DNA from: Arcobacter sp. FWKO B
GTDB taxonomy: Bacteria; Campylobacterota; Campylobacteria; Campylobacterales; Arcobacteraceae
Direction: 5' to 3'
Assembly: GCF_014844135.1 (NCBI RefSeq)
Contig: NZ_CP041403.1
Coordinates: 496,001 to 560,000, forward strand
Length of the DNA: 64,000 nucleotides
Shown: positions 1-64,000 of the stretch, piece after piece
Numbering within the stretch: position 1 is the first letter of the stretch
How the letters are laid out: each line of letters starts with the position of its first letter
Notes under the pieces: generated by a model
Told to the model about the DNA's origin: nothing
The model's database searches: none
Seen by the model: the letters and a program-made list of their open reading frames with translations, nothing else
Made by a program: the position numbers and the translations under genes

Positions 1-133
1 ACAACACAAAAACTTAATTTTTATTACATAATGGAAGTCTTTTAAAATTTGACAAATAAAATCACATATGTTATCATTAAACTCATTTAAAATATTTTAT
101 TCCAAAATTCCTATATACAAAAGAGTTCAAAGC

Positions 134-337
134 ATGAGTGCAATAACATATAGATTACCCACAAGTAAATACGAAAGATTAAAACAACTTGCAAAAAGCC
201 AAAATATAAGCGTAAATAAACTTATTGATGAGCTTTCTACCATGGCATTAGCTAGTTATGATGCCAAAACAAGCTTTGAGTTAAGAGCTAGAAAAGGTGA
301 TAAAAAAAGAGGCTTAGAGATTTTAGAGAAGCTATAG
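134..337 (+). CDS. orphan ribbon-helix-helix (CopG/antitoxin-like) protein
   Basis: This is a small 67-residue protein. It opens with a short beta strand (SAITYRLP) followed by helix-turn-helix-like text (ERLKQLAKSQNISVNKLIDE), the layout of ribbon-helix-helix repressors and type II antitoxins. An upstream ATG at 68 would add 22 residues unlike the family, so I chose the ATG at 134, although neither start has a strong ribosome binding site. The C-terminal tail is rich in Lys and Arg (ARKGDKKRG), as expected of a partner-binding or DNA-contacting tail. No toxin gene follows: the next gene, pepQ, is convergent. A partner upstream of the window cannot be excluded. The function is inferred from fold only. 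Confidence 0.6.
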   Translation: MSAITYRLPTSKYERLKQLAKSQNISVNKLIDELSTMALASYDAKTSFELRARKGDKKRGLEILEKL

Positions 338-425
338 AACTTCTGATTTTATTTGTATATTCTTTACTATATCACCCCAGCGATACCACAGTTATTAACT
401 ATTAATTATTAGTTATTAATTAACT

Positions 426-457
426 TGTAGATGATTGACTACCGTCAATCATCTACA
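426..457. terminator. bidirectional hairpin between convergent genes
   Basis: A perfect 14-bp inverted repeat (TGTAGATGATTGAC / GTCAATCATCTACA) with a 4-base TACC loop lies between two convergent genes and overlaps the last codon of pepQ. Flanking sequence is A/T-rich, but there is no clean T-run on either side. It probably terminates both transcripts. Confidence 0.6.
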
Positions 458-1478
458 TCACTTCCGCTCTCCCACCCCTCATTACCACCATATCCTCTAT
501 CCTTACACCCATATCACCATCAAGATAAATCCCTGGTTCTATGGTAAATACCATATTTTCTTCTATGATTACATCACTTTTTGCACTGATTGTTGGGTAT
601 TCGTGGATGTCTAGCCCTACTCCGTGTCCTGTGCTGTGTACGAAATATTTGCCGTATCCAGCCTTTTCTATCACACTTCTTGTAAGGGCATCTATTTCAC
701 TTGCCCTCATCCCAATTCTGGCTTTTTCTATGGCGTTTCTTTGGGCTTTTAGGACTATATCGTATATCTCTTGCCATTTTTTATTTTTGAACTTTTGTTC
801 TCTATTTTCTATATCCAAGCCGTCATCAAAGCTAAGTGTTACAGTTCTATCACTACAATATCTTTTGTATTTAAGCCCAGCATCAATTAAAAGTAAATCA
901 TCTTTTTTCAAGTTTTTAGCTGTAGGCAAAGCATGGGGTTTGGCTGCGTTTTCGTTGATGGCTGTTATTGGGTCAAAGCTTAGGTCATATTCACCTTTGA
1001 AGCTCATACACTCTTTTGCCCTATAATGTATCTCTTTTTCACTCAAACCTTGCCCCACTCTCAAAACCTCCCCAAGAGTCTTAAACCCCTCTCGTCCGAG
1101 TCTAACTGCCTCTTTTAAGATAGCTATTTCTTCATCTGTTTTGATAATACGCATCTGTTTTGAAAACTCTTTTTTTGGAGTTAGCTCAATATTAAGCTTT
1201 TTATTGAGTCCCAAAAAATCACCATAAGTCAAATCAGATGGATTAAAAAACAGCTTATTTATCTTACTTTTTCTTATGATTTCCCTTGCTTGTTTGTGTA
1301 AATCTCTAGCTTCTATTACTTCAATGTTACTCTTGACACACTCTTTTGCTTCAGTTGAATATCTCGGATCTGTGATAAAAAACCCTTCACTTCCAAGTCT
1401 TAGAAATAAAACATTATCACAACTAAATCCACTCTCAAAATATACCGCATTTTCATCTTTTAAAATATAGTTTTTCAT
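453..1478 (-). CDS. pepQ: M24 family Xaa-Pro aminopeptidase/dipeptidase
   Basis: This is a 341-residue cytoplasmic metallopeptidase of the pita-bread (M24) family that removes N-terminal residues preceding proline. The N-terminal ~115 residues form the creatinase-type domain, and the rest is catalytic. The five expected metal ligands are visible in order: Asp in LLIDAG, Asp in CSDRTVT, His in HSTGHGVGLD, Glu in FTIEPGIY and Glu in VRIEDM. The length matches the roughly 340-residue campylobacterial homologues. It is divergent from aroQ with 94 bases between them; these two genes are often neighbours in Campylobacterota. Substrate preference (aminopeptidase or dipeptidase) cannot be read from sequence. 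Confidence 0.9.
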   Translation of the reverse strand: MKNYILKDENAVYFESGFSCDNVLFLRLGSEGFFITDPRYSTEAKECVKSNIEVIEARDLHKQAREIIRKSKINKLFFNPSDLTYGDFLGLNKKLNIELTPKKEFSKQMRIIKTDEEIAILKEAVRLGREGFKTLGEVLRVGQGLSEKEIHYRAKECMSFKGEYDLSFDPITAINENAAKPHALPTAKNLKKDDLLLIDAGLKYKRYCSDRTVTLSFDDGLDIENREQKFKNKKWQEIYDIVLKAQRNAIEKARIGMRASEIDALTRSVIEKAGYGKYFVHSTGHGVGLDIHEYPTISAKSDVIIEENMVFTIEPGIYLDGDMGVRIEDMVVMRGGRAEVM

Positions 1479-1518
1479 AATACCCCAATATCAAAAGTCA
1501 ATTTTATATTAATTTATG

Positions 1519-1524
1519 TATAAT
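1519..1524 (+). promoter_or_regulatory. candidate -10 element for aroQ operon
   Basis: TATAAT sits about 50 bases before the aroQ start in the pepQ-aroQ divergent spacer and is preceded by a T-rich stretch, as is usual in Campylobacterota sigma-70 promoters, which often lack a strong -35 box. The assignment rests on motif and position only. Confidence 0.45.
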
Positions 1525-1572
1525 ACTAGCTAATTTTTAATAAGAGAAATACAAATAAAAGGAAATAAATCT

Positions 1573-2052
1573 ATGAAAATAGCAGTAATTCAAGGTCCAA
1601 ATTTAAATATGTTAGGTGTTAGGGAACAACACATTTATGGTGGTATGACATTAGATCAAATCCACGCACAGCTTAAAGCAACAGCAGATCAAAGTGGTAT
1701 AGAATTAGAATTTTTTCAAAGCAACCTAGAGGGTGAAATAGTAGATAAAATCCAAGAGTGTTTAGGTACAGTTCACGGTATCATCATCAACCCAGCTGCT
1801 TATACACATACAAGCATAGCTATAAGAGATGCTCTAGCAGCTGTAAATCTTCCAACAGTTGAAGTACATATTAGCAATCTTTACAAAAGAGAAGATTTTA
1901 GACAAAAGTCACTAACAGCTGCAAGTTCTACAGGTATAATTTCTGGTTTTGGTCCATTTGGATATCACTTAGGACTTATAGCATTAATGCAAGTTTTAAA
2001 TGAAATTAGAACATATCAAGAAGAACAATCTCAAGGTCAAGAGCAAGAATAA
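1573..2052 (+). CDS. aroQ: type II 3-dehydroquinate dehydratase
   Basis: This enzyme catalyses the third step of the shikimate pathway, dehydrating 3-dehydroquinate to 3-dehydroshikimate. The 159-residue length is typical for the dodecameric type II enzyme. Visible family motifs are [11 protein letters not shown] followed by the catalytic-loop Tyr in HIYG, the [15 protein letters not shown] segment, [17 protein letters not shown], the catalytic His in VEVHISN and the Arg in FRQKS. A good ribosome binding site (aaaaggaaat) precedes the ATG. The gene starts a run of close genes (3 bases to the next). The C-terminus ends in a Gln/Glu-rich tail ([10 protein letters not shown]) that looks dispensable. 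Confidence 0.96.
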
Positions 2053-2055
2053 TAT

Positions 2056-3282
2056 ATGAAACTTTTAAAAGCGGATTGGTTAATCACTTGTGACGAGTAT
2101 TTTACTATTATTGAAAATGGATGTGTTGTATTTGGTACTCATATTATAGAATATGGTGAGTTTGATGATATTGTACAAAAATATTCTAATATCCAAATAA
2201 TACAAACTGCTCCAAATTCTATAATACTACCAGGGCTCATCAATCCCCATGTACATTTGGAATTTAGTGCAAATAAAACAACTTTAAAATATGGCAACTT
2301 TATGACATGGCTTAGTAGTGTCATAGAATCTAGAGCTGATTTGATAGAAAAAGCTGATAGTACATTAATAGATGATGAAATAAAAAATATTTTATTCTCT
2401 GGTACTACAACTTTAGGAGCTGTTAGTAGCTATGGATTTGATATACAAAGTTGTTTAAATACTCCTTTAAATATAGTATATTTTAGTGAGATAATAGGAA
2501 GTAATGCGGGTATGATAGATGCTCTTTTTAGTGATTTTCAAGCAAGACTATCAAATGCTTTAAACAACAAAAGTGAAAGATTTATTCCAGCAATTGCAAT
2601 CCATTCTCCATATTCAGTACATCCGTTTTTAATAAGAGAAACGCTAAAACTAGCAACTCAACACAATCTAAGTGTAACAGCACATTTTCTAGAAAGTAAC
2701 GAAGAAAAAGAGTGGTTAGAGAGTTCTAGCGGTGGAATGCTTGATTTTTTTAAAAACTTTTTAAATCAAACCCAAAGTATTACAAAAGCAGAAGAATTTC
2801 TAAATCAATTTAAAGGGATAGAAAATCTAAGTTTTACCCATTGTTGCCAAGCCAATCAAGAAGAATTAGAAAAGATAGATCAACTTGGTGGTACTATTAT
2901 ACATTGTCCTGTTTCAAATAGATTTTTAACAAATACTACAATATCTTTTGATGATTTAAGACATAGAAGTTTTGCACTTGGTACAGATGGATTGAGTTCT
3001 AATTACTCACTGTCACTTTGGGAAGAGATGAAAAATGCTTTATTTATACACAAAAATGAAAATATTACTGAACTTGCAACAAAACTTCTAAAGGCATCTA
3101 CCCGTGGCGGTGCAAAAGCACTTGGTATGGATAAAAAAGGCAAAATAGCAAAAGATTTTGATGCAGATATCATAACAGTAACATTACCTGATATTTGTGA
3201 TAAAAACAATGTTGTATTGCAAATGATTTTACATACAAAAAAAGCTACAAAAGTATTTATTAAAGGAGAAAAAATTGTTTAG
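2056..3282 (+). CDS. mqnX: aminofutalosine deaminase family amidohydrolase
   Basis: This is a 408-residue metal-dependent hydrolase of the amidohydrolase superfamily. Metal-binding signatures are present: HVHLEF after the GLINP turn, His in TAHFLESNEEKEW, His in FTHCCQ and Asp in LGTDGLSSN. In Campylobacter and Helicobacter the homologue next to aroQ and sppA deaminates 6-amino-6-deoxyfutalosine in the futalosine route to menaquinone, and the HLE-NEEKEW block and gene order match that group. A related role in purine-like deamination is possible, so the exact substrate is inferred from family. The gene overlaps sppA by 8 bases, implying translational coupling. Confidence 0.85.
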   Translation: MKLLKADWLITCDEYFTIIENGCVVFGTHIIEYGEFDDIVQKYSNIQIIQTAPNSIILPGLINPHVHLEFSANKTTLKYGNFMTWLSSVIESRADLIEKADSTLIDDEIKNILFSGTTTLGAVSSYGFDIQSCLNTPLNIVYFSEIIGSNAGMIDALFSDFQARLSNALNNKSERFIPAIAIHSPYSVHPFLIRETLKLATQHNLSVTAHFLESNEEKEWLESSSGGMLDFFKNFLNQTQSITKAEEFLNQFKGIENLSFTHCCQANQEELEKIDQLGGTIIHCPVSNRFLTNTTISFDDLRHRSFALGTDGLSSNYSLSLWEEMKNALFIHKNENITELATKLLKASTRGGAKALGMDKKGKIAKDFDADIITVTLPDICDKNNVVLQMILHTKKATKVFIKGEKIV

Positions 3283-4147
3283 TTTTATTTTTAGAGCTAT
3301 AAAATCAGTATTTGATTTTATTCAAAACTATTTCAAAACTGTTGTATTTTTAACTATTTTATTGATTATGTTTTATCCAAGTGGTGAAATGCCTCAAAGA
3401 GCCAACTTAGCCACAGTAGAGCTAAGTGGTCCAATAGTAGATAGCAAAGATATCTTAGAAAAAATACAAAAAGTTAAAGAAGATGAATATATAAAAGGGG
3501 TGCTTTTTGTAGTAAACTCTCCAGGTGGTGCAGTAGCTCCAAGTGTAGAAATAGCTTATGCTATAAAAGAGCTAAAAGAGATAAAACCAGTTGTTGCATA
3601 TGCTAGTGGCATAATGGCAAGTGGTGGGTATTATGCATCTATATGGAGTGATAAAATCATAGCAAATCCAGGTGGAATGATAGGTAGTATTGGGGTTATT
3701 TTTCAAAGCTTTAATATTGAAGAACTTATTACAAAAATAGGTATTCAAACACAAACACAAAAAATAGGAAAATACAAAGAATCAGGCACACCTTTTAGAG
3801 AGTGGAATGACTATGAAAAAGATGAGATAAATAAAGTAATCTCTCAAACTTATGATATGTTTGTTTCTGATGTTAGTCTTGCTAGAGGACTAGATCCAAA
3901 AAATCACGAAAGTTTTGCAGATGCACATATATTTACTTCAATGGGAGCCAAAGAGGTAGGACTTATTGATGAAGTAGGAACTCTTAGTATGGCACAAGGT
4001 GAAATTATCAAACTTAGTGGTGTAAGTGATCCAATTTGGACTAAAGAAGACAAATTTGAAAAATTTATGGAAAAACTTATGCAAAGTACTATCCAAAGTG
4101 TTGTAAAATACTTCGGTTCAAATCTTAAATCAATTTCTGATTTATGA
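3275..4147 (+). CDS. sppA: signal peptide peptidase SppA (short, inner membrane)
   Basis: This 290-residue protease degrades cleaved signal peptides in the inner membrane and periplasm. One N-terminal membrane segment (about residues 17-33) precedes a single S49 domain. The nucleophile Ser lies in MASGGYYAS and the general-base Lys in GKYKESGTPFR. A single S49 domain means the short form that works as a higher oligomer, unlike the double-length E. coli enzyme. The start is TTG, supported by aaaggag six bases upstream and by the 8-base overlap with the preceding gene. Confidence 0.93.
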   Translation: MFSFIFRAIKSVFDFIQNYFKTVVFLTILLIMFYPSGEMPQRANLATVELSGPIVDSKDILEKIQKVKEDEYIKGVLFVVNSPGGAVAPSVEIAYAIKELKEIKPVVAYASGIMASGGYYASIWSDKIIANPGGMIGSIGVIFQSFNIEELITKIGIQTQTQKIGKYKESGTPFREWNDYEKDEINKVISQTYDMFVSDVSLARGLDPKNHESFADAHIFTSMGAKEVGLIDEVGTLSMAQGEIIKLSGVSDPIWTKEDKFEKFMEKLMQSTIQSVVKYFGSNLKSISDL

Positions 4148-4192
4148 TTATAATTTTTTGTTTTAATATTTAATTTCAGTTGAGGAAATAAA

Positions 4193-5290
4193 ATGAATTT
4201 TAATAGTGTTTTAGATAGTGTATCAAGCTATGAAGCTGGAAAGCCAATTGAGCTTGTTGTTAGAGAATTTGGTATAGATCCTAAAGATGTAGTAAAACTT
4301 GCATCAAATGAAAATCCATACGGAACTTCTCCAAAAGTTACTGCAAAATTGCAAGAAATCGCACATAAAGCGTTTTTATATCCAGATGATAGCTTCTTTG
4401 AATTAAAAGATGCTTTAGCAAAAAAATTTAATGTACAAAGCTCAAACCTAATAATAGGAAGTGGAAGTGATCAAGTATTAGAGTTTTGTATACATGCAAA
4501 ATGTTCAAAAGACTCAAAAGTATTGATGAGTAAAACTACTTTTGCTATGTATGAGATATATTCAAAACATGTAGGTGCAACAATACTCAGAACTCCTAGC
4601 CATCACCATGTATTGGATGAATTTAGAGAGATTTATCAAAATGAAGGTGCAGATATAATCTTCCTTTGTCTTCCTAACAATCCTCTTGGAGAGTGTTTAG
4701 ATAAAGAAGATGTATATAAATTTTTAGACGAAGTAGCTAAAGATACACTTGTAATCCTTGATTGTGCTTATGGTGAATATGCAAAATACAAAGATACAAA
4801 AAAAGAGATAGTTGCATCTGATGTAATAGCAAAATATCCAAATGTTATCTATCTTGGAACTTTTTCAAAAGCATATGCACTTGGTGGTATGAGAGTAGGA
4901 TATGGTATAGCAGGTGAAGAAATAATAAAAACTCTACACAAAATAAGACCACCTTTTAATATCACAACACTTTCTCTTGCAAGTGCAATAGAAGCACTTA
5001 AAGATGAGGAATTTGTAAGTGAATGTATTGCAAAAAACTTTAGCCAAATGTCAAGATACGAAGAGTTTGCAAAGGAAATGAATATAACTTATATCCCAAG
5101 CTACACAAATTTTATCACATATTATCTTGAAGGGATGAGTTCAAAAGAAGTAGCTTATGCACTCCTAAAAAGAGGTATGATTATCAGAGATTTGACAAGC
5201 TATGGACTAAACGCTATTAGAATAACAATTGGTTCGCAAGAACAAAATAGTAAGTTTTTTACAATATTTAAAGAAGTAATAAGCTGCTGA
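4193..5290 (+). CDS. hisC: histidinol-phosphate aminotransferase
   Basis: This is a 365-residue class I/II PLP-dependent aminotransferase converting imidazole acetol phosphate to histidinol phosphate in histidine biosynthesis. Family landmarks are [14 protein letters not shown] near the N-terminus, [23 protein letters not shown], the DCAYGEYA Asp/Tyr pair that contacts PLP, and the Schiff-base Lys in [18 protein letters not shown]. The ATG is preceded by tgaggaaat. HisC-type enzymes can also act on aromatic amino acid precursors, so a dual role is possible. It is separated from dxs by a 149-base spacer holding an inverted repeat. Confidence 0.95.
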
Positions 5291-5299
5291 GCAACTAAT

Positions 5300-5362
5300 G
5301 GAACGCCAGATTTATCTAGTGATTAAGAAATTAAGACAAGCCCAGATGAAATCTGGGGTTCC
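5300..5362. repeat. dispersed intergenic repeat, copy 1 (inverted repeat)
   Basis: GGAACGCCAGATTT at the left end pairs with AAATCTGGGGTTCC at the right end (13 of 14 bases), and an inner CCCAGAT/ATCTGGG hairpin lies next to CAAGCCCA. A related sequence with the same GGAACGCCA-ATTTAT start and GCAAGCCCA block lies at 12429-12522. The element sits between hisC and dxs, where it may act as a transcript-processing hairpin. Confidence 0.5.
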
Positions 5363-5439
5363 AAAGTAGATTGAAAAACTGAGGTTGCATTTTATAACTT
5401 AGTTTCTCAGAACTCAGTAGCTCTAAAAAAAGGTACCAA

Positions 5440-7263
5440 ATGAAAGACATAAATATCAAAAGCAAAAGCACTAAAGAATTAGAACAAATTGCACAAGATA
5501 TAAGGAATAGGATTATAGAAGTAGTAAGCTGTAATGGCGGACACTTTAGTTCTACTCTTGGTGCAGTAGAGCTTACTCTAGGAATGCATTATGTTTTTGA
5601 TGTAAAACAAGATCCTTTTATTTTTGATGTAAGTCATCAATGCTATCCACATAAACTTCTTACCAATAGATGGGATGAGTTTAGCACCTTAAGACAATTT
5701 GGTGGACTTAGTGGATTTACCAAACCAAAAGAGAGCGAAGCTGATTATTTTGTAGCTGGACATAGCTCAACATCTATATCACTAGCAGTTGGTGCTGCAA
5801 AAGCTATCAAACTCAAAGGTGAGTCAAGAGTTCCAGTAGTGATGATAGGTGATGGTAGTATGACTTCTGGGATGATTTATGAAGCATTAAATGAGCTAGG
5901 AGATAGAAAATATCCAGTTGTTATTATACTTAATGACAATGAAATGAGTATAGCAAAGCCAATAGGTGCTATAAGTAAACACCTAAGCAAAATGTTAGCA
6001 GGCAAAACATATCAAGGATTTAAAGAAAAAGTTGATAATTTCCTAAAAAAGAATTTTCCAGATGGTACTACATATCTAGCAAAAAGGTTTGAAGAGAGTA
6101 TTAAACTAATTACTCCTGGATTACTTTTTGAAGAAATGGGAATAGATTATATTGGACCAATAGATGGACATAATATTGAAGAAATTATAGATACTTTGGA
6201 TATTGCAAAAAATATGGGTAAACCTGTAATAGTACACGCCAAAACCACAAAAGGAAAAGGTTATTCAAAAGCTGAAGGATGTCATGAACACTGGCATGGT
6301 GTAGGACCTTTTGATGCTGAAAGTGGAGAGTTTATTAAAAAAGCAACTGCAAAAAGTGCTACAGCAGTTTTTAGTGATAAACTTTTAGATATGGCAAAAA
6401 AATATGAAAATATAGTAGGAGTTACTGCAGCTATGCCAAGTGGAACAGGAATAGACAAACTTATTTCTGAATTTCCATCAAGATTTTGGGATGTGGCAAT
6501 AGCAGAACAACACGCAGTTACTTCTATGGCAGCGATGGCAAAAGAGGGATTTAAGCCTTTTATTACTATTTATTCTACTTTTTTACAAAGAGGGTTTGAC
6601 CAAATAGTACATGATGTGTGCTTGATGAATTTACCAGTAGTATTTGCTATTGATCGTGCTGGAATAGTTGGAAATGATGGAGAAACTCATCAAGGAGTGT
6701 ATGATATCTCATATCTTAGATTTATACCAAATATGGTTTTAATTGCTCCAAGAGATACTGCAAGCTTGGAATATGCACTTGAGTTTGGATATAAGTGTAA
6801 AAGTCCATGTGCAATAAGATATCCAAGAGGTGCTTATGAGACACTAGAGTATGATGCAACTCCTTTTGAATTAGCTGTAAGTGAACTTTTAAAAGATGGT
6901 AAAGATGATATTTTATTTATAGGATATGGTACAGGTGTAGCAAAAGCTATAAATACAGCCAAACTAATAGATAAAGACATAGCAATACTTGATTTAAAAT
7001 TTGTCAAACCATTAGATATCAAAATGTTAGAAAAGCTATCATTAGAGTATAAAAAATGGTATGTATTTAGTGATTCACAAGCACAAGGTGGTGTAGGAAG
7101 TGCTATATTAGAGTTTTTAAGTCAAAAACAAATAACAGATATTAAACTAAAAACTTTTGAATACGATGATATTTTTATACAACACGGAGACACGAAAGAT
7201 GTGGAAAGAGATTTGGGAGTAACGCCTGAACAGTTGGCGAGATTAGTGATTAGTAAGTCGTGA
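5440..7263 (+). CDS. dxs: 1-deoxy-D-xylulose-5-phosphate synthase
   Basis: This thiamine-diphosphate enzyme joins pyruvate and glyceraldehyde 3-phosphate in the first step of the MEP isoprenoid pathway; its product also feeds thiamine and pyridoxal synthesis. The length (607 residues) matches family members. Visible features are the early GHFSSTLGAVELT, the FDVSHQCYPHKL segment, the ThDP/Mg motif GDGSMTSGMIYEALNE ending in LNDNEMSI, the KTTKGKGY loop, the AIAEQHAVTSMAAMA transketolase segment and DRAGIVGNDGETHQG. It is transcribed alone or read through from hisC, and a strong hairpin follows before the convergent peroxiredoxin gene. Confidence 0.96.
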   Translation: MKDINIKSKSTKELEQIAQDIRNRIIEVVSCNGGHFSSTLGAVELTLGMHYVFDVKQDPFIFDVSHQCYPHKLLTNRWDEFSTLRQFGGLSGFTKPKESEADYFVAGHSSTSISLAVGAAKAIKLKGESRVPVVMIGDGSMTSGMIYEALNELGDRKYPVVIILNDNEMSIAKPIGAISKHLSKMLAGKTYQGFKEKVDNFLKKNFPDGTTYLAKRFEESIKLITPGLLFEEMGIDYIGPIDGHNIEEIIDTLDIAKNMGKPVIVHAKTTKGKGYSKAEGCHEHWHGVGPFDAESGEFIKKATAKSATAVFSDKLLDMAKKYENIVGVTAAMPSGTGIDKLISEFPSRFWDVAIAEQHAVTSMAAMAKEGFKPFITIYSTFLQRGFDQIVHDVCLMNLPVVFAIDRAGIVGNDGETHQGVYDISYLRFIPNMVLIAPRDTASLEYALEFGYKCKSPCAIRYPRGAYETLEYDATPFELAVSELLKDGKDDILFIGYGTGVAKAINTAKLIDKDIAILDLKFVKPLDIKMLEKLSLEYKKWYVFSDSQAQGGVGSAILEFLSQKQITDIKLKTFEYDDIFIQHGDTKDVERDLGVTPEQLARLVISKS

Positions 7264-7348
7264 GTCGTAATTAGTGAATTGTGATTAGTGAAGAAAATTT
7301 GAGAAGTTAAATCTTAACTTTTTAGATTTTAGATTTTACTTTTTACCT

Positions 7349-7378
7349 AAATAAATGTGGCGTGAGCCACATTTATTT
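7349..7378. terminator. bidirectional terminator between dxs and peroxiredoxin
   Basis: A perfect 13-bp stem (AAATAAATGTGGC / GCCACATTTATTT) with a GTGA loop lies between convergent genes. The T-rich 3' arm on each strand suits intrinsic termination in both directions. Confidence 0.8.
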
Positions 7379-7390
7379 CAGCCACATTTA

Positions 7391-7987
7391 TTATAGTTTT
7401 TCGCTATTTTTAGCTAAGTATTCAGCAACACCTTTTGTGTCAGCTTTCATACCTTCGTCACCTTTTTGCCAACCAGCTGGGCAAACTTCACCGTGAGTAT
7501 TTACGAAAATCATAGTATCAACCATTCTTATCATCTCATCTATATTTCTTCCAAGTGGTAAGTCATTAATTACTGCGTGTCTTACAGTTCCATCTGAATC
7601 TAATAAGAAACTTCCTCTTAAAGCAACTGATTCATTAAATAATACATCAAAATCTCTTGCAATTTGTTTGCTTAAATCTGCTACTAGTGGGAATCTTACT
7701 TGTCCAATACCACCATTTTTAACATCTGTATTTTTCCATGCAAAGTGAGAAAATTGGCTATCTACTGATACACCTATTACATTTACACCTCTAGAAGTAA
7801 ATTCTTCTAGTCTTTTATCAAATGCAATAATTTCTGACGGACATACAAATGTAAAGTCTAGTGGGTAGAAAAATATAACTGTACCTTTTTCACCTAAGTT
7901 ATCATATAATCTAAAATTATCTACTATCTCATTATTACCTAATACAGCTGTAGCTGTAAAATCTGGAGCTTTTTTTGTTACTAACAT
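7391..7987 (-). CDS. typical 2-Cys peroxiredoxin (AhpC/TSA family)
   Basis: This 198-residue cytoplasmic thiol peroxidase reduces hydrogen peroxide, organic peroxides and possibly peroxynitrite. The peroxidatic Cys is in DFTFVCPSEI and the resolving Cys in HGEVCPAGW near the C-terminus, the typical 2-Cys arrangement; the upstream FFYPLDF motif is also present. In Campylobacterota the orthologue is the major alkyl hydroperoxide reductase, fed by thioredoxin because AhpF is absent. The gene is divergent from the HMA protein. Its 192-base upstream region is very A/T-rich and may bind a peroxide or iron regulator, but no clear operator was recognised. Confidence 0.93.
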   Translation of the reverse strand: MLVTKKAPDFTATAVLGNNEIVDNFRLYDNLGEKGTVIFFYPLDFTFVCPSEIIAFDKRLEEFTSRGVNVIGVSVDSQFSHFAWKNTDVKNGGIGQVRFPLVADLSKQIARDFDVLFNESVALRGSFLLDSDGTVRHAVINDLPLGRNIDEMIRMVDTMIFVNTHGEVCPAGWQKGDEGMKADTKGVAEYLAKNSEKL

Positions 7988-8145
7988 ATCTCTTCCTTTT
8001 TTAATTATAATTTAATCAGGGCAATTATACCATTATTTTTTTAAAATAAGAAAAAACAAATAGGATAAATTTTATCCTTTAAGAAAATTTTAATAATGTT
8101 TTATTATAAATCATTAGTTTTTCTTTTGTCTTATATATAATATAG

Positions 8146-8151
8146 TATAAT
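8146..8151 (+). promoter_or_regulatory. candidate -10 element for HMA-domain gene
   Basis: TATAAT lies 28 bases before the start of the HMA-domain gene, at the end of an AT-only run (ttatatataatatag). The assignment rests on motif and position only. Confidence 0.4.
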
Positions 8152-8179
8152 CAAAAATCTTTACTAAAAAGGATCTATT

Positions 8180-8461
8180 ATGGCACTTAAATCATTTGAA
8201 GTACAAAATGTGAAATGTGGAGGGTGTGCAAATACACTTAAAAAATCTCTGCATGATGAATTTGGTGAGGTTGATGTAAACCTAGATGTAATGCCAAGGG
8301 TAATTACACTTGATATAGATGATACAAAAATAAACACTCTAAAGGAAAAATTAAGAACACTGGGATATCCTTTGGTAACAGATGAGCTATCAACTGTACA
8401 AACTTTGAAGACAAAAGCAAAAAGTTTTGTATCTTGTGCGATAGGAAAAATGGATAGCTAG
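8180..8461 (+). CDS. heavy-metal-associated (HMA) domain protein
   Basis: This is a 93-residue protein whose first ~70 residues show the HMA/ATX1 fold pattern: VQNVKCGGCANTLKKSL with a Cys-Gly-Gly-Cys metal loop, then alternating beta and alpha elements ending in LRTLGYPL. Such small proteins carry Cu(I) or another soft metal in the cytosol or act as metallochaperones. The Gly-Gly spacing differs from the usual C-x-x-C with Met-x-Cys, so metal preference is uncertain. A further Cys lies in the ~25-residue tail (SFVSCAIG). No P-type ATPase is adjacent, and the next gene starts the oor operon 168 bases downstream. Confidence 0.8.
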   Translation: MALKSFEVQNVKCGGCANTLKKSLHDEFGEVDVNLDVMPRVITLDIDDTKINTLKEKLRTLGYPLVTDELSTVQTLKTKAKSFVSCAIGKMDS

Positions 8462-8530
8462 GCAATTATGTTTAAAATTGTAACATATTGTGTTTTAAAA
8501 CCATTTAATTTAACTATTTAAAAGAAATAT

Positions 8531-8546
8531 TAACGGATATTCGTTA
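8531..8546. promoter_or_regulatory. palindrome upstream of oorDABC (possible operator)
   Basis: TAACGGATATTCGTTA contains a 5-bp inverted repeat (TAACG/CGTTA) with a 6-base spacer, about 85 bases before oorD. It has the shape of a dimeric repressor or two-component site, but no regulator can be named. Confidence 0.3.
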
Positions 8547-8552
8547 AGATGA

Positions 8553-8603
8553 CAAAGTGTATAAGTTCAAGGCGTATTGCTTTTGAACTTAAGGTTCACT
8601 TTG
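8553..8603 (+). promoter_or_regulatory. hairpin in the oorDABC leader
   Basis: Two nested inverted repeats, CAAAGTG/CACTTTG outside and AAGTTCAA/TTGAACTT inside, would fold into one long stem with an internal loop about 26 bases before oorD. No T-run follows, so it is not a simple terminator. It could stabilise the messenger or control the operon. Confidence 0.45.
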
Positions 8604-8629
8604 AAACAAATTCAATGTAAGGGGAAAAT

Positions 8630-8947
8630 ATGTCAAGAATGGAAGCTCCTGCTAATACGCCTGTATGGGTTGATGAAAGCAGATGTAAAGCATGTGATAT
8701 ATGTGTTTCTGTATGTCCAGCTGGTGTTTTGGGTATGAGACTAGAGCCAACTTCAACACTTGGTGCGATGATTACTATTGTTGCTCCTGAGTCTTGTATA
8801 GGTTGTAATGATTGTGAATTAGCATGTCCTGATTTTGCTATATATGTAGCTGATAAATCAGAATATAAGTTTGCTAAATTAAGTGATGAGGCAAAACAAA
8901 GAGCACAAGCTATTAAAGATAATAATTATAGAATTTTAAGTGCTTAA
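8630..8947 (+). CDS. oorD: 2-oxoglutarate:acceptor oxidoreductase, delta (ferredoxin) subunit
   Basis: This 105-residue ferredoxin-like subunit passes electrons from the oxidoreductase. Two 4Fe-4S motifs are visible: CKACDICVSVCP and CIGCNDCELACP. OorDABC oxidises 2-oxoglutarate to succinyl-CoA in the microaerophilic TCA cycle of Campylobacter and Helicobacter, replacing the NAD-linked dehydrogenase. It is first in a four-gene operon with short spacers (11 bases to oorA). The ribosome binding site is gtaagggg. Confidence 0.95.
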   Translation: MSRMEAPANTPVWVDESRCKACDICVSVCPAGVLGMRLEPTSTLGAMITIVAPESCIGCNDCELACPDFAIYVADKSEYKFAKLSDEAKQRAQAIKDNNYRILSA

Positions 8948-8958
8948 GGAGAAAATGA

Positions 8959-10110
8959 ATGGCAACTAGAGAAGTAATTTCAAGTGGTAATGAGTTATCT
9001 GCATTAGCAGCCGTTGATGCAGGATGTAGATTTTTTGGTGGATATCCGATTACTCCTTCAAGTGAAGTAATGCACGAAATATCTGATTTATTACCAGAAG
9101 TTGGTGGTGCATGTATCCAAATGGAAGATGAAATAGCTGGAATTGCAGCAACAATTGGTGCAGCAATGAGTGGTGTTAGAGCTATGACAGCAACTTCAGG
9201 TCCAGGGGTTTCACTAAAAGCTGAAAACTTAGGACTTGCACAAATGGCAGAAGTTCCTTTGGTTTTAGTAAATGTTATGAGAGGTGGTCCATCAACTGGT
9301 CTTCCAACAAGGGTATCTCAAGGTGATGTAAGACAAGCTAGAAACCCAAGTCACGGGGATTATAGATCTATTACACTATGTGCTGGTAACTTAGCTGAGT
9401 GTTATACTGAAGTGGTAAGAGCATTTAATCTTGCAGATAGATTTATGCAACCAGTTATCGTTTTGACTGATGAAACTTTAGGTCATATGCATGGTAAAGC
9501 TATGCTTCCAACAGCAGAAGAAGTAAAAGCTGGGATAGTACCAAGAAAAGTTTTCACTGGATCTCCTGAAGATTATAGACCATACGGTGTTGGTGCTGAT
9601 GAAGCTGCTGTTCTTAACCCAATGTTCCAAGGTTACAGATACCACTTCACAGGTCTTCACCATGATGGTAAAGGTTTTCCTACTGAAGAGATTGAAACAT
9701 GTAGAAAACTTATCCAAAGACTTGAAGATAAAGTTATGATGCATACAGATGAACTTGAGTACAATGAAGAGTTTATGCTTGATGATATGACTGGTGCTGA
9801 AGGTGAGGTATTAATCATCGCTTACGGTTCTGTATCACTTGCAGCAAAAGAAGCTATCAGACACTTAAGAGCACAAGGGATCAAAGCAGGACTATTTAGA
9901 CCTATTACTCTATGGCCAAGCCCAGCAAAAAGAATAAAACATTTTACAGATATGATCAAAAATGTTTTATGTGTTGAGCTAAACATTAGACAATATACTG
10001 AAGAAGTAGAAAGAGTTTCAAGTAGACTTGATATTCAAGGTTTATATAAAGTAAATGGTAGAGCAATTTCTCCATATGAGATAGTTGAAAAAGTGAAGGA
10101 GATATTCTAA
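8959..10110 (+). CDS. oorA: 2-oxoglutarate:acceptor oxidoreductase, alpha subunit
   Basis: This is a 383-residue alpha subunit with the pyrimidine-binding and transketolase C-terminal-like domains. The N-terminus has the signature GNELSALAAVDAGCRFFGGYPITPSSEV (read in pieces), then QMEDEIAGIAATIGAAMSG and TATSGPGVSLKAENLGLAQ, typical of 2-oxoacid:ferredoxin oxidoreductases. The C-terminal third (LIIAYGSVSLAAKEAI, FRPITLWPSP) matches domain II. It overlaps oorB by one base (TAATG), so translation is coupled. Together with oorB it forms the thiamine diphosphate active site. Confidence 0.96.
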   Translation: MATREVISSGNELSALAAVDAGCRFFGGYPITPSSEVMHEISDLLPEVGGACIQMEDEIAGIAATIGAAMSGVRAMTATSGPGVSLKAENLGLAQMAEVPLVLVNVMRGGPSTGLPTRVSQGDVRQARNPSHGDYRSITLCAGNLAECYTEVVRAFNLADRFMQPVIVLTDETLGHMHGKAMLPTAEEVKAGIVPRKVFTGSPEDYRPYGVGADEAAVLNPMFQGYRYHFTGLHHDGKGFPTEEIETCRKLIQRLEDKVMMHTDELEYNEEFMLDDMTGAEGEVLIIAYGSVSLAAKEAIRHLRAQGIKAGLFRPITLWPSPAKRIKHFTDMIKNVLCVELNIRQYTEEVERVSSRLDIQGLYKVNGRAISPYEIVEKVKEIF

Positions 10111-10967
10111 TGGCTTTCAATTACGATAAATATCTAAGATTAGAAAAGATGCCAACACTTTGGTGTTGGGGTTGTGGTGATGGTGTTATCCTAAAAGCTG
10201 TAATTAGAGCAATTGAAGCTTGTGGATGGAAACAAGATGATGTTTGTGTAGTATCTGGTATTGGATGTAGTGGAAGATTTTCTTCTTATGTTGATTTCAA
10301 TACAATTCACACAACACATGGTAGAACTGTTGCTTGGGCAACTGGTGTAAAACTAGCAAATCCAGACAAACATGTAATTTGTGTTGCAGGGGACGGTGAT
10401 GCTATGGCTATTGGTGGAAATCATACAATACATGCTTGTAGAAGAAATATTGATATAAACTTCATTATGATCAATAACTTCATCTATGGTCTTACTAATT
10501 CACAAACAAGTCCAACTACTCCTCAAGGTATGTGGACAGTTTCACAAAAAGCTGGTAATATTGACCCAACTTTTGATGCTTGTAATGTTGCAATAGCAAG
10601 TGGAGCTTCATTTGTAGCTAGAGAAACTATGCTAGATCCTAAAAAACTTGAAAGAGTTTTAGTAAAAGGTTTCCAACATAAAGGGTTTAGTTTCTTTGAT
10701 ATTATGAGTAACTGCCATATTAACCTTGGTAGAAAAAATAAAATGGATAGTGCAATGAAAAACTTAGAGTGGATTGACTCTATAACTGCACCATTATCAA
10801 AATGGGAAAAAATGTCTCCTGAAGAGCAAAAAAATGTATTCCCAACTGGTGTTTTAAAACATGATGAAAATGCTAAAGAATACTGTGAAATGTATGAAGA
10901 GATAAAAGCAGTACATCAAGGCAAAAGAAAAGTGATCACTCAAGATGACTTTGAGAAAAAGATATAA
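10110..10967 (+). CDS. oorB: 2-oxoglutarate:acceptor oxidoreductase, beta subunit
   Basis: This 285-residue subunit binds thiamine diphosphate. It carries LWCWGCGDGVILKA with the Cys pair typical of the beta subunit, the GIGCSG loop, HGRTVAWATGVKLANP and the ThDP-Mg motif GDGDAMAIGGNH with the downstream MINNFIYGLTNSQTSPTTP. With oorA it decarboxylates 2-oxoglutarate and forms succinyl-CoA; electrons leave through oorD. It lies eleven bases before oorC. Confidence 0.96.
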   Translation: MAFNYDKYLRLEKMPTLWCWGCGDGVILKAVIRAIEACGWKQDDVCVVSGIGCSGRFSSYVDFNTIHTTHGRTVAWATGVKLANPDKHVICVAGDGDAMAIGGNHTIHACRRNIDINFIMINNFIYGLTNSQTSPTTPQGMWTVSQKAGNIDPTFDACNVAIASGASFVARETMLDPKKLERVLVKGFQHKGFSFFDIMSNCHINLGRKNKMDSAMKNLEWIDSITAPLSKWEKMSPEEQKNVFPTGVLKHDENAKEYCEMYEEIKAVHQGKRKVITQDDFEKKI

Positions 10968-10978
10968 GGAGTAACACA

Positions 10979-11536
10979 ATGGCTAGAACATTAATGAGAT
11001 TTACAGGTGTTGGTGGACAGGGTGTACTTCTTGCTGGTGAGATTTTTGCAGCTGCAAAAATCAAAACTGGTGGTTATGGTTTAAAAACTGCAACTTATAC
11101 ATCTCAAGTTAGAGGTGGTCCAACAGTTGTTGATATTACACTTGATGATAATGAAATTTTTTATCCTTATGCAAATGATGGTGAGATAGATTTTATGCTT
11201 TCTGTTGCACAAAAAAGTTATGATTTATTCAAAAATGGTGTTTCAGAAGGTGGTACTATTATTATAGAGCCAAATCTTGTAAAACCAACAGAAGAAGATA
11301 GAAAAAAATGGAAAATCCATGAGATTCCTATTATTACTATAGCAAAAGAAGAAGTTGGAAATGTTATTACTCAATCAGTTATTGCTCTTGCAATTGCAAA
11401 CAAATTTATGAATGCAATTGACAAAGATACATTAAGAGAAGTAATGCTTTCTAAAGTTCCTGCTAAAGTTCATGCCGTAAACAACAAAGCTTATGACTTA
11501 GGTTATAAATACGCTGAAGAGGCTATGAATAAATAG
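10979..11536 (+). CDS. oorC: 2-oxoglutarate:acceptor oxidoreductase, gamma subunit
   Basis: This 185-residue gamma subunit starts with FTGVGGQGVLLAGEIFA, the diagnostic glycine-rich segment of this family, followed by TYTSQVRGGPTVVDI. It completes the OorDABC complex and is the last gene of the operon; an imperfect hairpin follows. Confidence 0.96.
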   Translation: MARTLMRFTGVGGQGVLLAGEIFAAAKIKTGGYGLKTATYTSQVRGGPTVVDITLDDNEIFYPYANDGEIDFMLSVAQKSYDLFKNGVSEGGTIIIEPNLVKPTEEDRKKWKIHEIPIITIAKEEVGNVITQSVIALAIANKFMNAIDKDTLREVMLSKVPAKVHAVNNKAYDLGYKYAEEAMNK

Positions 11537-11550
11537 CAATATTTGATGAT

Positions 11551-11608
11551 GGTGGTTAGATGGTAGAGACGGTGATTAGAAAATAATTTTTCTCTACCAA
11601 CTACCACC
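11551..11608 (+). terminator. probable terminator of oorDABC
   Basis: An imperfect stem (GGTGGTTAGATGGTAGAGA against TCTCTACCAACTACCACC) with a loop of about 21 bases lies 14 bases after oorC. The A/T-rich loop and lack of a clear 3' T-run leave some doubt. Confidence 0.5.
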
Positions 11609-11634
11609 TAACTTTCCCTTTACTCTATTTTTGA

Positions 11635-11640
11635 TATAAT
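11635..11640 (+). promoter_or_regulatory. candidate -10 element for the FTR-rhodanese gene
   Basis: TATAAT lies 31 bases before the ATG and is preceded by T-rich sequence (ctatttttga). The assignment rests on motif and position only. Confidence 0.45.
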
Positions 11641-11671
11641 ATCTCAATATATTATAATAGAGGTTTTTAAA

Positions 11672-12415
11672 ATGATCAGAATTGATACAACTTCCCCTGA
11701 ATTTCTCACTGAACTTGAAAATACAAAAAAATTTACTGATAAAGTATGTAACCAATTTGGTTTTGTTTACAATCCACAAAGTGAAGTAAATGAAGCTGTA
11801 ACTCTTGGACTTACACGAAATAAACTAATATATGACAAAAGATTTTGTCCATGTTTTATGGTAATCGGTGAGACTAAAGAAGAGCAAAAAAATGGTGATA
11901 ATAGAATATGTCCTTGTAAACCTGCTCTAACACATGAGATACCTGATGAAGGGAAATGTCACTGTGGAATATTTTGTACACCAGAGTATGCAAAAAACAA
12001 TGCAATAATGGAAGTAGCAGAAATAGCTGTTCATACACACTCAAGAGGACTTACAAAAAAAGAGTGCGAGTTATTACTAGAAAAAGAGTCTGTTGATGCT
12101 GATGAGCTTGAGGCACTTTTAGAAGCAAGAGAGCTTGGAATGGTGTATTTTAATCTAGTAGATGTAAGAGAGTGGATGGAGTGGAAATCAAGAAGAATTG
12201 AAGGTACTGATTATCTAGTACCAACTACAACATTTTATAACTCTATTTCACAACTAGAAAACCAAAAAGACAAAATCAATATTGTATATTGTTTTAGTGG
12301 AAGTAGAAGTGAATATTGTCAATATGTTATGAAAGATTTAGGATTTTCAAAAGTTATCAACTTTGATCATGGTATTATGACTTACAAAGGCAAAGTTGTT
12401 AGTGGTGAAGCTTAA
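11672..12415 (+). CDS. ferredoxin:thioredoxin reductase catalytic-like domain fused to rhodanese
   Basis: This 247-residue protein has two parts. Residues ~1-115 match the catalytic beta subunit of ferredoxin:thioredoxin reductase: RFCPCF, then ICPCKP, then CHCGIFC, the CPC/CPC/CHC arrangement that holds a 4Fe-4S cluster next to a redox disulfide. Residues ~150-245 form a rhodanese-like domain with VDVRE, the active-site Cys in IVYCFSGSRSEY, and GFSKVINFDHGI. A ferredoxin-driven disulfide or persulfide reduction is the natural inference, and the low-potential oor ferredoxin is encoded just upstream. No FTR variable subunit is seen. The fusion is reported as a finding. Confidence 0.85.
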   Translation: MIRIDTTSPEFLTELENTKKFTDKVCNQFGFVYNPQSEVNEAVTLGLTRNKLIYDKRFCPCFMVIGETKEEQKNGDNRICPCKPALTHEIPDEGKCHCGIFCTPEYAKNNAIMEVAEIAVHTHSRGLTKKECELLLEKESVDADELEALLEARELGMVYFNLVDVREWMEWKSRRIEGTDYLVPTTTFYNSISQLENQKDKINIVYCFSGSRSEYCQYVMKDLGFSKVINFDHGIMTYKGKVVSGEA

Positions 12416-12428
12416 AAGTTTTAATGTA

Positions 12429-12522
12429 GGAACGCCATATTTATATGGTGGTTCTTTAAAGGCAAGCCCAACATGTAGCGAAGTGAAATCCAGCAACGCA
12501 GTGAGTACACAAGTCTGGATTC
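12429..12522. repeat. dispersed intergenic repeat, copy 2
   Basis: It begins GGAACGCCATATTTATATGG, has GGCAAGCCCA 32 bases later, and ends in an AATCCAG/CTGGATT hairpin. Its start and CAAGCCCA block match the element at 5300-5362, so a dispersed repeat family is likely. It fills the spacer before the permease gene. Confidence 0.45.
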
Positions 12523-12539
12523 TGATAGGAGATGTATAG

Positions 12540-13499
12540 TTGCAAATACTATTAAAAAAAACTGGTTATATTATTTTAATGCTTTTACTAATAAGCATAA
12601 TATCTTTTAGTGTAGTTCAGTTTGCTCCTAATTCTTTTTTTGCTAGTGGTGAGTTAAATCCAAATATCACACCTGAAGCAATAGAAAACCTAAAAGCAAT
12701 ATATGGACTTGATAAGCCTCTATATATACAATTTTTATCATGGATTAGCTCTATTGTGGTACTTGATTTTGGTATAAGTTTTAGCAATGGAGAGAGTGTA
12801 AAAGAGACAATTTTAAGTAAGCTTCCAATAACTCTTATTATAAATATAATAAGCATGGTACTAATTTTTATAATCTCATTATATTTAGGAATAAAATCAG
12901 CTCTTAATAAAGGTGATTTGTTTGATAAATTTACAAAACAACTTTCACTTCTTAGCTTTTCTATGCCATCATTTTATTTAGCAATTTTATCAATACTTAT
13001 TTTTGGACTTTGGCTAGAACTAGTCCCAATTTCAGGGGTTAGTTCTGGCAAGTATGATAGTGGCTTTGCATACTATAGTGATATTGCATGGCATTTATTA
13101 CTTCCTATTACTATCATAGTTTTTGGTGGAATTGGGAGTTTAAGTTTATATATTAGATCTCTTACAATAGAGATATTAAAAAGTGATTATATCTTTTTTG
13201 CAAAATCAAGAGGAATAAAGGGATATAAACTTTTTAGATACTATATCTTACCAAACCTTTATCCGCCTGTTATAACACTTCTTGGGCTTTCACTTCCAGG
13301 AGTAATAGGTGGTAGTGTAATACTTGAGACTATCTTTTCTATTGATGGGATGGGATTATTGTTTTTTCAAAGTGCAATGAGTAGAGACTATCCTGTGATT
13401 ATGGGTATACTAATAATTGGTGCATTTTTGACGCTTCTTGGGAATATTTTAGCTGATTTAGTTTTAGCTAAATTAAATCCAAATTTCAAACGCTCTTAG
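12540..13499 (+). CDS. ABC transporter permease, DppB/OppB family
   Basis: This is a 319-residue inner-membrane permease of the peptide/nickel class. It has the N-terminal membrane segment, the ENLKAIYGLDKPLYIQFLSW motif typical of DppB-type subunits, about six membrane helices, and a cytoplasmic EAA-type loop (FAKSRGIKGYKLFRYYILPN) followed by PGVIGGSVILETIFSIDG. The start is TTG with aggag about seven bases upstream. No second permease, ATPase or binding protein is adjacent. A lone Dpp-like ATPase is encoded at 58525-59217 and may be its partner. The 3' end overlaps the convergent pilU gene by 14 bases. Confidence 0.85.
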   Translation: MQILLKKTGYIILMLLLISIISFSVVQFAPNSFFASGELNPNITPEAIENLKAIYGLDKPLYIQFLSWISSIVVLDFGISFSNGESVKETILSKLPITLIINIISMVLIFIISLYLGIKSALNKGDLFDKFTKQLSLLSFSMPSFYLAILSILIFGLWLELVPISGVSSGKYDSGFAYYSDIAWHLLLPITIIVFGGIGSLSLYIRSLTIEILKSDYIFFAKSRGIKGYKLFRYYILPNLYPPVITLLGLSLPGVIGGSVILETIFSIDGMGLLFFQSAMSRDYPVIMGILIIGAFLTLLGNILADLVLAKLNPNFKRS

Positions 13500-14625
13500 T
13501 TTTTATATCACAACTCATATCTTCCAAAGGAGAGTTACTAGCTTTTTTTGAGCTATTGACTCCTTTGAATTTAAGAGATATTTCATCTGGATTTGTTGCA
13601 TATTTAAGGGCTTCCTCTTTAGTTATAATACCATCAAAATATGCTTCTAATAAACCTTGATCAAAAGTTTGAGTATTGTATATATCAAATCCTTCCTCTA
13701 ATGCATCTTTTATCTCGTTATCACGATTTTCCCTAATAAGAGATACTATTCTTGGTGATCTTGTTAAGATTTCAAAAATAGCATACCTAGTGCCATCAAT
13801 TTTTTTTACAAGTCGTTGTGAAATAATTCCTTGGATTACATCGCTTAGTGTAATACGGATTCTATTTTGTTCTTCTGATGGAAATACCCCTATTATTCTA
13901 TTTATAGTCTCTTTTGCATCAATAGTATGTAAAGTTGCAAATACAAGATGTCCAGTTTGAGCTGCTTGAAGAGCTATTTCTATGGTTTCAAGATCTCTCA
14001 TCTCACCAACAAGTATAATATCAGGATCTTCTCTTAAACTTGCTCTTAAAGCCATACTAAATGACTGTGTATGTTCACCAACTGCCCTTTGATTTATAAT
14101 AGATTTTTTATCTTTATGAATAAATTCTATTGGGTCTTCTATGGTTATAATATGTTTTTGTTGGGTTTCATTTATCTCATTTATCAAAGCACTAAGTGTT
14201 GTTGATTTTCCACTACCTGTAACACCTGTTACTAGTACAAGCCCACGATTTATAGTAGTAAAATGATTAACTTTATGGCTTAAGCCAAGCTCTTTTATAG
14301 AAAATATATCTCCCCTTAAACTTCTAAAAACTATACTTATACCATCATTTTGGAAAAAACAATTCACCCTAAATCTATATTTTTCATCAAGAGCAAAACT
14401 AGTATCTATTTCTTTTTTTTCTAAAAACTCGTCATATTTATCTTTTAGTAGTATTTTTGAATATTCTATACACTCTTGAGGAGTAATTATCTCATTATCA
14501 AGCTTTATAATATCACCTTGAACTCTTATATAAATTGCTCTTTTTGCTTTGATATGTAAATCACTGCCACCACTTTGGATTAGTTTTTCAAGCTTCTCTT
14601 TAAGAAGTAGAGTAAAATCTTTCAT
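13486..14625 (-). CDS. pilU: type IV pilus retraction ATPase, PilU-like
   Basis: This is a 379-residue PilT/PilU family hexameric ATPase that disassembles pili at the inner membrane. It has the N-terminal PAS-like SDLHIKA segment, Walker A in VTGVTGSGKSTTL, Asp box residues (TIEDPIEF), Walker B in DIILVGEMRDLETI and the AQTGHLVFATLHT motif. It follows pilT by two bases and is the second gene of the pair, which by order and divergent C-terminus suggests PilU. Both proteins end with a similar motif (ALKYATNPDEIS here, ALKVANNPEEIS in pilT). The tail beyond it (KGVNSSKKASN) is unique to this copy. Confidence 0.88.
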   Translation of the reverse strand: MKDFTLLLKEKLEKLIQSGGSDLHIKAKRAIYIRVQGDIIKLDNEIITPQECIEYSKILLKDKYDEFLEKKEIDTSFALDEKYRFRVNCFFQNDGISIVFRSLRGDIFSIKELGLSHKVNHFTTINRGLVLVTGVTGSGKSTTLSALINEINETQQKHIITIEDPIEFIHKDKKSIINQRAVGEHTQSFSMALRASLREDPDIILVGEMRDLETIEIALQAAQTGHLVFATLHTIDAKETINRIIGVFPSEEQNRIRITLSDVIQGIISQRLVKKIDGTRYAIFEILTRSPRIVSLIRENRDNEIKDALEEGFDIYNTQTFDQGLLEAYFDGIITKEEALKYATNPDEISLKFKGVNSSKKASNSPLEDMSCDIKTKSV

Positions 14626-14627
14626 TT

Positions 14628-15692
14628 TTAATAACTGCTATTTTTAGAGATTTCTTCTGGGTTATTTGCAACTTTTAAGGCATCATCTTTAGTTATTAAA
14701 TTTTTGCTTATTAAATCAAGTAAGACCTGAGATTGGGTCTGCATAGATGTTTGGCTTTGATTTAGTTGCATTTGTGAATAAATCTGATGAATTTTATCTT
14801 CTCTTATAAGATTTGCTATTGCGTGATTGTTTATTAAAATCTCTTGTACCCCTACTCTACCACCACCTACTTTTGGGAGTAATGATTGCGAAACAACAGC
14901 AAGCAAACTCATAGAAAGCTGAGTTCTAATAAGAGCTTGTTCATCTGATGGAAATACATTTATTATTCTATTTATTGTTTGTACAGCTGAGCTTGTATGT
15001 AAAGTTGCAAATACCAAATGTCCAGTTTCTGTTGCTGTGATAGCTAATCTTATTGTTTCTAAATCTCTCATTTCACCTATTAAGATGATATCTGGATCTT
15101 CTCTTAGACTTGATCTTAAAGCTTTAGAAAAGCTTTTTGTATCCTCACCAACGCCTCTTTGAGATACCAAAGATTTTTTATGCTCATGTACAAACTCTAT
15201 TGGATCTTCAATAGTAAGTATATGTTTTTGTGTAGTTTCATTTAGCTTATCTATCATTGCAGCTAATGTGGTTGATTTTCCACTGCCTGTTGGACCAGTG
15301 ACAAGTATCAATCCTTTATCTTTAGTAATAAGTTCACCAAGAATATTTGGTAAATTTAGTTCATCCATTGTAGGTATTTTTTGAGGGATGATTCTAAAAG
15401 AAGCTGCGTTATTACCTTTTTCAAAATAATAATTTGCTCTAAACCTACCTATACCATCTATAAAAAAAGAAAAATCTAGCTCTTTTTCTTCTTCTAATGT
15501 TTTCTTTTGTTTGTCATTTAATACACTATAACACAACTGTTTTATATCACTATCACATAGTTTTTCTACATCAAGAGGTATCAACTTTCCATCTACTCTA
15601 ATTTGAGGTTCACTAAGAGCAACAAGATGTAAATCTGATGCTTTATATGTAGTTATTGTTTTTAAAAGTTGTTCAAGTGTTATAGTACCCAT
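14628..15692 (-). CDS. pilT: type IV pilus retraction ATPase PilT
   Basis: This is a 354-residue PilT that powers twitching and pilus retraction. It starts with the KASDLHLVA module; Walker A is VTGPTGSGKSTTL, followed by TIEDPIEFVH, Walker B IILIGEMRDLETI and ATETGHLVFATLHT. The region before the C-terminus contains a Gln/Ser-rich linker (QLNQSQTSMQTQSQ). It sits next to an MSHA-type pilus locus, so that pilus is predicted to be retractable. It is divergent from the prepilin gene at 15899. Confidence 0.93.
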   Translation of the reverse strand: MGTITLEQLLKTITTYKASDLHLVALSEPQIRVDGKLIPLDVEKLCDSDIKQLCYSVLNDKQKKTLEEEKELDFSFFIDGIGRFRANYYFEKGNNAASFRIIPQKIPTMDELNLPNILGELITKDKGLILVTGPTGSGKSTTLAAMIDKLNETTQKHILTIEDPIEFVHEHKKSLVSQRGVGEDTKSFSKALRSSLREDPDIILIGEMRDLETIRLAITATETGHLVFATLHTSSAVQTINRIINVFPSDEQALIRTQLSMSLLAVVSQSLLPKVGGGRVGVQEILINNHAIANLIREDKIHQIYSQMQLNQSQTSMQTQSQVLLDLISKNLITKDDALKVANNPEEISKNSSY

Positions 15693-15858
15693 AAAAGCCC
15701 CCTATTCATTATCTAACAATATACACTATATATGATAAATTTACAATTAATAATAAAAAAAACAAAAAAATAAGAAAGCTATATAAAAATTTAGTTACAT
15801 ATCTGTATATAGGCACTTTCATAAGAAAATTTTTATCTAATACTAAGGGAACTCCTAA

Positions 15859-15864
15859 TATAAT
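15859..15864 (+). promoter_or_regulatory. candidate -10 element for the pilus operon
   Basis: TATAAT lies 35 bases before the prepilin start in the pilT-prepilin divergent spacer. The assignment rests on motif and position only. Confidence 0.4.
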
Positions 15865-15898
15865 GATAATAATATATAACTGTAAGGAGAGTAGTAAA

Positions 15899-16555
15899 AT
15901 GAAAAAAGGTTTTACTCTAATAGAAATTGCAATAGTTCTTGTTATCATAGGGATTATTACTGGTGCGGTGCTTAAAGGTCAAGCACTTATAGATAATGCA
16001 AAAGCAAAGAGATTTCAAAGTGATGTAAGAGGTTATGAAGCTCTTGGGTGGACTTACTATGATAGAAAAGCAAACTTTCCAGGGGATTGTAATAAAGATG
16101 GTGTGATTGATTATGTTTTAGCTACTACTAAAGGTACATTTTTAGATGAAGCTACAGTTGCAAATGATTGTGAAACACTAAATGAAACTACACCTACAGC
16201 TGGTGGGGTAGATACATTTTTTTCAGATTTAAGAAAAACACAAATTGTATCACCTTCACAAACAAATGTTTCACTTGCAACTCACCAATATAGTGACACT
16301 TTAAATTTTGGACATGTTACAATTGGTGCAAGCCCAGTTAAGTATAATGCTGTTATTGCTTATGGAGTACCTGCTTGGGTAGCAAAAATGAAAGATACAT
16401 CGATAGACGGTTCTGAAGTTAGTAATGAAGGAAGAGTAAGAAGAGTAGCAACAATAACTGATGGTGTTGTAACATTTGAAACTGATTGGGTAAAAAGTGG
16501 TGAAACAGACAATACAAATATAAATGTAATTTATTTCTTCGATAAACAACCATAG
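15899..16555 (+). CDS. type IV prepilin (MSHA-like), probable major pilin
   Basis: This is a 218-residue prepilin. The leader MKKG is followed by FTLIEIAIVLVIIGIITGAVLKGQ (read in pieces): cleavage after Gly, Phe at +1 and Glu at +5, then a hydrophobic helix. I chose the ATG at 15899 rather than an upstream in-frame ATG at 15863 because it has aaggag upstream and gives a normal short leader. The globular part has two Cys (GDCNKDG and NDCETLN), which may form a disulfide loop. As first gene of the cluster, followed by a hairpin, it is the best candidate for the abundant subunit. The C-terminus ends VIYFFDKQP. Confidence 0.88.
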   Translation: MKKGFTLIEIAIVLVIIGIITGAVLKGQALIDNAKAKRFQSDVRGYEALGWTYYDRKANFPGDCNKDGVIDYVLATTKGTFLDEATVANDCETLNETTPTAGGVDTFFSDLRKTQIVSPSQTNVSLATHQYSDTLNFGHVTIGASPVKYNAVIAYGVPAWVAKMKDTSIDGSEVSNEGRVRRVATITDGVVTFETDWVKSGETDNTNINVIYFFDKQP

Positions 16556-16560
16556 TATGT

Positions 16561-16584
16561 TATAGTAGGATTTCTCCTACTATA
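16561..16584 (+). terminator. hairpin after the prepilin gene
   Basis: A perfect 10-bp stem (TATAGTAGGA/TCCTACTATA) with a TTTC loop lies six bases past the prepilin stop. There is no T-run, so it may be a leaky terminator or a 3' stabiliser that keeps the pilin message more abundant than the downstream genes. Confidence 0.5.
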
Positions 16585-16605
16585 ATATCAATTTGAAAGG
16601 ATTTG

Positions 16606-18054
16606 ATGATATCTATTTTTAAAAAAATTTTTGATAGAAACATTCAAAGCCAGAAATTACTTCTAGAATCTACATTAGAACAAGTATTAGATGTAAAAGA
16701 TGATGTAATAACATCTTATTTCATCAAAAAAAGAGACCACTTTTTTAAACTTTTAAGTACAAAAACTTATGAATCATCAAAATTTGAAACTATAAATATA
16801 ATCAAAAAAGCAAGACTTCATATATTACTTGATTCAAAAAATGTAATAAACAAAGAAATAGAAATAAATAGTGTAATAAAAAATCAAAATGCTATAAATA
16901 ATATACTTACACTAAAAGCAAAAGAGCTTGATAAAGAAGAACTAAAAATAAGGTATTCACAAATACCAGCAAAAAAAAATGCACAAAGTATAATATACAA
17001 TCTATATGCTATTAAAAAAAGTATTATTTACAGTTACAATGATTTAGCTCCAGATAAACTAAAGTATAAAACAATATCAAGTGATTGTTTTTCTCTATAC
17101 TCTTTTAGTGCAATGCTATTGCCAAAATCATATTTTATATGTTGTTTTTTGCAAGATAGTGAGATATTTACAATTGCATGCGATAATGAACAGATTATAT
17201 TTTCAAGATCAACAAATATCTATTACAGTAACCTACAAGAATTAGATATTACTGTTATAAGTGAAATAAGTAGAACTACTGCACATATATTACAAACTTA
17301 TAGAAACTTTAAATTCGAATATATGGTTCTTTATGGTGAATTGGCAAAAAATCGTGAACTAGCTGAGCAAATATCCTCGGTTTCAAAACTAAAAGTTATT
17401 ACACCAAATCCATCTTTTTTTGTCCCAAAAAACCTAATAGATTTATTTATAAATAAAACTTATCTATTTGGAGTAAGCAATTTTAATCAAAAATATAATT
17501 TCTTACCAACTTTTATAAAAGGTTTACAACAATATACAAAGATATCAAAATGGCTTATGATTGGATTAATGGTAATTGCTTTATATTTATCTGCTGTTAC
17601 TATGATAAATATCAAATCTGTTATAAATGAAGAGAATATTTTGAATACTAACAAACAAATATTTAATATCAAAAAAACAAATATAAACTTATACGATACA
17701 AAAGAGTTAAAATATCTTGAACATTTTTTATCTTTGCAAAATATAATGCTATCAAGAAATATTATAGAAAAGCTATATTTATTTACTCCATTATTCAATA
17801 TAGTAAAGCCACATCATATAGAGTTTGACTTTGTTGATCCTCAAGAAGTAGGAAAACTAGAGTTTGAGCAAACTTTTGATGATCTTAAGAGTTTGATAAA
17901 TATAGAAAAAGTTTTTAAACAAACTTTACAAGAGATTCAAAATCAACATAATTCACTTACATTTACAATAAATAGTGATTATAAAAAACTTGAATTTAAA
18001 GCCAAAGTTAATATAATATTTTCTAACACTGTTTCAAAAAGGAGAAACAGATGA
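16606..18054 (+). CDS. PilM/PilN-like pilus assembly protein (MshI-like fusion)
   Basis: This protein has 482 residues. The N-terminal ~310 residues look cytoplasmic and lack membrane segments, with a weak actin-like pattern (YMVLYGELAKNRELAEQIS). A single membrane helix (about residues 314-336, WLMIGLMVIALYLSAV) is followed by a ~145-residue periplasmic part with coiled-coil character. That is the layout expected if PilM (cytoplasmic) and PilN (bitopic) were one polypeptide, as in MSHA-type MshI. Primary sequence is weakly conserved, so the call relies heavily on position before PilO- and PilP-like genes. A TTG at 16603 is in frame, but the ATG at 16606 is better spaced from gaaagga. Confidence 0.65.
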   Translation: MISIFKKIFDRNIQSQKLLLESTLEQVLDVKDDVITSYFIKKRDHFFKLLSTKTYESSKFETINIIKKARLHILLDSKNVINKEIEINSVIKNQNAINNILTLKAKELDKEELKIRYSQIPAKKNAQSIIYNLYAIKKSIIYSYNDLAPDKLKYKTISSDCFSLYSFSAMLLPKSYFICCFLQDSEIFTIACDNEQIIFSRSTNIYYSNLQELDITVISEISRTTAHILQTYRNFKFEYMVLYGELAKNRELAEQISSVSKLKVITPNPSFFVPKNLIDLFINKTYLFGVSNFNQKYNFLPTFIKGLQQYTKISKWLMIGLMVIALYLSAVTMINIKSVINEENILNTNKQIFNIKKTNINLYDTKELKYLEHFLSLQNIMLSRNIIEKLYLFTPLFNIVKPHHIEFDFVDPQEVGKLEFEQTFDDLKSLINIEKVFKQTLQEIQNQHNSLTFTINSDYKKLEFKAKVNIIFSNTVSKRRNR

Positions 18055-18578
18055 CAAAATATAGACTAATAAAATCCTTTTTTGTAAGTGGCACTTTTGG
18101 AATAACTGTTTTAACAATTTGTATTGCACTTTTATTTATAAATAACCTTTTTTTGGAACTAAAACTTGAAAAATTGGAAAATGAAAACTCACTTGTGTTA
18201 CAACAAATTCATACTTTAAGTGATGCCGATGCACTTAATACAAATATCGAAAAACTTATTATCCAAAATAAAAATATGTTTTTAACAAAAGCTTTAGCAA
18301 ATAAAAAAATTATTGAACACTTTGATAATATCAAGCTTAGATATCCAGTTGAGTTAAAATATATTGACCTAAATAAAGATGATTTTTTGATGGTTGATTT
18401 TATATATCATGAAATTCCAACAACTATAAAACAACTTGAAGATATATTAACAACTCTTTTGCCATCTAATGATATGTGCTTTAGTGTAAAAAAATTTATA
18501 CTATTAAAGGACAAAATAACAGTTCAGATTTTGGTAAATATCCCTTATATTGATAAAACTCAGATAAGGAATAAGTAA
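18051..18578 (+). CDS. PilO/MshJ-like pilus assembly protein
   Basis: This is a 175-residue bitopic protein with one membrane helix (about residues 14-33), a coiled coil (LELKLEKLENENSLVLQQI) and a small periplasmic domain of alternating strands and helices, the PilO plan. It overlaps the preceding gene by four bases (ATGA) and abuts the next gene directly. It is predicted to link the inner-membrane platform to the secretin together with its PilN- and PilP-like neighbours. The sequence itself carries no diagnostic motif. Confidence 0.6.
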   Translation: MTKYRLIKSFFVSGTFGITVLTICIALLFINNLFLELKLEKLENENSLVLQQIHTLSDADALNTNIEKLIIQNKNMFLTKALANKKIIEHFDNIKLRYPVELKYIDLNKDDFLMVDFIYHEIPTTIKQLEDILTTLLPSNDMCFSVKKFILLKDKITVQILVNIPYIDKTQIRNK

Positions 18579-19112
18579 ATGAAAAGCTTTGATATAAAAA
18601 ATCACCTTATGCCAAAACATATATTTTTATTACTTATGCCTTTTGTGATTTTACTTGGTTTGAATATGTACAAAACAGAGATAAAACTAGTGATAAAAAA
18701 TTTATTTATTGACTCAGTTAGCTCAAATATACAAAGGCTATCTTTTTCATCGATAGATTATAAAAATTTAGAAAATATTATGGTAAAAAATGAAGAATTA
18801 AGAAAATTATCAAAACCATATAATACAAATACCATCAAAGATATTGCAAAATCATTGCCACTTGTAGAAATAAAACCTAATATTGTACCAATGAATTTGA
18901 CAAATTATACTCAAGAAACACCAACACAAAGCGAACAAAAAACATACAAACTATCATCTATTATTATAGGTTCAAGTAAAATTGCTATTATAAATGATAT
19001 AATAGTAAGAGAAAATGATATAGTTCATGACGCACAAGTACTTGAAATACATAAAGATAAGGTTTTGATCAAAACTTCACAGGGGGATAGATGGCTAGAA
19101 ATATTCAGATAA
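18579..19112 (+). CDS. PilP/MshK-like pilus assembly protein
   Basis: This 177-residue protein has an N-terminal membrane segment (HIFLLLMPFVILLGLNMY) and an extended linker. Its C-terminal beta domain (KLSSIIIGSSKIAIINDI, then VLEIHKDKVLIKTSQGDRW) resembles the HR domain of PilP and GspC that contacts the secretin N-domains. It overlaps the secretin gene by 22 bases. The role is inferred from fold and order. Confidence 0.65.
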   Translation: MKSFDIKNHLMPKHIFLLLMPFVILLGLNMYKTEIKLVIKNLFIDSVSSNIQRLSFSSIDYKNLENIMVKNEELRKLSKPYNTNTIKDIAKSLPLVEIKPNIVPMNLTNYTQETPTQSEQKTYKLSSIIIGSSKIAIINDIIVRENDIVHDAQVLEIHKDKVLIKTSQGDRWLEIFR

Positions 19113-20296
19113 TTGTTTTATTTATAATACTTTTTTTGATACAGGGGTGTATGCCCAAAAATGATAGCTTTAAAAAAACAGATATCAAGCAAGAAGTAAC
19201 AAATATAAATCAATTGTCTGAAAATGATTTTTTAGGTGTAAATAATTTTACAAGGTCAACTCCTCCACCTCCACTAATACTACCAAGTCCATACAAAAAA
19301 CCTTCCCCTTTTGATGGTAAAACATTTAGTATATCTGCTGCAAATCAACCTATTACTAGGATATTGTATCTAATAGCACAAGATGCTGGAGTAAATCTTA
19401 TATTAGATCAAGATATGGATGAAAACCAACTAATTACGCTAAATATTTCTAATGCCCCTTTACAAAAAGTACTTGATCATGTCATGAACTTATCTGGTTG
19501 TTATTATACAATAGATGGCAATATGTTGCATGTCAAAGCAACTATGACAAAAATATTTGAAGTTCCTTATATAAAAACTCTTTCATCATACCGTTCTAGT
19601 GTAGGTGGTGATGTAATAAGTGGAAATAGTGGCTCATCTGGTCTCCAAGGGCAATTTACACTTAACTTTAATAATTCTGAAGAGGTAAATGATTTTTATA
19701 AACAACTTGAAAATAATATTCAAACAAAACTTTCTGAAAATGGGAAATATATTATAAATAAATTTACAGGTATTATTTCAGTTACGGATAAAAAAACCAA
19801 TGTTGATAATATTGAAGAAATCATAAATAATATCATAAGACTATCATCAAAAACCATAACTATAGAGGCAAAAATATTTGAAGTGATATTAAATGATTCA
19901 CACCAATTAGGTATTAGCTGGAGTAATATTTGGCATAATATTGCTAAAGGTGGAACACTTAGTGTATCACAGCCTCTTGGACTTACTGGAACAGCAGCTT
20001 CACTTGAACTAAATAGAAACAACTTAAATGTACTACTTCAAGCTATAAATACATCTGGAAGTATAGAAACCCTTTCAAATCCAAGAATAAGTGTTTCAAA
20101 TGGGCAAAGTGCTTTGATAAGTTCTGGTAAGATTGTCCCTTTTTGGGAAAAAGAGGTAACTTACTCAACTTCTACAACAACAAGTAATATACCAACTGTC
20201 ACATATCAAAGAAGGGATGTACTTGATGGAATATCCCTTGGTGTGACTCCTGTTGTTTTAACTAATGGCAATATACTTCCTAAGTTCAAATCATAA
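19091..20296 (+). pseudogene. mshL: MshL-like secretin, 5' fragment (split by IS30 element)
   Basis: This is the N-terminal 401 codons of an outer-membrane secretin lipoprotein. The lipobox is LIQGC (Cys ~20). Residues ~75-150 are a secretin/TonB short N-terminal domain (SAANQPITRILYLIAQDAGV), followed by the N1-like domain and the start of the secretin barrel (KTITIEAKIFEVILNDSHQLG, LSNPRISVSNGQSALISSG, GISLGVTPVV). The frame ends at a stop supplied by the inserted element, so the barrel is truncated and should not assemble. Deleting the IS and one AT copy joins it in frame to the fragment at 21375-21688. The junction would carry about 11 residues (LPKFKSSLEWA) that seem extra for the family, so the pre-insertion gene may already have been altered. 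Confidence 0.88.
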
Positions 20297-21372
20297 ATGC
20301 ATATTTTCTTAAAGTGAAGGTTATAGGAGGGTTAACAAATATTTTGTTATCCTTTTTCACCACAAAATAGGAAAATATTTATGAAGAAATTCACACAGTT
20401 AACCCTAAAAGAAAGATACCAGATATATGCTTATATTAAGGTTGGATATACTCAAAAAGAAATTGCTGATTGTTTAGGTACTTCACAATCTACAATTAGC
20501 AGAGAACTAAAAAGAAATAGTTCTGAAGGCGACTACAAACCTGAAGTTGCAGAACAGTTGAGTTTTTATAGACACAAATATAAAACCAAACATTTAAAGC
20601 TTACTAGAAAAGTTATGAACTACATCAAAGATAAGCTTAAAGAGGATTGGTCTCCTGAACAAATATCTGGAGTTATGAGATTGAAGAAACTGCCTTGGGT
20701 ATCCCATGAAACTATTTATCAGTATATTTACAAGAACAAATATCATGATGGGAAACTATATCTAAAACTTAGACATAAAAATAAAAAGTATCATAAAAGA
20801 GGAAATGAATATAACTCTAGAGGAGTTATTAAAAACAGAGTATCTATTGAACAAAGACCAAAAATTGTTGAACATAAAAAAAGAGTTGGTGACTTTGAGA
20901 TAGATACAGTAATAGGTAAAAATCATATTGGTGCATTAGTTACTATTGTTGATAGAGCATCAAAGTTTACATTAATCAAAAAAGTTGATTCTAAAAAAGC
21001 AGATATTGTATCTCAAGCTTTAATAGATATGCTTTATCCAATAAGAGAACTTACGCATACCATTACATCAGATAATGGCAAAGAGTTTGCATATCATGAA
21101 AATGTATCAAAAGCATTAGATGCAAAGTTTTACTTTGCAAATCCATATCACTCTTGGGAGAGAGGATTAAATGAACATACAAATGGTCTAATACGACAAT
21201 ATTTACCCAAACAGACAGATTTCACTAAAGTTAAAAGAAAGGAAATTAGAGAAATCCAAAACAGATTAAATAATAGACCTAGAAAATCACTTGGATATAA
21301 AACTCCATCTGAGGTTTTTTATGCTAAAGTAGCAAAAGTTTTAACAGCTTAATTTGGTGAAAATATGCATTT
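20295..21372 (+). mobile_element. IS30-family insertion sequence (about 1.08 kb)
   Basis: The ends are inverted repeats: AAATGCATATTTTC at the left (20295-20308) and its complement at the right (21359-21372). A 2-bp AT directly repeats at both borders (20293-20294 and 21373-21374) and is the probable target duplication. If the AT is counted in the repeats the match is 16 bp. The element carries one transposase gene. The open transposase frame and matching ends suggest a recent, possibly still mobile insertion. It sits inside the pilus secretin gene. Confidence 0.85.
20381..21352 (+). CDS. IS30 family transposase
   Basis: This is an intact 323-residue DDE transposase. The N-terminal helix-turn-helix reads LKERYQIYAYIKVGYTQKEI then LGTSQSTISRELKRN, the IS30 signature. 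Catalytic residues are Asp in GDFEIDTVIGK, Asp in TITSDNGKEF and Glu in RGLNEHTNGLIRQYLPK; the terminal RPRKSLGYKTPSEVF is also typical. No frameshift is visible. It is transcribed in the same direction as the host pilus operon, so it may be read from that promoter. Confidence 0.95.
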   Translation: MKKFTQLTLKERYQIYAYIKVGYTQKEIADCLGTSQSTISRELKRNSSEGDYKPEVAEQLSFYRHKYKTKHLKLTRKVMNYIKDKLKEDWSPEQISGVMRLKKLPWVSHETIYQYIYKNKYHDGKLYLKLRHKNKKYHKRGNEYNSRGVIKNRVSIEQRPKIVEHKKRVGDFEIDTVIGKNHIGALVTIVDRASKFTLIKKVDSKKADIVSQALIDMLYPIRELTHTITSDNGKEFAYHENVSKALDAKFYFANPYHSWERGLNEHTNGLIRQYLPKQTDFTKVKRKEIREIQNRLNNRPRKSLGYKTPSEVFYAKVAKVLTA

Positions 21373-21374
21373 AT

Positions 21375-21688
21375 CTCTTGAATGGGCGCTTTTAAATATC
21401 GTACCAGTATCTACTACTATAGAATCTATGGTAAATTTTTCTGACGGTGGGCAACAAGTTGCAACTGCACCTATTATAAATATAAAAGAAGCTGGAACTG
21501 TAATTCAAGCTAGAGAAAGTGAACTAGTTGTAATTGGAGGGCTTATCAATGAAACATATAAAAAAGATGAAGACTCAGTACCTGGGATTTCTAATCTTCC
21601 TGTAGTTGGTGGATTGTTTAAGAAAAAAAGCAATTCAAAAGAAAAAAGAGAGTTAATAATTTTATTAAAACTAACAGTAGATAATTAA
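21375..21688 (+). pseudogene. mshL: MshL-like secretin, 3' fragment
   Basis: This is the C-terminal part of the secretin barrel: LLNIVPVSTTIESM, VIQARESELVVIGGLI, then VPGISNLPVVGGLFKKKS and ELIILLKL, all standard GspD/PilQ family signatures. An ATG at 21365, lying in the IS right end, is in frame, but no ribosome binding site is evident and the product would lack the N-domains. It ends two bases before the next gene. See the 5' fragment at 19091. Confidence 0.88.
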
Positions 21689-21690
21689 CA

Positions 21691-22674
21691 ATGAAAACAA
21701 AAATATTTATACTTTTTATTTTTTTTCACTTGCACCTATTTGCTAATAGTGAAGTATTTTATTCTATCCAACTATTTAGCTCAAATGACAAATCATTTGC
21801 AATAGAGTTTGCACAACAACTACCACAAAATATTCAAAAAGATACTTTAATAATCCCTTTTACAAAATCTGTTGCTGTTAGATACAAACAAGCTATAAGC
21901 TCTAGTGAGCTTGATGAAGCACTAAAAGAGATAAAATTACTTGGTTTTAAAGATGCTATTATTACACAAACTAGATATGAAAGGCTAAGTACTGTTATAG
22001 ATTTTCAAATGCACTCTGATTCTGACATGTTAGAAGAACAAAATACTATCTTAAACGATGAAGATGAGATGGTACAAAATGCTATAGTAGTAACTCCTCC
22101 TCCACATGAAGAACCTATCTTAATAAGTGAAAATGAAAAAACAACTATTTTATTAAATGCTGATGAATATTTTAGTAAACATAACTATAGAAAAAGTCTT
22201 GAACTATATGAAAAAGCTTATTTTGGAGGTCATAACTCAAAAGATATTGAGGTAAACATAGGATATATCATAGGGCTTTTGCAAGATTCTCAAAAAGCTT
22301 CTGATTTTACTACTATTGTAAATGAAAGAGAGGCTTTTTTATATGCTGTAGGGATGGGCTTCTTAGAAGTAGATAGAGATGATTTGATAAAACATCTTAT
22401 TAATCCTAGGCTTTTTTATGATGAAGATGGATATTTGCTATTGCTTTTGGCTATAGTATATGAAAAAGAACAAAATTATACTACATCAAAAGAGTTTTAT
22501 AAGGATGCCTATACAAAAAATAGGTTTAATCCATATTTTGGCTATTTATATGCAAGAATACTTGATATTACTGGTGACAACTTACAAGCTTTAGATATAT
22601 ATAAAAGAACACAAAGAATAGCACAAAACGAACTGCAAGATTATATTACTACAAGAATCAAAGAATTAAGATGA
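21691..22674 (+). CDS. SPOR-like/TPR pilus-associated protein (MshN-like position)
   Basis: This 327-residue protein starts with a signal peptide (KIFILFIFFHLHLFANS). Residues ~22-115 have the beta-alpha pattern of a SPOR domain (FYSIQLFSSNDKSFAIEFA, then LKEIKLLGFKDAII). After an acidic linker, residues ~150-320 show TPR-like helical pairs (ADEYFSKHNYRKSLELYEKA, ARILDITGDNLQALDIYK). In MSHA loci a TPR protein, MshN, follows the secretin region, and this gene has that position. It starts two bases after the broken secretin and overlaps the next prepilin by four bases. Possible roles are peptidoglycan binding and pilotage of the machine. Confidence 0.7.
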   Translation: MKTKIFILFIFFHLHLFANSEVFYSIQLFSSNDKSFAIEFAQQLPQNIQKDTLIIPFTKSVAVRYKQAISSSELDEALKEIKLLGFKDAIITQTRYERLSTVIDFQMHSDSDMLEEQNTILNDEDEMVQNAIVVTPPPHEEPILISENEKTTILLNADEYFSKHNYRKSLELYEKAYFGGHNSKDIEVNIGYIIGLLQDSQKASDFTTIVNEREAFLYAVGMGFLEVDRDDLIKHLINPRLFYDEDGYLLLLLAIVYEKEQNYTTSKEFYKDAYTKNRFNPYFGYLYARILDITGDNLQALDIYKRTQRIAQNELQDYITTRIKELR

Positions 22675-24539
22675 AAAAAAGAGCTTTTACTGTTGTTGAA
22701 TTAGCTGTTGTACTTATTATTATTGGGCTTTTAGTAGGTGGTGGTGTAGGAATTATGGGTGTACTTACCCAAAAAGCAAAACTATCAGAAACAAGACAAA
22801 GTATAGAAGCACTTGAGCAGTCAATCTTAGGCTATGTACAAAGAACAAAAAGGCTTCCTAATACTCTAAATACATTAGGTATAAAAACAACTGATGCTTA
22901 CAATAAATCTATACAATACTTTACTATGGATGAAATTGATAATATTTGTGATCAAAAACCTGAAAACTATCTTCAAGTACAAGACAATACACTCTTGCCA
23001 AGTAACCTTAAAACTGACATTGCATTTATACTAATTGCTGATGGTGAAAATAGATGTAACCAAACAGGTGATAATATTGAAGAGACTTTTATAGTATCAA
23101 ATCAATATGAGAGTATAAACTGCCTTGATGGTACAGCTGGACAATATGATGATATTGTAAGATATATGGATATTGATGGACTAAGAAAGCTTGTATGCAG
23201 TGCTTTTAATATATCTACTTATATACTTCCAACAGGTACGCAATGGGAGTATTATACAGCAAATTTAGGGGCTAGTGATGGTGTAGCACCTTATGTTTGG
23301 AGCCTTGATGGTGGTAGTTCACTCCCTATGGGACTAAGTATTACAGGCTCAAACATCTCTGGGACTCCTGAAGTACATGGAAGCTATAACTTTACAGTAG
23401 TAGCAACCGATGCTGAGGGAAAAGTAGCTAAGAAAAATCTAAATATTACACTTAGTTCAAATTTACCAAGAATTGTGACAGATTATCTTGCATTTGGAAT
23501 AAAAAATGTTAATTATCCAAATACTGCACTAAGTGCTGATGGTGGAAAGCCAGGTGGTTATACTTGGAATTTAGTAAGTGGTGCGTTGCCTCCTGGTTTG
23601 CTTTTGCTTGATCAGTGGATATATGGGCAACCAACGACAGAAGGGACTTACTCTTTTACAGTCTCTGTTACAGATACAGCAATGCAAACAACAACAAAAA
23701 CTTTATCAATCGCAATAAATCCTCAAAGTACTGGAGGAGGTGGAGGAGAAGATCCACCACCTCCTCCACCTCCACCTGGGGTTTGTGTACCAGGAAAAGA
23801 AATATTTACTTATACTGGCACTATGCAGTATTTTACAGTACCTGAGTATTGTACAAAACTTACATTTAAAGTATGGGGTGCTGGTGGTGGCGGCGGAACT
23901 AGCAGTACTGGTGGTGCAGGTGGATATGCAAATGGCGAGCTTAATAGTGTAGAAGGTGGCTGGATTTATAATGTACTTGTTGGCGGTGGTGGTGTTGGTG
24001 TTGGTATGGCTACTGGAGGATACGGTGGCGGTGGAAACGGTGGTGTTACTGGTGGACAAAAAGGAGCTGGGGCTGGTGGAAGAAGTGAAGTAAGTGGCTC
24101 TTCTTCTGTTATTATTACTGCTGGTGGTGGCGGTGGCGGTGGAGTAAGCAACGCTGGTGGTGGTGGCGGTGGAAACACTGGATATAATGGCTTAGGCACC
24201 AACTCAGGACAAGGTGGTACACAAATAGCTGCTGGTGCTGGGTATGATGGAGGAAGTGGAAGCAATGGTGGAAATGCAACCGTAAGCACAAACAACCAAA
24301 ATGGTGGTGGTGGCGGTGGCGGCTACTTTGGTGGTGGAGCTGGAAGAGGAACTACTGATAGAGCTGGCGGTGGAGGCGGAAGCGGATATATAGGTGGTGT
24401 TGCAAATGGTATAAATCAAGCTTCTACCACACAAACTCCACCTAACAACGCTGATACAGACTATATACTTGGTATTGGAGTTGGTGCAAATAGTGCTGGA
24501 GTTGGAGGGAATGGACTAGTAGTTATTTACTACGAATAA
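22671..24539 (+). CDS. giant prepilin with Ig-like and glycine-rich adhesin domains
   Basis: This protein has 622 residues. Leader MKKRA is followed by FTVVELAVVLIIIGLLVGGG: a prepilin with Glu at +5 but Ala instead of Gly before the cleavage site. Residues ~195-265 and ~290-355 are two putative-Ig (He_PIG-like) domains with the LPMGLSI/SGTPEVHGSYNFTVVATD pattern repeated as LPPGLLL/YGQPTTEGTYSFTVSVTD. An eight-proline run links to a C-terminal domain (~residues 375-620) that starts with FTYTGTMQYFTVPEYC and FKVWGAGGGGG and is dominated by Gly runs, like the glycine-rich domain of ALK receptors and some phage adhesins. It is probably a minor pilin sitting at the pilus tip as adhesin. It is the last plus-strand gene of the locus. 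Confidence 0.8.
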   Translation: MKKRAFTVVELAVVLIIIGLLVGGGVGIMGVLTQKAKLSETRQSIEALEQSILGYVQRTKRLPNTLNTLGIKTTDAYNKSIQYFTMDEIDNICDQKPENYLQVQDNTLLPSNLKTDIAFILIADGENRCNQTGDNIEETFIVSNQYESINCLDGTAGQYDDIVRYMDIDGLRKLVCSAFNISTYILPTGTQWEYYTANLGASDGVAPYVWSLDGGSSLPMGLSITGSNISGTPEVHGSYNFTVVATDAEGKVAKKNLNITLSSNLPRIVTDYLAFGIKNVNYPNTALSADGGKPGGYTWNLVSGALPPGLLLLDQWIYGQPTTEGTYSFTVSVTDTAMQTTTKTLSIAINPQSTGGGGGEDPPPPPPPPGVCVPGKEIFTYTGTMQYFTVPEYCTKLTFKVWGAGGGGGTSSTGGAGGYANGELNSVEGGWIYNVLVGGGGVGVGMATGGYGGGGNGGVTGGQKGAGAGGRSEVSGSSSVIITAGGGGGGGVSNAGGGGGGNTGYNGLGTNSGQGGTQIAAGAGYDGGSGSNGGNATVSTNNQNGGGGGGGYFGGGAGRGTTDRAGGGGGSGYIGGVANGINQASTTQTPPNNADTDYILGIGVGANSAGVGGNGLVVIYYE

Positions 24540-25751
24540 CTACCCAACTTGCCCTATAAGATCATAGATAGGTCCAAGAAGAGCTAACATAATAGTTCCC
24601 ATAAATGCACCAACTATTACCATAAGAGCTGGTTCTATGATTTTTGTTATATTTTCAGCCATATAATCTACTTTTTCATAGTGATAACTTGAAATTTCTT
24701 TTAGTTGTCTATCTATATCACCAGTTTGTTCTCCTACAGAAAGCATCCTAATAGAAAATGGTGAATAAAGATTTGTATCTTTTAAAGCAAGGGATAGTTG
24801 CTCCCCTTTTTCTATCTTTAATATAGCTTCTGCTATATTTTTTTTATATACTTCATTTTGTATATTGTTTTGTAAAACATGCATAGCATCAAATATGGGA
24901 AGCCCAGAATTGATAGAAAGTCTTAGATATTCACAAATAAATGCGATATTAAAGTTTTTTTGCAATGATGAGATAATAGGAATTTTTAGTAATAATTTAT
25001 GAAAATTATATCTTGCTATATATGAGTGTTTTACCGCATATCTGATTAATATAAAAATCCCAACAAAAACACTTAAAACTTCTAAACCATACTTTTGTAA
25101 ATAATCAGATGATGAAATAAATGCCAAAGTTATTGGAGGCATAACAATATTCATACTTTGAAAAAGAGCAATGATTTGAGGTAATACATATATCATCCAC
25201 ACAAGCATAGCTACAATTATAGCAGTAATTGCAAATGATGGATAAATTAAAGCTTGTGTTGCTTTTTTCTTAAGATTTTCAATCTTTTCTAAAAACTCAG
25301 CACCTCTTTTTAGAGTTTCTTCTAATTCTCCTGTTTTTTCACCTATTACAATAAGCCCTATTATTAAAGGGGTGAAAATATACTCATATTTTCTCATAGC
25401 CTTTGAAAGTGATGTTCCAGTACTTATATTTGATGCAATGTCTTTCATAACATATGCCAAATCTTTATTTTGCACATCTAAAGCCATATCTTTTATACCA
25501 TCATAGAGTGGCACTCCAGATTTGACTATGGTATATAAATTTTTTAAAAGTTCTATTACCTCTTCTTTACTTACCCTTTTTTTTATAAAATTACCAAGAG
25601 TCCAATTAAAATAAGCAGGTACTTCTTTGATATCTAATAATACTTTATTTTCATTTTGAGCTTTTGTAAAAAGATCATCAATACTACTTGCTTCTATTAT
25701 AGCTCTTTTTTCATTGCCACTTTCATCTATTTGTTTGACAAAAAAGTACAT
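24540..25751 (-). CDS. mshG: type IV pilus/type II secretion platform protein (MshG/PilC/GspF)
   Basis: This 403-residue polytopic inner-membrane platform protein couples the ATPases to pilin insertion. It has the duplicated T2SSF domain: GVPLYDGIKDMA with LKRGAEFLEKIENLKKKA in the first half, and SGLPIFDAMHVL, SVGEQTGDIDRQLKEIS in the second, plus three main membrane segments (about residues 170-190, 220-240, 375-395). The start overlaps the stop of mshE by one base. The C-terminus abuts the convergent giant prepilin gene with no spacer. Confidence 0.92.
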   Translation of the reverse strand: MYFFVKQIDESGNEKRAIIEASSIDDLFTKAQNENKVLLDIKEVPAYFNWTLGNFIKKRVSKEEVIELLKNLYTIVKSGVPLYDGIKDMALDVQNKDLAYVMKDIASNISTGTSLSKAMRKYEYIFTPLIIGLIVIGEKTGELEETLKRGAEFLEKIENLKKKATQALIYPSFAITAIIVAMLVWMIYVLPQIIALFQSMNIVMPPITLAFISSSDYLQKYGLEVLSVFVGIFILIRYAVKHSYIARYNFHKLLLKIPIISSLQKNFNIAFICEYLRLSINSGLPIFDAMHVLQNNIQNEVYKKNIAEAILKIEKGEQLSLALKDTNLYSPFSIRMLSVGEQTGDIDRQLKEISSYHYEKVDYMAENITKIIEPALMVIVGAFMGTIMLALLGPIYDLIGQVG

Positions 25752-27418
25752 TAAATTATAACCCTATCAATCTCTTCTAAAGTCGTAATACCTTCTAAAA
25801 CTCTTCTTAGCCCATCTGTTTTAAATGATGTCATCCCTTTAGAGAGTGCAACTTTTTCAATATCATAAGTAGTATTGCCTTTTACTATCATCTCTTTTAT
25901 TTCATCATCAACTTCCAAAAACTCTACAATAACACTTCTACCTAGATAACCCCTATGGTTACAACTTGGACATCCTACTTTTTCATAAATAGTTACTTTA
26001 TCTGTTGGAATAGTATCAATATCTTCTTTTTTATATTTATATTTCAACAATTCACTTTTATCAATAACTACCTCATTTTTGCACTCATCACAAAGCTTTC
26101 TAATAAGTCTTTGAGCTATAATTCCAAGCAAACTTGAAGCTATCATAAAAGATTGTACACCAAGGTCATGAAGTCTTGCTATAGTGCTAGGTGCATCATT
26201 TGTATGTAGAGTTGAAAGTACAAGATGCCCTGTAACTGAAGCTCTAAGAGCAAGTTGAGCTGTATCACTATCTCTAATCTCACCAAGAAGTATCACATCT
26301 GGATCTTGTCTCATAAATGTTTTTAATGCATTTGCATAACTATATCCTGCTTTCTCATTTACTTGTGTTTGTCTTATAAATGCAAATCTATACTCTATTG
26401 GATCTTCTATTGTTAGTACATTTTTTTCCAAAGAGTTGATTTTTCTTAGTGCTGAGTAAAGTGTAGTAGTTTTACCACTCCCTGTAGGTCCAACAACAAG
26501 TACAAGTCCATATGGCTTTTGAAATATCCTTTCTATTCTTGAACCTATATCATCACTAAAACCTAGTGAAGAGATATTAAACAATATTCCACTTTGGGAT
26601 AAAATCCTCACTACTAAGTTTTCACCAGAATATGTAGGAAGAGTAGATATCCTAAGATCATAGTGTTTACCTAAAAAGTCATAAACCATACCACCATCTT
26701 GTGGAAGTCTAAGTTCAGCAATATTTAATGAACTTAGTATTTTTACACGGGATATTATCTCTTGATGCATCGATATAGGATACGAATAGTAGTGTTTTAA
26801 AACACCATCTATTCTAAAAAACACATGACTTAACTCTTCTTCTGGCGAAATATGAATATCAGTCGCTCTATCTTTGATCCCATTTTTTATAAAAAGGTCT
26901 AACAATTCAACAATATTTGCATTTTCTCCATTAAGTACAGATTTGATTATATTGATAATTTTATCTTCCAAAGGATTACTCAACTGATAGTAATAAAGCT
27001 GTACATAGTATGCAATAGTGCTTTTTGGACTCATAAAGAACTTGACTTTTTTACCTGTAGTTCTTACAATTAAATCTTCAACTCCCAAGTCATTAGGATC
27101 CCAAGTAGCAACATATATAAAGTCATCCTCTACTTTAAAAGGCAAAATAGACTTAGACAATGCAAAATCTTCTTCAATAGCTTTTAAAGCCTCTTTAGAT
27201 GGTATAATAGTTGATAAATTTATATATTCCACTTGGTATTGAGAAGCTAAAGCTTGAGCCACCTCTTCAGATGTCACAAAGTCCAAATCTTCCAATATTT
27301 CCCCAAAAAACTTCGTACTTGCAATTTGAGCTTTTAGTGCAACTTCAATTTGTTTTGCTGTGATAAATCCTAACCCTTGAAGTAATTCTCCGATTTTCTT
27401 GTGATCTTTATGGGGCAT
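25751..27418 (-). CDS. mshE: pilus extension ATPase (MshE/GspE) with c-di-GMP-type MshEN domain
   Basis: This is a 555-residue assembly ATPase. The N-terminus has two 24-residue blocks separated by five residues (KIGELLQGLGFITAKQ... and FFGEILEDLDFVTSEE...), the MshEN arrangement that binds cyclic di-GMP in MshE. The catalytic part has DIHISPEEE, Walker A VVGPTGSGKTTTLYSAL, TIEDPIEY, Walker B DVILLGEIRDSDTA and SVTGHLVLSTLHTNDA. A tetracysteine zinc motif (CDEC then CPSC) is present, as in GspE and PilB but not in PilT. It is transcribed with mshG, convergent to the rest of the pilus genes. Confidence 0.93.
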   Translation of the reverse strand: MPHKDHKKIGELLQGLGFITAKQIEVALKAQIASTKFFGEILEDLDFVTSEEVAQALASQYQVEYINLSTIIPSKEALKAIEEDFALSKSILPFKVEDDFIYVATWDPNDLGVEDLIVRTTGKKVKFFMSPKSTIAYYVQLYYYQLSNPLEDKIINIIKSVLNGENANIVELLDLFIKNGIKDRATDIHISPEEELSHVFFRIDGVLKHYYSYPISMHQEIISRVKILSSLNIAELRLPQDGGMVYDFLGKHYDLRISTLPTYSGENLVVRILSQSGILFNISSLGFSDDIGSRIERIFQKPYGLVLVVGPTGSGKTTTLYSALRKINSLEKNVLTIEDPIEYRFAFIRQTQVNEKAGYSYANALKTFMRQDPDVILLGEIRDSDTAQLALRASVTGHLVLSTLHTNDAPSTIARLHDLGVQSFMIASSLLGIIAQRLIRKLCDECKNEVVIDKSELLKYKYKKEDIDTIPTDKVTIYEKVGCPSCNHRGYLGRSVIVEFLEVDDEIKEMIVKGNTTYDIEKVALSKGMTSFKTDGLRRVLEGITTLEEIDRVII

Positions 27419-27524
27419 ATATTTTGACCTTAATTTTAATTATGTTATATTTTATCCGTTTTTGGGTAAAACTTCAAATAAAGTGGCTATTTAAAATAAG
27501 ATATCAATGTATATCAACTATTTT

Positions 27525-28460
27525 TTATTTTTTCTTAATGATTAGTTTATTTTTGTAGTCTATACCACTAAAATCAATAAATTCATCTAAGCTTCTAATA
27601 TTTCCCAACCCATAATGACTCTCTTTCATACCATCACCATAAAAAATCTTATTTAATCTTTTGATAGCTCTTTGTTTTAAATGAGCGTAATTTAAAACTC
27701 TCTTTTTTTCTGTGTCTTTATGCCAATGGTGATTTGTATATTCTGTATTTGCTTTTTTATATAAATGATATAGTGGTATATGTACAGGATGATATATATC
27801 CCATCCTCTTGTGTAAGCTCTAATTGCTAAGCTTTGTTCTTCACCGTGAAAATATAAAAATGGATCATAAGGAACTTCATCAATGAACTTTCCACTTGTA
27901 AAAATAAATCCACCAGCTAAATGATAACCATTTATAGGCTCTTTTGAAAATATATGTTCTGCTCTAAATCTTAGTATACAACTTTCTTGCGAAAGAGTTG
28001 TATCAGGGTGGACTTTTAGACATAATGCTGTCTTATTTAGTTGAGGTTTATGTTGAGGAATATGGTTTTCATCAAAAGTAAAACCATATGGATATGTTGA
28101 TATTATTGGTTTTGGTGATTTATCTTTTAATTGATTATATAAACTAATTAACTGCTCATCCCAGTCTTGCTCAAAAAGTGTATGTGAATCAATTTGTAAT
28201 AAAAAATCTTCACTATTATAAAGGGAAAAAGCAATATTTCTAGCCCAACATACACCAAAAGTTTCAAGATAATCAACATATACATATCTAACCTGTTTTG
28301 AAAATTCTAATTCATCTACAAAGTTTTTTTGAGAATTTATATTTTGATCAACAACACCAAAAAAAATATTATTTGGAAACTTTGCTTTTTGAATACAATC
28401 TTTTAGTGTAAAAAACAATTCTTCATCTATATAAGAAGCTAAACTAACAAAAATGGTCAA
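27525..28460 (-). CDS. GlcNAc-transferase family glycosyltransferase (Skp1/mucin polypeptide type)
   Basis: This is a 311-residue GT-A fold enzyme. It opens with IFVSLASYIDEELFFTLKDCI, has CWARNIAFSLYNSEDFLLQID, then the metal-site DSHTLFEQDWDEQL, HLAGGFIFTSG and FHGEEQSLAIRAYTRGWDIYHP. This series is typical of the family that includes the Dictyostelium Skp1 hydroxyproline and trypanosome mucin threonine GlcNAc-transferases (CAZy GT60). The start is TTG with aaagg upstream. It follows the Thr/Pro-repeat protein by 86 bases on the same strand, so that protein is the likely acceptor; this is inference. An alternative acceptor is the nearby pilin. No signal peptide is seen, so action is cytoplasmic. 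Confidence 0.8.
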   Translation of the reverse strand: MTIFVSLASYIDEELFFTLKDCIQKAKFPNNIFFGVVDQNINSQKNFVDELEFSKQVRYVYVDYLETFGVCWARNIAFSLYNSEDFLLQIDSHTLFEQDWDEQLISLYNQLKDKSPKPIISTYPYGFTFDENHIPQHKPQLNKTALCLKVHPDTTLSQESCILRFRAEHIFSKEPINGYHLAGGFIFTSGKFIDEVPYDPFLYFHGEEQSLAIRAYTRGWDIYHPVHIPLYHLYKKANTEYTNHHWHKDTEKKRVLNYAHLKQRAIKRLNKIFYGDGMKESHYGLGNIRSLDEFIDFSGIDYKNKLIIKKK

Positions 28461-28546
28461 TTCAATTACCTTTACTTAGAAATTACAGCATCTTATCCAA
28501 ATTTATCTATATGTAGGGTAAAGCCCTACATATAAATAGTTGATAA

Positions 28547-31500
28547 TTACTGCTCTCCACCACCAAAAGAATTGTTATTATCCATTAAGCCACATTCAAG
28601 CATAATAGTAAGATTGCCATTTGATAATACATCAAAACAATTTCCAGTTTCGTCCGTTGTAGATGATTTTTCCCAACCTTGAGTATCACCTTCTATTGTA
28701 ACTTTATCATCACTATCACCTAGTATTGTCAGCATACCTGATGACTTATCTTGTAACATATCACTCAAGTTTAGAGTAAGATTATTTTGCTCACCTTGCG
28801 TCATATCTATAACTTCAAGATTTTCTATACTATCTAAATCAAGAACAACCTCTCCACTATCAAGAATATTTAAAGTATTTGTAGAATTTGGCATTTCTAT
28901 AACACCGTCTTGATTTACAGTAATTGTTGCTGTATCTCCACTACCTAACTCTGTAGATGTAACACTAGCTGTTATTGAAGATAACTCTTCATTTGGCATA
29001 GGTGCTGGTGATGTACTAAAGCTTACTACTGCATTACCATCTTCATCTACTGAAACCGTGCTTTGTACACCTTCAGGTAAACCACTCAATGACACATCAG
29101 ATAATACCTCACTACCATCCGTATCACTTAATCCAGCATTTACATTTACACTATAAGTGAATGTAGGAATTGACCATTCACCCTCATGTAAAACTGCTCC
29201 CATTGCAGATAATGCATCTTCATCAATTACAGTTTCAATTACATCTTTCATTATTGGTTCAACCTCAACCATAGGAGGAGTAGCTTCCAATGAATACCCA
29301 TCAATATGGATAGCTGAAATTCCAGTTGAAACTATAACTACACTTGCAAAATTTCCTTGTGCTTCATAAGTATTTGTACCATCTTGAAGTTTTGAACTAC
29401 CTACTTCATTTCCATTTGCATCATAAAATCTAACTTCCCCTGATGTGTTACCAGTTATTTTTACATCAACAGTAATTGTATTTGCAGTATTGCCATCTAA
29501 ATCAATAGTATAGCCATTATCCTGAGATGTATCATCATCTCTACCAAATACTTTACCAATTACAGCTTTTACTTTTCCAACAATATTTTTTATTAAACCA
29601 CCACTATTTCCGTTGTTTAGTATAACTTTGTCGTCGCTACTGATTGTTATAGGCTCACTAGTTTGATAAAATTTGCCATCAACCTCAACTATACCATTAG
29701 CACTATTTGCATCTATATCAACTTCTTGACCAACAACAACTTCTTTTGTAGGAACATCTGCAACTACTTCATAAGATACACTCTCTTCTATTGACATAGA
29801 CAATACTGGCATAGAAGCACTATCATCTATCTCCTCACTTAAGTCAAAATCACTATAAAGTTTTGTTATAGTAGCTTTATTGCTTAAAGGATCTGATGTA
29901 TCATTACTATTATTAAACCCACCTAAATGTTCACCTGTTTGTGTGTAAACTTCTGTACCCGCTTTTATAACATAACTTTCTACTGTCAATCCAGTTTGTG
30001 CCTCAATAGCATTTATGAATTTTTCTGGGTCGGAAGGATCTTTTACATCACCTTGATATTCATCAATTTTTAATGTCGTACCATCACTTAAATAATATTT
30101 CACATGTGATATACCATGTGGTAATGGTTGAGACTCTACTGGTGATTGAGTAACTTCTTCAGTTGGTACTTCAGTTGGAGTTTCTGTTGGAGCTTCTGTA
30201 ACTGCTTCTGTCGGTACTTCTGTTGGTGTTTCAGTCACTTCCTCAGTTGGTACTTCAGTCACTTCTTCTGTTGGAGCTTCTGTCGGCACTTCTGTAACCT
30301 CTTCAGTTGGCACTTCTGTTGGAGTTTCAGTCACTTCTTCAGTCGGTACTTCAGTTGGAGCTTCTGTAACTTCTTCAGTTGGTTGTTCAGTCACTTCTTC
30401 TGTTGGAGTTTCTGTTGGAGCTTCTGTCGGCACTTCTGTAACCTCTTCAGTTGGCACTTCTGTTGGTGTTTCAGTCACTTCCTCAGTCGGTACTTCTGTC
30501 GGAGTTTCTGTAACTTCTTCAGTCGGAGCTTCTGTAACCTCTTCTGTTGGCTGTTCAGTAACTTCTTCTGTTGGAGTTTCTGTCACTTCCTCAGTCGGTA
30601 CTTCAGTCGGAGTTTCTGTAACTTCTTCAGTTGGAGTTTCAGTTGGTTGTTCTGTCACTTCCTCAGTTGGTACTTCAGTCGGTGTTTCTGTAACTTCTTC
30701 AGTTGGTTGTTCAGTCACTTCTTCAGTTGGCACTTCTGTTGGTGTTTCAGTCACTTCCTCAGTTGGAGTTTCTGTTGGAGCTTCAGTCACTTCCTCAGTT
30801 GGTTGTTCAGTCACTTCTTCTGTTGGAGTTTCAGTCGGTGTTTCTGTAACTTCTTCAGTTGGCTGTTCAGTCACTTCTTCAGTCGGTACTTCAGTTGGTT
30901 GTTCAGTAACTTCTTCTGTTGGTATTTCAGTCGGAGCTTCTGTAACTGCTTCTGTCGGTACTTCAGTTGGTTGTTCAGTCACTTCTTCTGTTGGTACTTC
31001 AGTTGGAGTTTCAGTCACTTCTTCTGTTGGTGTTTCTGTTGGTGTTTCTGTAACTTCTTCTGTTGGAGTTTCAGTCGGTGTTTCTGTCACTTCCTCAGTT
31101 GGTACTTCAGTCACTTCTTCTGTTGGTATTTCTGTTGGTGTTTCTGTAACTTCTTCAGTCGGTTGTTCAGTCACTTCTTCAGTTGGCACTTCTGTTGGTG
31201 TTTCAGTCACTTCCTCAGTTGGAGTCTCTGTTGGAGCTTCAGTCACTTCCTCAGTTGGTTGTTCAGTAACTTCTTCTGTTGGTATTTCAGTCGGAGCTTC
31301 TGTAACTGCTTCTGTCGGTACTTCAGTTGGCTGTTCAGTCACTTCTTCTGTTGGAGCTTCTGTAACTTCTTCAGTTGGAGTTTCAGTTGGAGTTTCCGTT
31401 GAAGTTTGAATTGGAGTTTCTGTCGGTGCTGTTGCAAAAGTTTGTGTAGTTTCAGCCGTAGCTGTTGTAGTATTGATTCCACCTAAATTAGCTTCAAGAT

Positions 31501-31885
31501 CATTACCTTGTATATTTCTGCCACTCATATCAGTATCTAACTGCTCTGTATCAACATCTGCATTAACATCAAATGCATCAACTAACTGAGTATCTAGTGA
31601 AGCATCAACAACACCATCAATTACTGTTTGTGTAAAATCATTATCATTTATTTGGCTATCCAAAATGTCATAAGTGCCAGTTTGAAAGAAATTTTCATCA
31701 AGTCTTATTGTGGCTGGTCCTTGAACATCTATACTTCTTCCATTATCAAATAGTATCCTAGCAAACTCTCTAATAGTAAGTAAACCACCATTATCAGAGA
31801 TAACATCCCTATCTCTTAAAATTTCTTCACCACTATCTAAGGTCACCAAACCTCTTATATCTGTTATTTTTGCCACATTTGCCAT
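28547..31885 (-). CDS. LapA/BapA-like type I-secreted protein with mucin-like Thr/Pro/Glu repeats
   Basis: This is a 1112-residue acidic surface protein. Residues ~1-90 resemble the N-terminal retention module of LapA-type adhesins (AKITDIRGLVTLDSGEEI, then ARILFDNGRSIDVQGPATI). Residues ~153-582 are repeats of PTEEVTEAPTE-like units in which about one residue in three is Thr. The remainder has beta-rich domains (YTIDLDGNTANTITVDVKI; VNAGLSDTDGSEVLSDVSL) and ends in the LNLSDMLQ/LTILGDSDDKVTIEG pattern common at the C-terminal secretion end of such adhesins. No GGxGxD calcium repeats and no Sec signal peptide are seen. Two Cys lie near the C-terminus (GNCFDV, LECGL). The neighbouring TolC, ABC and HlyD-type genes should form its exporter. 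Confidence 0.82.
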   Translation of the reverse strand: MANVAKITDIRGLVTLDSGEEILRDRDVISDNGGLLTIREFARILFDNGRSIDVQGPATIRLDENFFQTGTYDILDSQINDNDFTQTVIDGVVDASLDTQLVDAFDVNADVDTEQLDTDMSGRNIQGNDLEANLGGINTTTATAETTQTFATAPTETPIQTSTETPTETPTEEVTEAPTEEVTEQPTEVPTEAVTEAPTEIPTEEVTEQPTEEVTEAPTETPTEEVTETPTEVPTEEVTEQPTEEVTETPTEIPTEEVTEVPTEEVTETPTETPTEEVTETPTETPTEEVTETPTEVPTEEVTEQPTEVPTEAVTEAPTEIPTEEVTEQPTEVPTEEVTEQPTEEVTETPTETPTEEVTEQPTEEVTEAPTETPTEEVTETPTEVPTEEVTEQPTEEVTETPTEVPTEEVTEQPTETPTEEVTETPTEVPTEEVTETPTEEVTEQPTEEVTEAPTEEVTETPTEVPTEEVTETPTEVPTEEVTEVPTEAPTETPTEEVTEQPTEEVTEAPTEVPTEEVTETPTEVPTEEVTEVPTEAPTEEVTEVPTEEVTETPTEVPTEAVTEAPTETPTEVPTEEVTQSPVESQPLPHGISHVKYYLSDGTTLKIDEYQGDVKDPSDPEKFINAIEAQTGLTVESYVIKAGTEVYTQTGEHLGGFNNSNDTSDPLSNKATITKLYSDFDLSEEIDDSASMPVLSMSIEESVSYEVVADVPTKEVVVGQEVDIDANSANGIVEVDGKFYQTSEPITISSDDKVILNNGNSGGLIKNIVGKVKAVIGKVFGRDDDTSQDNGYTIDLDGNTANTITVDVKITGNTSGEVRFYDANGNEVGSSKLQDGTNTYEAQGNFASVVIVSTGISAIHIDGYSLEATPPMVEVEPIMKDVIETVIDEDALSAMGAVLHEGEWSIPTFTYSVNVNAGLSDTDGSEVLSDVSLSGLPEGVQSTVSVDEDGNAVVSFSTSPAPMPNEELSSITASVTSTELGSGDTATITVNQDGVIEMPNSTNTLNILDSGEVVLDLDSIENLEVIDMTQGEQNNLTLNLSDMLQDKSSGMLTILGDSDDKVTIEGDTQGWEKSSTTDETGNCFDVLSNGNLTIMLECGLMDNNNSFGGGEQ
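30140..31429 (-). repeat. Thr/Pro/Glu coding repeat of the mucin-like protein
   Basis: About 1.3 kb of near-identical short units encodes strings such as EVPTEEVTETPTE. Codons vary (act/acc in the Thr, gtt/gta in the Val), so units differ more in DNA than in protein, which suggests selection on the protein. Repeat number may vary between strains. The long opposite-strand frame here is an artefact. Confidence 0.9.
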
Positions 31886-31896
31886 AAGACACTCCT

Positions 31897-31913
31897 AATA
31901 TAAATTATATTAG
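31897..31913. promoter_or_regulatory. palindrome upstream of the mucin-like gene
   Basis: TAATATAAATTATATTA is a perfect 8-bp inverted repeat around one base, placed just before the ribosome binding site (aggag at 31891-31895 in reverse). A TATAAT on the minus strand at 31944-31949 could be the -10 of an internal promoter. An operator or simple AT-rich chance are both possible. Confidence 0.3.
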
Positions 31914-31971
31914 TTATGCTACTACAAAATTTTATAAATGTAAATTATACTTTGGTATAAATTTTTAATAT

Positions 31972-32526
31972 TTACTCTAGAAAAGATTCTTCAGATATAA
32001 AAAGCTCAGTATTTGGTATGTAATAATTGCCATTATAGTTATAGCTATCAATTTGAAAATATTTATTTACTCTATAAGATGATTCAATAACAGTCCCCTT
32101 TCGTAGCAAAAGAACCTCCTCACCTTTTTTATTAAATACTATAGAATTTCGTTTTATTTCAAATGGAACTCTATCAAAATCGTATGTTTTTTTATCAATG
32201 TTTGTTATAAAAAGATAATTATCAATATCTTTTACTACTTCCAAAGGTTCTACTTTGTTTGTACTTACAACTTCAGCACTGGCATATGATGAATCAAAAT
32301 CAATAGTCTCTTTAACAGGAAAGTCCATAGATTCTCTTTTTGCCCATGAAGTTGCCAAAACAGAAAATTCATCTACTTTTTGTTCTGTTTTTGTTATTCT
32401 AGCATCCAACTCTTGAAGCTTTTTGTTTATATCTAATACACTAATCAAATCATTTTGATTTGTAGTTGTTGATGAGCAACCAACAACAAAAAATACAAAA
32501 AATACAATTAAGTATATTTTCATCAA
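31972..32526 (-). CDS. lipoprotein of the type I secretion operon, unknown function
   Basis: This 184-residue protein has an N-terminal lipoprotein signal (IVFFVFFVVGC, Cys ~17), then a predicted coiled coil (LDINKKLQELDARITKTEQKVDEF read in pieces) and a C-terminal beta-rich region with RVPFEIKRNSIVFNKKGEE and FQIDSYNYNGNYYIPNTEL, which resembles an SH3-like fold but is not a firm match. It lies five bases after the ABC transporter gene. It may anchor or chaperone the secreted mucin-like protein at the envelope. I do not recognise a named family. Confidence 0.6.
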   Translation of the reverse strand: MMKIYLIVFFVFFVVGCSSTTTNQNDLISVLDINKKLQELDARITKTEQKVDEFSVLATSWAKRESMDFPVKETIDFDSSYASAEVVSTNKVEPLEVVKDIDNYLFITNIDKKTYDFDRVPFEIKRNSIVFNKKGEEVLLLRKGTVIESSYRVNKYFQIDSYNYNGNYYIPNTELFISEESFLE

Positions 32527-32531
32527 ACTCC

Positions 32532-34715
32532 CTATTTTCCGCTAAGTTTTTTTACAACTTCTTCTTTTTTACCATCTAATGCCACTTGTCCATCATCCAT
32601 TACTATTATACGATCAGCAAGGTCTAGTAATGTAGTTTTATGAGTGACTAAAATCATAGTTTTATCACTTAAATACTCTTTTATATTTTTGATAAATCTA
32701 GCTTCAGTTGATGAGTCCATAGCACTAGTAGGCTCATCTAGTAAAACTATAGGATAATCTTGTAAAATTGCTCTTGCGATAGCTATACTTTGTCTTTGTC
32801 CACCAGAAAGAAGTGCACCTCTTTCTCCAACAGGCATATCAAAGCCCTTTGGATGTTTATTAACAAAATCCATCACACCACTTATTTCAGCAGCTTTTAT
32901 TATCTTATCATCATCAATATATGGTAATCTATAAACAATATTTTCTTTAACAGTACCATTAAAGAGTAAAACATCTTGAGAAACATATGCTATATTCTTT
33001 CTAAGCTCAGTAGGATCAAGTTGTTTAATATCTATATTATCAATAAGAATAGCCCCTTCATTAGGAACATAAAGCGATAAAAGCAACTTATGAACAGTTG
33101 ATTTTCCAGAGCCTATTTTGCCAATAATAGCAACATGTTCACCTTCACTTATCTTAAATGATACATTATTTAATGTTGACTTATCAGAATTAGGATAACT
33201 AAAGCTAACGCTTTTAAATTCAACATTACCTCTATATTCAGGTCTAGCAACAAATTTCTTCCCTTGAGGATGCTCTACAGGCATATTCATTATATCATCT
33301 AACGCCTTGTAAGAAACTTTTGTATGGTGAAATGTGGACAGTAAACTTGCAACTTGCCCCATAGGTGAAATAGCCCTTGAAGAAATAATAACAACAGCTA
33401 TTAAAGCTCCCATCGACAACTCTTTTTCCCCTATCATATATGTACCTAATATGATTATAGCAACTGTATTTAACTGTAGCAAAAATGCTGTCACAGTTGT
33501 AATTGAAGCTGAAATAGTTTTAGAAGAAATACTCTTATCTGCAATTTGTGAAGTTGCTTCTTCCCATTTCCATTGAGAATATCCTGTTGCACCAAGAGAT
33601 TTTAATGTTTCTATAGAAGATAGTGACTCAATTAAAACACCATTTTTTAAAGAAGCAGCTTCATATGAATCTTTGATACTATTTTGTAATTTTTCTTTTG
33701 CATAATAAGTATATAAAATTATAAATAAAATTATTACAACTGGAACTATAACCAAAATCCCACCAATATAATAAATAGCAATCAAAAATATTATAATAAA
33801 AGGTAAATCTATTAGTAAAGATATTGTTGAAGCTGTAATAAAAGCTCTTATACTCTCAAATTCCTTTAAAATATTTGCCATAGAACCTACAGAACTAGGC
33901 ATTGATGACATTTTTAGATCAAGAACCCTCTCAAAGATAAGTGAAGATGCTATAATATCTGTCTTTTTACCAGCAGTTTCAAGAAAAAAAGTTCTCAAAA
34001 ATTTAAGAGCAACATCAATTCCATAAACAATAATGACCCCAATAGCAAGTATCCACAAAGTATCTTTTGCATCATTTGGTATAACTCTATCATATACATT
34101 CATAGTAAAAAGTGGTGTTGCCAAAACAAAAAGGTTAATAAGTAAAGAGGCTATAATAACATCTCTATAGGTATCTCTTACTATTTTCATAGTTCCCCAA
34201 AGCCAATGACTTTCTTTTACCCCACCAATAGCTGTTTGCTTATCATCAAATCTTAGTTCTCTTTTTAATAAAATTGCAAAACCATAATAATATTTATTTA
34301 GCTCATCTAAACTAACAAGACTCTCAACATCCTCAGCCTCAGGCAATAAAATCCTTGCATTTGCCATTTCATCATCAAAACCAAGCAATATACAAGCTCT
34401 AAGCTCATCTTGTGGTGTCTTACCATTTAAAAGGAGAATACAAGGTAAAACCAATGGATTGATATCTTGAAGTTTTGTTTTTAATACTTTTGTTTTAAAA
34501 CCAGCTTTTGATGCAGCTCTTGAAAAAAGTGATTTTGAACTGTATTTAGAAAATAAAATAGGGGTATTCTTACCTTCTTCCACTGGCAAACCAGCAATCA
34601 AAGACTCTTTTGAATATGGTCTTCCACTCATTTTACAAAAAATAGCCAAACAATCCAATATTGGATCGTCTTTGTACTCTTTTACTACTACCTCACCAAA
34701 TGTAATATGATGCAT
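32532..34715 (-). CDS. type I secretion ABC transporter (LapB/HlyB-like)
   Basis: This is a 727-residue exporter. Residues ~1-150 form a peptidase C39-like domain that lacks a recognisable catalytic Cys motif near the start (CLAIFCKMSGRPYSKESL), as in LapB/HlyB-type degenerate domains. Then come a six-helix membrane domain beginning ESHWLWGTMKIVRDTYRDV and ATPLFTMNVYDRVIPN, and an ATPase domain with Walker A GKIGSGKST, signature LLSGGQRQSIAIARA, Walker B VLLDEPTSAMD and H-loop VTHKT. It is second in the operon, 17 bases after the TolC-type gene. The expected substrate is the 1112-residue protein encoded downstream. Confidence 0.92.
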   Translation of the reverse strand: MHHITFGEVVVKEYKDDPILDCLAIFCKMSGRPYSKESLIAGLPVEEGKNTPILFSKYSSKSLFSRAASKAGFKTKVLKTKLQDINPLVLPCILLLNGKTPQDELRACILLGFDDEMANARILLPEAEDVESLVSLDELNKYYYGFAILLKRELRFDDKQTAIGGVKESHWLWGTMKIVRDTYRDVIIASLLINLFVLATPLFTMNVYDRVIPNDAKDTLWILAIGVIIVYGIDVALKFLRTFFLETAGKKTDIIASSLIFERVLDLKMSSMPSSVGSMANILKEFESIRAFITASTISLLIDLPFIIIFLIAIYYIGGILVIVPVVIILFIILYTYYAKEKLQNSIKDSYEAASLKNGVLIESLSSIETLKSLGATGYSQWKWEEATSQIADKSISSKTISASITTVTAFLLQLNTVAIIILGTYMIGEKELSMGALIAVVIISSRAISPMGQVASLLSTFHHTKVSYKALDDIMNMPVEHPQGKKFVARPEYRGNVEFKSVSFSYPNSDKSTLNNVSFKISEGEHVAIIGKIGSGKSTVHKLLLSLYVPNEGAILIDNIDIKQLDPTELRKNIAYVSQDVLLFNGTVKENIVYRLPYIDDDKIIKAAEISGVMDFVNKHPKGFDMPVGERGALLSGGQRQSIAIARAILQDYPIVLLDEPTSAMDSSTEARFIKNIKEYLSDKTMILVTHKTTLLDLADRIIVMDDGQVALDGKKEEVVKKLSGK

Positions 34716-34732
34716 ATCTAAAAACCTTTAAT

Positions 34733-36538
34733 TTAATTGGAATTATATTTTCTATATAGATTTTGCTTAAGAGCTATAATCTCAACTCTTGGCATACTTG
34801 CTTTTGCCTCAGGAGGTAATTTTTCTAATGCAGTACTTGCTTCTTCAAATGTATCAAAAATACCATACATGATTTTGTATATAGTCTTATCGGCTCCAAA
34901 TGCAAAACCAAAAGCATCATTTTGCAAACCATTTCTTAATAAAAAGCTATTAACCTCATCAATAGAACCAGAATTTGCAAGATTTATTGTATATTTTGTA
35001 GTAGGTGCACCTAAAAATCTATCTTTAAAAGAATCTATATTTTCTTGAATAACTTCTGTTGTAGTAGTATTTATGTCATTAACCGATGATTCATCTAAAT
35101 ACTCATATGAAACCTCATTTTCAACTAAAGGCAACACTTCAATTTCCAAACTTACATTTGCTTTTGATTTTTCCAAAACACTATAGTTTTGTTCTAAATA
35201 TTTACTCACATCTTTAAATAAATTCTCAATATTATTTGATTCATTGTTCCAGATTTTATCTCTTTTATCTATTAAAATCTCATCAGACAATACCCCAATA
35301 GCCTCAAGAACTCTATAATGTGCATACAATAAATCATATGTTGCTACAATAGTATTTCTCTTAGTAGAAATATAATCACTATGAGCATCTAGTACACTTG
35401 TCAAATCTTTTGTTCCCAAATCAAACTCATCAATTGTTGCATCCAAAACAAGTTGTCTAGTCTTAAGAAAATCACTTAATCTTCTAAGTTTTTCTTGATT
35501 AATTGTGTAGCTATTCCAAGCAAGTGCAAGTCTATTTGATATCTGTTGAGAACTTTTATCGATATAAATTCTTTTTTCACTTATATATTCAAGTGATTTT
35601 TTCTTTTTAGCAATATCTTTTCCACCATTATATAAGTTGTATGCTAATTCTATACCCATTTTATATTCATTGGAAACTATAGAGTTATCTTCTTTATACA
35701 TAGAATCATTTAGTTTATATTGACCAACCAAATTAACATTTGGCTGAAATGCTTTCAAATCCCTTTTGTATTCACTTATAGCTACATCAACATTTGTTAA
35801 AGCAACTAGCATTGATGGATGATACAAAAGGGCATAATCCAAAGCCTCTTCTTCACTATTTGGAACACTGTATGAAAATGAAGGCTTAACAAGCTCATTT
35901 ACATCAAATTTTGTCTGAATATGATTTCTTAATGTGGCTATAGCATCATTATAATTTAACTTATCTATAGCTAAATTTACACTACTTTCTTCAAGGCTAG
36001 CCTTTGAACTTTCAAATTCTAACTTGGTACCAAAACCTCTTTGTACTTTTCTAGTAATTTTATTATAAATATCTTCACTGATTTGATAAGACTCGCTTGA
36101 AGCACTTAGTAAATCTTTTGTTTTTAAAACATTTATATAACTCTCAGTATATCTCAACGCTAATAAATTTTGAGCCTCTTTAAGATAATATTCAGCACTT
36201 AAATATCTACTATTTTGCAGTTTTGCTTCATAACTAGCCTCTAATCCATCATAAATAGGTTGTCTAATATTTAATGAATATTCATCTGAGTTTGTATGTT
36301 CTCCACTTTTAGGAGTACGAGAATTTGAAGTTTTTTTTGATGTTTCTAAAGTACCTCTAAAATCAACACTTGGATATTTTAAACCTTTTGCAATATCAAT
36401 ATCATACTTAATTTTTTTAAGTTCATTAAGTCTTACTTGTACTTCTGGATCTTTTTGTAAAGTTCTTTCAAAGCCCTCCTTGAGTGTAAAACCAAAAAGA
36501 GAAGAAATAAATAACATAATAATTAAAAATATTTTCAT
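34733..36538 (-). CDS. TolC/LapE-type outer membrane channel with C-terminal SPOR domain
   Basis: This is a 601-residue protein starting MKIFLIIMLFISSLFG, a signal peptide. I chose this ATG over a farther upstream in-frame ATG (36706) because it gives a clean signal sequence and has a purine-rich ggggat upstream. Residues ~20-430 follow the TolC pattern with duplicated helical coiled coils (LNIRQPIYDGLEASYEAKLQ, LAYNLYNGGKDIAKKKKSLE, TKDLTSVLDAHSDYISTKRN). The last ~85 residues form a SPOR-like domain (KYTINLANSGSIDEVNSFL, YKIMYGIFDTFEEASTALEKL). SPOR domains bind denuded peptidoglycan, so the channel may be placed at sites of wall remodelling. It is first in the operon. Confidence 0.85.
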   Translation of the reverse strand: MKIFLIIMLFISSLFGFTLKEGFERTLQKDPEVQVRLNELKKIKYDIDIAKGLKYPSVDFRGTLETSKKTSNSRTPKSGEHTNSDEYSLNIRQPIYDGLEASYEAKLQNSRYLSAEYYLKEAQNLLALRYTESYINVLKTKDLLSASSESYQISEDIYNKITRKVQRGFGTKLEFESSKASLEESSVNLAIDKLNYNDAIATLRNHIQTKFDVNELVKPSFSYSVPNSEEEALDYALLYHPSMLVALTNVDVAISEYKRDLKAFQPNVNLVGQYKLNDSMYKEDNSIVSNEYKMGIELAYNLYNGGKDIAKKKKSLEYISEKRIYIDKSSQQISNRLALAWNSYTINQEKLRRLSDFLKTRQLVLDATIDEFDLGTKDLTSVLDAHSDYISTKRNTIVATYDLLYAHYRVLEAIGVLSDEILIDKRDKIWNNESNNIENLFKDVSKYLEQNYSVLEKSKANVSLEIEVLPLVENEVSYEYLDESSVNDINTTTTEVIQENIDSFKDRFLGAPTTKYTINLANSGSIDEVNSFLLRNGLQNDAFGFAFGADKTIYKIMYGIFDTFEEASTALEKLPPEAKASMPRVEIIALKQNLYRKYNSN

Positions 36539-36570
36539 TAACAAATCCCCAAATATACAAAATTTCAAAT

Positions 36571-36601
36571 ATTTTAACACATTTTCAACACATTTTAACA
36601 T
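36571..36601. repeat. three tandem 10-11-base repeats in divergent promoter
   Basis: ATTTTAACAC, ATTTTCAACAC and ATTTTAACAT follow one another directly between the divergent TolC-type and PAS-HlyD genes. Spacing of one helical turn suggests co-operative binding by a regulator, perhaps the LuxR-type protein encoded at 38411. This is inference from spacing only. Confidence 0.4.
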
Positions 36602-36608
36602 AAGATAG

Positions 36609-36616
36609 TATAAAAT
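36609..36616 (+). promoter_or_regulatory. candidate -10 element for PAS-HlyD gene
   Basis: TATAAAAT lies about 47 bases before the GTG start and directly after the tandem repeats, so a bound regulator would overlap the -35 region. Confidence 0.35.
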
Positions 36617-36662
36617 AACCTTGCATATAATAAAAAAATGAATGTTTTTAAAGGAAATTAGT

Positions 36663-38402
36663 GTGACTAAAACTTCAAGCAATGTTATAGATGACAAATT
36701 AACCAAAAGCTTTAGATTTCAAAACAGAGAATTGCTTGATAATTATGTTATTTTGGCAATAACTGATATTGATGGTATCATAAAACATGTAAGTACCAAT
36801 TTATGTCAAGTATTTGGATATAAGAATTCTGAGCTATTGGACAAGCCGTACTCATTTTTAATATCAAAAGATTCAATCAAAACATTTGAAATACAATTTA
36901 ATGATGCAAAAGTAAACAAAAGTATATGGAAAGGTGAGATGAAACACTCATCTAATAGTCAAAATGTAATTTGGACAGATACTATTATTACGCCATTATT
37001 TGATGATGACCATCAATTAGTTGGTTTTATACTTGCTAGTAATGACATTACTCAAGAAAAAAAATTAAAAAAAATCAATGAAGAAAATCTTTTAACAAAA
37101 AAATATGACAAAGGTATTTTAGAATTTATGCCAAGCTTAAGTGCAGCAGTGCTACTTAAAAATGCCAGCAGTTTACACAAAGTATTATGGATGATATCTT
37201 TTACAGTTATAGTTTCATTAATATGGGCATATTTCTCAAAAGTTGATGATATTGTTAAAACAACTGGTAAAATTATAACAACTACAAATATACAAACAAT
37301 TTCAACTATTTACTCAGGTACATTAGAAGAAATCTTTGTAAGAGAAGGTGCTGTTGTTAAAAAAGGAGATATATTATTTCAAATGTCAGTTGATGATTTC
37401 AAATCAGAGTATGAAAAGAAATTTTTGGAACATTTAGCTGCAAAGGCTAGAAGCCATAGATTAGAAGCCGAAGCTGAAGAAAGAAATATTTTTGTTGATC
37501 CTGAAATAATACAGTTAAACAAAACAATTATGGATAATGAAGTTATGCTTTTTGAAAGCAATAAACGAAAACTTGTTACAACTATCAAAATTTTACAAGA
37601 AAAACTAATACAAAAAGAAAACGAATTAAAAGAAAATGAAAACAAACTCATTATTTTGAAAAACAATCATTTACTGTTATCAAAGGAAATTGATATAAAA
37701 AAATCACTTGTAAAAGATAGAATTATCTCAGAAGTAGATTTTTTACAATTACAAAGACGATATAATGATACAGACCTTGAACTAAAAAAAACTCAAGCAG
37801 CAATTCCTAGTATCAAATCTTCTATTCAAGAGTTATACAAAAATATAGAAGAAGCAAAAGAAAAGTATAGAAATGATGCAAAGGTTGAGATAGTAAAAGT
37901 ATATTCAGAAATTCAAAAACTAAATGAGGATTTAAATCTATTAAAAGATAAAATAGAAAAATCAGCCATAAAATCACCTTCAGATGGTGTAGTCAATTTA
38001 ATTACAGTAAAAACAAAAGGTGAAGCAATATCTCCTGGACGAGTCTTAATGGAGATTATCCCAGAAACTGAATTTGTACTAGCTGAAGTAAAAGTTTCTC
38101 CAGCTGAAATTGGATTTTTATATATAGGACAAAGTGTTAGGGTAAAACTTCATGCTTATGACTTTAGTTTATATGGTGGATTAATGGGTGAAATAAATTA
38201 TATATCAGCTGATACAATTATGGATGAGAATACAAAAGCAGAGCACTACATAATACACATTAAATCAATGCAAAAATATGTTGGTGATAATGAAAATTTA
38301 ATAATACGACCTGGTATGACAGCAGATGCTGATATAATTACAGGTAAAAAAACTATATTAGATTATATTTTGCGACCTGTTTTAAAAACACTTCAAATCT
38401 AA
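36663..38402 (+). CDS. PAS domain fused to HlyD-type secretion adaptor
   Basis: This is a 579-residue fusion. Residues ~25-132 form a PAS fold with PAC end (ILAITDIDGIIKHVS, FGYKNSELLDKPYSFL, LVGFILASNDITQEKK). A membrane helix follows (~175-192, LWMISFTVIVSLIWAYF), then a membrane-fusion protein: lipoyl-like half motif (YSGTLEEIFVREGAVVKKGD), a long coiled coil, and the HlyD closing motif (IKSPSDGVVNLITVKTKGE, ILEIIPE-like LMEIIPETEFVLAEVKVSP). The PAS domain would lie in the cytoplasm and the adaptor in the periplasm. I prefer the GTG with aaagga seven bases upstream over the ATG at 36642, which has no ribosome binding site. Confidence 0.87.
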   Translation: MTKTSSNVIDDKLTKSFRFQNRELLDNYVILAITDIDGIIKHVSTNLCQVFGYKNSELLDKPYSFLISKDSIKTFEIQFNDAKVNKSIWKGEMKHSSNSQNVIWTDTIITPLFDDDHQLVGFILASNDITQEKKLKKINEENLLTKKYDKGILEFMPSLSAAVLLKNASSLHKVLWMISFTVIVSLIWAYFSKVDDIVKTTGKIITTTNIQTISTIYSGTLEEIFVREGAVVKKGDILFQMSVDDFKSEYEKKFLEHLAAKARSHRLEAEAEERNIFVDPEIIQLNKTIMDNEVMLFESNKRKLVTTIKILQEKLIQKENELKENENKLIILKNNHLLLSKEIDIKKSLVKDRIISEVDFLQLQRRYNDTDLELKKTQAAIPSIKSSIQELYKNIEEAKEKYRNDAKVEIVKVYSEIQKLNEDLNLLKDKIEKSAIKSPSDGVVNLITVKTKGEAISPGRVLMEIIPETEFVLAEVKVSPAEIGFLYIGQSVRVKLHAYDFSLYGGLMGEINYISADTIMDENTKAEHYIIHIKSMQKYVGDNENLIIRPGMTADADIITGKKTILDYILRPVLKTLQI

Positions 38403-38410
38403 GGGCTAAT

Positions 38411-39019
38411 ATGAAAGTAATAGTATATTCAAAATCAAACTTCGTTTCAAATGAGTTGAAACAAAATAGTTTATTTACTAATAGTTTATTAGAACTTGAC
38501 AACTTGAATGATATGTTAAAAATTATAAAAGAAGTTAAAGAAGATACAGTTATTGTATTGCATCATATAGATGATTTTCCAGCAGATACAACTACTATTA
38601 CAAATGTTGCAAAAAACAACCCACAATTATTTTTAATTGCATTATCAAATATACCTGAAAATATACAAGGATGTAGATTATTACAAATGGGATATAAAAG
38701 TTATTTACATTCATTTTCAAATATAGATATACTAAAAAGTGCTATAGATTCAGTAGCAAGTGGAAATATATATGTTTACCCTAAACTAATGGAATTTTTA
38801 GTTTCACAAGTACCTAGCTCTAAATTAAATGAAAAAAAACTTGACTCCCTTACGAAAAAAGAATTAGAAGTATTAGAATTAGTTGCAAAAGGTTATAGCA
38901 ACTCAAAAATTGCAACTAGTCTTGATATAGCTGAAATTACAGTAAAAAAACATATAAGCTCAATGTTTGAAAAGCTATGTGTAAGCGATAGGCTATCACT
39001 AGCGTTAATATTAAAATAA
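38411..39019 (+). CDS. LuxR-type regulator with pseudo-receiver domain
   Basis: This is a 202-residue protein. The C-terminus is a LuxR/FixJ helix-turn-helix (LTKKELEVLELVAKGYSN, IATSLDIAEITVKKHISSMFEKL). The N-terminal ~120 residues look like a response-regulator receiver, but the strand that should carry the phospho-acceptor Asp reads VIVLHHIDDFP and no switch Lys motif is clear. This resembles CsgD-type regulators of biofilm genes, whose receivers are also atypical. It lies eight bases after the PAS-HlyD gene and presumably controls the flanking secretion operon. That target is inferred. Confidence 0.75.
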   Translation: MKVIVYSKSNFVSNELKQNSLFTNSLLELDNLNDMLKIIKEVKEDTVIVLHHIDDFPADTTTITNVAKNNPQLFLIALSNIPENIQGCRLLQMGYKSYLHSFSNIDILKSAIDSVASGNIYVYPKLMEFLVSQVPSSKLNEKKLDSLTKKELEVLELVAKGYSNSKIATSLDIAEITVKKHISSMFEKLCVSDRLSLALILK

Positions 39020-39029
39020 ATTAAGAGGC

Positions 39030-40127
39030 TTAAAACCTCTTAATCAAATCCTCAAATATTCTAGCCAAAGATTCAACTTGTGAGATATTTGTTCGTTCAT
39101 TTACAGAGTGAATAGTATCATTTATTACACCAAACTCAACCGTATCTATACCAAACTCACCAAAAAACCTTGCATCACTAGTCCCACCTGCTGTACTTAG
39201 CTTTGTATCAATTTTTGTGATATTTTTGATTGATGTTTGCAAAGATTTCACTATCAAAGACTCTTTATTTGTAACAAAAGGTTTTGCACTTTGAGATAGT
39301 TTGAGGCTAAAATCAAGCCCTTTAAACTTCTCATTGATAAAGCTTTCTATTGTATGAATATCTGTTTTTGTAGAATTTCGCACATTAAACATCATCTTAA
39401 GCTCTGATGGTGTAACATTTGTCACCTCCATACCTGCTCTTATATCTGTAACCACAAGCTTACTAGGTGCAAAATATTCATCACCACTATCTAGGTCAAT
39501 TCCTGCAATTTGAGGTAAAATTGGAGCTATAAGCTCAACTGGATTTATACATTTGTTTGGATAAGCGGCATGTCCTTGTACCCCTTTTAGAACAACCACA
39601 CCATTAATAGAGCCTCTTCTTCCTACCTTGATAGCATCACCAAAAACCTCTTCACAAGTAGGCTCTGCAACTATTGCAAAATCTGGCAAGAAATTTATCT
39701 CTTTTAGATGTTTTAACATCTCAATAGTTCCATATTTCGCATCACCCTCTTCATCACTTGTCAGCAAAATAGAGATAATTCCATCAAACTTTTTTGTATT
39801 TTTTACAGCATGACAAAAAGCCGCCACACCACTTTTCATATCTTGCGTCCCTCTAGCTATGATAATATCATCTTTTATGATAGGTTCATATGGATCACCC
39901 TCCCAACCATTTCCAGCAGGAACCACATCTACATGCCCAGCAAAACATAAATGTCTATCGCTTGTACCAAATTTTTTGAAATAAAGTCTATTTTTCACAC
40001 CCTCCATATCAAGCTTGATACATTCAAACCCATCCAAATAAGAGTCCAAAAAATCATAAGTACCCGCATCATCAGGGGTAACTGATTTGAATTTTAGTAA
40101 TTTTATAAATAGTTCTAATAGTGTCAT
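39030..40127 (-). CDS. dapE: succinyl-diaminopimelate desuccinylase
   Basis: This is a 365-residue M20 zinc peptidase-like enzyme that cleaves N-succinyl-LL-diaminopimelate in lysine and peptidoglycan precursor synthesis. Metal ligands and motifs: FAGHVDVVPAGNGWEGDP, RGTQDMKSGVAAF, LTSDEEGDAKYGT, VAEPTCEEV and the C-terminal His in DTIHSVNERT. The dimerisation lid starts after GRRGSINGVVVLKG. The start is the ATG at 40127 with ggag six bases upstream, not the upstream in-frame one at 40154. Confidence 0.94.
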   Translation of the reverse strand: MTLLELFIKLLKFKSVTPDDAGTYDFLDSYLDGFECIKLDMEGVKNRLYFKKFGTSDRHLCFAGHVDVVPAGNGWEGDPYEPIIKDDIIIARGTQDMKSGVAAFCHAVKNTKKFDGIISILLTSDEEGDAKYGTIEMLKHLKEINFLPDFAIVAEPTCEEVFGDAIKVGRRGSINGVVVLKGVQGHAAYPNKCINPVELIAPILPQIAGIDLDSGDEYFAPSKLVVTDIRAGMEVTNVTPSELKMMFNVRNSTKTDIHTIESFINEKFKGLDFSLKLSQSAKPFVTNKESLIVKSLQTSIKNITKIDTKLSTAGGTSDARFFGEFGIDTVEFGVINDTIHSVNERTNISQVESLARIFEDLIKRF

Positions 40128-40273
40128 TTTATCTCCGTGAATATAATAAATCATTAGTCATTAAGTATGAAGTGGTAATTTTATCCACTTTATCTGTAGA
40201 TTTTAATTAAATATGATATATTTACACGATAAGTTAAATAATATTTTAAAAGAATATTTAGGATAGTTTGTGA

Positions 40274-40279
40274 TACAAT
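40274..40279 (+). promoter_or_regulatory. candidate -10 element for the toxin-antitoxin pair
   Basis: TACAAT preceded by TG (tgatacaata) lies 30 bases before the antitoxin start. Confidence 0.35.
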
Positions 40280-40308
40280 AACACCATATAAACATAAGGA
40301 GAAGCGTT

Positions 40309-40548
40309 ATGTATTCTATTAAATTAGATGTTAACGATAATATGTATGACAAATTTATGCTATTGGTTAGTAACATTTCTACCAAAGATATCAAAATTAA
40401 AGAGATACAAAAAACAGATAACCCAAAGGTTAAAAATCCAAAAGATTTATCATCACTAGGCGGTATTTTAAATAAATATGCTGATGTATCAAAGATAGAT
40501 TTGGAAGCAAAGGCATGGGAACTTCACATTGCGGATAAGTATAAATGA
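40309..40548 (+). CDS. putative antitoxin of PIN-domain toxin
   Basis: This is a 79-residue basic/acidic protein (MYSIKLDVNDNMYDKFMLL) with the beta-strand start of a Phd/AbrB-type or ribbon-helix-helix antitoxin and a C-terminal Lys/Asp-rich region ending LGGILNKYADVSKI, a motif common in antitoxins paired with PIN toxins. It has a strong ribosome binding site (aaggag) and overlaps the toxin by four bases (ATGA). Its identity rests mainly on this arrangement. Confidence 0.7.
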   Translation: MYSIKLDVNDNMYDKFMLLVSNISTKDIKIKEIQKTDNPKVKNPKDLSSLGGILNKYADVSKIDLEAKAWELHIADKYK

Positions 40549-40916
40549 TACTTTTAGATGCAAATTATATACTTAGGTTTCTTTTAAAAGATAATATTGA
40601 AATGTATGAAATTGTAAAAGATACTATTGTTTCTAATGATTGTTCTGTATTAAATGAAGTTTTTGCCGAGGTAATTTTTGTATTACTAAAAGTTTATAAA
40701 ATAAAAAAGGATGATATTTCAAGTTCTTTACAACAGTTTTTAGGATTTGATAATATTATCATGAGTGATAAACAAGTCATATTACAATCATTAGAAATAT
40801 TTGTGAACAAAAATCTTGATTTTATTGACTGTGTACTTTGTGCTAAGTCTAAAGAATATAAAATAAAGACCTTCGATAAACAACTCCAAAAATGTATTAA
40901 CTCCAAAAACAACTGA
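40545..40916 (+). CDS. PIN-domain ribonuclease toxin (VapC-like)
   Basis: This is a 123-residue PIN domain. Acidic residues expected at the metal site are Asp in LLDANYILRFLLKD, Glu in LNEVFAEVIFVL, Asp in LDFIDCVLCAKS and Asp in IKTFDKQLQK. VapC-type toxins cut tRNA or rRNA and are held inactive by the co-encoded antitoxin. The RFLLKD pattern matches the Campylobacterota and cyanobacterial MNT/PIN group. The target is unknown. Confidence 0.85.
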   Translation: MILLDANYILRFLLKDNIEMYEIVKDTIVSNDCSVLNEVFAEVIFVLLKVYKIKKDDISSSLQQFLGFDNIIMSDKQVILQSLEIFVNKNLDFIDCVLCAKSKEYKIKTFDKQLQKCINSKNN

Positions 40917-40939
40917 GACAAATAACTCAACATATTGAT

Positions 40940-41716
40940 TTATTTACCTAATAAAATCTTCTCCTGTCCTATCCTATACAATGCAAAATCATATTTTATA
41001 GGGTCGTTTTCATCAAACTCTCTTAGCTTGTCTGTTATCAGAAGTGCTGATTTGAGGTCATATGTATCTCTTGTAAGTAGTCCTAGATTTTTGGATACTG
41101 CAAATGTATGCGTATCAAGAGGCAAAATCAAATCTTTTTTGTCCACTTTTGTCCAAAGCCCCATATCAAGGCAATCATTTCTTACCATCCATCTTAGAAA
41201 CATATTCCATCTTTTGTATGGGGCATTGCCTATTTCTTTAATAACGCCTTTTTTATCCCTTTTGAACGGATTGCTTACTAAAAAAGTATATCCATGAGAT
41301 GCTAGTCCATCACTTTGCTCATATATTTTTTGGATAATGTGGTCTATACCTTCTAGGACATTATTATCGTGTCTATATCCTTCATAAAAAATATTTTCAA
41401 GCGAATCGATACCTTTAAGTCGCTTAATAGCTATAAAAAATGTTTGTATATCTTGGCTATTTTGAAAACGATAATAAAACCCCTCAAACTCTTTTTTTAT
41501 AGTATCTTCACTCCTATCAAGTAAGGAAAAATCCAAACTTGATAAAAATTCAACAATTTTTGAAGCCTTGCCATAGGCAAAACAAGCACAGATCAAAGAT
41601 ATAAACTCATCATTATATTTCTTTGCTACTATCAATGGATCTGGCTTATCAAGGCTTAATTCAAACTCACAATTTCTTGTATTTGATTCAATTTCAAGTA
41701 ATTCTTTTATATTCAT
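40940..41716 (-). CDS. TIGR02757 (DUF2400) family protein
   Basis: This 258-residue protein carries the diagnostic texts DPLIVAKKYNDEFISLICACFAYG (in pieces), PYKRWNMFLRWMVR and DTHTFAVSKNLGLL of TIGR02757. The pattern near the C-terminus (WMVRxDxxDxGxW) recalls HhH-GPD-type DNA glycosylase folds, but no catalytic function is established. The ATG at 41716 is preferred to the far upstream 41866 because the extra 50 residues are low complexity and overlap the divergent nitroreductase gene. Confidence 0.85.
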   Translation of the reverse strand: MNIKELLEIESNTRNCEFELSLDKPDPLIVAKKYNDEFISLICACFAYGKASKIVEFLSSLDFSLLDRSEDTIKKEFEGFYYRFQNSQDIQTFFIAIKRLKGIDSLENIFYEGYRHDNNVLEGIDHIIQKIYEQSDGLASHGYTFLVSNPFKRDKKGVIKEIGNAPYKRWNMFLRWMVRNDCLDMGLWTKVDKKDLILPLDTHTFAVSKNLGLLTRDTYDLKSALLITDKLREFDENDPIKYDFALYRIGQEKILLGK

Positions 41717-41754
41717 TTTGGTATTATATCTTATTAAAATTATGGAGTTGTTTA

Positions 41755-42321
41755 ATGACATTTGATGATTTAAAAGATTTGATGCAAAAAAATAGATGTT
41801 ATAGGGTATTTGATGCTTCATATGAAATACCACAAAGTGATTTGGTAGATTTGATAGAAATAGCAAGAATTAGTTCAAGTGCACGAAATACTCAACCATT
41901 AAGATATAAAATAGTAGATAAAAATCCTTTAAAAACAGAAATTTTCAAACCTCTTAGATGGGCAGCAAACTTATCTTGGGATGGACCTAGCTTAGAAGAA
42001 ATGCCAACAGCCTTTATTATAGTTTGTAAAGATGTGAATCTTGGTGAATTTGCTATGGTTGATGCTGGAATTGCTATGGCAAATATTATGCTTGCTATCA
42101 AAGCTAAAGGGCTTGATGGATGTATGCTTGCTTCTATTGATAAACAAAAATATAAAGAACTGTTAAATTTAGATGACACTATAGAACCAATGTTTGCAAT
42201 AGCATTAGGCAAAGCTAAACAAAATGTTATTTTAAAAGATGATATTCAAACAACATACTATAAAGATGAACTAGGCAATCATATAGTGCCGAAACTACCA
42301 CTAAAAAAGGTTTTACTATGA
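41755..42321 (+). CDS. nitroreductase family flavoprotein
   Basis: This is a 188-residue FMN-binding nitroreductase-like protein. It starts MTFDDLKDLMQKNRCYRVFD, with ARISSSARNTQPLRYKIV and a C-terminal IALGKAKQN segment. The Arg and Ser-Ala-Arg-Asn residues match the FMN phosphate contacts. The AMVDAGIAMANIMLAIKAKG block is the usual dimer helix. Substrate is unknown; such enzymes reduce nitro compounds, quinones or flavins with NAD(P)H. It starts 38 bases from the divergent TIGR02757 gene and overlaps the next gene by four bases. Confidence 0.87.
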   Translation: MTFDDLKDLMQKNRCYRVFDASYEIPQSDLVDLIEIARISSSARNTQPLRYKIVDKNPLKTEIFKPLRWAANLSWDGPSLEEMPTAFIIVCKDVNLGEFAMVDAGIAMANIMLAIKAKGLDGCMLASIDKQKYKELLNLDDTIEPMFAIALGKAKQNVILKDDIQTTYYKDELGNHIVPKLPLKKVLL

Positions 42322-43067
42322 GCGACAAAGAGATGAAACTAGCAATATTAATAGATGCAGACAATACATCACATAATGTTATTTCACCATTACTTGATGA
42401 GATATCAAAATATGGCACCCCAACCGTAAAAAGAATATATGGTGACTGGACTGAAAATCAACTAAGTGGTTGGAAACCTATTTTACTTCAAAAATCAATT
42501 ATTCCAATACAACAATTTGCATATACAAGCGGTAAAAATTCTACAGATATTGCGATGATAATAGATGCTATGGATTTATTATATACACATAATTATGATG
42601 GCTTTTGTTTGGTATCAAGTGATAGTGATTTTACTAGACTTGCTTCAAGGATAAGAGAATCTGGTATTAAAGTTTTTGGATTTGGAAGACAAAATACTCC
42701 TATTTCTTTTGTAAGTGCATGTGATAAATTTATATATATTGAAACTATAGAAAAACAAAGAAGTGTAAAAGATGATGATAAGCTATATGAAGAGTTATCT
42801 GAAGTTGATTTTTGTGCACCTATGGATAAAGAAAAACTTAAACTTGTATTTACAAAAATTGTAAATGACTTAAGCGATGAAGATGGCTGGGCAAGATTGG
42901 ATAGTGTTGGCACACAAATACACAAAATTATGCCTCAATTTGATGTAAGAAGCTACGAAATGGGAAAACTTAGTCAGCTTCTTACTTCACTTGAATTATT
43001 TGAATTCAAAAAAAGAAAAACAAAGCAACATAAGACAAAAGAGCTTTTTGTAAGGCTCATTGACTAG
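42318..43067 (+). CDS. NYN-domain nuclease with OST-HTH/LOTUS domain
   Basis: This 249-residue protein has an N-terminal NYN (PIN-like) ribonuclease domain with acidic residues in AILIDADNTSHN, NSTDIAMIIDAMDLLY and LVSSDSDFTRLASRIRE, and the GIKVFGFG strand. Residues ~165-245 form an OST-HTH (LOTUS) domain (ARLDSVGTQIHKIMPQF, LSQLLTSLELFEFKK). The pair is the bacterial counterpart of limkain/MARF1-type RNA regulators and is predicted to act on RNA. No target is visible in the context. Confidence 0.88.
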   Translation: MSDKEMKLAILIDADNTSHNVISPLLDEISKYGTPTVKRIYGDWTENQLSGWKPILLQKSIIPIQQFAYTSGKNSTDIAMIIDAMDLLYTHNYDGFCLVSSDSDFTRLASRIRESGIKVFGFGRQNTPISFVSACDKFIYIETIEKQRSVKDDDKLYEELSEVDFCAPMDKEKLKLVFTKIVNDLSDEDGWARLDSVGTQIHKIMPQFDVRSYEMGKLSQLLTSLELFEFKKRKTKQHKTKELFVRLID

Positions 43068-43106
43068 TAAATCTTTGGGTCGTAAGTCGTAAAATGTAAG
43101 AACTAC

Positions 43107-43715
43107 TCACAACGACTTACGATTTAGCTTCACGAACATCATAGCAGTCATTATAGCGTCATTGATAGCATCGTGTTTTCCAAGACGAGGTAAGCCTAAA
43201 TCTTTCATAATAGAATCAAATCTCAAATCCACATTGCCTTGAGGAATTAGTCCTATTTTTTGGTCATAATAAATAGCTGAAACTTCTATTTGTTTATTTG
43301 GTAGTTTTATCCCTATTTTTGGTTTGATGTATTTGTTTACCATTGCCATATCAAACTCAATATAATATCCAATAAGTGGACGATTGCCAACAAACTCCAT
43401 AAACTCAACTATAACATCATTAATATCTTTTGCATCAATTAAGTCACATTCCCTTATCATATGTACTTTTATACTATCACTTGCAAGTTTTGTCTTTGGT
43501 TTGATAAATCTTTCAAATTTTTGACTAGTAAGAAGCTTGTTTCCTTTTATTTTAATAGCCCCGATAGATATTATATCATCTACTTTTGGATTAAGCCCTG
43601 TAGTCTCACAATCAAAACAAACAAATTCATCACCATCATAATCTTGCAATAAATAGGCATAATTAGGATCTTTTAACCCCTTTTTATTTAAGTAATCTAT
43701 TATAAATTTAAACAT
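43107..43715 (-). CDS. DnaQ-like 3'-5' exonuclease
   Basis: This is a 202-residue DEDDh exonuclease: Asp-Glu in FVCFDCETTGLNPKVD, Asp in GYYIEFDMAMV and His-Asp in GKHDAINDAIMTA. It is shorter than a stand-alone DnaQ. It overlaps the DUF294 gene by eight bases. In proteobacteria the exonuclease, the DUF294 protein and sodium-solute symporters often travel together, though why a nuclease belongs there is unknown. Confidence 0.88.
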   Translation of the reverse strand: MFKFIIDYLNKKGLKDPNYAYLLQDYDGDEFVCFDCETTGLNPKVDDIISIGAIKIKGNKLLTSQKFERFIKPKTKLASDSIKVHMIRECDLIDAKDINDVIVEFMEFVGNRPLIGYYIEFDMAMVNKYIKPKIGIKLPNKQIEVSAIYYDQKIGLIPQGNVDLRFDSIMKDLGLPRLGKHDAINDAIMTAMMFVKLNRKSL

Positions 43716-45549
43716 AATTTAGCTTATAGTGGTATGTAAGAAATTTCTTAAACTTATTTACTATTTTAAAAGTATCTTTTAACATATCTTTATCCATAGT
43801 ACTCAATTCGCTTGGATTTATACTATTATTAGCGATCTGACCCATATCAAGTTTAGTTAATCTTGTTTTTAATCTCAGAGTCAATAAAAAGTTAAATGCT
43901 TCTATATATTCACTAGCTGATTCTTTATCTATAACACCTTTATTATTAAGCTCTTTAATTCTATCTATAGTATTTGTTTCTTTTATATGATATTCTAAAG
44001 ATAAAGCTCTAATACCATGAACTATAGGGAAAATTCCACCTTTTTTAAGGTCTAATTCACTCATTTTATCTTTTTTCTCAACTATAAAATCATTAAAAAT
44101 ACCAAGTGGTGTAGCAAAAAGTAGTGCAAAAGATGCAAATGTTGTAAAAAATACTGCCGATCGATCAACTTTATTATATACATACTCTTTCAAGTCATCA
44201 ATTAATTGTTTATTTCCCACTACACAATTAGCATCTATAAAAATAGCCAAATTCATAAAATCGTCTTCATTCTTTCTGTTTATCCACTTAGAAATAAGCT
44301 CTTTAAAATCACTAGTTCTTCGTCTCCAATAAATATTGCTAACCATAATATTTCCTGGACATTCTGGATATCCAAAATCACACAATGTTTTTGTAAATTC
44401 TGTACAGAATTTTTCTATTTCATCATCACTTACAGGACAATTATCAGCTATTATAAGTGCATTATCTTGATCTGTTCTTAAAATCTGCTCACTTCTTCCT
44501 TCACTACCAAGTACTATAAGTGCTGAGTATTCCATAAGCTCATTTGGTGCTAAAAGTATAAATATTTTTTCAAAAAGTTTAATATTTAACTCATTTAAAA
44601 GTTTTGATATATATCTTACCTTAACCCCTTTTGCATAGAGTGATTTTATAATTCTAATAAAGTTATTACTAGCATGCTTTAACTCTTCTAAAGTTGTGGC
44701 ATTATCAATTTCATTAGCTACTGCATATGTATGAGAAGAAAAAAAGCTTGTCAAAGACATTTGGTCTAATATCCCACTTATTTGTCCATCTTTATTTTTT
44801 GCAATAAGCCTTTTTATTCCATACTTAGTCATCAATAACTGAGCATTAAACAAAAAGTCATCTTCATCAACACTTTTTAGTCCAAAAGTAGAAATTTGTT
44901 TTACACTACTATCAAAATCTAGTCTTTTTAATATAACTTTTTCTCTAAAGTCTGTATCAGTTGCTATTCCAAACTCACCATCACCATTTTTGATTAAAAT
45001 TGATGTTAGATTGTGTGATTTCATAAACTTAACAGTATTGAAAATCGTTTCATTTTCATCCACATAAAGGGGCTTTTGCAAATACGCATCTTTTACTCTA
45101 GCAACCATAAAACTTGCTAATTCTTTATTTTGATTATTTGCATTAGTTTGACTAAGTTTTTGTGAAATTGATTGAAAAAAGAAATGCTCAAGCTTTGGAT
45201 TTTGATACACTATTTTTAAAAAAACCTCTTTTGGCAAAACATATAATAAACACTCTTCAACAGCTTTAAAATAGTTTTTTGTGCGGTGTTCAATAAGTGA
45301 TATTGGATCAAAAAACTCTTTTGCTGTGACAACAGAGAGTACTTCACTCGTTTTAGAATCTATTTCTTGAAGTGTACCTTTTATTACAAAATATAAATTT
45401 TGTTCAACTGTACTTTCATTTATAATAAACTGATCTTTTTGAAAATAGTGGATATCAAGCTTTTTTGAAACTTCATCAAGCTCAAGATTTGTTAGATTAT
45501 CAAAGGGTGTTATCCCTTTGATAAAAGTTTGTTGTTCTAATAGGCTCAT
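43708..45549 (-). CDS. cNMP-binding, CBS and DUF294 nucleotidyltransferase-like protein
   Basis: This 613-residue cytoplasmic protein has a cyclic-nucleotide-binding-like domain (residues ~1-120, ITPFDNLTNLELDEVSKKL), two CBS domains (~145-270) and the DUF294 putative nucleotidyltransferase (LIVLGSEGRSEQILRTDQDNALII, with the GSxGRxE...DxD pattern) plus its C-terminal helical domain. This resembles GlnD-like nucleotidyltransferases. Homologues are encoded beside acetate/carboxylate symporters and are thought to control them. The ATG at 45549 is preferred because the upstream alternative (45609) runs into actP. Confidence 0.87.
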   Translation of the reverse strand: MSLLEQQTFIKGITPFDNLTNLELDEVSKKLDIHYFQKDQFIINESTVEQNLYFVIKGTLQEIDSKTSEVLSVVTAKEFFDPISLIEHRTKNYFKAVEECLLYVLPKEVFLKIVYQNPKLEHFFFQSISQKLSQTNANNQNKELASFMVARVKDAYLQKPLYVDENETIFNTVKFMKSHNLTSILIKNGDGEFGIATDTDFREKVILKRLDFDSSVKQISTFGLKSVDEDDFLFNAQLLMTKYGIKRLIAKNKDGQISGILDQMSLTSFFSSHTYAVANEIDNATTLEELKHASNNFIRIIKSLYAKGVKVRYISKLLNELNIKLFEKIFILLAPNELMEYSALIVLGSEGRSEQILRTDQDNALIIADNCPVSDDEIEKFCTEFTKTLCDFGYPECPGNIMVSNIYWRRRTSDFKELISKWINRKNEDDFMNLAIFIDANCVVGNKQLIDDLKEYVYNKVDRSAVFFTTFASFALLFATPLGIFNDFIVEKKDKMSELDLKKGGIFPIVHGIRALSLEYHIKETNTIDRIKELNNKGVIDKESASEYIEAFNFLLTLRLKTRLTKLDMGQIANNSINPSELSTMDKDMLKDTFKIVNKFKKFLTYHYKLNYV

Positions 45550-45566
45550 TAAGTTTAACCTTTTTT

Positions 45567-47204
45567 TTAGTGATCTACTGCTCCTGAAGAACCAATACCA
45601 GTTTGACATCTGATATTTTGTGCTTCGTAAGCCTCGTGATCAATTATAGCTCTTTTTGACTTATCAGTAATTGAGAAAAACCAAATTGCAACAAATGCAA
45701 TAGTTACTGAAAATAGTGCTGGATAATTATAAGGGAAAATTGCTTCTTTATTTCCTAATATATCTACCCATACAGTTGGTCCAAGAATAACAAGAATTAC
45801 AGCAGTTGCAAGTCCTAAACTTCCACCATATAATGCTCCTCTTGTTGTTAATTTACTCCAGTAAATTGATAAGAAAAGTATTGGGAAATTAGCACTTGCT
45901 GCAATAGCAAATGCAAGTCCTACCATGAAAGCAATATTTTGTTGCTCAAATGCAATACCTAGTAAAATTGCAACTATTCCTATTACTATAGTAGCATATT
46001 TTGATACCTTCATCTCTTTAGCTTGATCAGCCTTACCTTCAGAAATAACACAAGCATATAAGTCATGGCTTATTGCACTTGCACCTGCAAGTGTAAGACC
46101 AGCAACAACAGCTAAAATAGTAGCAAAAGCAACAGCAGAAATAAATCCTAAGAATAAATCACCACCAACAGCGTGAGCCAAATGGATAGCTGCCATATTG
46201 TTTCCACCAAATAAACCACCAGTTGCAGCATCTAAATACTCTGGGTTTTGTGAAATAAGAACAATAGCACCAAAACCAATAATAAATGTAAGGATATAAA
46301 AATAACCAATAAATCCAGTTGCTACAAAAACAGATTTTCTAGCTTGTTTTGCATCTGCAACTGTAAAAAATCTCATTAGAATATGAGGAAGTCCAGCTGT
46401 ACCAAACATTAAAGCAATACCAAGAGAAATTGCACTTATTGGATCAGTTACAAGTCCACCTGGAGCCATAATAGCCTCACCTTTTGGATGTACATCAACT
46501 GCAGTTGCAAATAATTCTTCAAACGAAAAACCAACCCATGCAAGAACTGCCAAAGACATAAATGTAGCACCACTTAAAAGTAATACTGCTTTAATAATCT
46601 GTACCCATGTAGTTGCAAGCATACCACCAAAAGCAACATACATAATCATCAAGCCACCAACTATAATAACAGCTAACTCATATGGAAGCCCAAATAATAC
46701 TTGGATTAACTTACCACTACCAACCATTTGAGCAATCAAATAAAATGTAACAGTAGCAAGTGAGCCTGAAGCTGCTAGTATTCTTATCTCTTTTTGAGAT
46801 AGTCTAAATGAAGCAACATCAGCAAATGTATATTTACCTAGATTTCTAAGTTGTTCTGAAATCATAAATAGTATGATTGGCCATCCAACTAAGAAACCGA
46901 TTGAATAAATAAGACCATCGTATCCATTCATATATACAAGCCCTGATATTCCCAAAAATGATGCAGCAGACATATAATCACCTGCTATTGCCAAACCATT
47001 TTGAAAACCAGTAATTCCACCACCAGCTGTATAGAAGTCTTTAGCTGTTTTTGTTTTTCTTGCTGCCCAATATGTAATACCAAGTGTTGCCACAACAAAT
47101 ATTAAAAACATTATAATAGCAGAGATATTTAACTCTTTTGTAATTGGTTCACTTGCAAATAAACTTGTTACAAATAATATAGAAAGTGCAAAAATTTTAC
47201 CCAT
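45567..47204 (-). CDS. actP: cation/acetate symporter ActP
   Basis: This is a 545-residue sodium:solute symporter with about 13 membrane segments. The N-terminal signal-like segment, [40 protein letters not shown] and the [22 protein letters not shown] loop (read in pieces) match ActP. It imports acetate and other short monocarboxylates. The preceding DUF485 gene overlaps it by 8 bases, the usual yjcH-actP arrangement. Confidence 0.93.
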
Positions 47205-47520
47205 TGTTTTGCTCCTTATCTAAATCCTCTTTGATTTTATTTGTAAGATTGTCAAACTCACTATTAGCTCTTTTAGTATAAATTCCAGTTAGAATAAATG
47301 CCAAAAATATAATACCTATAGCTATTGGTATACCAATAGTAGTTACTCCCCCACTTAAACTTTCCCCGAAAATCGAAGGGTTAAATGCTATGACTAATAT
47401 AAATGCATAATATGCCACAAGCATTACAATAGATAACTTAATTGAAAAACTTGTTCTTTTTGAAACAAGTTCTTTATAAGCTGGATTGTTTTTTATTTTT
47501 TCAACTGTTGAAACATCCAC
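47197..47520 (-). CDS. DUF485 family membrane protein (YjcH-like)
   Basis: This 107-residue protein has two membrane segments (about residues 29-47 and 62-82) and cytoplasmic ends, the DUF485 plan. It is almost always encoded just before actP and is thought to be an accessory subunit of the symporter. It overlaps actP by 8 bases. Confidence 0.88.
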
Positions 47521-47875
47521 TTACTTCTCCTTATAATAAATTTACATTAACATACTAAATAAAAATTATAGCAAATATATAGCAATTTTGCTATTTATTA
47601 CTTTTTAGGATACCAAATAGCACATTAAGTTTCAATTTGTAACATAGAATAAAATTAATTTTAAATTTAAAGTTTTTTTCAGAAAATTTAAGATTTGTTA
47701 CAACTAGTTACTTCTATATTTATTACCCTAAATTATTATACTTTTTAGTTACATTTTTACACACTATAGATGATTTATGTCTTTTTTTTGCTATGTTGTC
47801 TTGTTTTGCTATGTTAATGCTATGTATGAAATTTAAGATTACAATTGTGTAACAAATTTAAAAAAAGGAGTGCAA
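47521..47875. promoter_or_regulatory. 355-base divergent spacer between the two symporter operons
   Basis: No gene is seen here. The spacer is very A/T-rich and contains three copies of GCTATGT (47790-47796, 47808-47814, 47819-47825) near the DUF4212 side and an ATAGCAATTTTGCTAT palindrome near 47580. These look like regulator sites shared by both operons, but no regulator can be named. Confidence 0.4.
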
Positions 47876-48136
47876 ATGGAGTTTTCAGAAAAAATGAAAG
47901 CTTATTGGCAAGCAAATGTTAGATTACTTGTAACTTTACTAGTTATCTGGTTTGTAGTGTCGTTTGGATTTGGGATAATACTAGTTGATGTATTAAATAC
48001 ATTTAGCTTAGGTGGATACCCGTTAGGATTTTGGTTTGCTCAACAGGGCTCAATATATACATTTATCGCATTGATATTTTTCTATACATGGAAAATGAAC
48101 AAAATCGATAAAGAATTTGATGTTGATGAAGCGTAA
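47876..48136 (+). CDS. DUF4212 family membrane protein
   Basis: This 86-residue protein has two membrane segments and the family pattern AYWQANVRLLVTLLVIWF and GGYPLGFWFAQQGS. It is the usual small partner of VC_2705-type sodium:solute symporters. I chose the ATG at 47876 rather than the GTG at 47870, because the ggag Shine-Dalgarno overlaps the GTG. Ten bases separate it from the symporter. Confidence 0.9.
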   Translation: MEFSEKMKAYWQANVRLLVTLLVIWFVVSFGFGIILVDVLNTFSLGGYPLGFWFAQQGSIYTFIALIFFYTWKMNKIDKEFDVDEA

Positions 48137-48146
48137 GGGGTAAACT

Positions 48147-49904
48147 ATGGAATTACAAACACTAATATGGTTAGTAGTAGGTGCTTCATTTGCACTTTAT
48201 TTAGGTATTGCTATCTGGTCAAGAGCTGGAAGTACTAGTGAGTTTTATGTTGCTGGTAAAGGGATTCACCCTGTAGCAAATGGTATGGCAACAGCAGCAG
48301 ATTGGATGAGTGCAGCGTCATTTATCTCTATGGCTGGACTTATTGCATTTATGGGTTACGGCGGATCAGCTTATCTTATGGGTTGGACTGGTGGATATGT
48401 ATTACTTGCATTATTACTAGCTCCTTATCTTAGAAAATTTGGTAAATTTACAGTTCCAGATTTTATAGGTGATAGATTTTACTCTCAAACTGCAAGAGTT
48501 GTTGCTGTTGTATCTTTACTTGTTATATCTTTGACATATATTGTTGGACAAATGACAGGTGTTGCGGTAGCATTTTCAAGATTTCTTGAGCTTGATTTGT
48601 TTTGGGGTATGGTTGTTGGTATGGCAGTTGTATTTAGTTATACAGTTCTTGGTGGTATGAAAGGGATTACTTATACGCAAATTGCTCAGTATGTTGTACT
48701 TATATTTGCTTATACTGTTCCAGCTATATTTATTTCACTTCAACTAACAGGATGGTTTTTACCACAAATTGGTCTTGGTGCAACACTAAGTGATGGAAGT
48801 GGTATGTATATGCTTCAAAAACTTGATCAAGTAGTAACAGAACTTGGATTTGCTGAGTATACTACAAATGCAAGCTTTGGTACAATGAATATTTTCTTAC
48901 TTACTATGGCACTTATGATAGGTACTGCTGGTTTACCACATGTTATCGTAAGATTCTTTACAGTTCCAAAAGTAAGAGATGCTAGAAAATCTGCTGGTTG
49001 GGCTTTAGTATTTATTGCTATACTTTATACAACAGCTCCTGCAGTTGGTGCAATGGCTATGTATAACCTAGTAAAAACAGTACATACTGGTGATCAAATA
49101 TCAGATAACCAAACACTAGCTTATGAAGATAGACCTCAATGGGTTAAAAACTGGGAAAATACTGGTTTATTGAAATTTACAGATAAAAATGGTGATGGTA
49201 ACATCCAATTTTATAACGACAAAAATGCTTCTTTCTTACCTACAGCTGAAGGTTATGGATGGGCAGGTAATGAACTTACAGTAAATAATGACATCATGGT
49301 TCTTGCAAATCCAGAGATTGCAAACTTGCCAAACTGGGTAATTGCTCTTGTTGCAGCTGGTGGTATCGCAGCAGCTCTTTCAACAGCAGCTGGACTTTTA
49401 CTTGTAATCTCATCATCGATTTCGCATGACCTTTTAAAAGGTATTATTGCAAAAAATATTAGTGATAAAAATGAGCTTCTAGCTGGAAGAATTGCTATGA
49501 CTTGTGCTATCTTACTTGCAGGTTACCTAGGACTTAACCCTCCAGGATTTGCCGCTCAAACAGTTGCATTAGCATTTGGTCTTGCAGCTTCAAGTTTATT
49601 CCCTGCACTTATGATGGGAATTTTCTATAAAAAAATGAATAGACAAGGTGCAATTGCTGGTATGTTAGCTGGTTTATTGACAACAGTTTTATACATCTTT
49701 ATTTATAAAGGTTTCTTCTTCATTCCAGGAACTGCATTGTTACCTGATACAGTAGAAGGATGGTTATTTGGAATATCTCCACAAGGTTTTGGTACTATCG
49801 GTGCTATTATCAATGTGTCAGTAGCTTTAATAGTTGCTAAAATGACTCCAGAAACTCCAAAAGAAATCCAAGAGCTTGTAGAAAGCGTTAGGGTTCCAAG
49901 ATAA
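48147..49904 (+). CDS. sodium:solute symporter (VC_2705 family)
   Basis: This is a 585-residue symporter with about 13 membrane segments. Motifs include EFYVAGKGIHPVANGMATAA, DWMSAASFISMAGLIAFMGYG and GTAGLPHVIVRFFTVPKVRDARKS (read in pieces). A loop insertion around residues ~310-385 (DRPQWVKNWENTGLLKFTDK, GDGNIQFYNDKNASF) is typical of this group and holds a calcium-binding-like DKNGDGN. The substrate is probably an organic acid such as acetate or lactate, inferred from the DUF4212 and DUF294 context. Confidence 0.9.
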   Translation: MELQTLIWLVVGASFALYLGIAIWSRAGSTSEFYVAGKGIHPVANGMATAADWMSAASFISMAGLIAFMGYGGSAYLMGWTGGYVLLALLLAPYLRKFGKFTVPDFIGDRFYSQTARVVAVVSLLVISLTYIVGQMTGVAVAFSRFLELDLFWGMVVGMAVVFSYTVLGGMKGITYTQIAQYVVLIFAYTVPAIFISLQLTGWFLPQIGLGATLSDGSGMYMLQKLDQVVTELGFAEYTTNASFGTMNIFLLTMALMIGTAGLPHVIVRFFTVPKVRDARKSAGWALVFIAILYTTAPAVGAMAMYNLVKTVHTGDQISDNQTLAYEDRPQWVKNWENTGLLKFTDKNGDGNIQFYNDKNASFLPTAEGYGWAGNELTVNNDIMVLANPEIANLPNWVIALVAAGGIAAALSTAAGLLLVISSSISHDLLKGIIAKNISDKNELLAGRIAMTCAILLAGYLGLNPPGFAAQTVALAFGLAASSLFPALMMGIFYKKMNRQGAIAGMLAGLLTTVLYIFIYKGFFFIPGTALLPDTVEGWLFGISPQGFGTIGAIINVSVALIVAKMTPETPKEIQELVESVRVPR

Positions 49905-49928
49905 AAAAAGGGCTTTTGCCCTTTTTTT
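49904..49928 (+). terminator. intrinsic terminator after the symporter
   Basis: GGGC/GCCC stem flanked by A7 and T7 with a TTTT loop begins right after the stop codon. It is a strong rho-independent terminator shape. It is also symmetric, so it may stop the convergent thioredoxin-fold gene. Confidence 0.9.
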
Positions 49929-49955
49929 ATTTATTAGTTATTAGTATAGTATCAA

Positions 49956-50345
49956 CTAAAAATCACTCTTCAAATCTTCCAAAACCCTCAAAAACTCGTT
50001 AGAATCTTTATATCCATACATAGCAAATATTTCTTCTTGATTTGAATCCAATATATAAGTAGTTGGGACAAATCTTGGAATTAAATGTTCTGGTATATCA
50101 TCTTTGTCTTTGTTTAGTTTTACAAAAATATAATTACTGTTTAATTCTTTTATTACATCTTTATTTTTGTATGTCTCTTTATCCATTTTTTTACACCAAG
50201 GACAATTTGTCGAATATACATAAAAAATTAGTGTTTTATTCTCACTCTTTGCCTTAGCACTTGCAATATCTAAATCATAATTAATCTTCAAATCACTTCC
50301 AAATAATAAGCTTCCTAAGAAAGCCAAACTAAGTAACATCTTCAT
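49956..50345 (-). CDS. periplasmic thioredoxin-fold protein (CPWC)
   Basis: This 129-residue protein has a signal peptide (MKMLLSLAFLGSLLFGSD) and a thioredoxin fold: YSTNCPWCKKMDKETYKN with redox CPWC, and the cis-Pro in RFVPTTYIL. It is probably a DsbD- or SoxW-like disulfide reductase in the periplasm. It lies two bases after msrA, so it may reduce the exported MsrA; that is inference. Confidence 0.85.
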   Translation of the reverse strand: MKMLLSLAFLGSLLFGSDLKINYDLDIASAKAKSENKTLIFYVYSTNCPWCKKMDKETYKNKDVIKELNSNYIFVKLNKDKDDIPEHLIPRFVPTTYILDSNQEEIFAMYGYKDSNEFLRVLEDLKSDF

Positions 50346-50347
50346 TT

Positions 50348-50929
50348 TTAGTCCTTAAATCTTTGAATATATGTATGACAATAAGGAGATTTACCAGTTT
50401 TATCATAATAATCTTGATGGTATTCTTCTGCTTTATAAAAAGGAAACTCTTTTGCATTTATAAGCTTAGTTGCCACTTTATAACCCTCATTTTCAAGTAA
50501 ATCTATTAATTTTTTAGATATATCATACTCATTTTTATCATTATAAAATATAGCACTTAAATACTGACTCCCGATATCAGGGCCCTGTCCATCTATTTGA
50601 GTCGGGTCATGAATCTCAAAAAACAATCTTGCTAATGTTTCAAAATCAACAACTGTACTATCATATATAACTTTCACAACTTCTAGATGTCCAGTAAGTC
50701 CTGTTGTTACACTTCTATAATCAGGATTTGGTAATCTACCACCCATATATCCAGAAACAGCCTCTTTAACTCCATCAACTTTTTCAAAATAATACTCAAC
50801 ACCCCAAAAACATCCACCTGCAAAATAAGCATTTTTGATAGTATTGTTTTTTATAATACCTCCACTCATCATCCCTCCCAGTAATAAAGTTGTAAAACTT
50901 ATTAAGATTAAAACCACTCTTTGTATCAT
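50348..50929 (-). CDS. msrA: exported peptide methionine sulfoxide reductase A
   Basis: This 193-residue MsrA has the catalytic AYFAGGCFWGVEYYFEKV with Cys about residue 40, and the GYMGGRLPNPDY, QIDGQGPDIGSQY and AEEYHQDYYDKTGKSPYCH texts. An N-terminal hydrophobic segment (VVLILISFTTLLLGGMMSGG) indicates export, so repair of oxidised methionine would take place in the periplasm. The pair with the thioredoxin-fold gene supports this. Confidence 0.92.
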   Translation of the reverse strand: MIQRVVLILISFTTLLLGGMMSGGIIKNNTIKNAYFAGGCFWGVEYYFEKVDGVKEAVSGYMGGRLPNPDYRSVTTGLTGHLEVVKVIYDSTVVDFETLARLFFEIHDPTQIDGQGPDIGSQYLSAIFYNDKNEYDISKKLIDLLENEGYKVATKLINAKEFPFYKAEEYHQDYYDKTGKSPYCHTYIQRFKD

Positions 50930-51023
50930 TATATTTCTTCTTTCATAAGTAATTTTTATAATTTTAGTAGATTTATTTTTTATGTAGGCTTAAAATATCA
51001 AAATAGCTTTATAAGTTTATAGA

Positions 51024-51054
51024 TACTCTTTATATTCTATACCAATAAAGAGTA
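51024..51054. terminator. hairpin downstream of the fdh-like operon
   Basis: TACTCTTTAT and ATAAAGAGTA form a perfect 10-bp stem with an 11-base loop, 16 bases past the stop of the cytochrome gene. The stem is A/T-rich and not followed by a long T-run. Confidence 0.5.
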
Positions 51055-51069
51055 CCTTAGTTAGTGGTA

Positions 51070-51771
51070 TTAGTGTTTGTAGTTTTTACAAGCTTCATCG
51101 CCACCATGTTTTTTTAGTACTTCTTCAGATTGTTTAACACCCTCTTCCCATTTACTATGTCTTGATTTTGCATAGCAAGAACAAATTTTGCCCCATAGCA
51201 TTGCAGGAAGCAGTCTTCTATTTGGCTTAAATAAAAATGCTGACAGATGACCCATTACTCCAAGAATAAGCATCATAAATCCTAAATTGTGAATTTGTGC
51301 TGTCCAAAATAATACTTCTAAGCTCATATTTATCCCTGAAACATTTTTGATGACTTTTATAATTCCTGTAATAATCATAACAACTATCCAAAAAGCAATA
51401 AAAGCATATCCAAGGCGTTGTTCTGGTAAATACTTTTCACTTGGTGGCTCTTCTTTGCCAGTAACCATAGCTTTTATTACCTCAGCTGAATGTTTAACAT
51501 CCCCTTTTTTTGGTAATATATCATACTCTTTTCTTAAAAGATGATAAGTGAGATGATAAAAAGCAACACCAATTAATATAACACTAAACAAATAATGCCA
51601 CCACAAAGTAATATGATAATCAGCACTCCATGCCATAAATGGAACTTCATTTAACATATATCTTTTATAAACTGGCATCTGACCGAAACCTGTAAAAAAT
51701 AGTCCAAAAATTGAAATAGCAGTAAGTGCATGAACTACTCTATTAGATATTGATTGTCTTTGAATTTTCAT
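51070..51771 (-). CDS. formate dehydrogenase-type cytochrome b subunit
   Basis: This 233-residue integral membrane cytochrome has about four membrane helices and haem-ligand His residues in QSISNRVVHALTAISIF, ITLWWHYLFSVILIGVAFYHLTYH (in pieces) and AQIHNLGFMMLILGVMGH. It is of the FdnI/FdoI gamma-subunit type and would pass electrons to menaquinone. It follows an iron-sulfur subunit but no catalytic subunit is in the window. Another respiratory partner is possible. Confidence 0.85.
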   Translation of the reverse strand: MKIQRQSISNRVVHALTAISIFGLFFTGFGQMPVYKRYMLNEVPFMAWSADYHITLWWHYLFSVILIGVAFYHLTYHLLRKEYDILPKKGDVKHSAEVIKAMVTGKEEPPSEKYLPEQRLGYAFIAFWIVVMIITGIIKVIKNVSGINMSLEVLFWTAQIHNLGFMMLILGVMGHLSAFLFKPNRRLLPAMLWGKICSCYAKSRHSKWEEGVKQSEEVLKKHGGDEACKNYKH

Positions 51772-51827
51772 ATTCTATTCTCCATTTTATTTTGTTAGTC
51801 CTAAGTTCAAAATCTATAAAGTATAAA

Positions 51828-52805
51828 CTACTTTTTACTCTTATGCACCGCAATAGCAGCAGCTGCAATTCCAGCAATAGGTGCGATAAGTGATGCCGCC
51901 ATCCAAGTTGGGGCATCTTCCATACTATCTTTTAGATCAACTTTCATATGTGGACGACCAAGTTTTTTATCATTTTTTTCTATTTTATCAAGAGCTATAG
52001 CTTTATCAATCTCTTCAAATGGAACTTTTGATATATAAATTGTTCCTGTTCCGCCACTTTGCTCAAGCCCATATAAATAACCACCTATTTCATCAGCTCT
52101 TTTTTGTGCAAGAGCTTTTATCTCTTCAAAGTCACCAAATTTTATTGCATTTTTAGGACATGACACTTCACATACTGGTAGCTCATTTTTCGCTACTAAA
52201 TCAGCACAGCCATCACATTTATACATAACACCACCACCTGCTAGCATTGGTGCAAGTTTCATATACAGCCCAACACCAGCTTGTCTTTGAGGTATTTCCC
52301 AAGGACATACATCACGGCATTTTGCTCCACCCATACAATAATCTCTATCTATTGCTACCATACCCTCTTTTGTTTTTTCAATAGTTCCAAAAGGGCAAAG
52401 ATTTAGACAGCTAGGATTATCACAGTGCATACATCTTCTTGGGATATATACATCTTGTTCATTTACCTTTACTTTTTCTACAAAAGTCCAATTATAAGGG
52501 GTTAGTCTATCTACTCTATCTTTTTCATTTGACCAATCTTCATAGTTCTTTCTAGGCCAATAAGGTTTTAATGGAAGTTCAGGTTCAGGAAAATGAACAC
52601 TATTTTTATCTCTACAACTACTTACACATTTTGCTATTTCCAAATCTTTACATCCATCACAAATACTCAAATCAATATATGATCCTATTTTTTTTGATTG
52701 AGATACATTTTCTTTTGCTAAAACAGCTTTTGGTGTCATTAATACTGCACCACTTGCAACTGCTAAAGAGGCTTTTTTGAAAAACATTCTTCTATTTATA
52801 TCCAT
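51828..52805 (-). CDS. Tat-exported four-cluster FeS subunit (FdhB/FdnH-like)
   Basis: This is a 325-residue electron-transfer subunit. The N-terminus has a twin-arginine signal (NRRMFFKKASLAVASGAVLM). Four ferredoxin-type Cys groups are visible: CDGCKDLEIAKCVSSC, CMHCDNPSCLNLCPFG, CMGGAKCRDVCPWE and CDGCADLVAKNELPVCEVSCP. A C-terminal membrane anchor (WMAASLIAPIAGIAAAAIAV) follows. It lies 56 bases before the cytochrome. FdhB-type subunits usually lie after a molybdenum/tungsten catalytic subunit, which is absent here. Confidence 0.87.
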   Translation of the reverse strand: MDINRRMFFKKASLAVASGAVLMTPKAVLAKENVSQSKKIGSYIDLSICDGCKDLEIAKCVSSCRDKNSVHFPEPELPLKPYWPRKNYEDWSNEKDRVDRLTPYNWTFVEKVKVNEQDVYIPRRCMHCDNPSCLNLCPFGTIEKTKEGMVAIDRDYCMGGAKCRDVCPWEIPQRQAGVGLYMKLAPMLAGGGVMYKCDGCADLVAKNELPVCEVSCPKNAIKFGDFEEIKALAQKRADEIGGYLYGLEQSGGTGTIYISKVPFEEIDKAIALDKIEKNDKKLGRPHMKVDLKDSMEDAPTWMAASLIAPIAGIAAAAIAVHKSKK

Positions 52806-52816
52806 ACTAACTCCTA

Positions 52817-52908
52817 TGGAAAAAAATTTTCCAAATCCTACTATGAATACCTTAAATTATCCATAAGAAAAAATCTATAATTGTTTTTTTAAATATGAAA
52901 ATTTTCCA
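52817..52908. promoter_or_regulatory. two similar palindromes upstream of the fdh-like operon
   Basis: TGGAAAA-AAA-TTTTCCA (52817-52833) and TGAAAATTTTCCA (52896-52908) lie in the spacer before the FeS subunit gene. The shared half-site TTTTCCA suggests a dimeric regulator. Confidence 0.35.
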
Positions 52909-52932
52909 TTACTATTAATAGCTATTTTTTTA

Positions 52933-54327
52933 TCAATAACTACTATAAAATGACTTTAAAGCTTCACTATAAAGATCATTTGTTATATTTAGTGTTTTAT
53001 CTTCTTTTTTATATTCAAGCTTATTTAATAAATCTTTACTATATTTAGATTCTAACATTTTTAATTTTGTTAACTCATACTGTAAATATGTCAAATCTTT
53101 TGAAGATGGTACTATATGAGGTGTCAAAATAACAACAAGAGATATTTTATCTTTTGAGTCTTTATTATATTTAAACAAATTTCCAAAAATAGGTAACGAG
53201 CTAAAAAAAGGGACTGAATCTTCTATAACATTACTTTTATTTTTTATATATCCCCCTAATATCACATTTTCACCACTTTGAACGATAGCTGTTGTTTGTA
53301 TCTCTTTTTTATCACTAACTGGTGACAGTGAAGCTCCATTTTCACTTGCTTCTTCTTGTTGGACTTTTATATCTAGCATTACTTTATTATCACTAGTAAT
53401 TCTTGGTTTTACTTTAAGACTTAGTCCTATATCAACCCTTTCCATATTTGGTATAGGATTGCCGTTTTTATCTGTTGTTGTACTTGTTTGTATAGATTGT
53501 CTTTTACCTACATATATTGATGATTCTTGATTATTAAGTGCCAATATAGATGGTTCTGATATGATTTCAAGTGCATTATTAGTTTGTAACAAAGATAAAG
53601 TTGTCCAAAGATTTAAAGAACTTTTTACCAAACTTGTAGGATAGTTTAAATCAAAACCACTAGGGATTGTAACTTTTCCACCTTTTAATCCAAGCTCTGC
53701 TGAAAGAGTATATAGCGAGTTTCCACTAAGTAGTGCTGAATTTAATCCATATTTAAAACCAACTTCCCTAAAACCAATCTCACTTATCTCTATAATCTTT
53801 GCTTCTACATAAATTTGAAGTTTTTCAATATCAAGTTCTTTTATAAATGCTTCTAATTTATTTATATATTGCTCATTGCCATATAGTATAACAAGATTAC
53901 CATATCTGTCAACATCAACCGATGCATTATCTTTATCATAACTATTTGATATAATCTCTTGAATAAACTGTGCTTCTATATTTTTTAGTTCAATAATTTT
54001 TCTACTTTTTGTATTGATTTTACTTTTATCTACTATAGTAAAAATATCATTATTTTTTATAAGGGCATATCCATTTGCTTGTAGTGTTGTATCTAAAATA
54101 TTTTCAAGCTCATTTTCAGATATTTTTGAAAACAAAGCAAACTCAACACTCCCTTTTGGTTTATCTATCATTATTATATTTTTTTTTGTAGTTTTTGAGA
54201 CTAAATGTACAAAATCAACCAATTCAAGCTCTTTTACCCTTAAGTCAATTTTAGTATCTGCAAAAATAGTATTAGATAATATAATTGCATATAACATTAT
54301 TCTAAAAAGATAAAAAAAAAGATACAT
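52933..54327 (-). CDS. second secretin (GspD/PilQ/MshL-like), intact
   Basis: This 464-residue outer-membrane secretin has a signal peptide (MYLFFYLFRIMLYAIILSN), a short N-terminal domain (LELVDFVHLVSKTTKKNI), an N1-type domain (VDVDRYGNLVILYGNEQYI) and a complete barrel (IYVEAKIIEISEIGFREVGF, ISEPSILALNNQESSIYVG, TTAIVQSGENVILGGYI, VPFFSSLPIFGNLF). I chose the ATG at 54327 because aagggg precedes it. It is downstream of murD on the same strand and not part of a visible pilus or type II secretion operon, although it could serve one encoded elsewhere. Unlike the interrupted secretin it has no lipobox. Confidence 0.88.
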   Translation of the reverse strand: MYLFFYLFRIMLYAIILSNTIFADTKIDLRVKELELVDFVHLVSKTTKKNIIMIDKPKGSVEFALFSKISENELENILDTTLQANGYALIKNNDIFTIVDKSKINTKSRKIIELKNIEAQFIQEIISNSYDKDNASVDVDRYGNLVILYGNEQYINKLEAFIKELDIEKLQIYVEAKIIEISEIGFREVGFKYGLNSALLSGNSLYTLSAELGLKGGKVTIPSGFDLNYPTSLVKSSLNLWTTLSLLQTNNALEIISEPSILALNNQESSIYVGKRQSIQTSTTTDKNGNPIPNMERVDIGLSLKVKPRITSDNKVMLDIKVQQEEASENGASLSPVSDKKEIQTTAIVQSGENVILGGYIKNKSNVIEDSVPFFSSLPIFGNLFKYNKDSKDKISLVVILTPHIVPSSKDLTYLQYELTKLKMLESKYSKDLLNKLEYKKEDKTLNITNDLYSEALKSFYSSY

Positions 54328-54361
54328 TACTTGCCCCTTTTTCATAGAAGTTATTTGTTAT

Positions 54362-55510
54362 TTAAAGAGAAGCTACCAACTCTTTAAATGTTTCCCCTCT
54401 ATGTTTATATGATTTGAATTGATCTAAACTAGCTGCTGCTGGAGAAAGCATTGCAACACCATTTTTGTCCAATCTTAATGAAATTTCTTTTACTGCATTG
54501 TCAATAATATTACATATAACAACATCAATCCCAAACTCTTTTGAGAGCATTTCTAGCTTTTGTGCATTTGATCCTATTGCATATATGACTACATCGTAAT
54601 TCTTTAAATCTTTAAACAAAGGGACTAAATTTGCCCCTTTATCATCACCACCAAGAATTAAGTGAACTTTTTTATCTTTATAATTTGTCATTGCCCAAAT
54701 GGTAGCATCTAAATTTGTAGCTTTACTATCATCAACCCATAGTCTTTGTTGTTTATCATAAAATTCTTCTACTTTATGAGCATCAATTTTAAAACTATTT
54801 ATAAGTTCATAATCAGCCTTATCAAATAAAACTTTTGTTGTAGAAAGAGCCATAATAGCATCAAGTAAAAAAGGCTCTTTAAAATTAATTTTTGATATAT
54901 CTAAACCTAATTTTTGTGCAAGGTCATAAGAGTTCTCATAAGTTATTTTAAAGCCATTTGTAGGGTAATTTTCATACTTTTTGGGAATAATAGCCACTTC
55001 ACCCTCATATAAAAAATCAAGTGGTTTTAATTTTGACTTTTCATATTCTTCAAAACTACCATGCCAAGAAACATGGTCATCGGTTATAGGAAGTAAAAGA
55101 TAAATATTTGGTTTTGCACTATTTGTATAATGTAGCGTAAAAGATGAAGTTTCTAATACCCATATATTAGCATCTTTTGGGAGCTTTGCCAAAGGAACTC
55201 CAATATTTCCTCCAGCTACACCACCAAATGATTTTAATAAATGTTCACACATGGCAGTTGTAGTTGTTTTACCATTTGTTCCACTTATCCATATGGAAAA
55301 CCTATCTTTTTCTATCAAAAAATCATATTCACTAACAATATTTTTTGTTTTTTTAACCAGTGTATGATATGGAGGAATCCCAGGACTTACTACAGTTATT
55401 TCATCACTATTTTCATCAAACTCTGATATATTAGTATCATCATACACTTTTGCATTTGGATATTTTTCAAATATAGCACTAGCTGTGATACCTCTACCTA
55501 AAATTCTCAT
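54362..55510 (-). CDS. murD: UDP-N-acetylmuramoylalanine--D-glutamate ligase
   Basis: This 382-residue ligase adds D-Glu to UDP-MurNAc-L-Ala. It has the ATP loop SGTNGKTTTTAMCEHLL, the DHVSWHGSFEEYEKSKLKPL segment and VDDSKATNLDATIWAMTNY with GGDDKGANL. It is shorter than E. coli MurD, as is usual in Campylobacterota. The N-terminal Rossmann domain is compact (RILGRGITASAIFEKY). One base separates it from mraY. Confidence 0.95.
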   Translation of the reverse strand: MRILGRGITASAIFEKYPNAKVYDDTNISEFDENSDEITVVSPGIPPYHTLVKKTKNIVSEYDFLIEKDRFSIWISGTNGKTTTTAMCEHLLKSFGGVAGGNIGVPLAKLPKDANIWVLETSSFTLHYTNSAKPNIYLLLPITDDHVSWHGSFEEYEKSKLKPLDFLYEGEVAIIPKKYENYPTNGFKITYENSYDLAQKLGLDISKINFKEPFLLDAIMALSTTKVLFDKADYELINSFKIDAHKVEEFYDKQQRLWVDDSKATNLDATIWAMTNYKDKKVHLILGGDDKGANLVPLFKDLKNYDVVIYAIGSNAQKLEMLSKEFGIDVVICNIIDNAVKEISLRLDKNGVAMLSPAAASLDQFKSYKHRGETFKELVASL

Positions 55511-55511
55511 A

Positions 55512-56573
55512 CTATCTCACTTTTAGTGTCAATAATGCTAACAAGTTTGTCATAAATGCAATAATCCAAAATCTAACTATTATTTTATTTTCTTTCCAAC
55601 CAAGCTGTTCAAAATGGTGATGAATAGGAGCCATCAAAAAAACTCTTTTTTGTCTAAGTTTAAAACTTCCTACTTGCAATATAACTGAAATAGTCTCCAT
55701 AACAAAAACAAAACCAATTAAAAGCAATAATATCTCATTTTTTGAAACTATCGCCATATACCCCATAAAAGCACCAATAGATAAACTACCAGTGTCCCCC
55801 ATAAATACTTCTGCTGGATGGGAGTTATACCATAAAAATGCAATCATAGAACCTATAAAAGCAGCAGCAATAATAGTAAGCTCTCCACTTAGTCTAATAC
55901 TTGGTAAAAGTAAGTATTGGCTAATTACAAAGTTTCCAGCAATATAAACCAAAGCACCAAGAGAAAAAAATGCAATAATAGAAGGAACAACAGCCAAACC
56001 ATCCAATCCATCTGTTAAATTAACAGCATTTGTAGCTGAGACTATAACTATCACCCAAAAAAGAAGCGAAAAGAAATACATATCAAGTACAGGATTTTTA
56101 TAAAATGGTACATATAAAAGTGTATCATGTCCACCAAAAAACAATAACAAACCTACAATTAAAGCAGCACCAATTTGCATAAACATTTTTGCTCTAGGAG
56201 TTAATCCAGCTGAGTTTTTATTATGCATTATTTTAGATAAATCATCTTTAAGCCCAATCAGTGCAAATAATATTATTACAACAATCCCACCTACAACATA
56301 TATATTGTTTAACTTCGCAGTAAGAAGTGTAGCAACTATTGTACTAAATACAAAAACAATACCACCCATAGTTGGTGTACCAGCTTTATTTTGGTGAGTT
56401 TTAGGGGCTAGTTCATAGATTGGTTGTGAACTTTTTTGCTTTTTTGCCCACCTAATAAAATAAGGCATCAAAAATAATGCCATAAAAAAAGAGATTGCAA
56501 AAGCAATCCCAGCTCTAACAGTAATATACTGAAAAATATTTATATCGAATAAATTATATAAAGAATAAAACAA
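55512..56573 (-). CDS. mraY: phospho-N-acetylmuramoyl-pentapeptide transferase
   Basis: This integral-membrane enzyme makes lipid I. It has 353 residues and about ten helices: PTMGGIVFVFSTIVA, LKDDLSKIMHNKN, NAVNLTDGLDGLAV, MGDTGSLSIGAFMG and the APIHHHFEQLGWKENKI loop. I chose the TTG at 56573 because it gives the 353-residue length of campylobacterial MraY and has agagg upstream. The ATG at 56657 would overlap gpmI and add 28 unlikely residues. Confidence 0.94.
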   Translation of the reverse strand: MFYSLYNLFDINIFQYITVRAGIAFAISFFMALFLMPYFIRWAKKQKSSQPIYELAPKTHQNKAGTPTMGGIVFVFSTIVATLLTAKLNNIYVVGGIVVIILFALIGLKDDLSKIMHNKNSAGLTPRAKMFMQIGAALIVGLLLFFGGHDTLLYVPFYKNPVLDMYFFSLLFWVIVIVSATNAVNLTDGLDGLAVVPSIIAFFSLGALVYIAGNFVISQYLLLPSIRLSGELTIIAAAFIGSMIAFLWYNSHPAEVFMGDTGSLSIGAFMGYMAIVSKNEILLLLIGFVFVMETISVILQVGSFKLRQKRVFLMAPIHHHFEQLGWKENKIIVRFWIIAFMTNLLALLTLKVR

Positions 56574-56593
56574 ACTTTTAACCTCTGAAATGG

Positions 56594-56599
56594 TATAAT
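56594..56599 (+). promoter_or_regulatory. candidate -10 element for gpmI
   Basis: TATAAT lies 46 bases before the gpmI start in the mraY-gpmI divergent spacer, preceded by a TG two bases earlier. The assignment rests on motif and position only. Confidence 0.4.
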
Positions 56600-56641
56600 G
56601 TATGTGATTATACAAAATATTTGTTTTAAAAGGGTTTAAAA

Positions 56642-58129
56642 TTGTTGCAAAATACAACTAAAAAAGTAATTTTAATTATTACAGATGGGATAGGATACAA
56701 TCCAAAAAGTGAGTATAACGCTTTTTTGAATGCAAAAAAGCCTACTTATGATTATTTATTTGAAAATGTACCAAATTCTTTGATAAAAACTTATGGCTTA
56801 TCAGTAGGACTTCCAGAAGGACAAATGGGAAATAGTGAAGTTGGACACATGTGTTTAGGTAGTGGTAGAATATTATATCAAGATTTAGTAAAAGTAAATC
56901 TAGCTGTAGAAAACAATACATTAAAAGATAATGAAATTTTAAAAAATATTCTTTCAAAATCGAACAATATACATCTTATAGGACTTGCAAGTGATGGTGG
57001 AGTACACTCTCATATAGACCATATTATTGAATTTGCAAAAATTGCACAACAATCTGGTAAAAAAGTGTTTTTACACCCTATAACAGATGGCAGAGATGTA
57101 AGCCCTACTAGCTCACACAAATATATCAAACAACTTCTATCAATTTGTAGTGAAAATATAAAACTAGCTACAATAAGTGGTAGATTTTATACAATGGATA
57201 GGGATAATAGATGGGATAGAGTACAAAAAGGGTATGATGTTATTGCTAATGCAAAGAATAAAACAAATCTAACTCCGTTAGAATATGTAGACTCTCAGTA
57301 CTCAAAAGAGATTTATGACGAATTCTTAGAACCAGCCTCTTTTGATGGATATAATGGAATAGAAGAGAATGATGGACTTATTTTTTGTAACTTTAGAAGT
57401 GATAGAGCAAGAGAAATATCTAATGCATTTGCAAATAGTGAATTTAATCATTTTGAGACAAAAAAAGTTGTTCTAAATATTGCTACTTTAACTCAATATG
57501 ACAAAAATCTTCCACTTCCTGTATTATTTCCTAAAGATAATGTAACAAATACTCTAGCTCAAACTATAAGTGATGCTAAACTTAGTCAATTTCATACTGC
57601 TGAAACTGAAAAATATGCACATGTTACTTTTTTCTTCAATGGTGGGAAGGAAGAGCCTTTTACAGGGGAAGATAGGGTTTTAATACCATCACCTAAAGTT
57701 GCAACATATGATTTAAAACCTCAAATGTCAGCTCCAGAAGTTGGTAATGCAGTTTTAGAAGCTATAAATAAAGGGTATGATTTTATAGTAGTAAATTTTG
57801 CAAATGGTGATATGGTTGGGCATACTGGTGTATATGAAGCTGGTATAAAAGCAGTTGAAGCAGTAGATGAGCAAATAGGAAAAATACTAAATCTTGGAAA
57901 AGAAAAAGGGTATTCTTTTGTTATTACAAGCGACCATGGGAACTGTGAAATGATGAGAGATGACAACGGAGAAACACTTACTAATCATACAGTTGGTGAT
58001 GTATACTGTTTTGTAGTAGATGAAAATGTAAAAGAGATTAAAAATGGTGGATTAAACAATATTGCACCAACTGTACTTAAACTTATGAATTTAGAAATAC
58101 CAAAAGAAATGGATGAACCTTTATGTTAA
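56642..58129 (+). CDS. gpmI: 2,3-bisphosphoglycerate-independent phosphoglycerate mutase
   Basis: This 495-residue glycolytic and gluconeogenic enzyme interconverts 3- and 2-phosphoglycerate using two Mn ions. Motifs: [19 protein letters not shown], the catalytic Ser in [49 protein letters not shown] and the C-terminal [12 protein letters not shown] and [11 protein letters not shown]. The start is TTG at 56642 or 56645; both are in frame. It overlaps the next gene by seven bases. Confidence 0.95.
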
Positions 58130-58521
58130 AAAATAGCAAAATATTAAACGATTTAAGAACAATAAAACTACTTATTGTTGAAGATGGTGAAGATATTATT
58201 AAAATTATGGATAATACTTTCAAATCTTTAGTAAAAGAGATTTACTTAGCTTATAACCCAAAAGATGGCTTAGAATTATATCACAAAGTACAACCTGATA
58301 TTATTCTTACAGATATCAGAATGCCTCGTGCACATGATGGAAATGATTTTATTAAAAACATCAGAGAACTAAACAAAAATATACCTATTATTGTAGTATC
58401 TGCATATAGTCATGATTTAGCAAACAAAGAACTTGTAAACTTTGTTATGGATAAACCAATAGATTTTGAAAAACTTATCCATTTGATTGATGAAGCTTTA
58501 TTCACTGCAACAAAAGAGTAA
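58123..58521 (+). CDS. CheY-like single-domain response regulator
   Basis: This is a 132-residue receiver domain with no output domain. The acidic pair is in [10 protein letters not shown], the phospho-acceptor Asp in [10 protein letters not shown], the Ser/Thr switch in IIVVSAYS and the Lys in FVMDKPID. A 12-residue leader precedes the domain. It overlaps gpmI and lies three bases before the ABC ATPase gene, so it is in an unusual operon. Its partner kinase is not visible. Confidence 0.87.
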
Positions 58522-58524
58522 CGA

Positions 58525-59217
58525 TTGATAAAAATTAAAACCCTAAAAATCTCCAATGAGTCATTAAAAACTCTTGTTGACATATCTTTTGATATCAATA
58601 CAACCACTGCCCTGATTGGGGAGAGTGGAAGTGGGAAATCTTTGACTATTAAGTCAATTTTAGGGCTTTTACCATCAAATCTTATGGCAACTACAGATAT
58701 TCAAAGTGATTTTTTACTAGATTATCATAATGTTGGTTTTGTTCCTCAAAATCCTTTTACTTCACTATCTCCTCTTACAAAAATTTCTAAACAATTTTTT
58801 TGTGAAACAGATAGACAAATTGAACTTTTGGAACTTGTGGGATTGGAAAAAGGTTTACTAAATCGTTTTCCTAGTGAACTAAGTGGAGGACAATTACAAA
58901 GAGTTATTATAGCTTTATCTTTAAGTAACAATCCAAAACTACTTTTACTTGATGAGCCGACAACAGCTCTTGACACAAAGAGTAAAGATACTGTTTTAGA
59001 ACTCATAGAACATATCTCAAAAAAACTTTCTATTAAATTGCTGTTTGTAACACATGATATTTCATCCATAGAATCTATTTGTGATGATATAGTTATTATA
59101 AAAAATGGTATTATAGTAGAATCTGGCAAAACTGCAAAAGTATTGCAAAATCCAACAAATAGTTACACAAAAGAGTTGCTAGAAGCAAATTTTAAATATA
59201 GAGAAAAAAGAGCATAA
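58525..59217 (+). CDS. peptide-type ABC transporter ATPase (DppD/DppF-like)
   Basis: This 230-residue ATP-binding protein has Walker A LIGESGSGKSLTIKSILGLL, a Q-loop in VPQNPFTSLSPL, signature ELSGGQLQRVIIALSL, Walker B LLLLDEPTTALD and H-loop FVTHDISS. It is shorter than full DppD/DppF (~320 residues) and lacks their C-terminal oligopeptide domain. The start is TTG. No permease is adjacent, but a DppB-type permease is encoded alone at 12540-13499. Confidence 0.85.
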   Translation: MIKIKTLKISNESLKTLVDISFDINTTTALIGESGSGKSLTIKSILGLLPSNLMATTDIQSDFLLDYHNVGFVPQNPFTSLSPLTKISKQFFCETDRQIELLELVGLEKGLLNRFPSELSGGQLQRVIIALSLSNNPKLLLLDEPTTALDTKSKDTVLELIEHISKKLSIKLLFVTHDISSIESICDDIVIIKNGIIVESGKTAKVLQNPTNSYTKELLEANFKYREKRA

Positions 59218-59219
59218 AA

Positions 59220-61157
59220 ATGATATTAAGGTTTTTATTAACTGTTATTATAACAGCTATTATAGGTGTTGTGTTGTTTGTATTATTTATATATTCTCAA
59301 ATCAGATTTGATTTGGATAAAATAGTTGATTACAAACCCCGTTTAACTACACAGTTTTTTGATAGAAATGGTGAATTAGTTGCAAATATTTTTGATAATG
59401 AACACAGAATATTAGTACCATATGATGAAATACCATCTAGACTTATTGAAGCACTAGTTGCTATTGAAGATACACATTTTTTTGAACACAATGGCATAAA
59501 TATAGAAGCTATCAGTAGAGCCATGATAAAAAATATCCAATCAGGCAAATTTGTAGAAGGGGCTAGTACACTTACACAACAACTTGTCAAAACAATGCTT
59601 TTAACAAGAGAGAAAAAAATAGATAGAAAAATAAAAGAAGCTATTCTTTCCATAACACTCGAACAAATTTTAACAAAAGAAGAGATTTTATTTAGATACT
59701 TTAATGAAATATATTTTGGGCATGGATATTATGGTGTTAAAACTGCAAGTTTAGGATATTTTAAAAAAGAATTATATGAACTAAATCTCAAAGAAATTGC
59801 AATGCTTGTTTCACTACCAAGAGCACCAAGCTTTTATGATCCAACTAAAAATTACAAATTTTCACTAGCTCGTGCTAATGTTGTATTAAAAAGAATGAAT
59901 GATTTAGGTTGGATAAGTGATCAAGAATATGCAAAATATGTTGAGTATCAACCAACTGTGTATGATGAAACACTTACTCAAAATAAAGCACCTTATGTAA
60001 TAGATGAAGTTCTAAGAACAACAGCAAATACACTGCCAGATATCAGAACTGGTGGATATAATATAGAACTTACTATTGATTTAAAAACTCAGCAAATTGC
60101 TCAAAATTCTCTTGTGTATGGCTATAATCAAATAAAACAAAGAGATTCAGCTGAAAAGTTTTCACAAGCATTAAATGGTGCTATGGTTGTTTTAGAAAGT
60201 AAGACAGGTGAGATTCTTGCTCTTGTTGGGGGAATTGACTATAATATATCATCATTTAATAGAGCAACTCAAACAAAAAGACAACCAGGAAGTAGTGCAA
60301 AACCATTTTTTTATCAAATAGCACTTGATCTAGGATATGCAACAAACTCAAGCCTTGCAGATATTTCAAGAACTTATCAGTATACGCAAGGGGATGAAGA
60401 AAAAGTTTGGCAACCGACAAACTATGAAAATAATCTAAAAGGATTCGTTCCTTTAAAAGAGGCTTTAACTTATTCAAGAAATCTAGCAACAATAAATCTA
60501 GTAGGTGATATAGGAATTGATATAGTATATGACAAAATTTTATCATATGGTTTTAAAAATATTCCAAAAGATATGTCGATATCATTAGGAAGCTTTGGTA
60601 TTTCTCCACTTGAACTAAGTCATATGTATACTATGTTTTCAAATAATGGGCAAAAAGTAACCCCTATGTTAATGAAATCATTAACCAATAAAAATGGACA
60701 AACAATAGTTTTTGAAACACAAAAAGAGTATGTTACTTCACCAGAACAAATATATCTTATGACAGATATTCTAAAAAATGTTGTAACAAGTGGAACTGGT
60801 AGAGGTGCAAGGGTTAATGGTATTGAACTAGCTGGAAAAACTGGTACTACAAATAGTAATGTAGACAACTGGTTTTGTGGATATTCTCCATCAATACAAG
60901 TTGTTGTTTGGTTTGGAAATGATGATAATACACCTATGTCAAGGACTGAAACAGGAGGTAGAAGTACTGCTCAAGTTTTTGGATACTTTTATGATAATAT
61001 ACTAAAAATATATCCTCAACTTCCAAGAACATTTGAAGTTCCAAGTGGTGTATATGAAACTACAATAAATGGGAAAAAAGAGTACTATACTGATACATCA
61101 AGACTTGAAACACCACAAAGCACACCTATTCCTGAACAAAATAAATTTATATTTTAA
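59220..61157 (+). CDS. class A penicillin-binding protein (PBP1A)
   Basis: This is a 645-residue bifunctional peptidoglycan synthase with an N-terminal membrane anchor. The glycosyltransferase domain (~50-230) has EDTHFFEHNGINIEAISRAM, GASTLTQQLVKTMLL and the NEIYFGHGYYGV segment. The transpeptidase domain has the nucleophile Ser in RQPGSSAKPFFYQIALD, SRNLATINL and KTGTTNSNVDNWF. It ends with a short Pro/Gln tail. The stop is followed by a strong terminator. Confidence 0.95.
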   Translation: MILRFLLTVIITAIIGVVLFVLFIYSQIRFDLDKIVDYKPRLTTQFFDRNGELVANIFDNEHRILVPYDEIPSRLIEALVAIEDTHFFEHNGINIEAISRAMIKNIQSGKFVEGASTLTQQLVKTMLLTREKKIDRKIKEAILSITLEQILTKEEILFRYFNEIYFGHGYYGVKTASLGYFKKELYELNLKEIAMLVSLPRAPSFYDPTKNYKFSLARANVVLKRMNDLGWISDQEYAKYVEYQPTVYDETLTQNKAPYVIDEVLRTTANTLPDIRTGGYNIELTIDLKTQQIAQNSLVYGYNQIKQRDSAEKFSQALNGAMVVLESKTGEILALVGGIDYNISSFNRATQTKRQPGSSAKPFFYQIALDLGYATNSSLADISRTYQYTQGDEEKVWQPTNYENNLKGFVPLKEALTYSRNLATINLVGDIGIDIVYDKILSYGFKNIPKDMSISLGSFGISPLELSHMYTMFSNNGQKVTPMLMKSLTNKNGQTIVFETQKEYVTSPEQIYLMTDILKNVVTSGTGRGARVNGIELAGKTGTTNSNVDNWFCGYSPSIQVVVWFGNDDNTPMSRTETGGRSTAQVFGYFYDNILKIYPQLPRTFEVPSGVYETTINGKKEYYTDTSRLETPQSTPIPEQNKFIF

Positions 61158-61174
61158 ACCATAAAAAACCAATA

Positions 61175-61206
61175 AAAAAGCCCTTTAGAAAACTAAAGGG
61201 CTTTTT
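61175..61206. terminator. intrinsic terminator between convergent genes
   Basis: AAAAAGCCCTTTAG and CTAAAGGGCTTTTT form a perfect 14-bp stem with an AAAA loop. It serves the PBP gene and, from the other side, the PPK2 operon. Confidence 0.92.
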
Positions 61207-61248
61207 AAATTTAAAAGAAAAGACTAATAATCCTTTTCGAGGAAAGGA

Positions 61249-62373
61249 TTAATAATCCTTTTGTTTTCTCATACGAGCTAGTTCTTTTTGAACACTTATA
61301 TTTATCTCTTCATTTGGCATATAATCAAGTGCTGTATTTCTATTTGGATAATCAACACTATTTAAAATAATCTTAACAGCTTCAAGCCTAGCCTTATGTT
61401 TATCATCACTTCTTACTACATACCAAGGAGCTGGATTTGAATTTGTTCTTTTTAACATCTCATATTTTTTTTCACTAAAATCATCCCATAAATCTTGAGC
61501 TTGTAAATCAACTTCGCTAAGTTTCCATTGTCTAAGTGGGTCAGTCATCCTTCGCTCAAATCTTCTAAGTTGTTCAGATTTTGAAACACTAAAATAAAGT
61601 TTTATTAAAATGATATTTTGTCTAACAAGATCATGTTCAAAATTTACAACATCTTCCATAAATATATCATGTTCTTCTTGCGTACAAAAACCAAATATAG
61701 GTTCAACCATAGCACGATTGTACCAACTTCTATCAAATAATACAACCTCGCCACCAGTTGGGAAGTGTTCTATATATCTTTGGAAAAACCATTGACTTCT
61801 TTGTGTTTCAGTAGGCTTTCCAAGGGCTACTACACGATAATGCTTATTATTCATATATCTTGTAATTCTTCTAATAGCACCCCCTTTTCCAGAAGCATCA
61901 CGCCCTTCAAAAAGGATAATCATCTTTTTACTTGTAGCTTCTAAATAATTTTGCATTTTTATAAGCTCTATTTGATAAGGTTTCATCTCTTCTGAATCAT
62001 AAAAACCTTGTATGGCTTCTTTTAGTGCATCAATATTGTACCCTTCATAATTACCTAGAACCATTCTCATATCTTCACACTCTTTTGGCAATTTTGTACT
62101 TCTTGGATGTACAACTTTTGGTACAGTAGTTTGTTTTGGAGTAATAGTTTTTGAAGATGCTTTATTTGTTGTTAATGACTCTTTATATTTTTCCAATAAA
62201 GCATATGCACTATCATCTGTAAGTTTATTTTTTTTAGAATATCCCAAAACTTTTACATACCTTTTTTTATTTAATTGGAACCTTGCTATATACTTAAAAC
62301 CAAATACTTGATGTTCCTCATTAGATATAAAAAGTCCAGCATAAGCAGTTTTATTAAATTCATTTAAATTCAT
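61249..62373 (-). CDS. polyphosphate kinase 2 with integrase-like N-terminal extension
   Basis: This is a 374-residue PPK2. The catalytic part starts near residue 100: Walker A in ILFEGRDASGKGGAIRRI, lid region with QRYIEHFPTGGEVVLFDRSWYNRAMVEP and Walker B-type text (read in pieces), then PLRQWKLSEVDLQAQDLW and WYVVRSDDKHKAR. Residues ~1-65 (FKYIARFQLNKKRYVKVLGY, KKNKLTDDSAYALLEKYK) resemble the DNA-binding N-terminus of phage integrases. A Thr/Pro-rich linker joins the two. I chose the ATG at 62373 with gagg upstream. It follows another PPK2 gene by one base. Confidence 0.85.
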   Translation of the reverse strand: MNLNEFNKTAYAGLFISNEEHQVFGFKYIARFQLNKKRYVKVLGYSKKNKLTDDSAYALLEKYKESLTTNKASSKTITPKQTTVPKVVHPRSTKLPKECEDMRMVLGNYEGYNIDALKEAIQGFYDSEEMKPYQIELIKMQNYLEATSKKMIILFEGRDASGKGGAIRRITRYMNNKHYRVVALGKPTETQRSQWFFQRYIEHFPTGGEVVLFDRSWYNRAMVEPIFGFCTQEEHDIFMEDVVNFEHDLVRQNIILIKLYFSVSKSEQLRRFERRMTDPLRQWKLSEVDLQAQDLWDDFSEKKYEMLKRTNSNPAPWYVVRSDDKHKARLEAVKIILNSVDYPNRNTALDYMPNEEINISVQKELARMRKQKDY

Positions 62374-62374
62374 A

Positions 62375-63298
62375 TTATGACCTCTCTTCAAATGTTTTTT
62401 CATTTTCCATTAGCTGTATTTCTTGGCTTCCTGATAATACAATTTCTGGATCAACAACTATCCTGTGTTTATCTACCCTATTAGGATACTTTATTGCATT
62501 TAAGATATATTTTATACAATTTAATCTAGCTCTTTTTTTATCATCACTTCTTACTATAGTCCAAGGTGCATCATCAGTATTTGATGCCATAAGCATAGAA
62601 AATTTAGCCACAGTATATTTATCCCATAAATTTTGAGATTGTTGATCTACAGGAGAAAGTTTATATTGTTTTAAAGGATCAACAGATCTTTTTTCAAATC
62701 TTTTTGCTTGTTCGTGTTTTGAAACTGAAAAATAAAATTTAAGCAATATAACTCCAGATTTAACCAACATCTCCTCAAACAATGGTACATCTCTTAAAAA
62801 CTCATAATGTTCATGTGGTGTACAAAATCCCATTACAGGTTCAACTCCAGCACGATTGTACCAACTTCTGTCAAATAGTACAATTTCACCTGCACTTGGA
62901 AGATGTTCTACATATCTTTGAAAATACCACTGAGTTTTTTGCACATCACTTGGCTTTTCTAGTGCTACTACTCTAGCACCCCTAGGATTTAAATGCTCAG
63001 TAATTCTTTTGATTGTACCACCTTTTCCTGCAGCATCTCTTCCTTCAAAGATCATTAATACTTTTAAACCTTTATCTTTTACATGATTTTGAAGCTTAAG
63101 TAGTTCAATTTGGAGTTGCACAAGTTGTTTTTCGTACTCTAATGTACTTTTTTTAACCCAAATTTGAACTTTGCCCTTTTTTTCTTTTAAAGGTTTTGGT
63201 TTTTCTAAACTACAAGCAATATGTTCATCACTATCAGGTGTATTTATCTCTTCCAATTCTTTAAATTCTGTTTCAATTATATTTCTTTTTGTACTCAT
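62375..63298 (-). CDS. ppk2: polyphosphate kinase 2
   Basis: This is a 307-residue PPK2 that makes nucleoside triphosphates from polyphosphate or the reverse. It has Walker A LMIFEGRDAAGKGGTIKRI, RYVEHLPSAGEIVLFDRSWYNRAGVEPVMGFC (read in pieces), FYFSVSKHEQAKRFEKR, PLKQYKLSPVDQQSQNLW and TIVRSDDKKRARLN. The start is the ATG at 63298 with aggagg upstream; the GTG at 63304 overlaps that Shine-Dalgarno. It is cotranscribed with the second copy. Confidence 0.95.
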   Translation of the reverse strand: MSTKRNIIETEFKELEEINTPDSDEHIACSLEKPKPLKEKKGKVQIWVKKSTLEYEKQLVQLQIELLKLQNHVKDKGLKVLMIFEGRDAAGKGGTIKRITEHLNPRGARVVALEKPSDVQKTQWYFQRYVEHLPSAGEIVLFDRSWYNRAGVEPVMGFCTPHEHYEFLRDVPLFEEMLVKSGVILLKFYFSVSKHEQAKRFEKRSVDPLKQYKLSPVDQQSQNLWDKYTVAKFSMLMASNTDDAPWTIVRSDDKKRARLNCIKYILNAIKYPNRVDKHRIVVDPEIVLSGSQEIQLMENEKTFEERS

Positions 63299-63366
63299 TA
63301 GCACCTCCTAGTATCACATTTTTGTTTACATTATATCATAAATAATAATAAAAAACTTTAATTTCT

Positions 63367-64000
63367 TTATGAAAGTCTCATTTTATAGTCTTCATATCCA
63401 AAATTCTTCACAACCTCAACACTTCCATCTTTTTTCTTAATTGCTATTGAAGGTAGATTTATACCATTAAAAGTTGTAGTTTTTACCATTGTATAATGTA
63501 TCATATCTTCAAAAATTATTCTATCACCAACTTCAAGTTTCTTATCAAATGAATAATCCCCTATAATATCTCCAGCAAGGCAAGTATTTCCACCTAATCT
63601 ATAGTTATGTTTTTTTTCATCTGTAAGCCCACTATTTCTTACCATAGGACGATAAGGCATAGCAAGAGTATCAGGCATATGAGCTTCAGCTGAAGTATCA
63701 AGTATTGCAATATCTATTTTATTATGTACTATATCTAATACTGTTGCTTCAAGATATCCAGTTTGCCAACCTACTGCTTCACCTGGTTCAAGATATACTT
63801 CAACCATAGGATATTTTGCTTTAAATTCTTTTATTACTTCTATCAATCTATCTACTTCATAATCTACTCTTGTAATGTGATGTCCACCACCAAAATTAAT
63901 CCATTTCATTTTTGGTATAAACTCGCCAAACTTTTCTACAAAAGCATCCAACACTCCCTCTAATGCATCTACATTTTGTTCACAAAGAGCGTGAAAATGT
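63367..64000 (-). CDS. nspC: carboxynorspermidine decarboxylase, 3' part (cut by window end)
   Basis: This is the C-terminal ~210 residues of a PLP-dependent decarboxylase that makes norspermidine or spermidine by the carboxy-polyamine route used by Campylobacterota. Visible: HFHALCEQN at the window edge, WINFGGGHHITRVDYEVDRL, EVYLEPGEAVGWQTGYLEAT, DTSAEAHMPDTLAMPYRP and the catalytic Cys in GGNTCLAGDIIGDYSF. The reading frame stays open to the end of the window, so the start lies outside. The stop at 63367 is 68 bases from the ppk2 start. Confidence 0.93.
   Translation of the reverse strand, partial: HFHALCEQNVDALEGVLDAFVEKFGEFIPKMKWINFGGGHHITRVDYEVDRLIEVIKEFKAKYPMVEVYLEPGEAVGWQTGYLEATVLDIVHNKIDIAILDTSAEAHMPDTLAMPYRPMVRNSGLTDEKKHNYRLGGNTCLAGDIIGDYSFDKKLEVGDRIIFEDMIHYTMVKTTTFNGINLPSIAIKKKDGSVEVVKNFGYEDYKMRLS

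Follow-up and report, generated by a model that had tools for sequence, protein, structure and literature searches.

Organization of the Gene Cluster

The question raised by this locus is whether a bacterial secretion cluster encodes, next to its exporter, both a mucin-like acceptor protein and the enzyme that glycosylates it. The window (the whole stretch of 64,000 nucleotides from Arcobacter sp. FWKO B that was analyzed, positions 496001-560000 of a genome in one contig) contains five minus-strand genes that follow each other in the transcription order TolC-family protein, LssB-type ABC exporter, lipoprotein-like protein, 1112-aa adhesin and GT60 enzyme. The preliminary description of this DNA had named the region a type I secretion operon, with coordinates and numbers that proved correct. 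The clustering of exporter, adhesin and enzyme stands, but the HlyD-type adaptor and the LuxR-type regulator are encoded on the plus strand and the locus is therefore a divergent cluster and not a single operon. Taken as a whole, the cluster very probably makes and exports a mucin-like glycoprotein by means of the GT60 enzyme, the adhesin and the exporter. The features are:

27525-28460, minus strand: GT60 (PF11397) putative polypeptide glycosyltransferase, 311 aa, TTG start (profile, motif, model)
28504-28538, minus strand: 15-bp hairpin without a T-run, between the adhesin and enzyme genes (RNA fold)
28547-31885, minus strand: type I secretion adhesin, 1112 aa, putative acceptor (ORF, profiles)
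28550-28873, minus strand: adhesin C-terminal domain, residues 1005-1112 (homologues in L005 and L188)
30146-31423, minus strand: Thr/Pro/Glu repeat, residues 155-580, proposed glycosylation zone (composition, PF04886)
31661-31885, minus strand: putative N-terminal anchor of the adhesin, residues 1-75 (resembles 5ix9; LapA retention module via homologues)
31972-32526, minus strand: lipoprotein-like protein, 184 aa (62% identity to its counterpart in the orthologous L188 locus)
32532-34715, minus strand: type I secretion ABC permease/ATPase, LssB subfamily (TIGR03375; 90% identical L188 orthologue)
34733-36538, minus strand: TolC-family outer-membrane protein with a SPOR-like C-terminal domain (profiles)
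36642-38402, plus strand: HlyD-type adaptor with an N-terminal PAS domain (profiles)
38411-39019, plus strand: LuxR-type regulator (profile; a related gene adjoins the exporter in L008, L013, L139 and L188)

All three components of an LssB-type type I secretion system were identified by profiles, in agreement with the type I export proposed earlier: the ABC exporter (TIGR03375, 900 bits against a cut-off of 693), the HlyD protein (TIGR01843, above cut-off) and the TolC-family protein, which scored 197.5 bits with TIGR01844 (under the cut-off of 225) and exceeded the cut-off of PF02321. A PAS sensor domain is fused to the cytosolic side of the HlyD-type adaptor and is conserved in L188 (80%), and the HlyD proteins of L008 and L139 lack it; the fusion possibly represents a sensor-gated exporter.

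The gap between the adhesin and enzyme genes is 86 nt long and contains the 15-bp hairpin (RNA fold of 28461-28560, z -4.96), which may tune how much of each protein is expressed or shield the upstream mRNA. Together with the TTG start, the hairpin may lower the amount of enzyme relative to the adhesin. These two features make the co-expression of enzyme and adhesin less certain, which counts against the glycoprotein export reading. Elsewhere in the window, an MSHA-type secretin gene (19091-21688) is interrupted by an IS30-type transposase (20381-21352) that has GAAAATATGCATTT inverted ends on both sides, and a pseudopilin-like protein (22671-24539) combines Ig-like domains with an ALK/LTK glycine-rich domain.

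The Enzyme Is a GT60 Family Member

The assignment of the enzyme to the Skp1/trypanosome mucin GlcNAc-transferase family was borne out. The protein is a full-length PF11397 (GT60) member (200.9 bits against a cut-off of 21, E 5.1e-59) that aligns in two stretches (profile positions 1-45 and 91-350), and a profile search of the 2.24-Mb genome identified its gene as the sole PF11397 gene. No match was found in a search of the NCBIfam profiles. Residues D91-S92-H93 form a DxH motif that is invariant across an alignment of 42 bacterial homologues, which share further invariant stretches such as HGEEQ. DxH is found in GT27 and GT60 where other GT-A enzymes have DxD, and the two families were placed in one clade that has Ser/Thr polypeptide O-glycosylation in common (PMC7185993).

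Structure modeling, which the preliminary description had suggested for the GT-A active site, yielded a GT-A fold close to GT27. The AF2 model has a pLDDT of 94.8 and a pTM of 0.93, and 17 of its 18 top matches in a Foldseek search of the PDB are GT27 polypeptide GalNAc-transferases (best matches GalNAc-T4/T2/TgT3, E about 1e-10). A sequence search of the PDB returned chance repeats only and a profile search of the PDB returned nothing. The enzyme sequence contains no strongly hydrophobic segment that could serve as a signal peptide or membrane anchor and is therefore consistent with a cytosolic location.

The Adhesin Contains a Mucin-Like Repeat

The immediate upstream neighbor of the enzyme gene encodes the candidate mucin-like acceptor, as had been described, its glycosylation being putative. 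The expected repeat of about 430 residues with Thr at roughly every third position corresponds to residues 155-580, 426 aa that consist of 31.0% Thr (132 Thr), 15.7% Pro and 32.9% Glu. The residues are almost exclusively E, T, P, V, Q and A, with Thr at every fourth or second position; the stretch matches the PF04886 'PT' profile (2.5e-24) and has the long Thr/Ser and Pro tandem repeats by which mucin-like proteins are recognized. It contains 66 xPTE (Pro-Thr-Glu) units with 25 different 12-mers among them. Within the P, T and E codons, positions 1 and 2 are invariant and position 3 is varied, all changes being synonymous, and the amino acid pattern has therefore been held while the DNA drifted. 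This pattern argues that selection acts on the repeat and that the array is neither a chance product nor purely a DNA-level phenomenon.

The N-terminal 75 residues resemble a 'cell surface anchoring domain' (5ix9, presumably from the N terminus of the ice-binding adhesin of Marinomonas) with a Foldseek probability of 1.00 and E 0.02 based on a moderate-confidence model. The LapA retention module profile NF033682 did not match the window adhesin at E 0.1; homologous N termini matched it below the cut-off, among them that of L109 (53% identical over 76 aa) at 1e-7. Two PF06035 matches over cut-off, corresponding to LapG-type proteases, are encoded in the genome outside the window. The C-terminal 108 residues share 60% identity with the L005 Thr/Pro-repeat protein and 58% with the repeat-less L188 orthologue.

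An Orthologous Locus Lacks Both Enzyme and Repeat

A genome from another genus of the same family (G089, locus L188) contains the same cluster in the same gene order, with identities of 90% for the ABC exporter, 80% for the PAS-HlyD protein, 62% for the lipoprotein-like protein, 58% for the TolC-family protein and 57% for the LuxR-type regulator. The adhesin is present as well (49% identity at the N terminus). A search of the family genomes found no GT60 in G089, and no Thr/Pro repeat was found in the L188 adhesin, only a short Thr/Pro linker followed by repeats that look Ig-like when read from the sequence. Homologues of the C-terminal domain in other family members that lack GT60 contained no dense Pro-Thr sequence (about 3 kb inspected each). 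The comparison amounts to a natural experiment, in which the exporter stays the same and enzyme and repeat are either both there or both missing.

GT60 Genes Are Associated with Pro-Thr Repeats

Among 104 genomes of the family and 399 genomes of the order, GT60 is rare: only two other carriers were identified, and both encode a secreted Thr/Pro-repeat protein adjoining the GT60 gene. In Aliarcobacter STC_123 (L005) GT60 comes after a protein that has TEAPTEAP repeats and a homologous C terminus, and in Sulfurimonas OB5 the genes TolC-ABC-HlyD-LuxR are followed by GT60 next to a PTQAPTQAP adhesin. Overall, Pro-Thr repeats in real reading frames were present in both GT60 carriers versus one of 397 non-carriers within the 399 order genomes. 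The L005 enzyme (L005:1702-3711), beside its Thr/Pro repeat adhesin, carries a fused Ser/Thr protein kinase domain (PF00069, E 4e-43). Another type I cluster of Sulfurimonas OB5 encodes a PTPAPTEAP adhesin and has no GT60 alongside (L139:8282-9313).

The analysis was extended to 80 further GT60 loci in 79 genomes. PF04886 alone missed PTQA and PTTA repeats (G456, G461), and a purpose-built model (A4) was therefore made. Most order-wide PF04886 matches were tiny frames of simple DNA repeats, and in GC-rich loci a loose 'PT' regular expression and a T+S window scan picked up artefacts in the wrong frame; the analysis therefore relied on profile searches and on dense repeats in frame. With the two profile models, Pro-Thr repeat proteins were identified in 50 of the 79 genomes. 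The preliminary description had set out beforehand that Thr-rich proteins should be found near PF11397 genes, and a repeat protein lies within 20 kb of the GT60 gene in 21 of the 50 repeat-bearing genomes (0.79 expected) or, counting one per lineage, in 11 of 30 (0.50 expected), a strongly favorable outcome of this check. The ratio and not the exponent of the P values is to be relied on, because they take genomes or lineages as independent and positions as uniform and because A4 covered 47 of the 79 genomes. An initial linkage count of 13 out of 22 came from 50 genomes picked after local matches and was recomputed with the other 30. Two candidate cases of near linkage (G515 and G510) were rejected, the repeat and GT60 being on different contigs. 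The two models gave no repeat match in 29 of the 79 genomes and no close linkage in 29 of the 50 repeat-bearing ones, and some GT60 enzymes may therefore act on other acceptors. Pro-Thr repeats are sometimes found without GT60, as in G150, a genome that is 84% complete.

Within the GT60 clade of the window enzyme (nine tree rows), eight of nine genomes encode a Pro-Thr repeat protein, and in the ninth (L013) the contig end cuts off the secreted-protein gene next to GT60. Classes are intermingled in the GT60 tree, the window enzyme grouping with Campylobacterota and three Gammaproteobacteria, which suggests transfer, although single rows could be MAG contamination. A separate sample of eight plasmid GT60 genes was found by enzyme similarity alone; three have a Pro-Thr stretch nearby and five have none. 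In a Phyllobacterium plasmid a Pro-Thr-rich calcium-binding protein is followed by GT60 and then by type I ABC and HlyD genes, in a Klebsiella aerogenes plasmid PTPTPSPTPTP is encoded in the gene adjoining GT60, and in an Azospirillum plasmid PTPTPTP genes lie about 3 kb from GT60 within a contractile-tail cluster.

The GT60 family also occurs in other surroundings. The contractile cluster of the Azospirillum plasmid, with PTPTPTP proteins nearby, is of the tail-sheath type (L151:12001-17228), distant GT60 genes are located in type VI secretion clusters between fimbrial-type and RHS proteins (L154:11971-13374, L156:11992-13344), and jumbo phages of Xanthomonas and Stenotrophomonas (AP018399.1, OP883945.1, OP752703.1) encode homologues with 27-31% identity. 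GT60 is adjoined by a methyltransferase in the Roseateles group (L078:9309-9965), by a sulfatase-fold membrane protein in the Pseudoduganella group (L030:6726-8678) and by a GT2 gene in Massilia (L017:11024-12088), all of which are possible glycan decorators or extenders.

The repeat proteins of GT60 genomes use different exporters. Type I substrates occur in the window, L008, L109 and L110, two-partner proteins bearing TPS and ESPR domains in L026, L070, L118 and L120, an autotransporter in L082, and proteins whose N termini are lipoprotein-like in L020, L029 and L058; the enzyme therefore tracks the repeat and not the exporter. The earlier idea of a dedicated coupling between enzyme, acceptor and type I exporter is supported with one change: GT60 is not confined to type I secretion and in other bacteria also accompanies two-partner, autotransporter and lipoprotein-like repeat proteins.

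Alternative Explanations

This diversity of exporters also favors a general 'PT-repeat' glycosyltransferase with several clients in trans, the adhesin being one of them. Two type I systems with repeat substrates coexist with one GT60 in G330/G461, and enzyme and repeat protein are located on different contigs in G458, G459 and G462. All ten A4 Pro-Thr matches in the window genome, however, fall within this single adhesin and the enzyme is therefore dedicated by default there. A general enzyme of this kind, which has a slightly better than even chance of being correct, refines rather than excludes the glycoprotein export reading. A co-transfer of enzyme and repeat on one mobile block, or another reason for their joint occurrence that does not involve modification, would agree with the patchy and probably horizontally transferred distribution of GT60 and with the IS30-type transposase 6 kb away. 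It is nevertheless quite unlikely: the association is retained in Campylobacterota and in three proteobacterial classes (Alpha-, Beta- and Gammaproteobacteria), where the carrier proteins and exporters are unrelated, and L188 lacks enzyme and repeat while the remaining locus is conserved.

Two further explanations place the acceptor elsewhere. GT-A folds serve many acceptors (Staphylococcus aureus TarS/TarP rank further down among the fold matches) and a GT2 gene adjoins some GT60 genes (L017, L011), as would fit an enzyme that transfers sugar to sugar in polysaccharide or LPS synthesis and is located here by chance. However, the closest folds belong to polypeptide transferases, the neighbor listing of GT60 loci showed no evident capsule or LPS cluster, and GT60 is linked to, and jointly absent with, Thr/Pro repeats, making this very improbable. 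The preliminary description had also considered the pilus as acceptor, and genes of an MSHA-type pilus do follow immediately downstream in the same orientation (24540-27418), next to the Gly-rich pseudopilin (22671-24539). Modification of this pilus or pseudopilin can nearly be dismissed, as no pilus genes recur beside the same-clade GT60 genes of the related loci L005, L008, L009 and L013.

Proposed Mechanism

According to the glycoprotein export reading, the enzyme most likely O-glycosylates Thr residues of the repeat in the cytosol before export. Type I substrates leave the cytosol unfolded, so that a cytosolic enzyme would meet the repeat before export. GT60 would add a GlcNAc-type sugar from a UDP-sugar (presumably UDP-GlcNAc, in alpha linkage) to repeat Thr residues of the unfolded adhesin, the LssB/HlyD/TolC exporter would move the modified protein out of the cell, and the N-terminal anchor would retain it at the cell surface, where the sugar-covered, proline-stiffened repeat could form an extended stalk or coat. 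Which sugar is transferred is the least secure part of this proposal. Overall, the comparative evidence supports it well, the glycosylation of the repeat being putative.

Linkage and the L188 comparison provide a concrete, testable acceptor for bacterial GT60 enzymes and make many bacterial mucin-like glycoproteins predictable from sequence alone. On a broader scale, the odds somewhat favor a widespread and previously unrecognized mucin-type O-glycosylation in Proteobacteria and Campylobacterota, in which one cytosolic GT60 would read Pro-Thr repeats as the acceptor code, any exporter could be used, and descent would be shared with the mucin-initiating enzymes of protists. If true, this would supply glycoprotein engineering with mucin-initiating enzymes that are soluble and cytosolic, and it would be relevant to the origin of eukaryotic mucin-type initiation.

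Comparison with Known Systems

In the open literature, bacterial GT60 enzymes appear to have no assigned function. It contained no paper that treats GT60 and type I secretion together and none on a type I adhesin that is glycosylated and occurs with a retention module and a glycosyltransferase, and PF11397 was cited only by a brown-alga genome paper; as the search covered open papers, these absences are weak evidence. The window adhesin resembles LapA/MpIBP-type adhesins in its LssB-type exporter, the probable fold of its N-terminal anchor (5ix9) and the LapG-like proteases in the genome, but its extender is partly a mucin-like repeat. To our knowledge, no glycosyltransferase partner has been described for adhesins of this type. 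Serine-rich repeat glycoproteins (GtfA/GtfB, accessory Sec) and AIDA-I with Aah share the cytosolic O-modification of low-complexity surface proteins, whereas the enzyme families, exporters and repeat chemistry in the window are different.

The TcOGNT enzyme of Trypanosoma cruzi and Gnt2 of Dictyostelium, UDP-GlcNAc:polypeptide alpha-GlcNAc-transferases that start mucin-type O-glycans, belong to the same PF11397 family and share the DxH motif. A Thr- and Pro-rich acceptor is a further likeness, although only proposed for the window enzyme. The protist enzymes act in the Golgi on Sec-secreted mucins, whereas the window enzyme lacks a signal or membrane anchor and is encoded beside a type I exporter. 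With UDP-GlcNAc and Mn2+, trypanosomal GT60 modifies Pro/Thr-rich peptides, and the T. cruzi activity, with a catalytic domain that resembles Dictyostelium Gnt2, accepts KPPTTTTTTTTKPP and yields GlcNAc-alpha-Thr on mucins (PMC3769586, PMC9472816).

The HMW1C-HMW1A/HMW1B system of Haemophilus influenzae likewise combines adhesin, exporter and glycosyltransferase, and modification before export is proposed for the window as well. HMW1C belongs to GT41, whereas the window enzyme is no GT41-family N-glycosyltransferase but a PF11397/GT60 protein found with a Thr/Pro repeat and type I export. HMW1C moves hexoses onto Asn (PMC2877744). By analogy, the window system may work like HMW1C without being a member of that system, its enzyme family and putative acceptor being those of protist mucins.

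What the first reader, a model, noticed from the sequence alone, without database searches (positions are those of the whole stretch)
36663..38402. PAS sensor domain fused to a type I secretion adaptor
The HlyD-type membrane-fusion protein carries a full PAS/PAC module in front of its single membrane helix, placing a sensor on the cytosolic side of the exporter. Membrane-fusion proteins normally have only a short cytosolic tail here. The exporter may be gated by redox, ligand or light state, or the PAS domain may dock a partner. I know of no described example.
Basis: partly seen in the sequence, partly recalled or inferred. Interest (0 to 1): 0.75.

Follow-up and report, generated by a model that had tools for sequence, protein, structure and literature searches.

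The report
Sensor domain built into secretion adaptor
In a few Arcobacter relatives, the adaptor protein of the pump that exports a giant surface adhesin carries a sensor-type (PAS) domain on its inner-cell end; this arrangement is real, inherited and under selection, and suggests that export of the adhesin can respond directly to a signal inside the cell.

Summary
Confirmed: the ORF at 36642/36663-38402 (+) is one unbroken 586/579-aa protein, a PAS domain (PF13426) joined through a helix to a complete type I secretion adaptor (TIGR01843). It is not a merged-gene artefact. Twelve Arcobacteraceae genomes from 6 genera carry it, plus one 5-kb contig binned to a Desulfuromonadaceae MAG. The adaptor parts form one clade (98/95), so the PAS was probably gained once, and it is under strong purifying selection. 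All 13 genes are followed by the same pseudo-receiver LuxR gene; 12 of 13 lie beside an LssB-type ABC gene.

The cluster is a Lap-type giant-adhesin exporter. It differs from sister exporters, including one in this genome: no LapD/LapG genes seen beside it, a SPOR-tailed rather than OmpA-tailed TolC, and adhesins without a LapG-type site (0/10 versus 21/26). Instead they carry a [ST]EQL motif after the retention-type module (10/10 versus 0/26).

Best reading: a Lap-type exporter with a cytosolic sensory input built into its adaptor. Blue-light (LOV) and FixL-type haem sensing are unlikely; ligand and gating are unproven. I found no published example. New variant of a known kind.

The parts
36663..38402 (+). 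PAS-HlyD adaptor gene (likely GTG start 36663; ATG 36642 also in frame)
36747..37055 (+). PAS core, residues 36-138 (numbering from ATG 36642)
   Evidence: Pfam PAS_9 8.8e-13; AF2 model and Foldseek
37056..37181 (+). helical linker and the usual adaptor cytosolic tail ([LM][ED]FM.S..A[VI]L), residues 139-180
   Evidence: alignments and tree input; helix in model
37182..37238 (+). single transmembrane helix, residues 181-199
   Evidence: hydropathy peak 1.94
37239..38399 (+). periplasmic adaptor part: lipoyl, coiled-coil hairpin, beta-barrel
   Evidence: TIGR01843 8e-100; PDB matches 8dck, 5nen; 5nen, 5c22
38411..39019 (+). LuxR-type regulator with a pseudo-receiver domain, 8 bp downstream
   Evidence: GerE 1.6e-17; receiver lacks the beta-1 acidic pair and apparently the phospho-Asp; next to all 13 PAS-HlyD genes
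36539..36662 (.). divergent intergenic region between tolC-SPOR and the adaptor gene
   Evidence: promoter-like matches not clearly above chance
34733..36538 (-). TolC-family outer membrane channel with C-terminal SPOR-like domain (likely ATG at 36538; ORF opens at 36706)
   Evidence: OEP 4e-40; SPOR 9.4e-4, just under cut-off; SPOR over cut-off in 6 orthologs
32532..34715 (-). LssB/LapB-type ABC exporter
   Evidence: TIGR03375 9e-271
31972..32526 (-). small lipoprotein, seen only in the window's own subclade
28547..31885 (-). LapA-like adhesin: N-terminal retention-type module, PT-rich repeats, T1SS-type C-terminus
   Evidence: PT repeat 2.5e-24; tandem arrays; N- and C-terminal homologs
31532..31549 (-). 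TEQLDT motif of the adhesin (residues 113-118), in the region where sister adhesins carry the LapG-type site

Best explanation
This is a Lap-type type I secretion system for a surface-retained giant adhesin whose adaptor gained a cytosolic PAS domain, probably once, in Arcobacteraceae. Shown: the fusion, its conservation, its gene cluster, and the missing LapG-type site in the partner adhesin. Inferred: the PAS domains sit in the cytosol around the ABC exporter, sense a cytosolic signal (probably redox or a small metabolite), and pass their state through the PAS-to-membrane helix. In HlyD the cytosolic N-terminus is needed for TolC recruitment and ATPase activation, so a PAS there could license or block adhesin export. 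In LapD/LapG systems c-di-GMP instead controls release of the adhesin after export. Because this adhesin lacks a LapG-type site and no LapD/LapG genes are seen in the cluster, control is proposed to have moved from release to export.
For: PAS plus a complete adaptor. One clade, 98/95 support. Purifying selection on PAS, linker and tail. The normal cytosolic tail is kept between PAS and membrane, so the PAS was added to a working adaptor. Sequence and fold neighbours include the FAD redox sensors MmoS, Aer and NifL, and the best PAS matches I read in related genomes belong to kinase-like and GGDEF-like proteins (identified by eye). LapG-type site absent in 10/10 partner adhesins, present in 21/26 sister adhesins. 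No LapD/LapG homolog in the sequence examined around any of 13 PAS-HlyD genes, while the same genome has a LapD/LapG exporter. HlyD lacking its cytosolic N-terminus fails to recruit TolC or activate HlyB (PMC4446572).
Against: No ligand, cofactor or gating was shown. The Aer RHPD motif is missing and no known cofactor signature is complete. In the two divergent orthologs the PAS has drifted (27% identity) and the WKGE motif is lost. Absence of linked LapG is not by itself distinctive: most sister clusters sampled only by LuxR linkage also show none within the fetched stretch. Counts ignore shared ancestry.
Confidence: 0.5

Rival explanations
1. The PAS is a cofactor-free docking or oligomerisation module that stabilises the adaptor ring or recruits the adhesin or ABC subunit; it does not sense anything.
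For: No complete cofactor signature; an invariant N-cap (FQNRELLD) and linker specific to this family look like an interface; the WKGE motif is lost in the divergent pair; PAS domains often dimerise (general knowledge).
Against: The PAS core is also well conserved (71% mean pairwise identity in the ten close orthologs, W96 invariant), and its nearest relatives are signalling PAS domains.
Confidence: 0.28
2. The PAS tethers the LuxR-type pseudo-receiver protein encoded next to it, coupling exporter assembly to transcription of the cluster.
For: LuxR gene immediately downstream in 13/13; its receiver probably cannot be phosphorylated in the usual way, so it needs another input.
Against: The same LuxR type sits beside PAS-less adaptors in many sister clusters, so the gene link is not specific to the PAS.
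Confidence: 0.14
3. The fusion is a neutral or decaying addition with no function.
For: PAS drifted in the divergent pair.
Against: dN/dS 0.03-0.12 and retention across 13 loci.
Confidence: 0.05

Closest known systems
LapBCE/LapA with LapD/LapG (Pseudomonas fluorescens; PMC6890996, PMC13090378)
   Same: LssB/LapB-type ABC, HlyD-type adaptor, TolC-like channel, adhesin with an N-terminal retention-type module
   Different: PAS on the adaptor; no LapD/LapG seen in the cluster; adhesin without the LapG-type site but with a [ST]EQL motif; SPOR on TolC
The PAS-less T1SS of the same genome (L031)
   Same: Same gene set: ABC, adaptor, TolC, LuxR, adhesin
   Different: Adaptor has only the short tail; TolC ends in OmpA; LapG and LapD inside the cluster; adhesin has ETAAG
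DvhD/DvhG system of Desulfovibrio vulgaris (PMC13090378)
   Same: A Lap-like adhesin system that contains a cytosolic PAS domain
   Different: There the PAS is in the c-di-GMP receptor DvhD, not in the exporter's adaptor, and a LapG-like protease is present
E. coli HlyD and Serratia LipC adaptors (5c21, 5nen)
   Same: Adaptor fold and topology
   Different: No PAS
MmoS, Aer and NifL FAD-type PAS domains (3ewk, 8dik, 2gj3)
   Same: Among the closest PAS structures by sequence or fold; the Trp of the W.GE region is kept
   Different: Aer RHPD motif absent; FAD binding not shown

Membership tests
Type I secretion adaptor (HlyD family, TIGR01843) | Full-length profile match above the curated cut-off | tested here: met
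   334.7 bits versus cut-off 208.65, residues 180-585
Type I secretion adaptor (HlyD family, TIGR01843) | Cognate ABC exporter and TolC-family channel encoded nearby | tested here: met
   LssB and TolC genes adjacent in the window; both in 11 of 13 PAS-HlyD clusters as fetched, LssB in 12 (L072 shows LssB only, at its contig edge; L063 shows neither in the stretch fetched)
PAS domain | PAS profile above cut-off and PAS fold | tested here: met
   PAS_9 48.9 bits versus 27; AF2 and Foldseek
LOV photoreceptor | Photoactive Cys in the NCRFLQ-type motif | tested here: not met
   Position reads KPYSFLI or a variant without Cys in all 12
Aer/MmoS-type FAD redox PAS | FAD bound; Aer-type RHPD motif | tested here: inconclusive
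   RHPD absent, Trp kept in the main clade; binding itself not testable
FixL/DosP-type haem PAS | Proximal His on the F-alpha helix | tested here: not met
   No His in residues 76-95 in any of 12
LapD/LapG-controlled adhesin system | LapG (PF06035) and LapD in the cluster | tested here: not met
   Absent from the sequence examined around all 13 PAS-HlyD genes; several of these stretches are cut by contig or fetch limits
LapD/LapG-controlled adhesin system | LapG-type site after the retention module of the adhesin | tested here: not met
   0/10 versus 21/26 in sisters; pattern partly chosen from the sister set
LapA-type retained adhesin | N-terminal retention module | tested here: inconclusive
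   Aligns end to end with the sister module, but weakly (hhalign E 0.005, probability 7%)
SPOR-domain protein (TolC partner) | PF05036 above cut-off | tested here: inconclusive
   Window protein 19.9 bits versus 21; 6 of 9 main-clade TolCs over cut-off

The most novel reading that the evidence does not exclude
A class of giant-adhesin secretion system that left LapD/LapG control: the exporter's own adaptor senses a cytosolic signal through a PAS domain, and the adhesin's LapG site was replaced by a [ST]EQL[DNT][ST] element handled by an unknown protease or anchor.
Probability: 0.25. Interest if true: 0.8.

Novelty: new variant of a known kind. Interest (0 to 1): 0.58.

Why it matters
Known control of Lap-type adhesins acts by c-di-GMP on release after export, or on transcription. 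A sensor inside the adaptor would be direct, post-translational control of type I secretion itself, and would make the poorly understood role of the adaptor's cytosolic end testable. The window's genome offers a natural comparison, since it holds both the PAS-type and a LapD/LapG-type exporter.

Tried and rejected
Sequencing error or gene merger: rejected. LOV and FixL-type haem: rejected on sequence. Linked LapG absence as a discriminator: weak. 18/47 PAS-less LuxR clusters versus 0/13 gives p 0.006, but 12 of the 47 were fetched because LapG was near, so it is not used as proof. LuxR as a PAS-specific partner: weakened by its presence beside PAS-less adaptors. The Desulfuromonadaceae hit (L072) may be misbinned or transferred: 45% GC against 52% and 61% in two other loci of that MAG, a 5-kb low-coverage contig, and none in the 276 other genomes of that class. 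Full-length AF2 was poor on the PAS with 5 sequences; a PAS-only job was better. Plasmid and viral-contig searches gave no PAS-HlyD.

Full report
The window encodes one unbroken protein with a PAS domain, a helical linker, one membrane helix and a full HlyD-type adaptor. GTG 36663, with AAAGGAA just upstream, is the likelier start.

It is not an artefact. Within the family searched (104 genomes), 12 genomes of 6 genera carry the fusion: ten close orthologs and a divergent pair, G015 and G097. A scan of one genome per species with two family-specific peptides named some of these (Aliarcobacter sp. and Arcobacter sp. MAGs, hence the family name) and added one 5-kb contig binned to a Desulfuromonadaceae MAG (L072). 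That contig may be misbinned or transferred. In 397 genomes drawn from the class the fusion appears only in this family. In a maximum-likelihood tree of the adaptor part alone, the 13 fused proteins are one group (98/95; 1 change, no shuffle of 500 as low). Midpoint rooting is a convention, so the direction of change is inferred. The PAS region has dN/dS of 0.03-0.12, similar to or lower than the adaptor region in most pairs.

Many PAS-less adaptors of this type keep a tail motif of the [YF]M.SLS.A kind directly before the membrane helix, and the PAS-type proteins keep it too. The PAS was therefore added in front of an intact adaptor.

Surroundings. The gene lies head to head with a TolC-family channel gene followed by an LssB-type ABC gene, a lipoprotein gene and an adhesin gene, and is followed by a LuxR-type gene. 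Across the 13 clusters the LuxR gene is always the next gene downstream. The ABC gene is seen in 12 and the TolC gene in 11; L063 shows neither in the fetched stretch, and L072 is cut at its contig end. The LuxR receiver lacks the acidic pair and apparently the phosphorylated Asp. The main-clade TolC carries a SPOR match in 8 of 9 proteins examined, 6 above the Pfam cut-off.

Contrast in the same genome. A second exporter at G000:C1 about 194.0-207.5 kb has a PAS-less adaptor, a TolC ending in OmpA, LapG (PF06035) and LapD (LapD_MoxY_N, GGDEF, EAL). Its adhesin has ETAAG at residue 118.

Adhesin signatures. I took adhesins of sister clusters as the retention-type ORF directly downstream of the LuxR gene. 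Between residues 90 and 180 a LapG-type site (ET[AT][AE]G or [TPA]AAG) occurs in 21 of 26 sister adhesins and 0 of 10 PAS-type adhesins (Fisher 1.2e-5). A [ST]EQL motif occurs in 10 of 10 PAS-type and 0 of 26 sister adhesins (3.9e-9). Both patterns were defined after viewing these sequences, and rows are related, so the p-values overstate the evidence. ETAEG as a LapG site is my inference from its position in adhesins encoded beside LapG genes. The PAS-type and sister retention modules align end to end but weakly (E 0.005).

Linked LapG genes are a weaker marker. None was found by homology in the sequence examined around 13 PAS-type genes, but several stretches are short. Among 47 PAS-less LuxR-linked clusters 18 show it, and 12 of those 47 were fetched for having it. 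G015 and G097 have no LapG match anywhere in their assemblies.

The PAS itself. Its AF2 model is confident in the core. Nearest structures are PAS domains including MmoS, NifL and Aer (FAD) and LOV domains. The LOV Cys and a FixL-type His are absent in all 12, and the Aer RHPD motif is replaced. Cofactor identity is therefore open.

Mechanism. Reviews state that the cytosolic N-terminus of HlyD is needed to recruit TolC and activate HlyB (PMC4446572) and that it binds the substrate signal (PMC13328181). A PAS placed there is well positioned to control export. Lap-type systems are otherwise controlled at release through LapD and LapG (PMC6890996; PMC13090378). The latter paper also describes a PAS, but in the receptor DvhD. 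I infer that here control was moved to the exporter; docking and LuxR tethering remain live rivals.

Limits. Literature searched was open-access PMC only. Proteobacterial genomes were covered only by the two-peptide scan, which finds close relatives. No structure of the complex, no binding and no phenotype was tested.

Noticed in passing
window 19091-21688 (+): A secretin gene is split: 19091-20296 matches the first part of PF00263 and 21365-21688 the rest, with an IS30-like transposase (HTH_38, rve) between them at 20381-21352 and imperfect 35-nt inverted repeats at 20285-20319 and 21348-21382.
   Followed up: partly
window 31532-31549 (-): [ST]EQL[DNT][ST] motif after the retention-type module, in all 10 PAS-type adhesins and none of 26 sisters; possible cleavage or anchoring element.
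   Followed up: partly
L112-L119 and similar sister clusters: LapG-linked adhesins carry ETAEG or ETTEG where others carry ETAAG, perhaps a variant LapG site of this family.
   Followed up: no
window 30140-31420: PT-rich tandem repeats of 12-108 nt periods in the adhesin gene; they also open a spurious 418-aa frame on the + strand.
   Followed up: no
L063 (G066): PAS-HlyD and LuxR genes without ABC or TolC genes in the fetched stretch; unrelated ORFs, one integrase-like by eye, lie upstream, suggesting an insertion that separated the cluster.
   Followed up: no
L028 and L069: The divergent PAS-HlyD clusters contain a histidine kinase-like gene and come from genomes without any LapG match.
   Followed up: no
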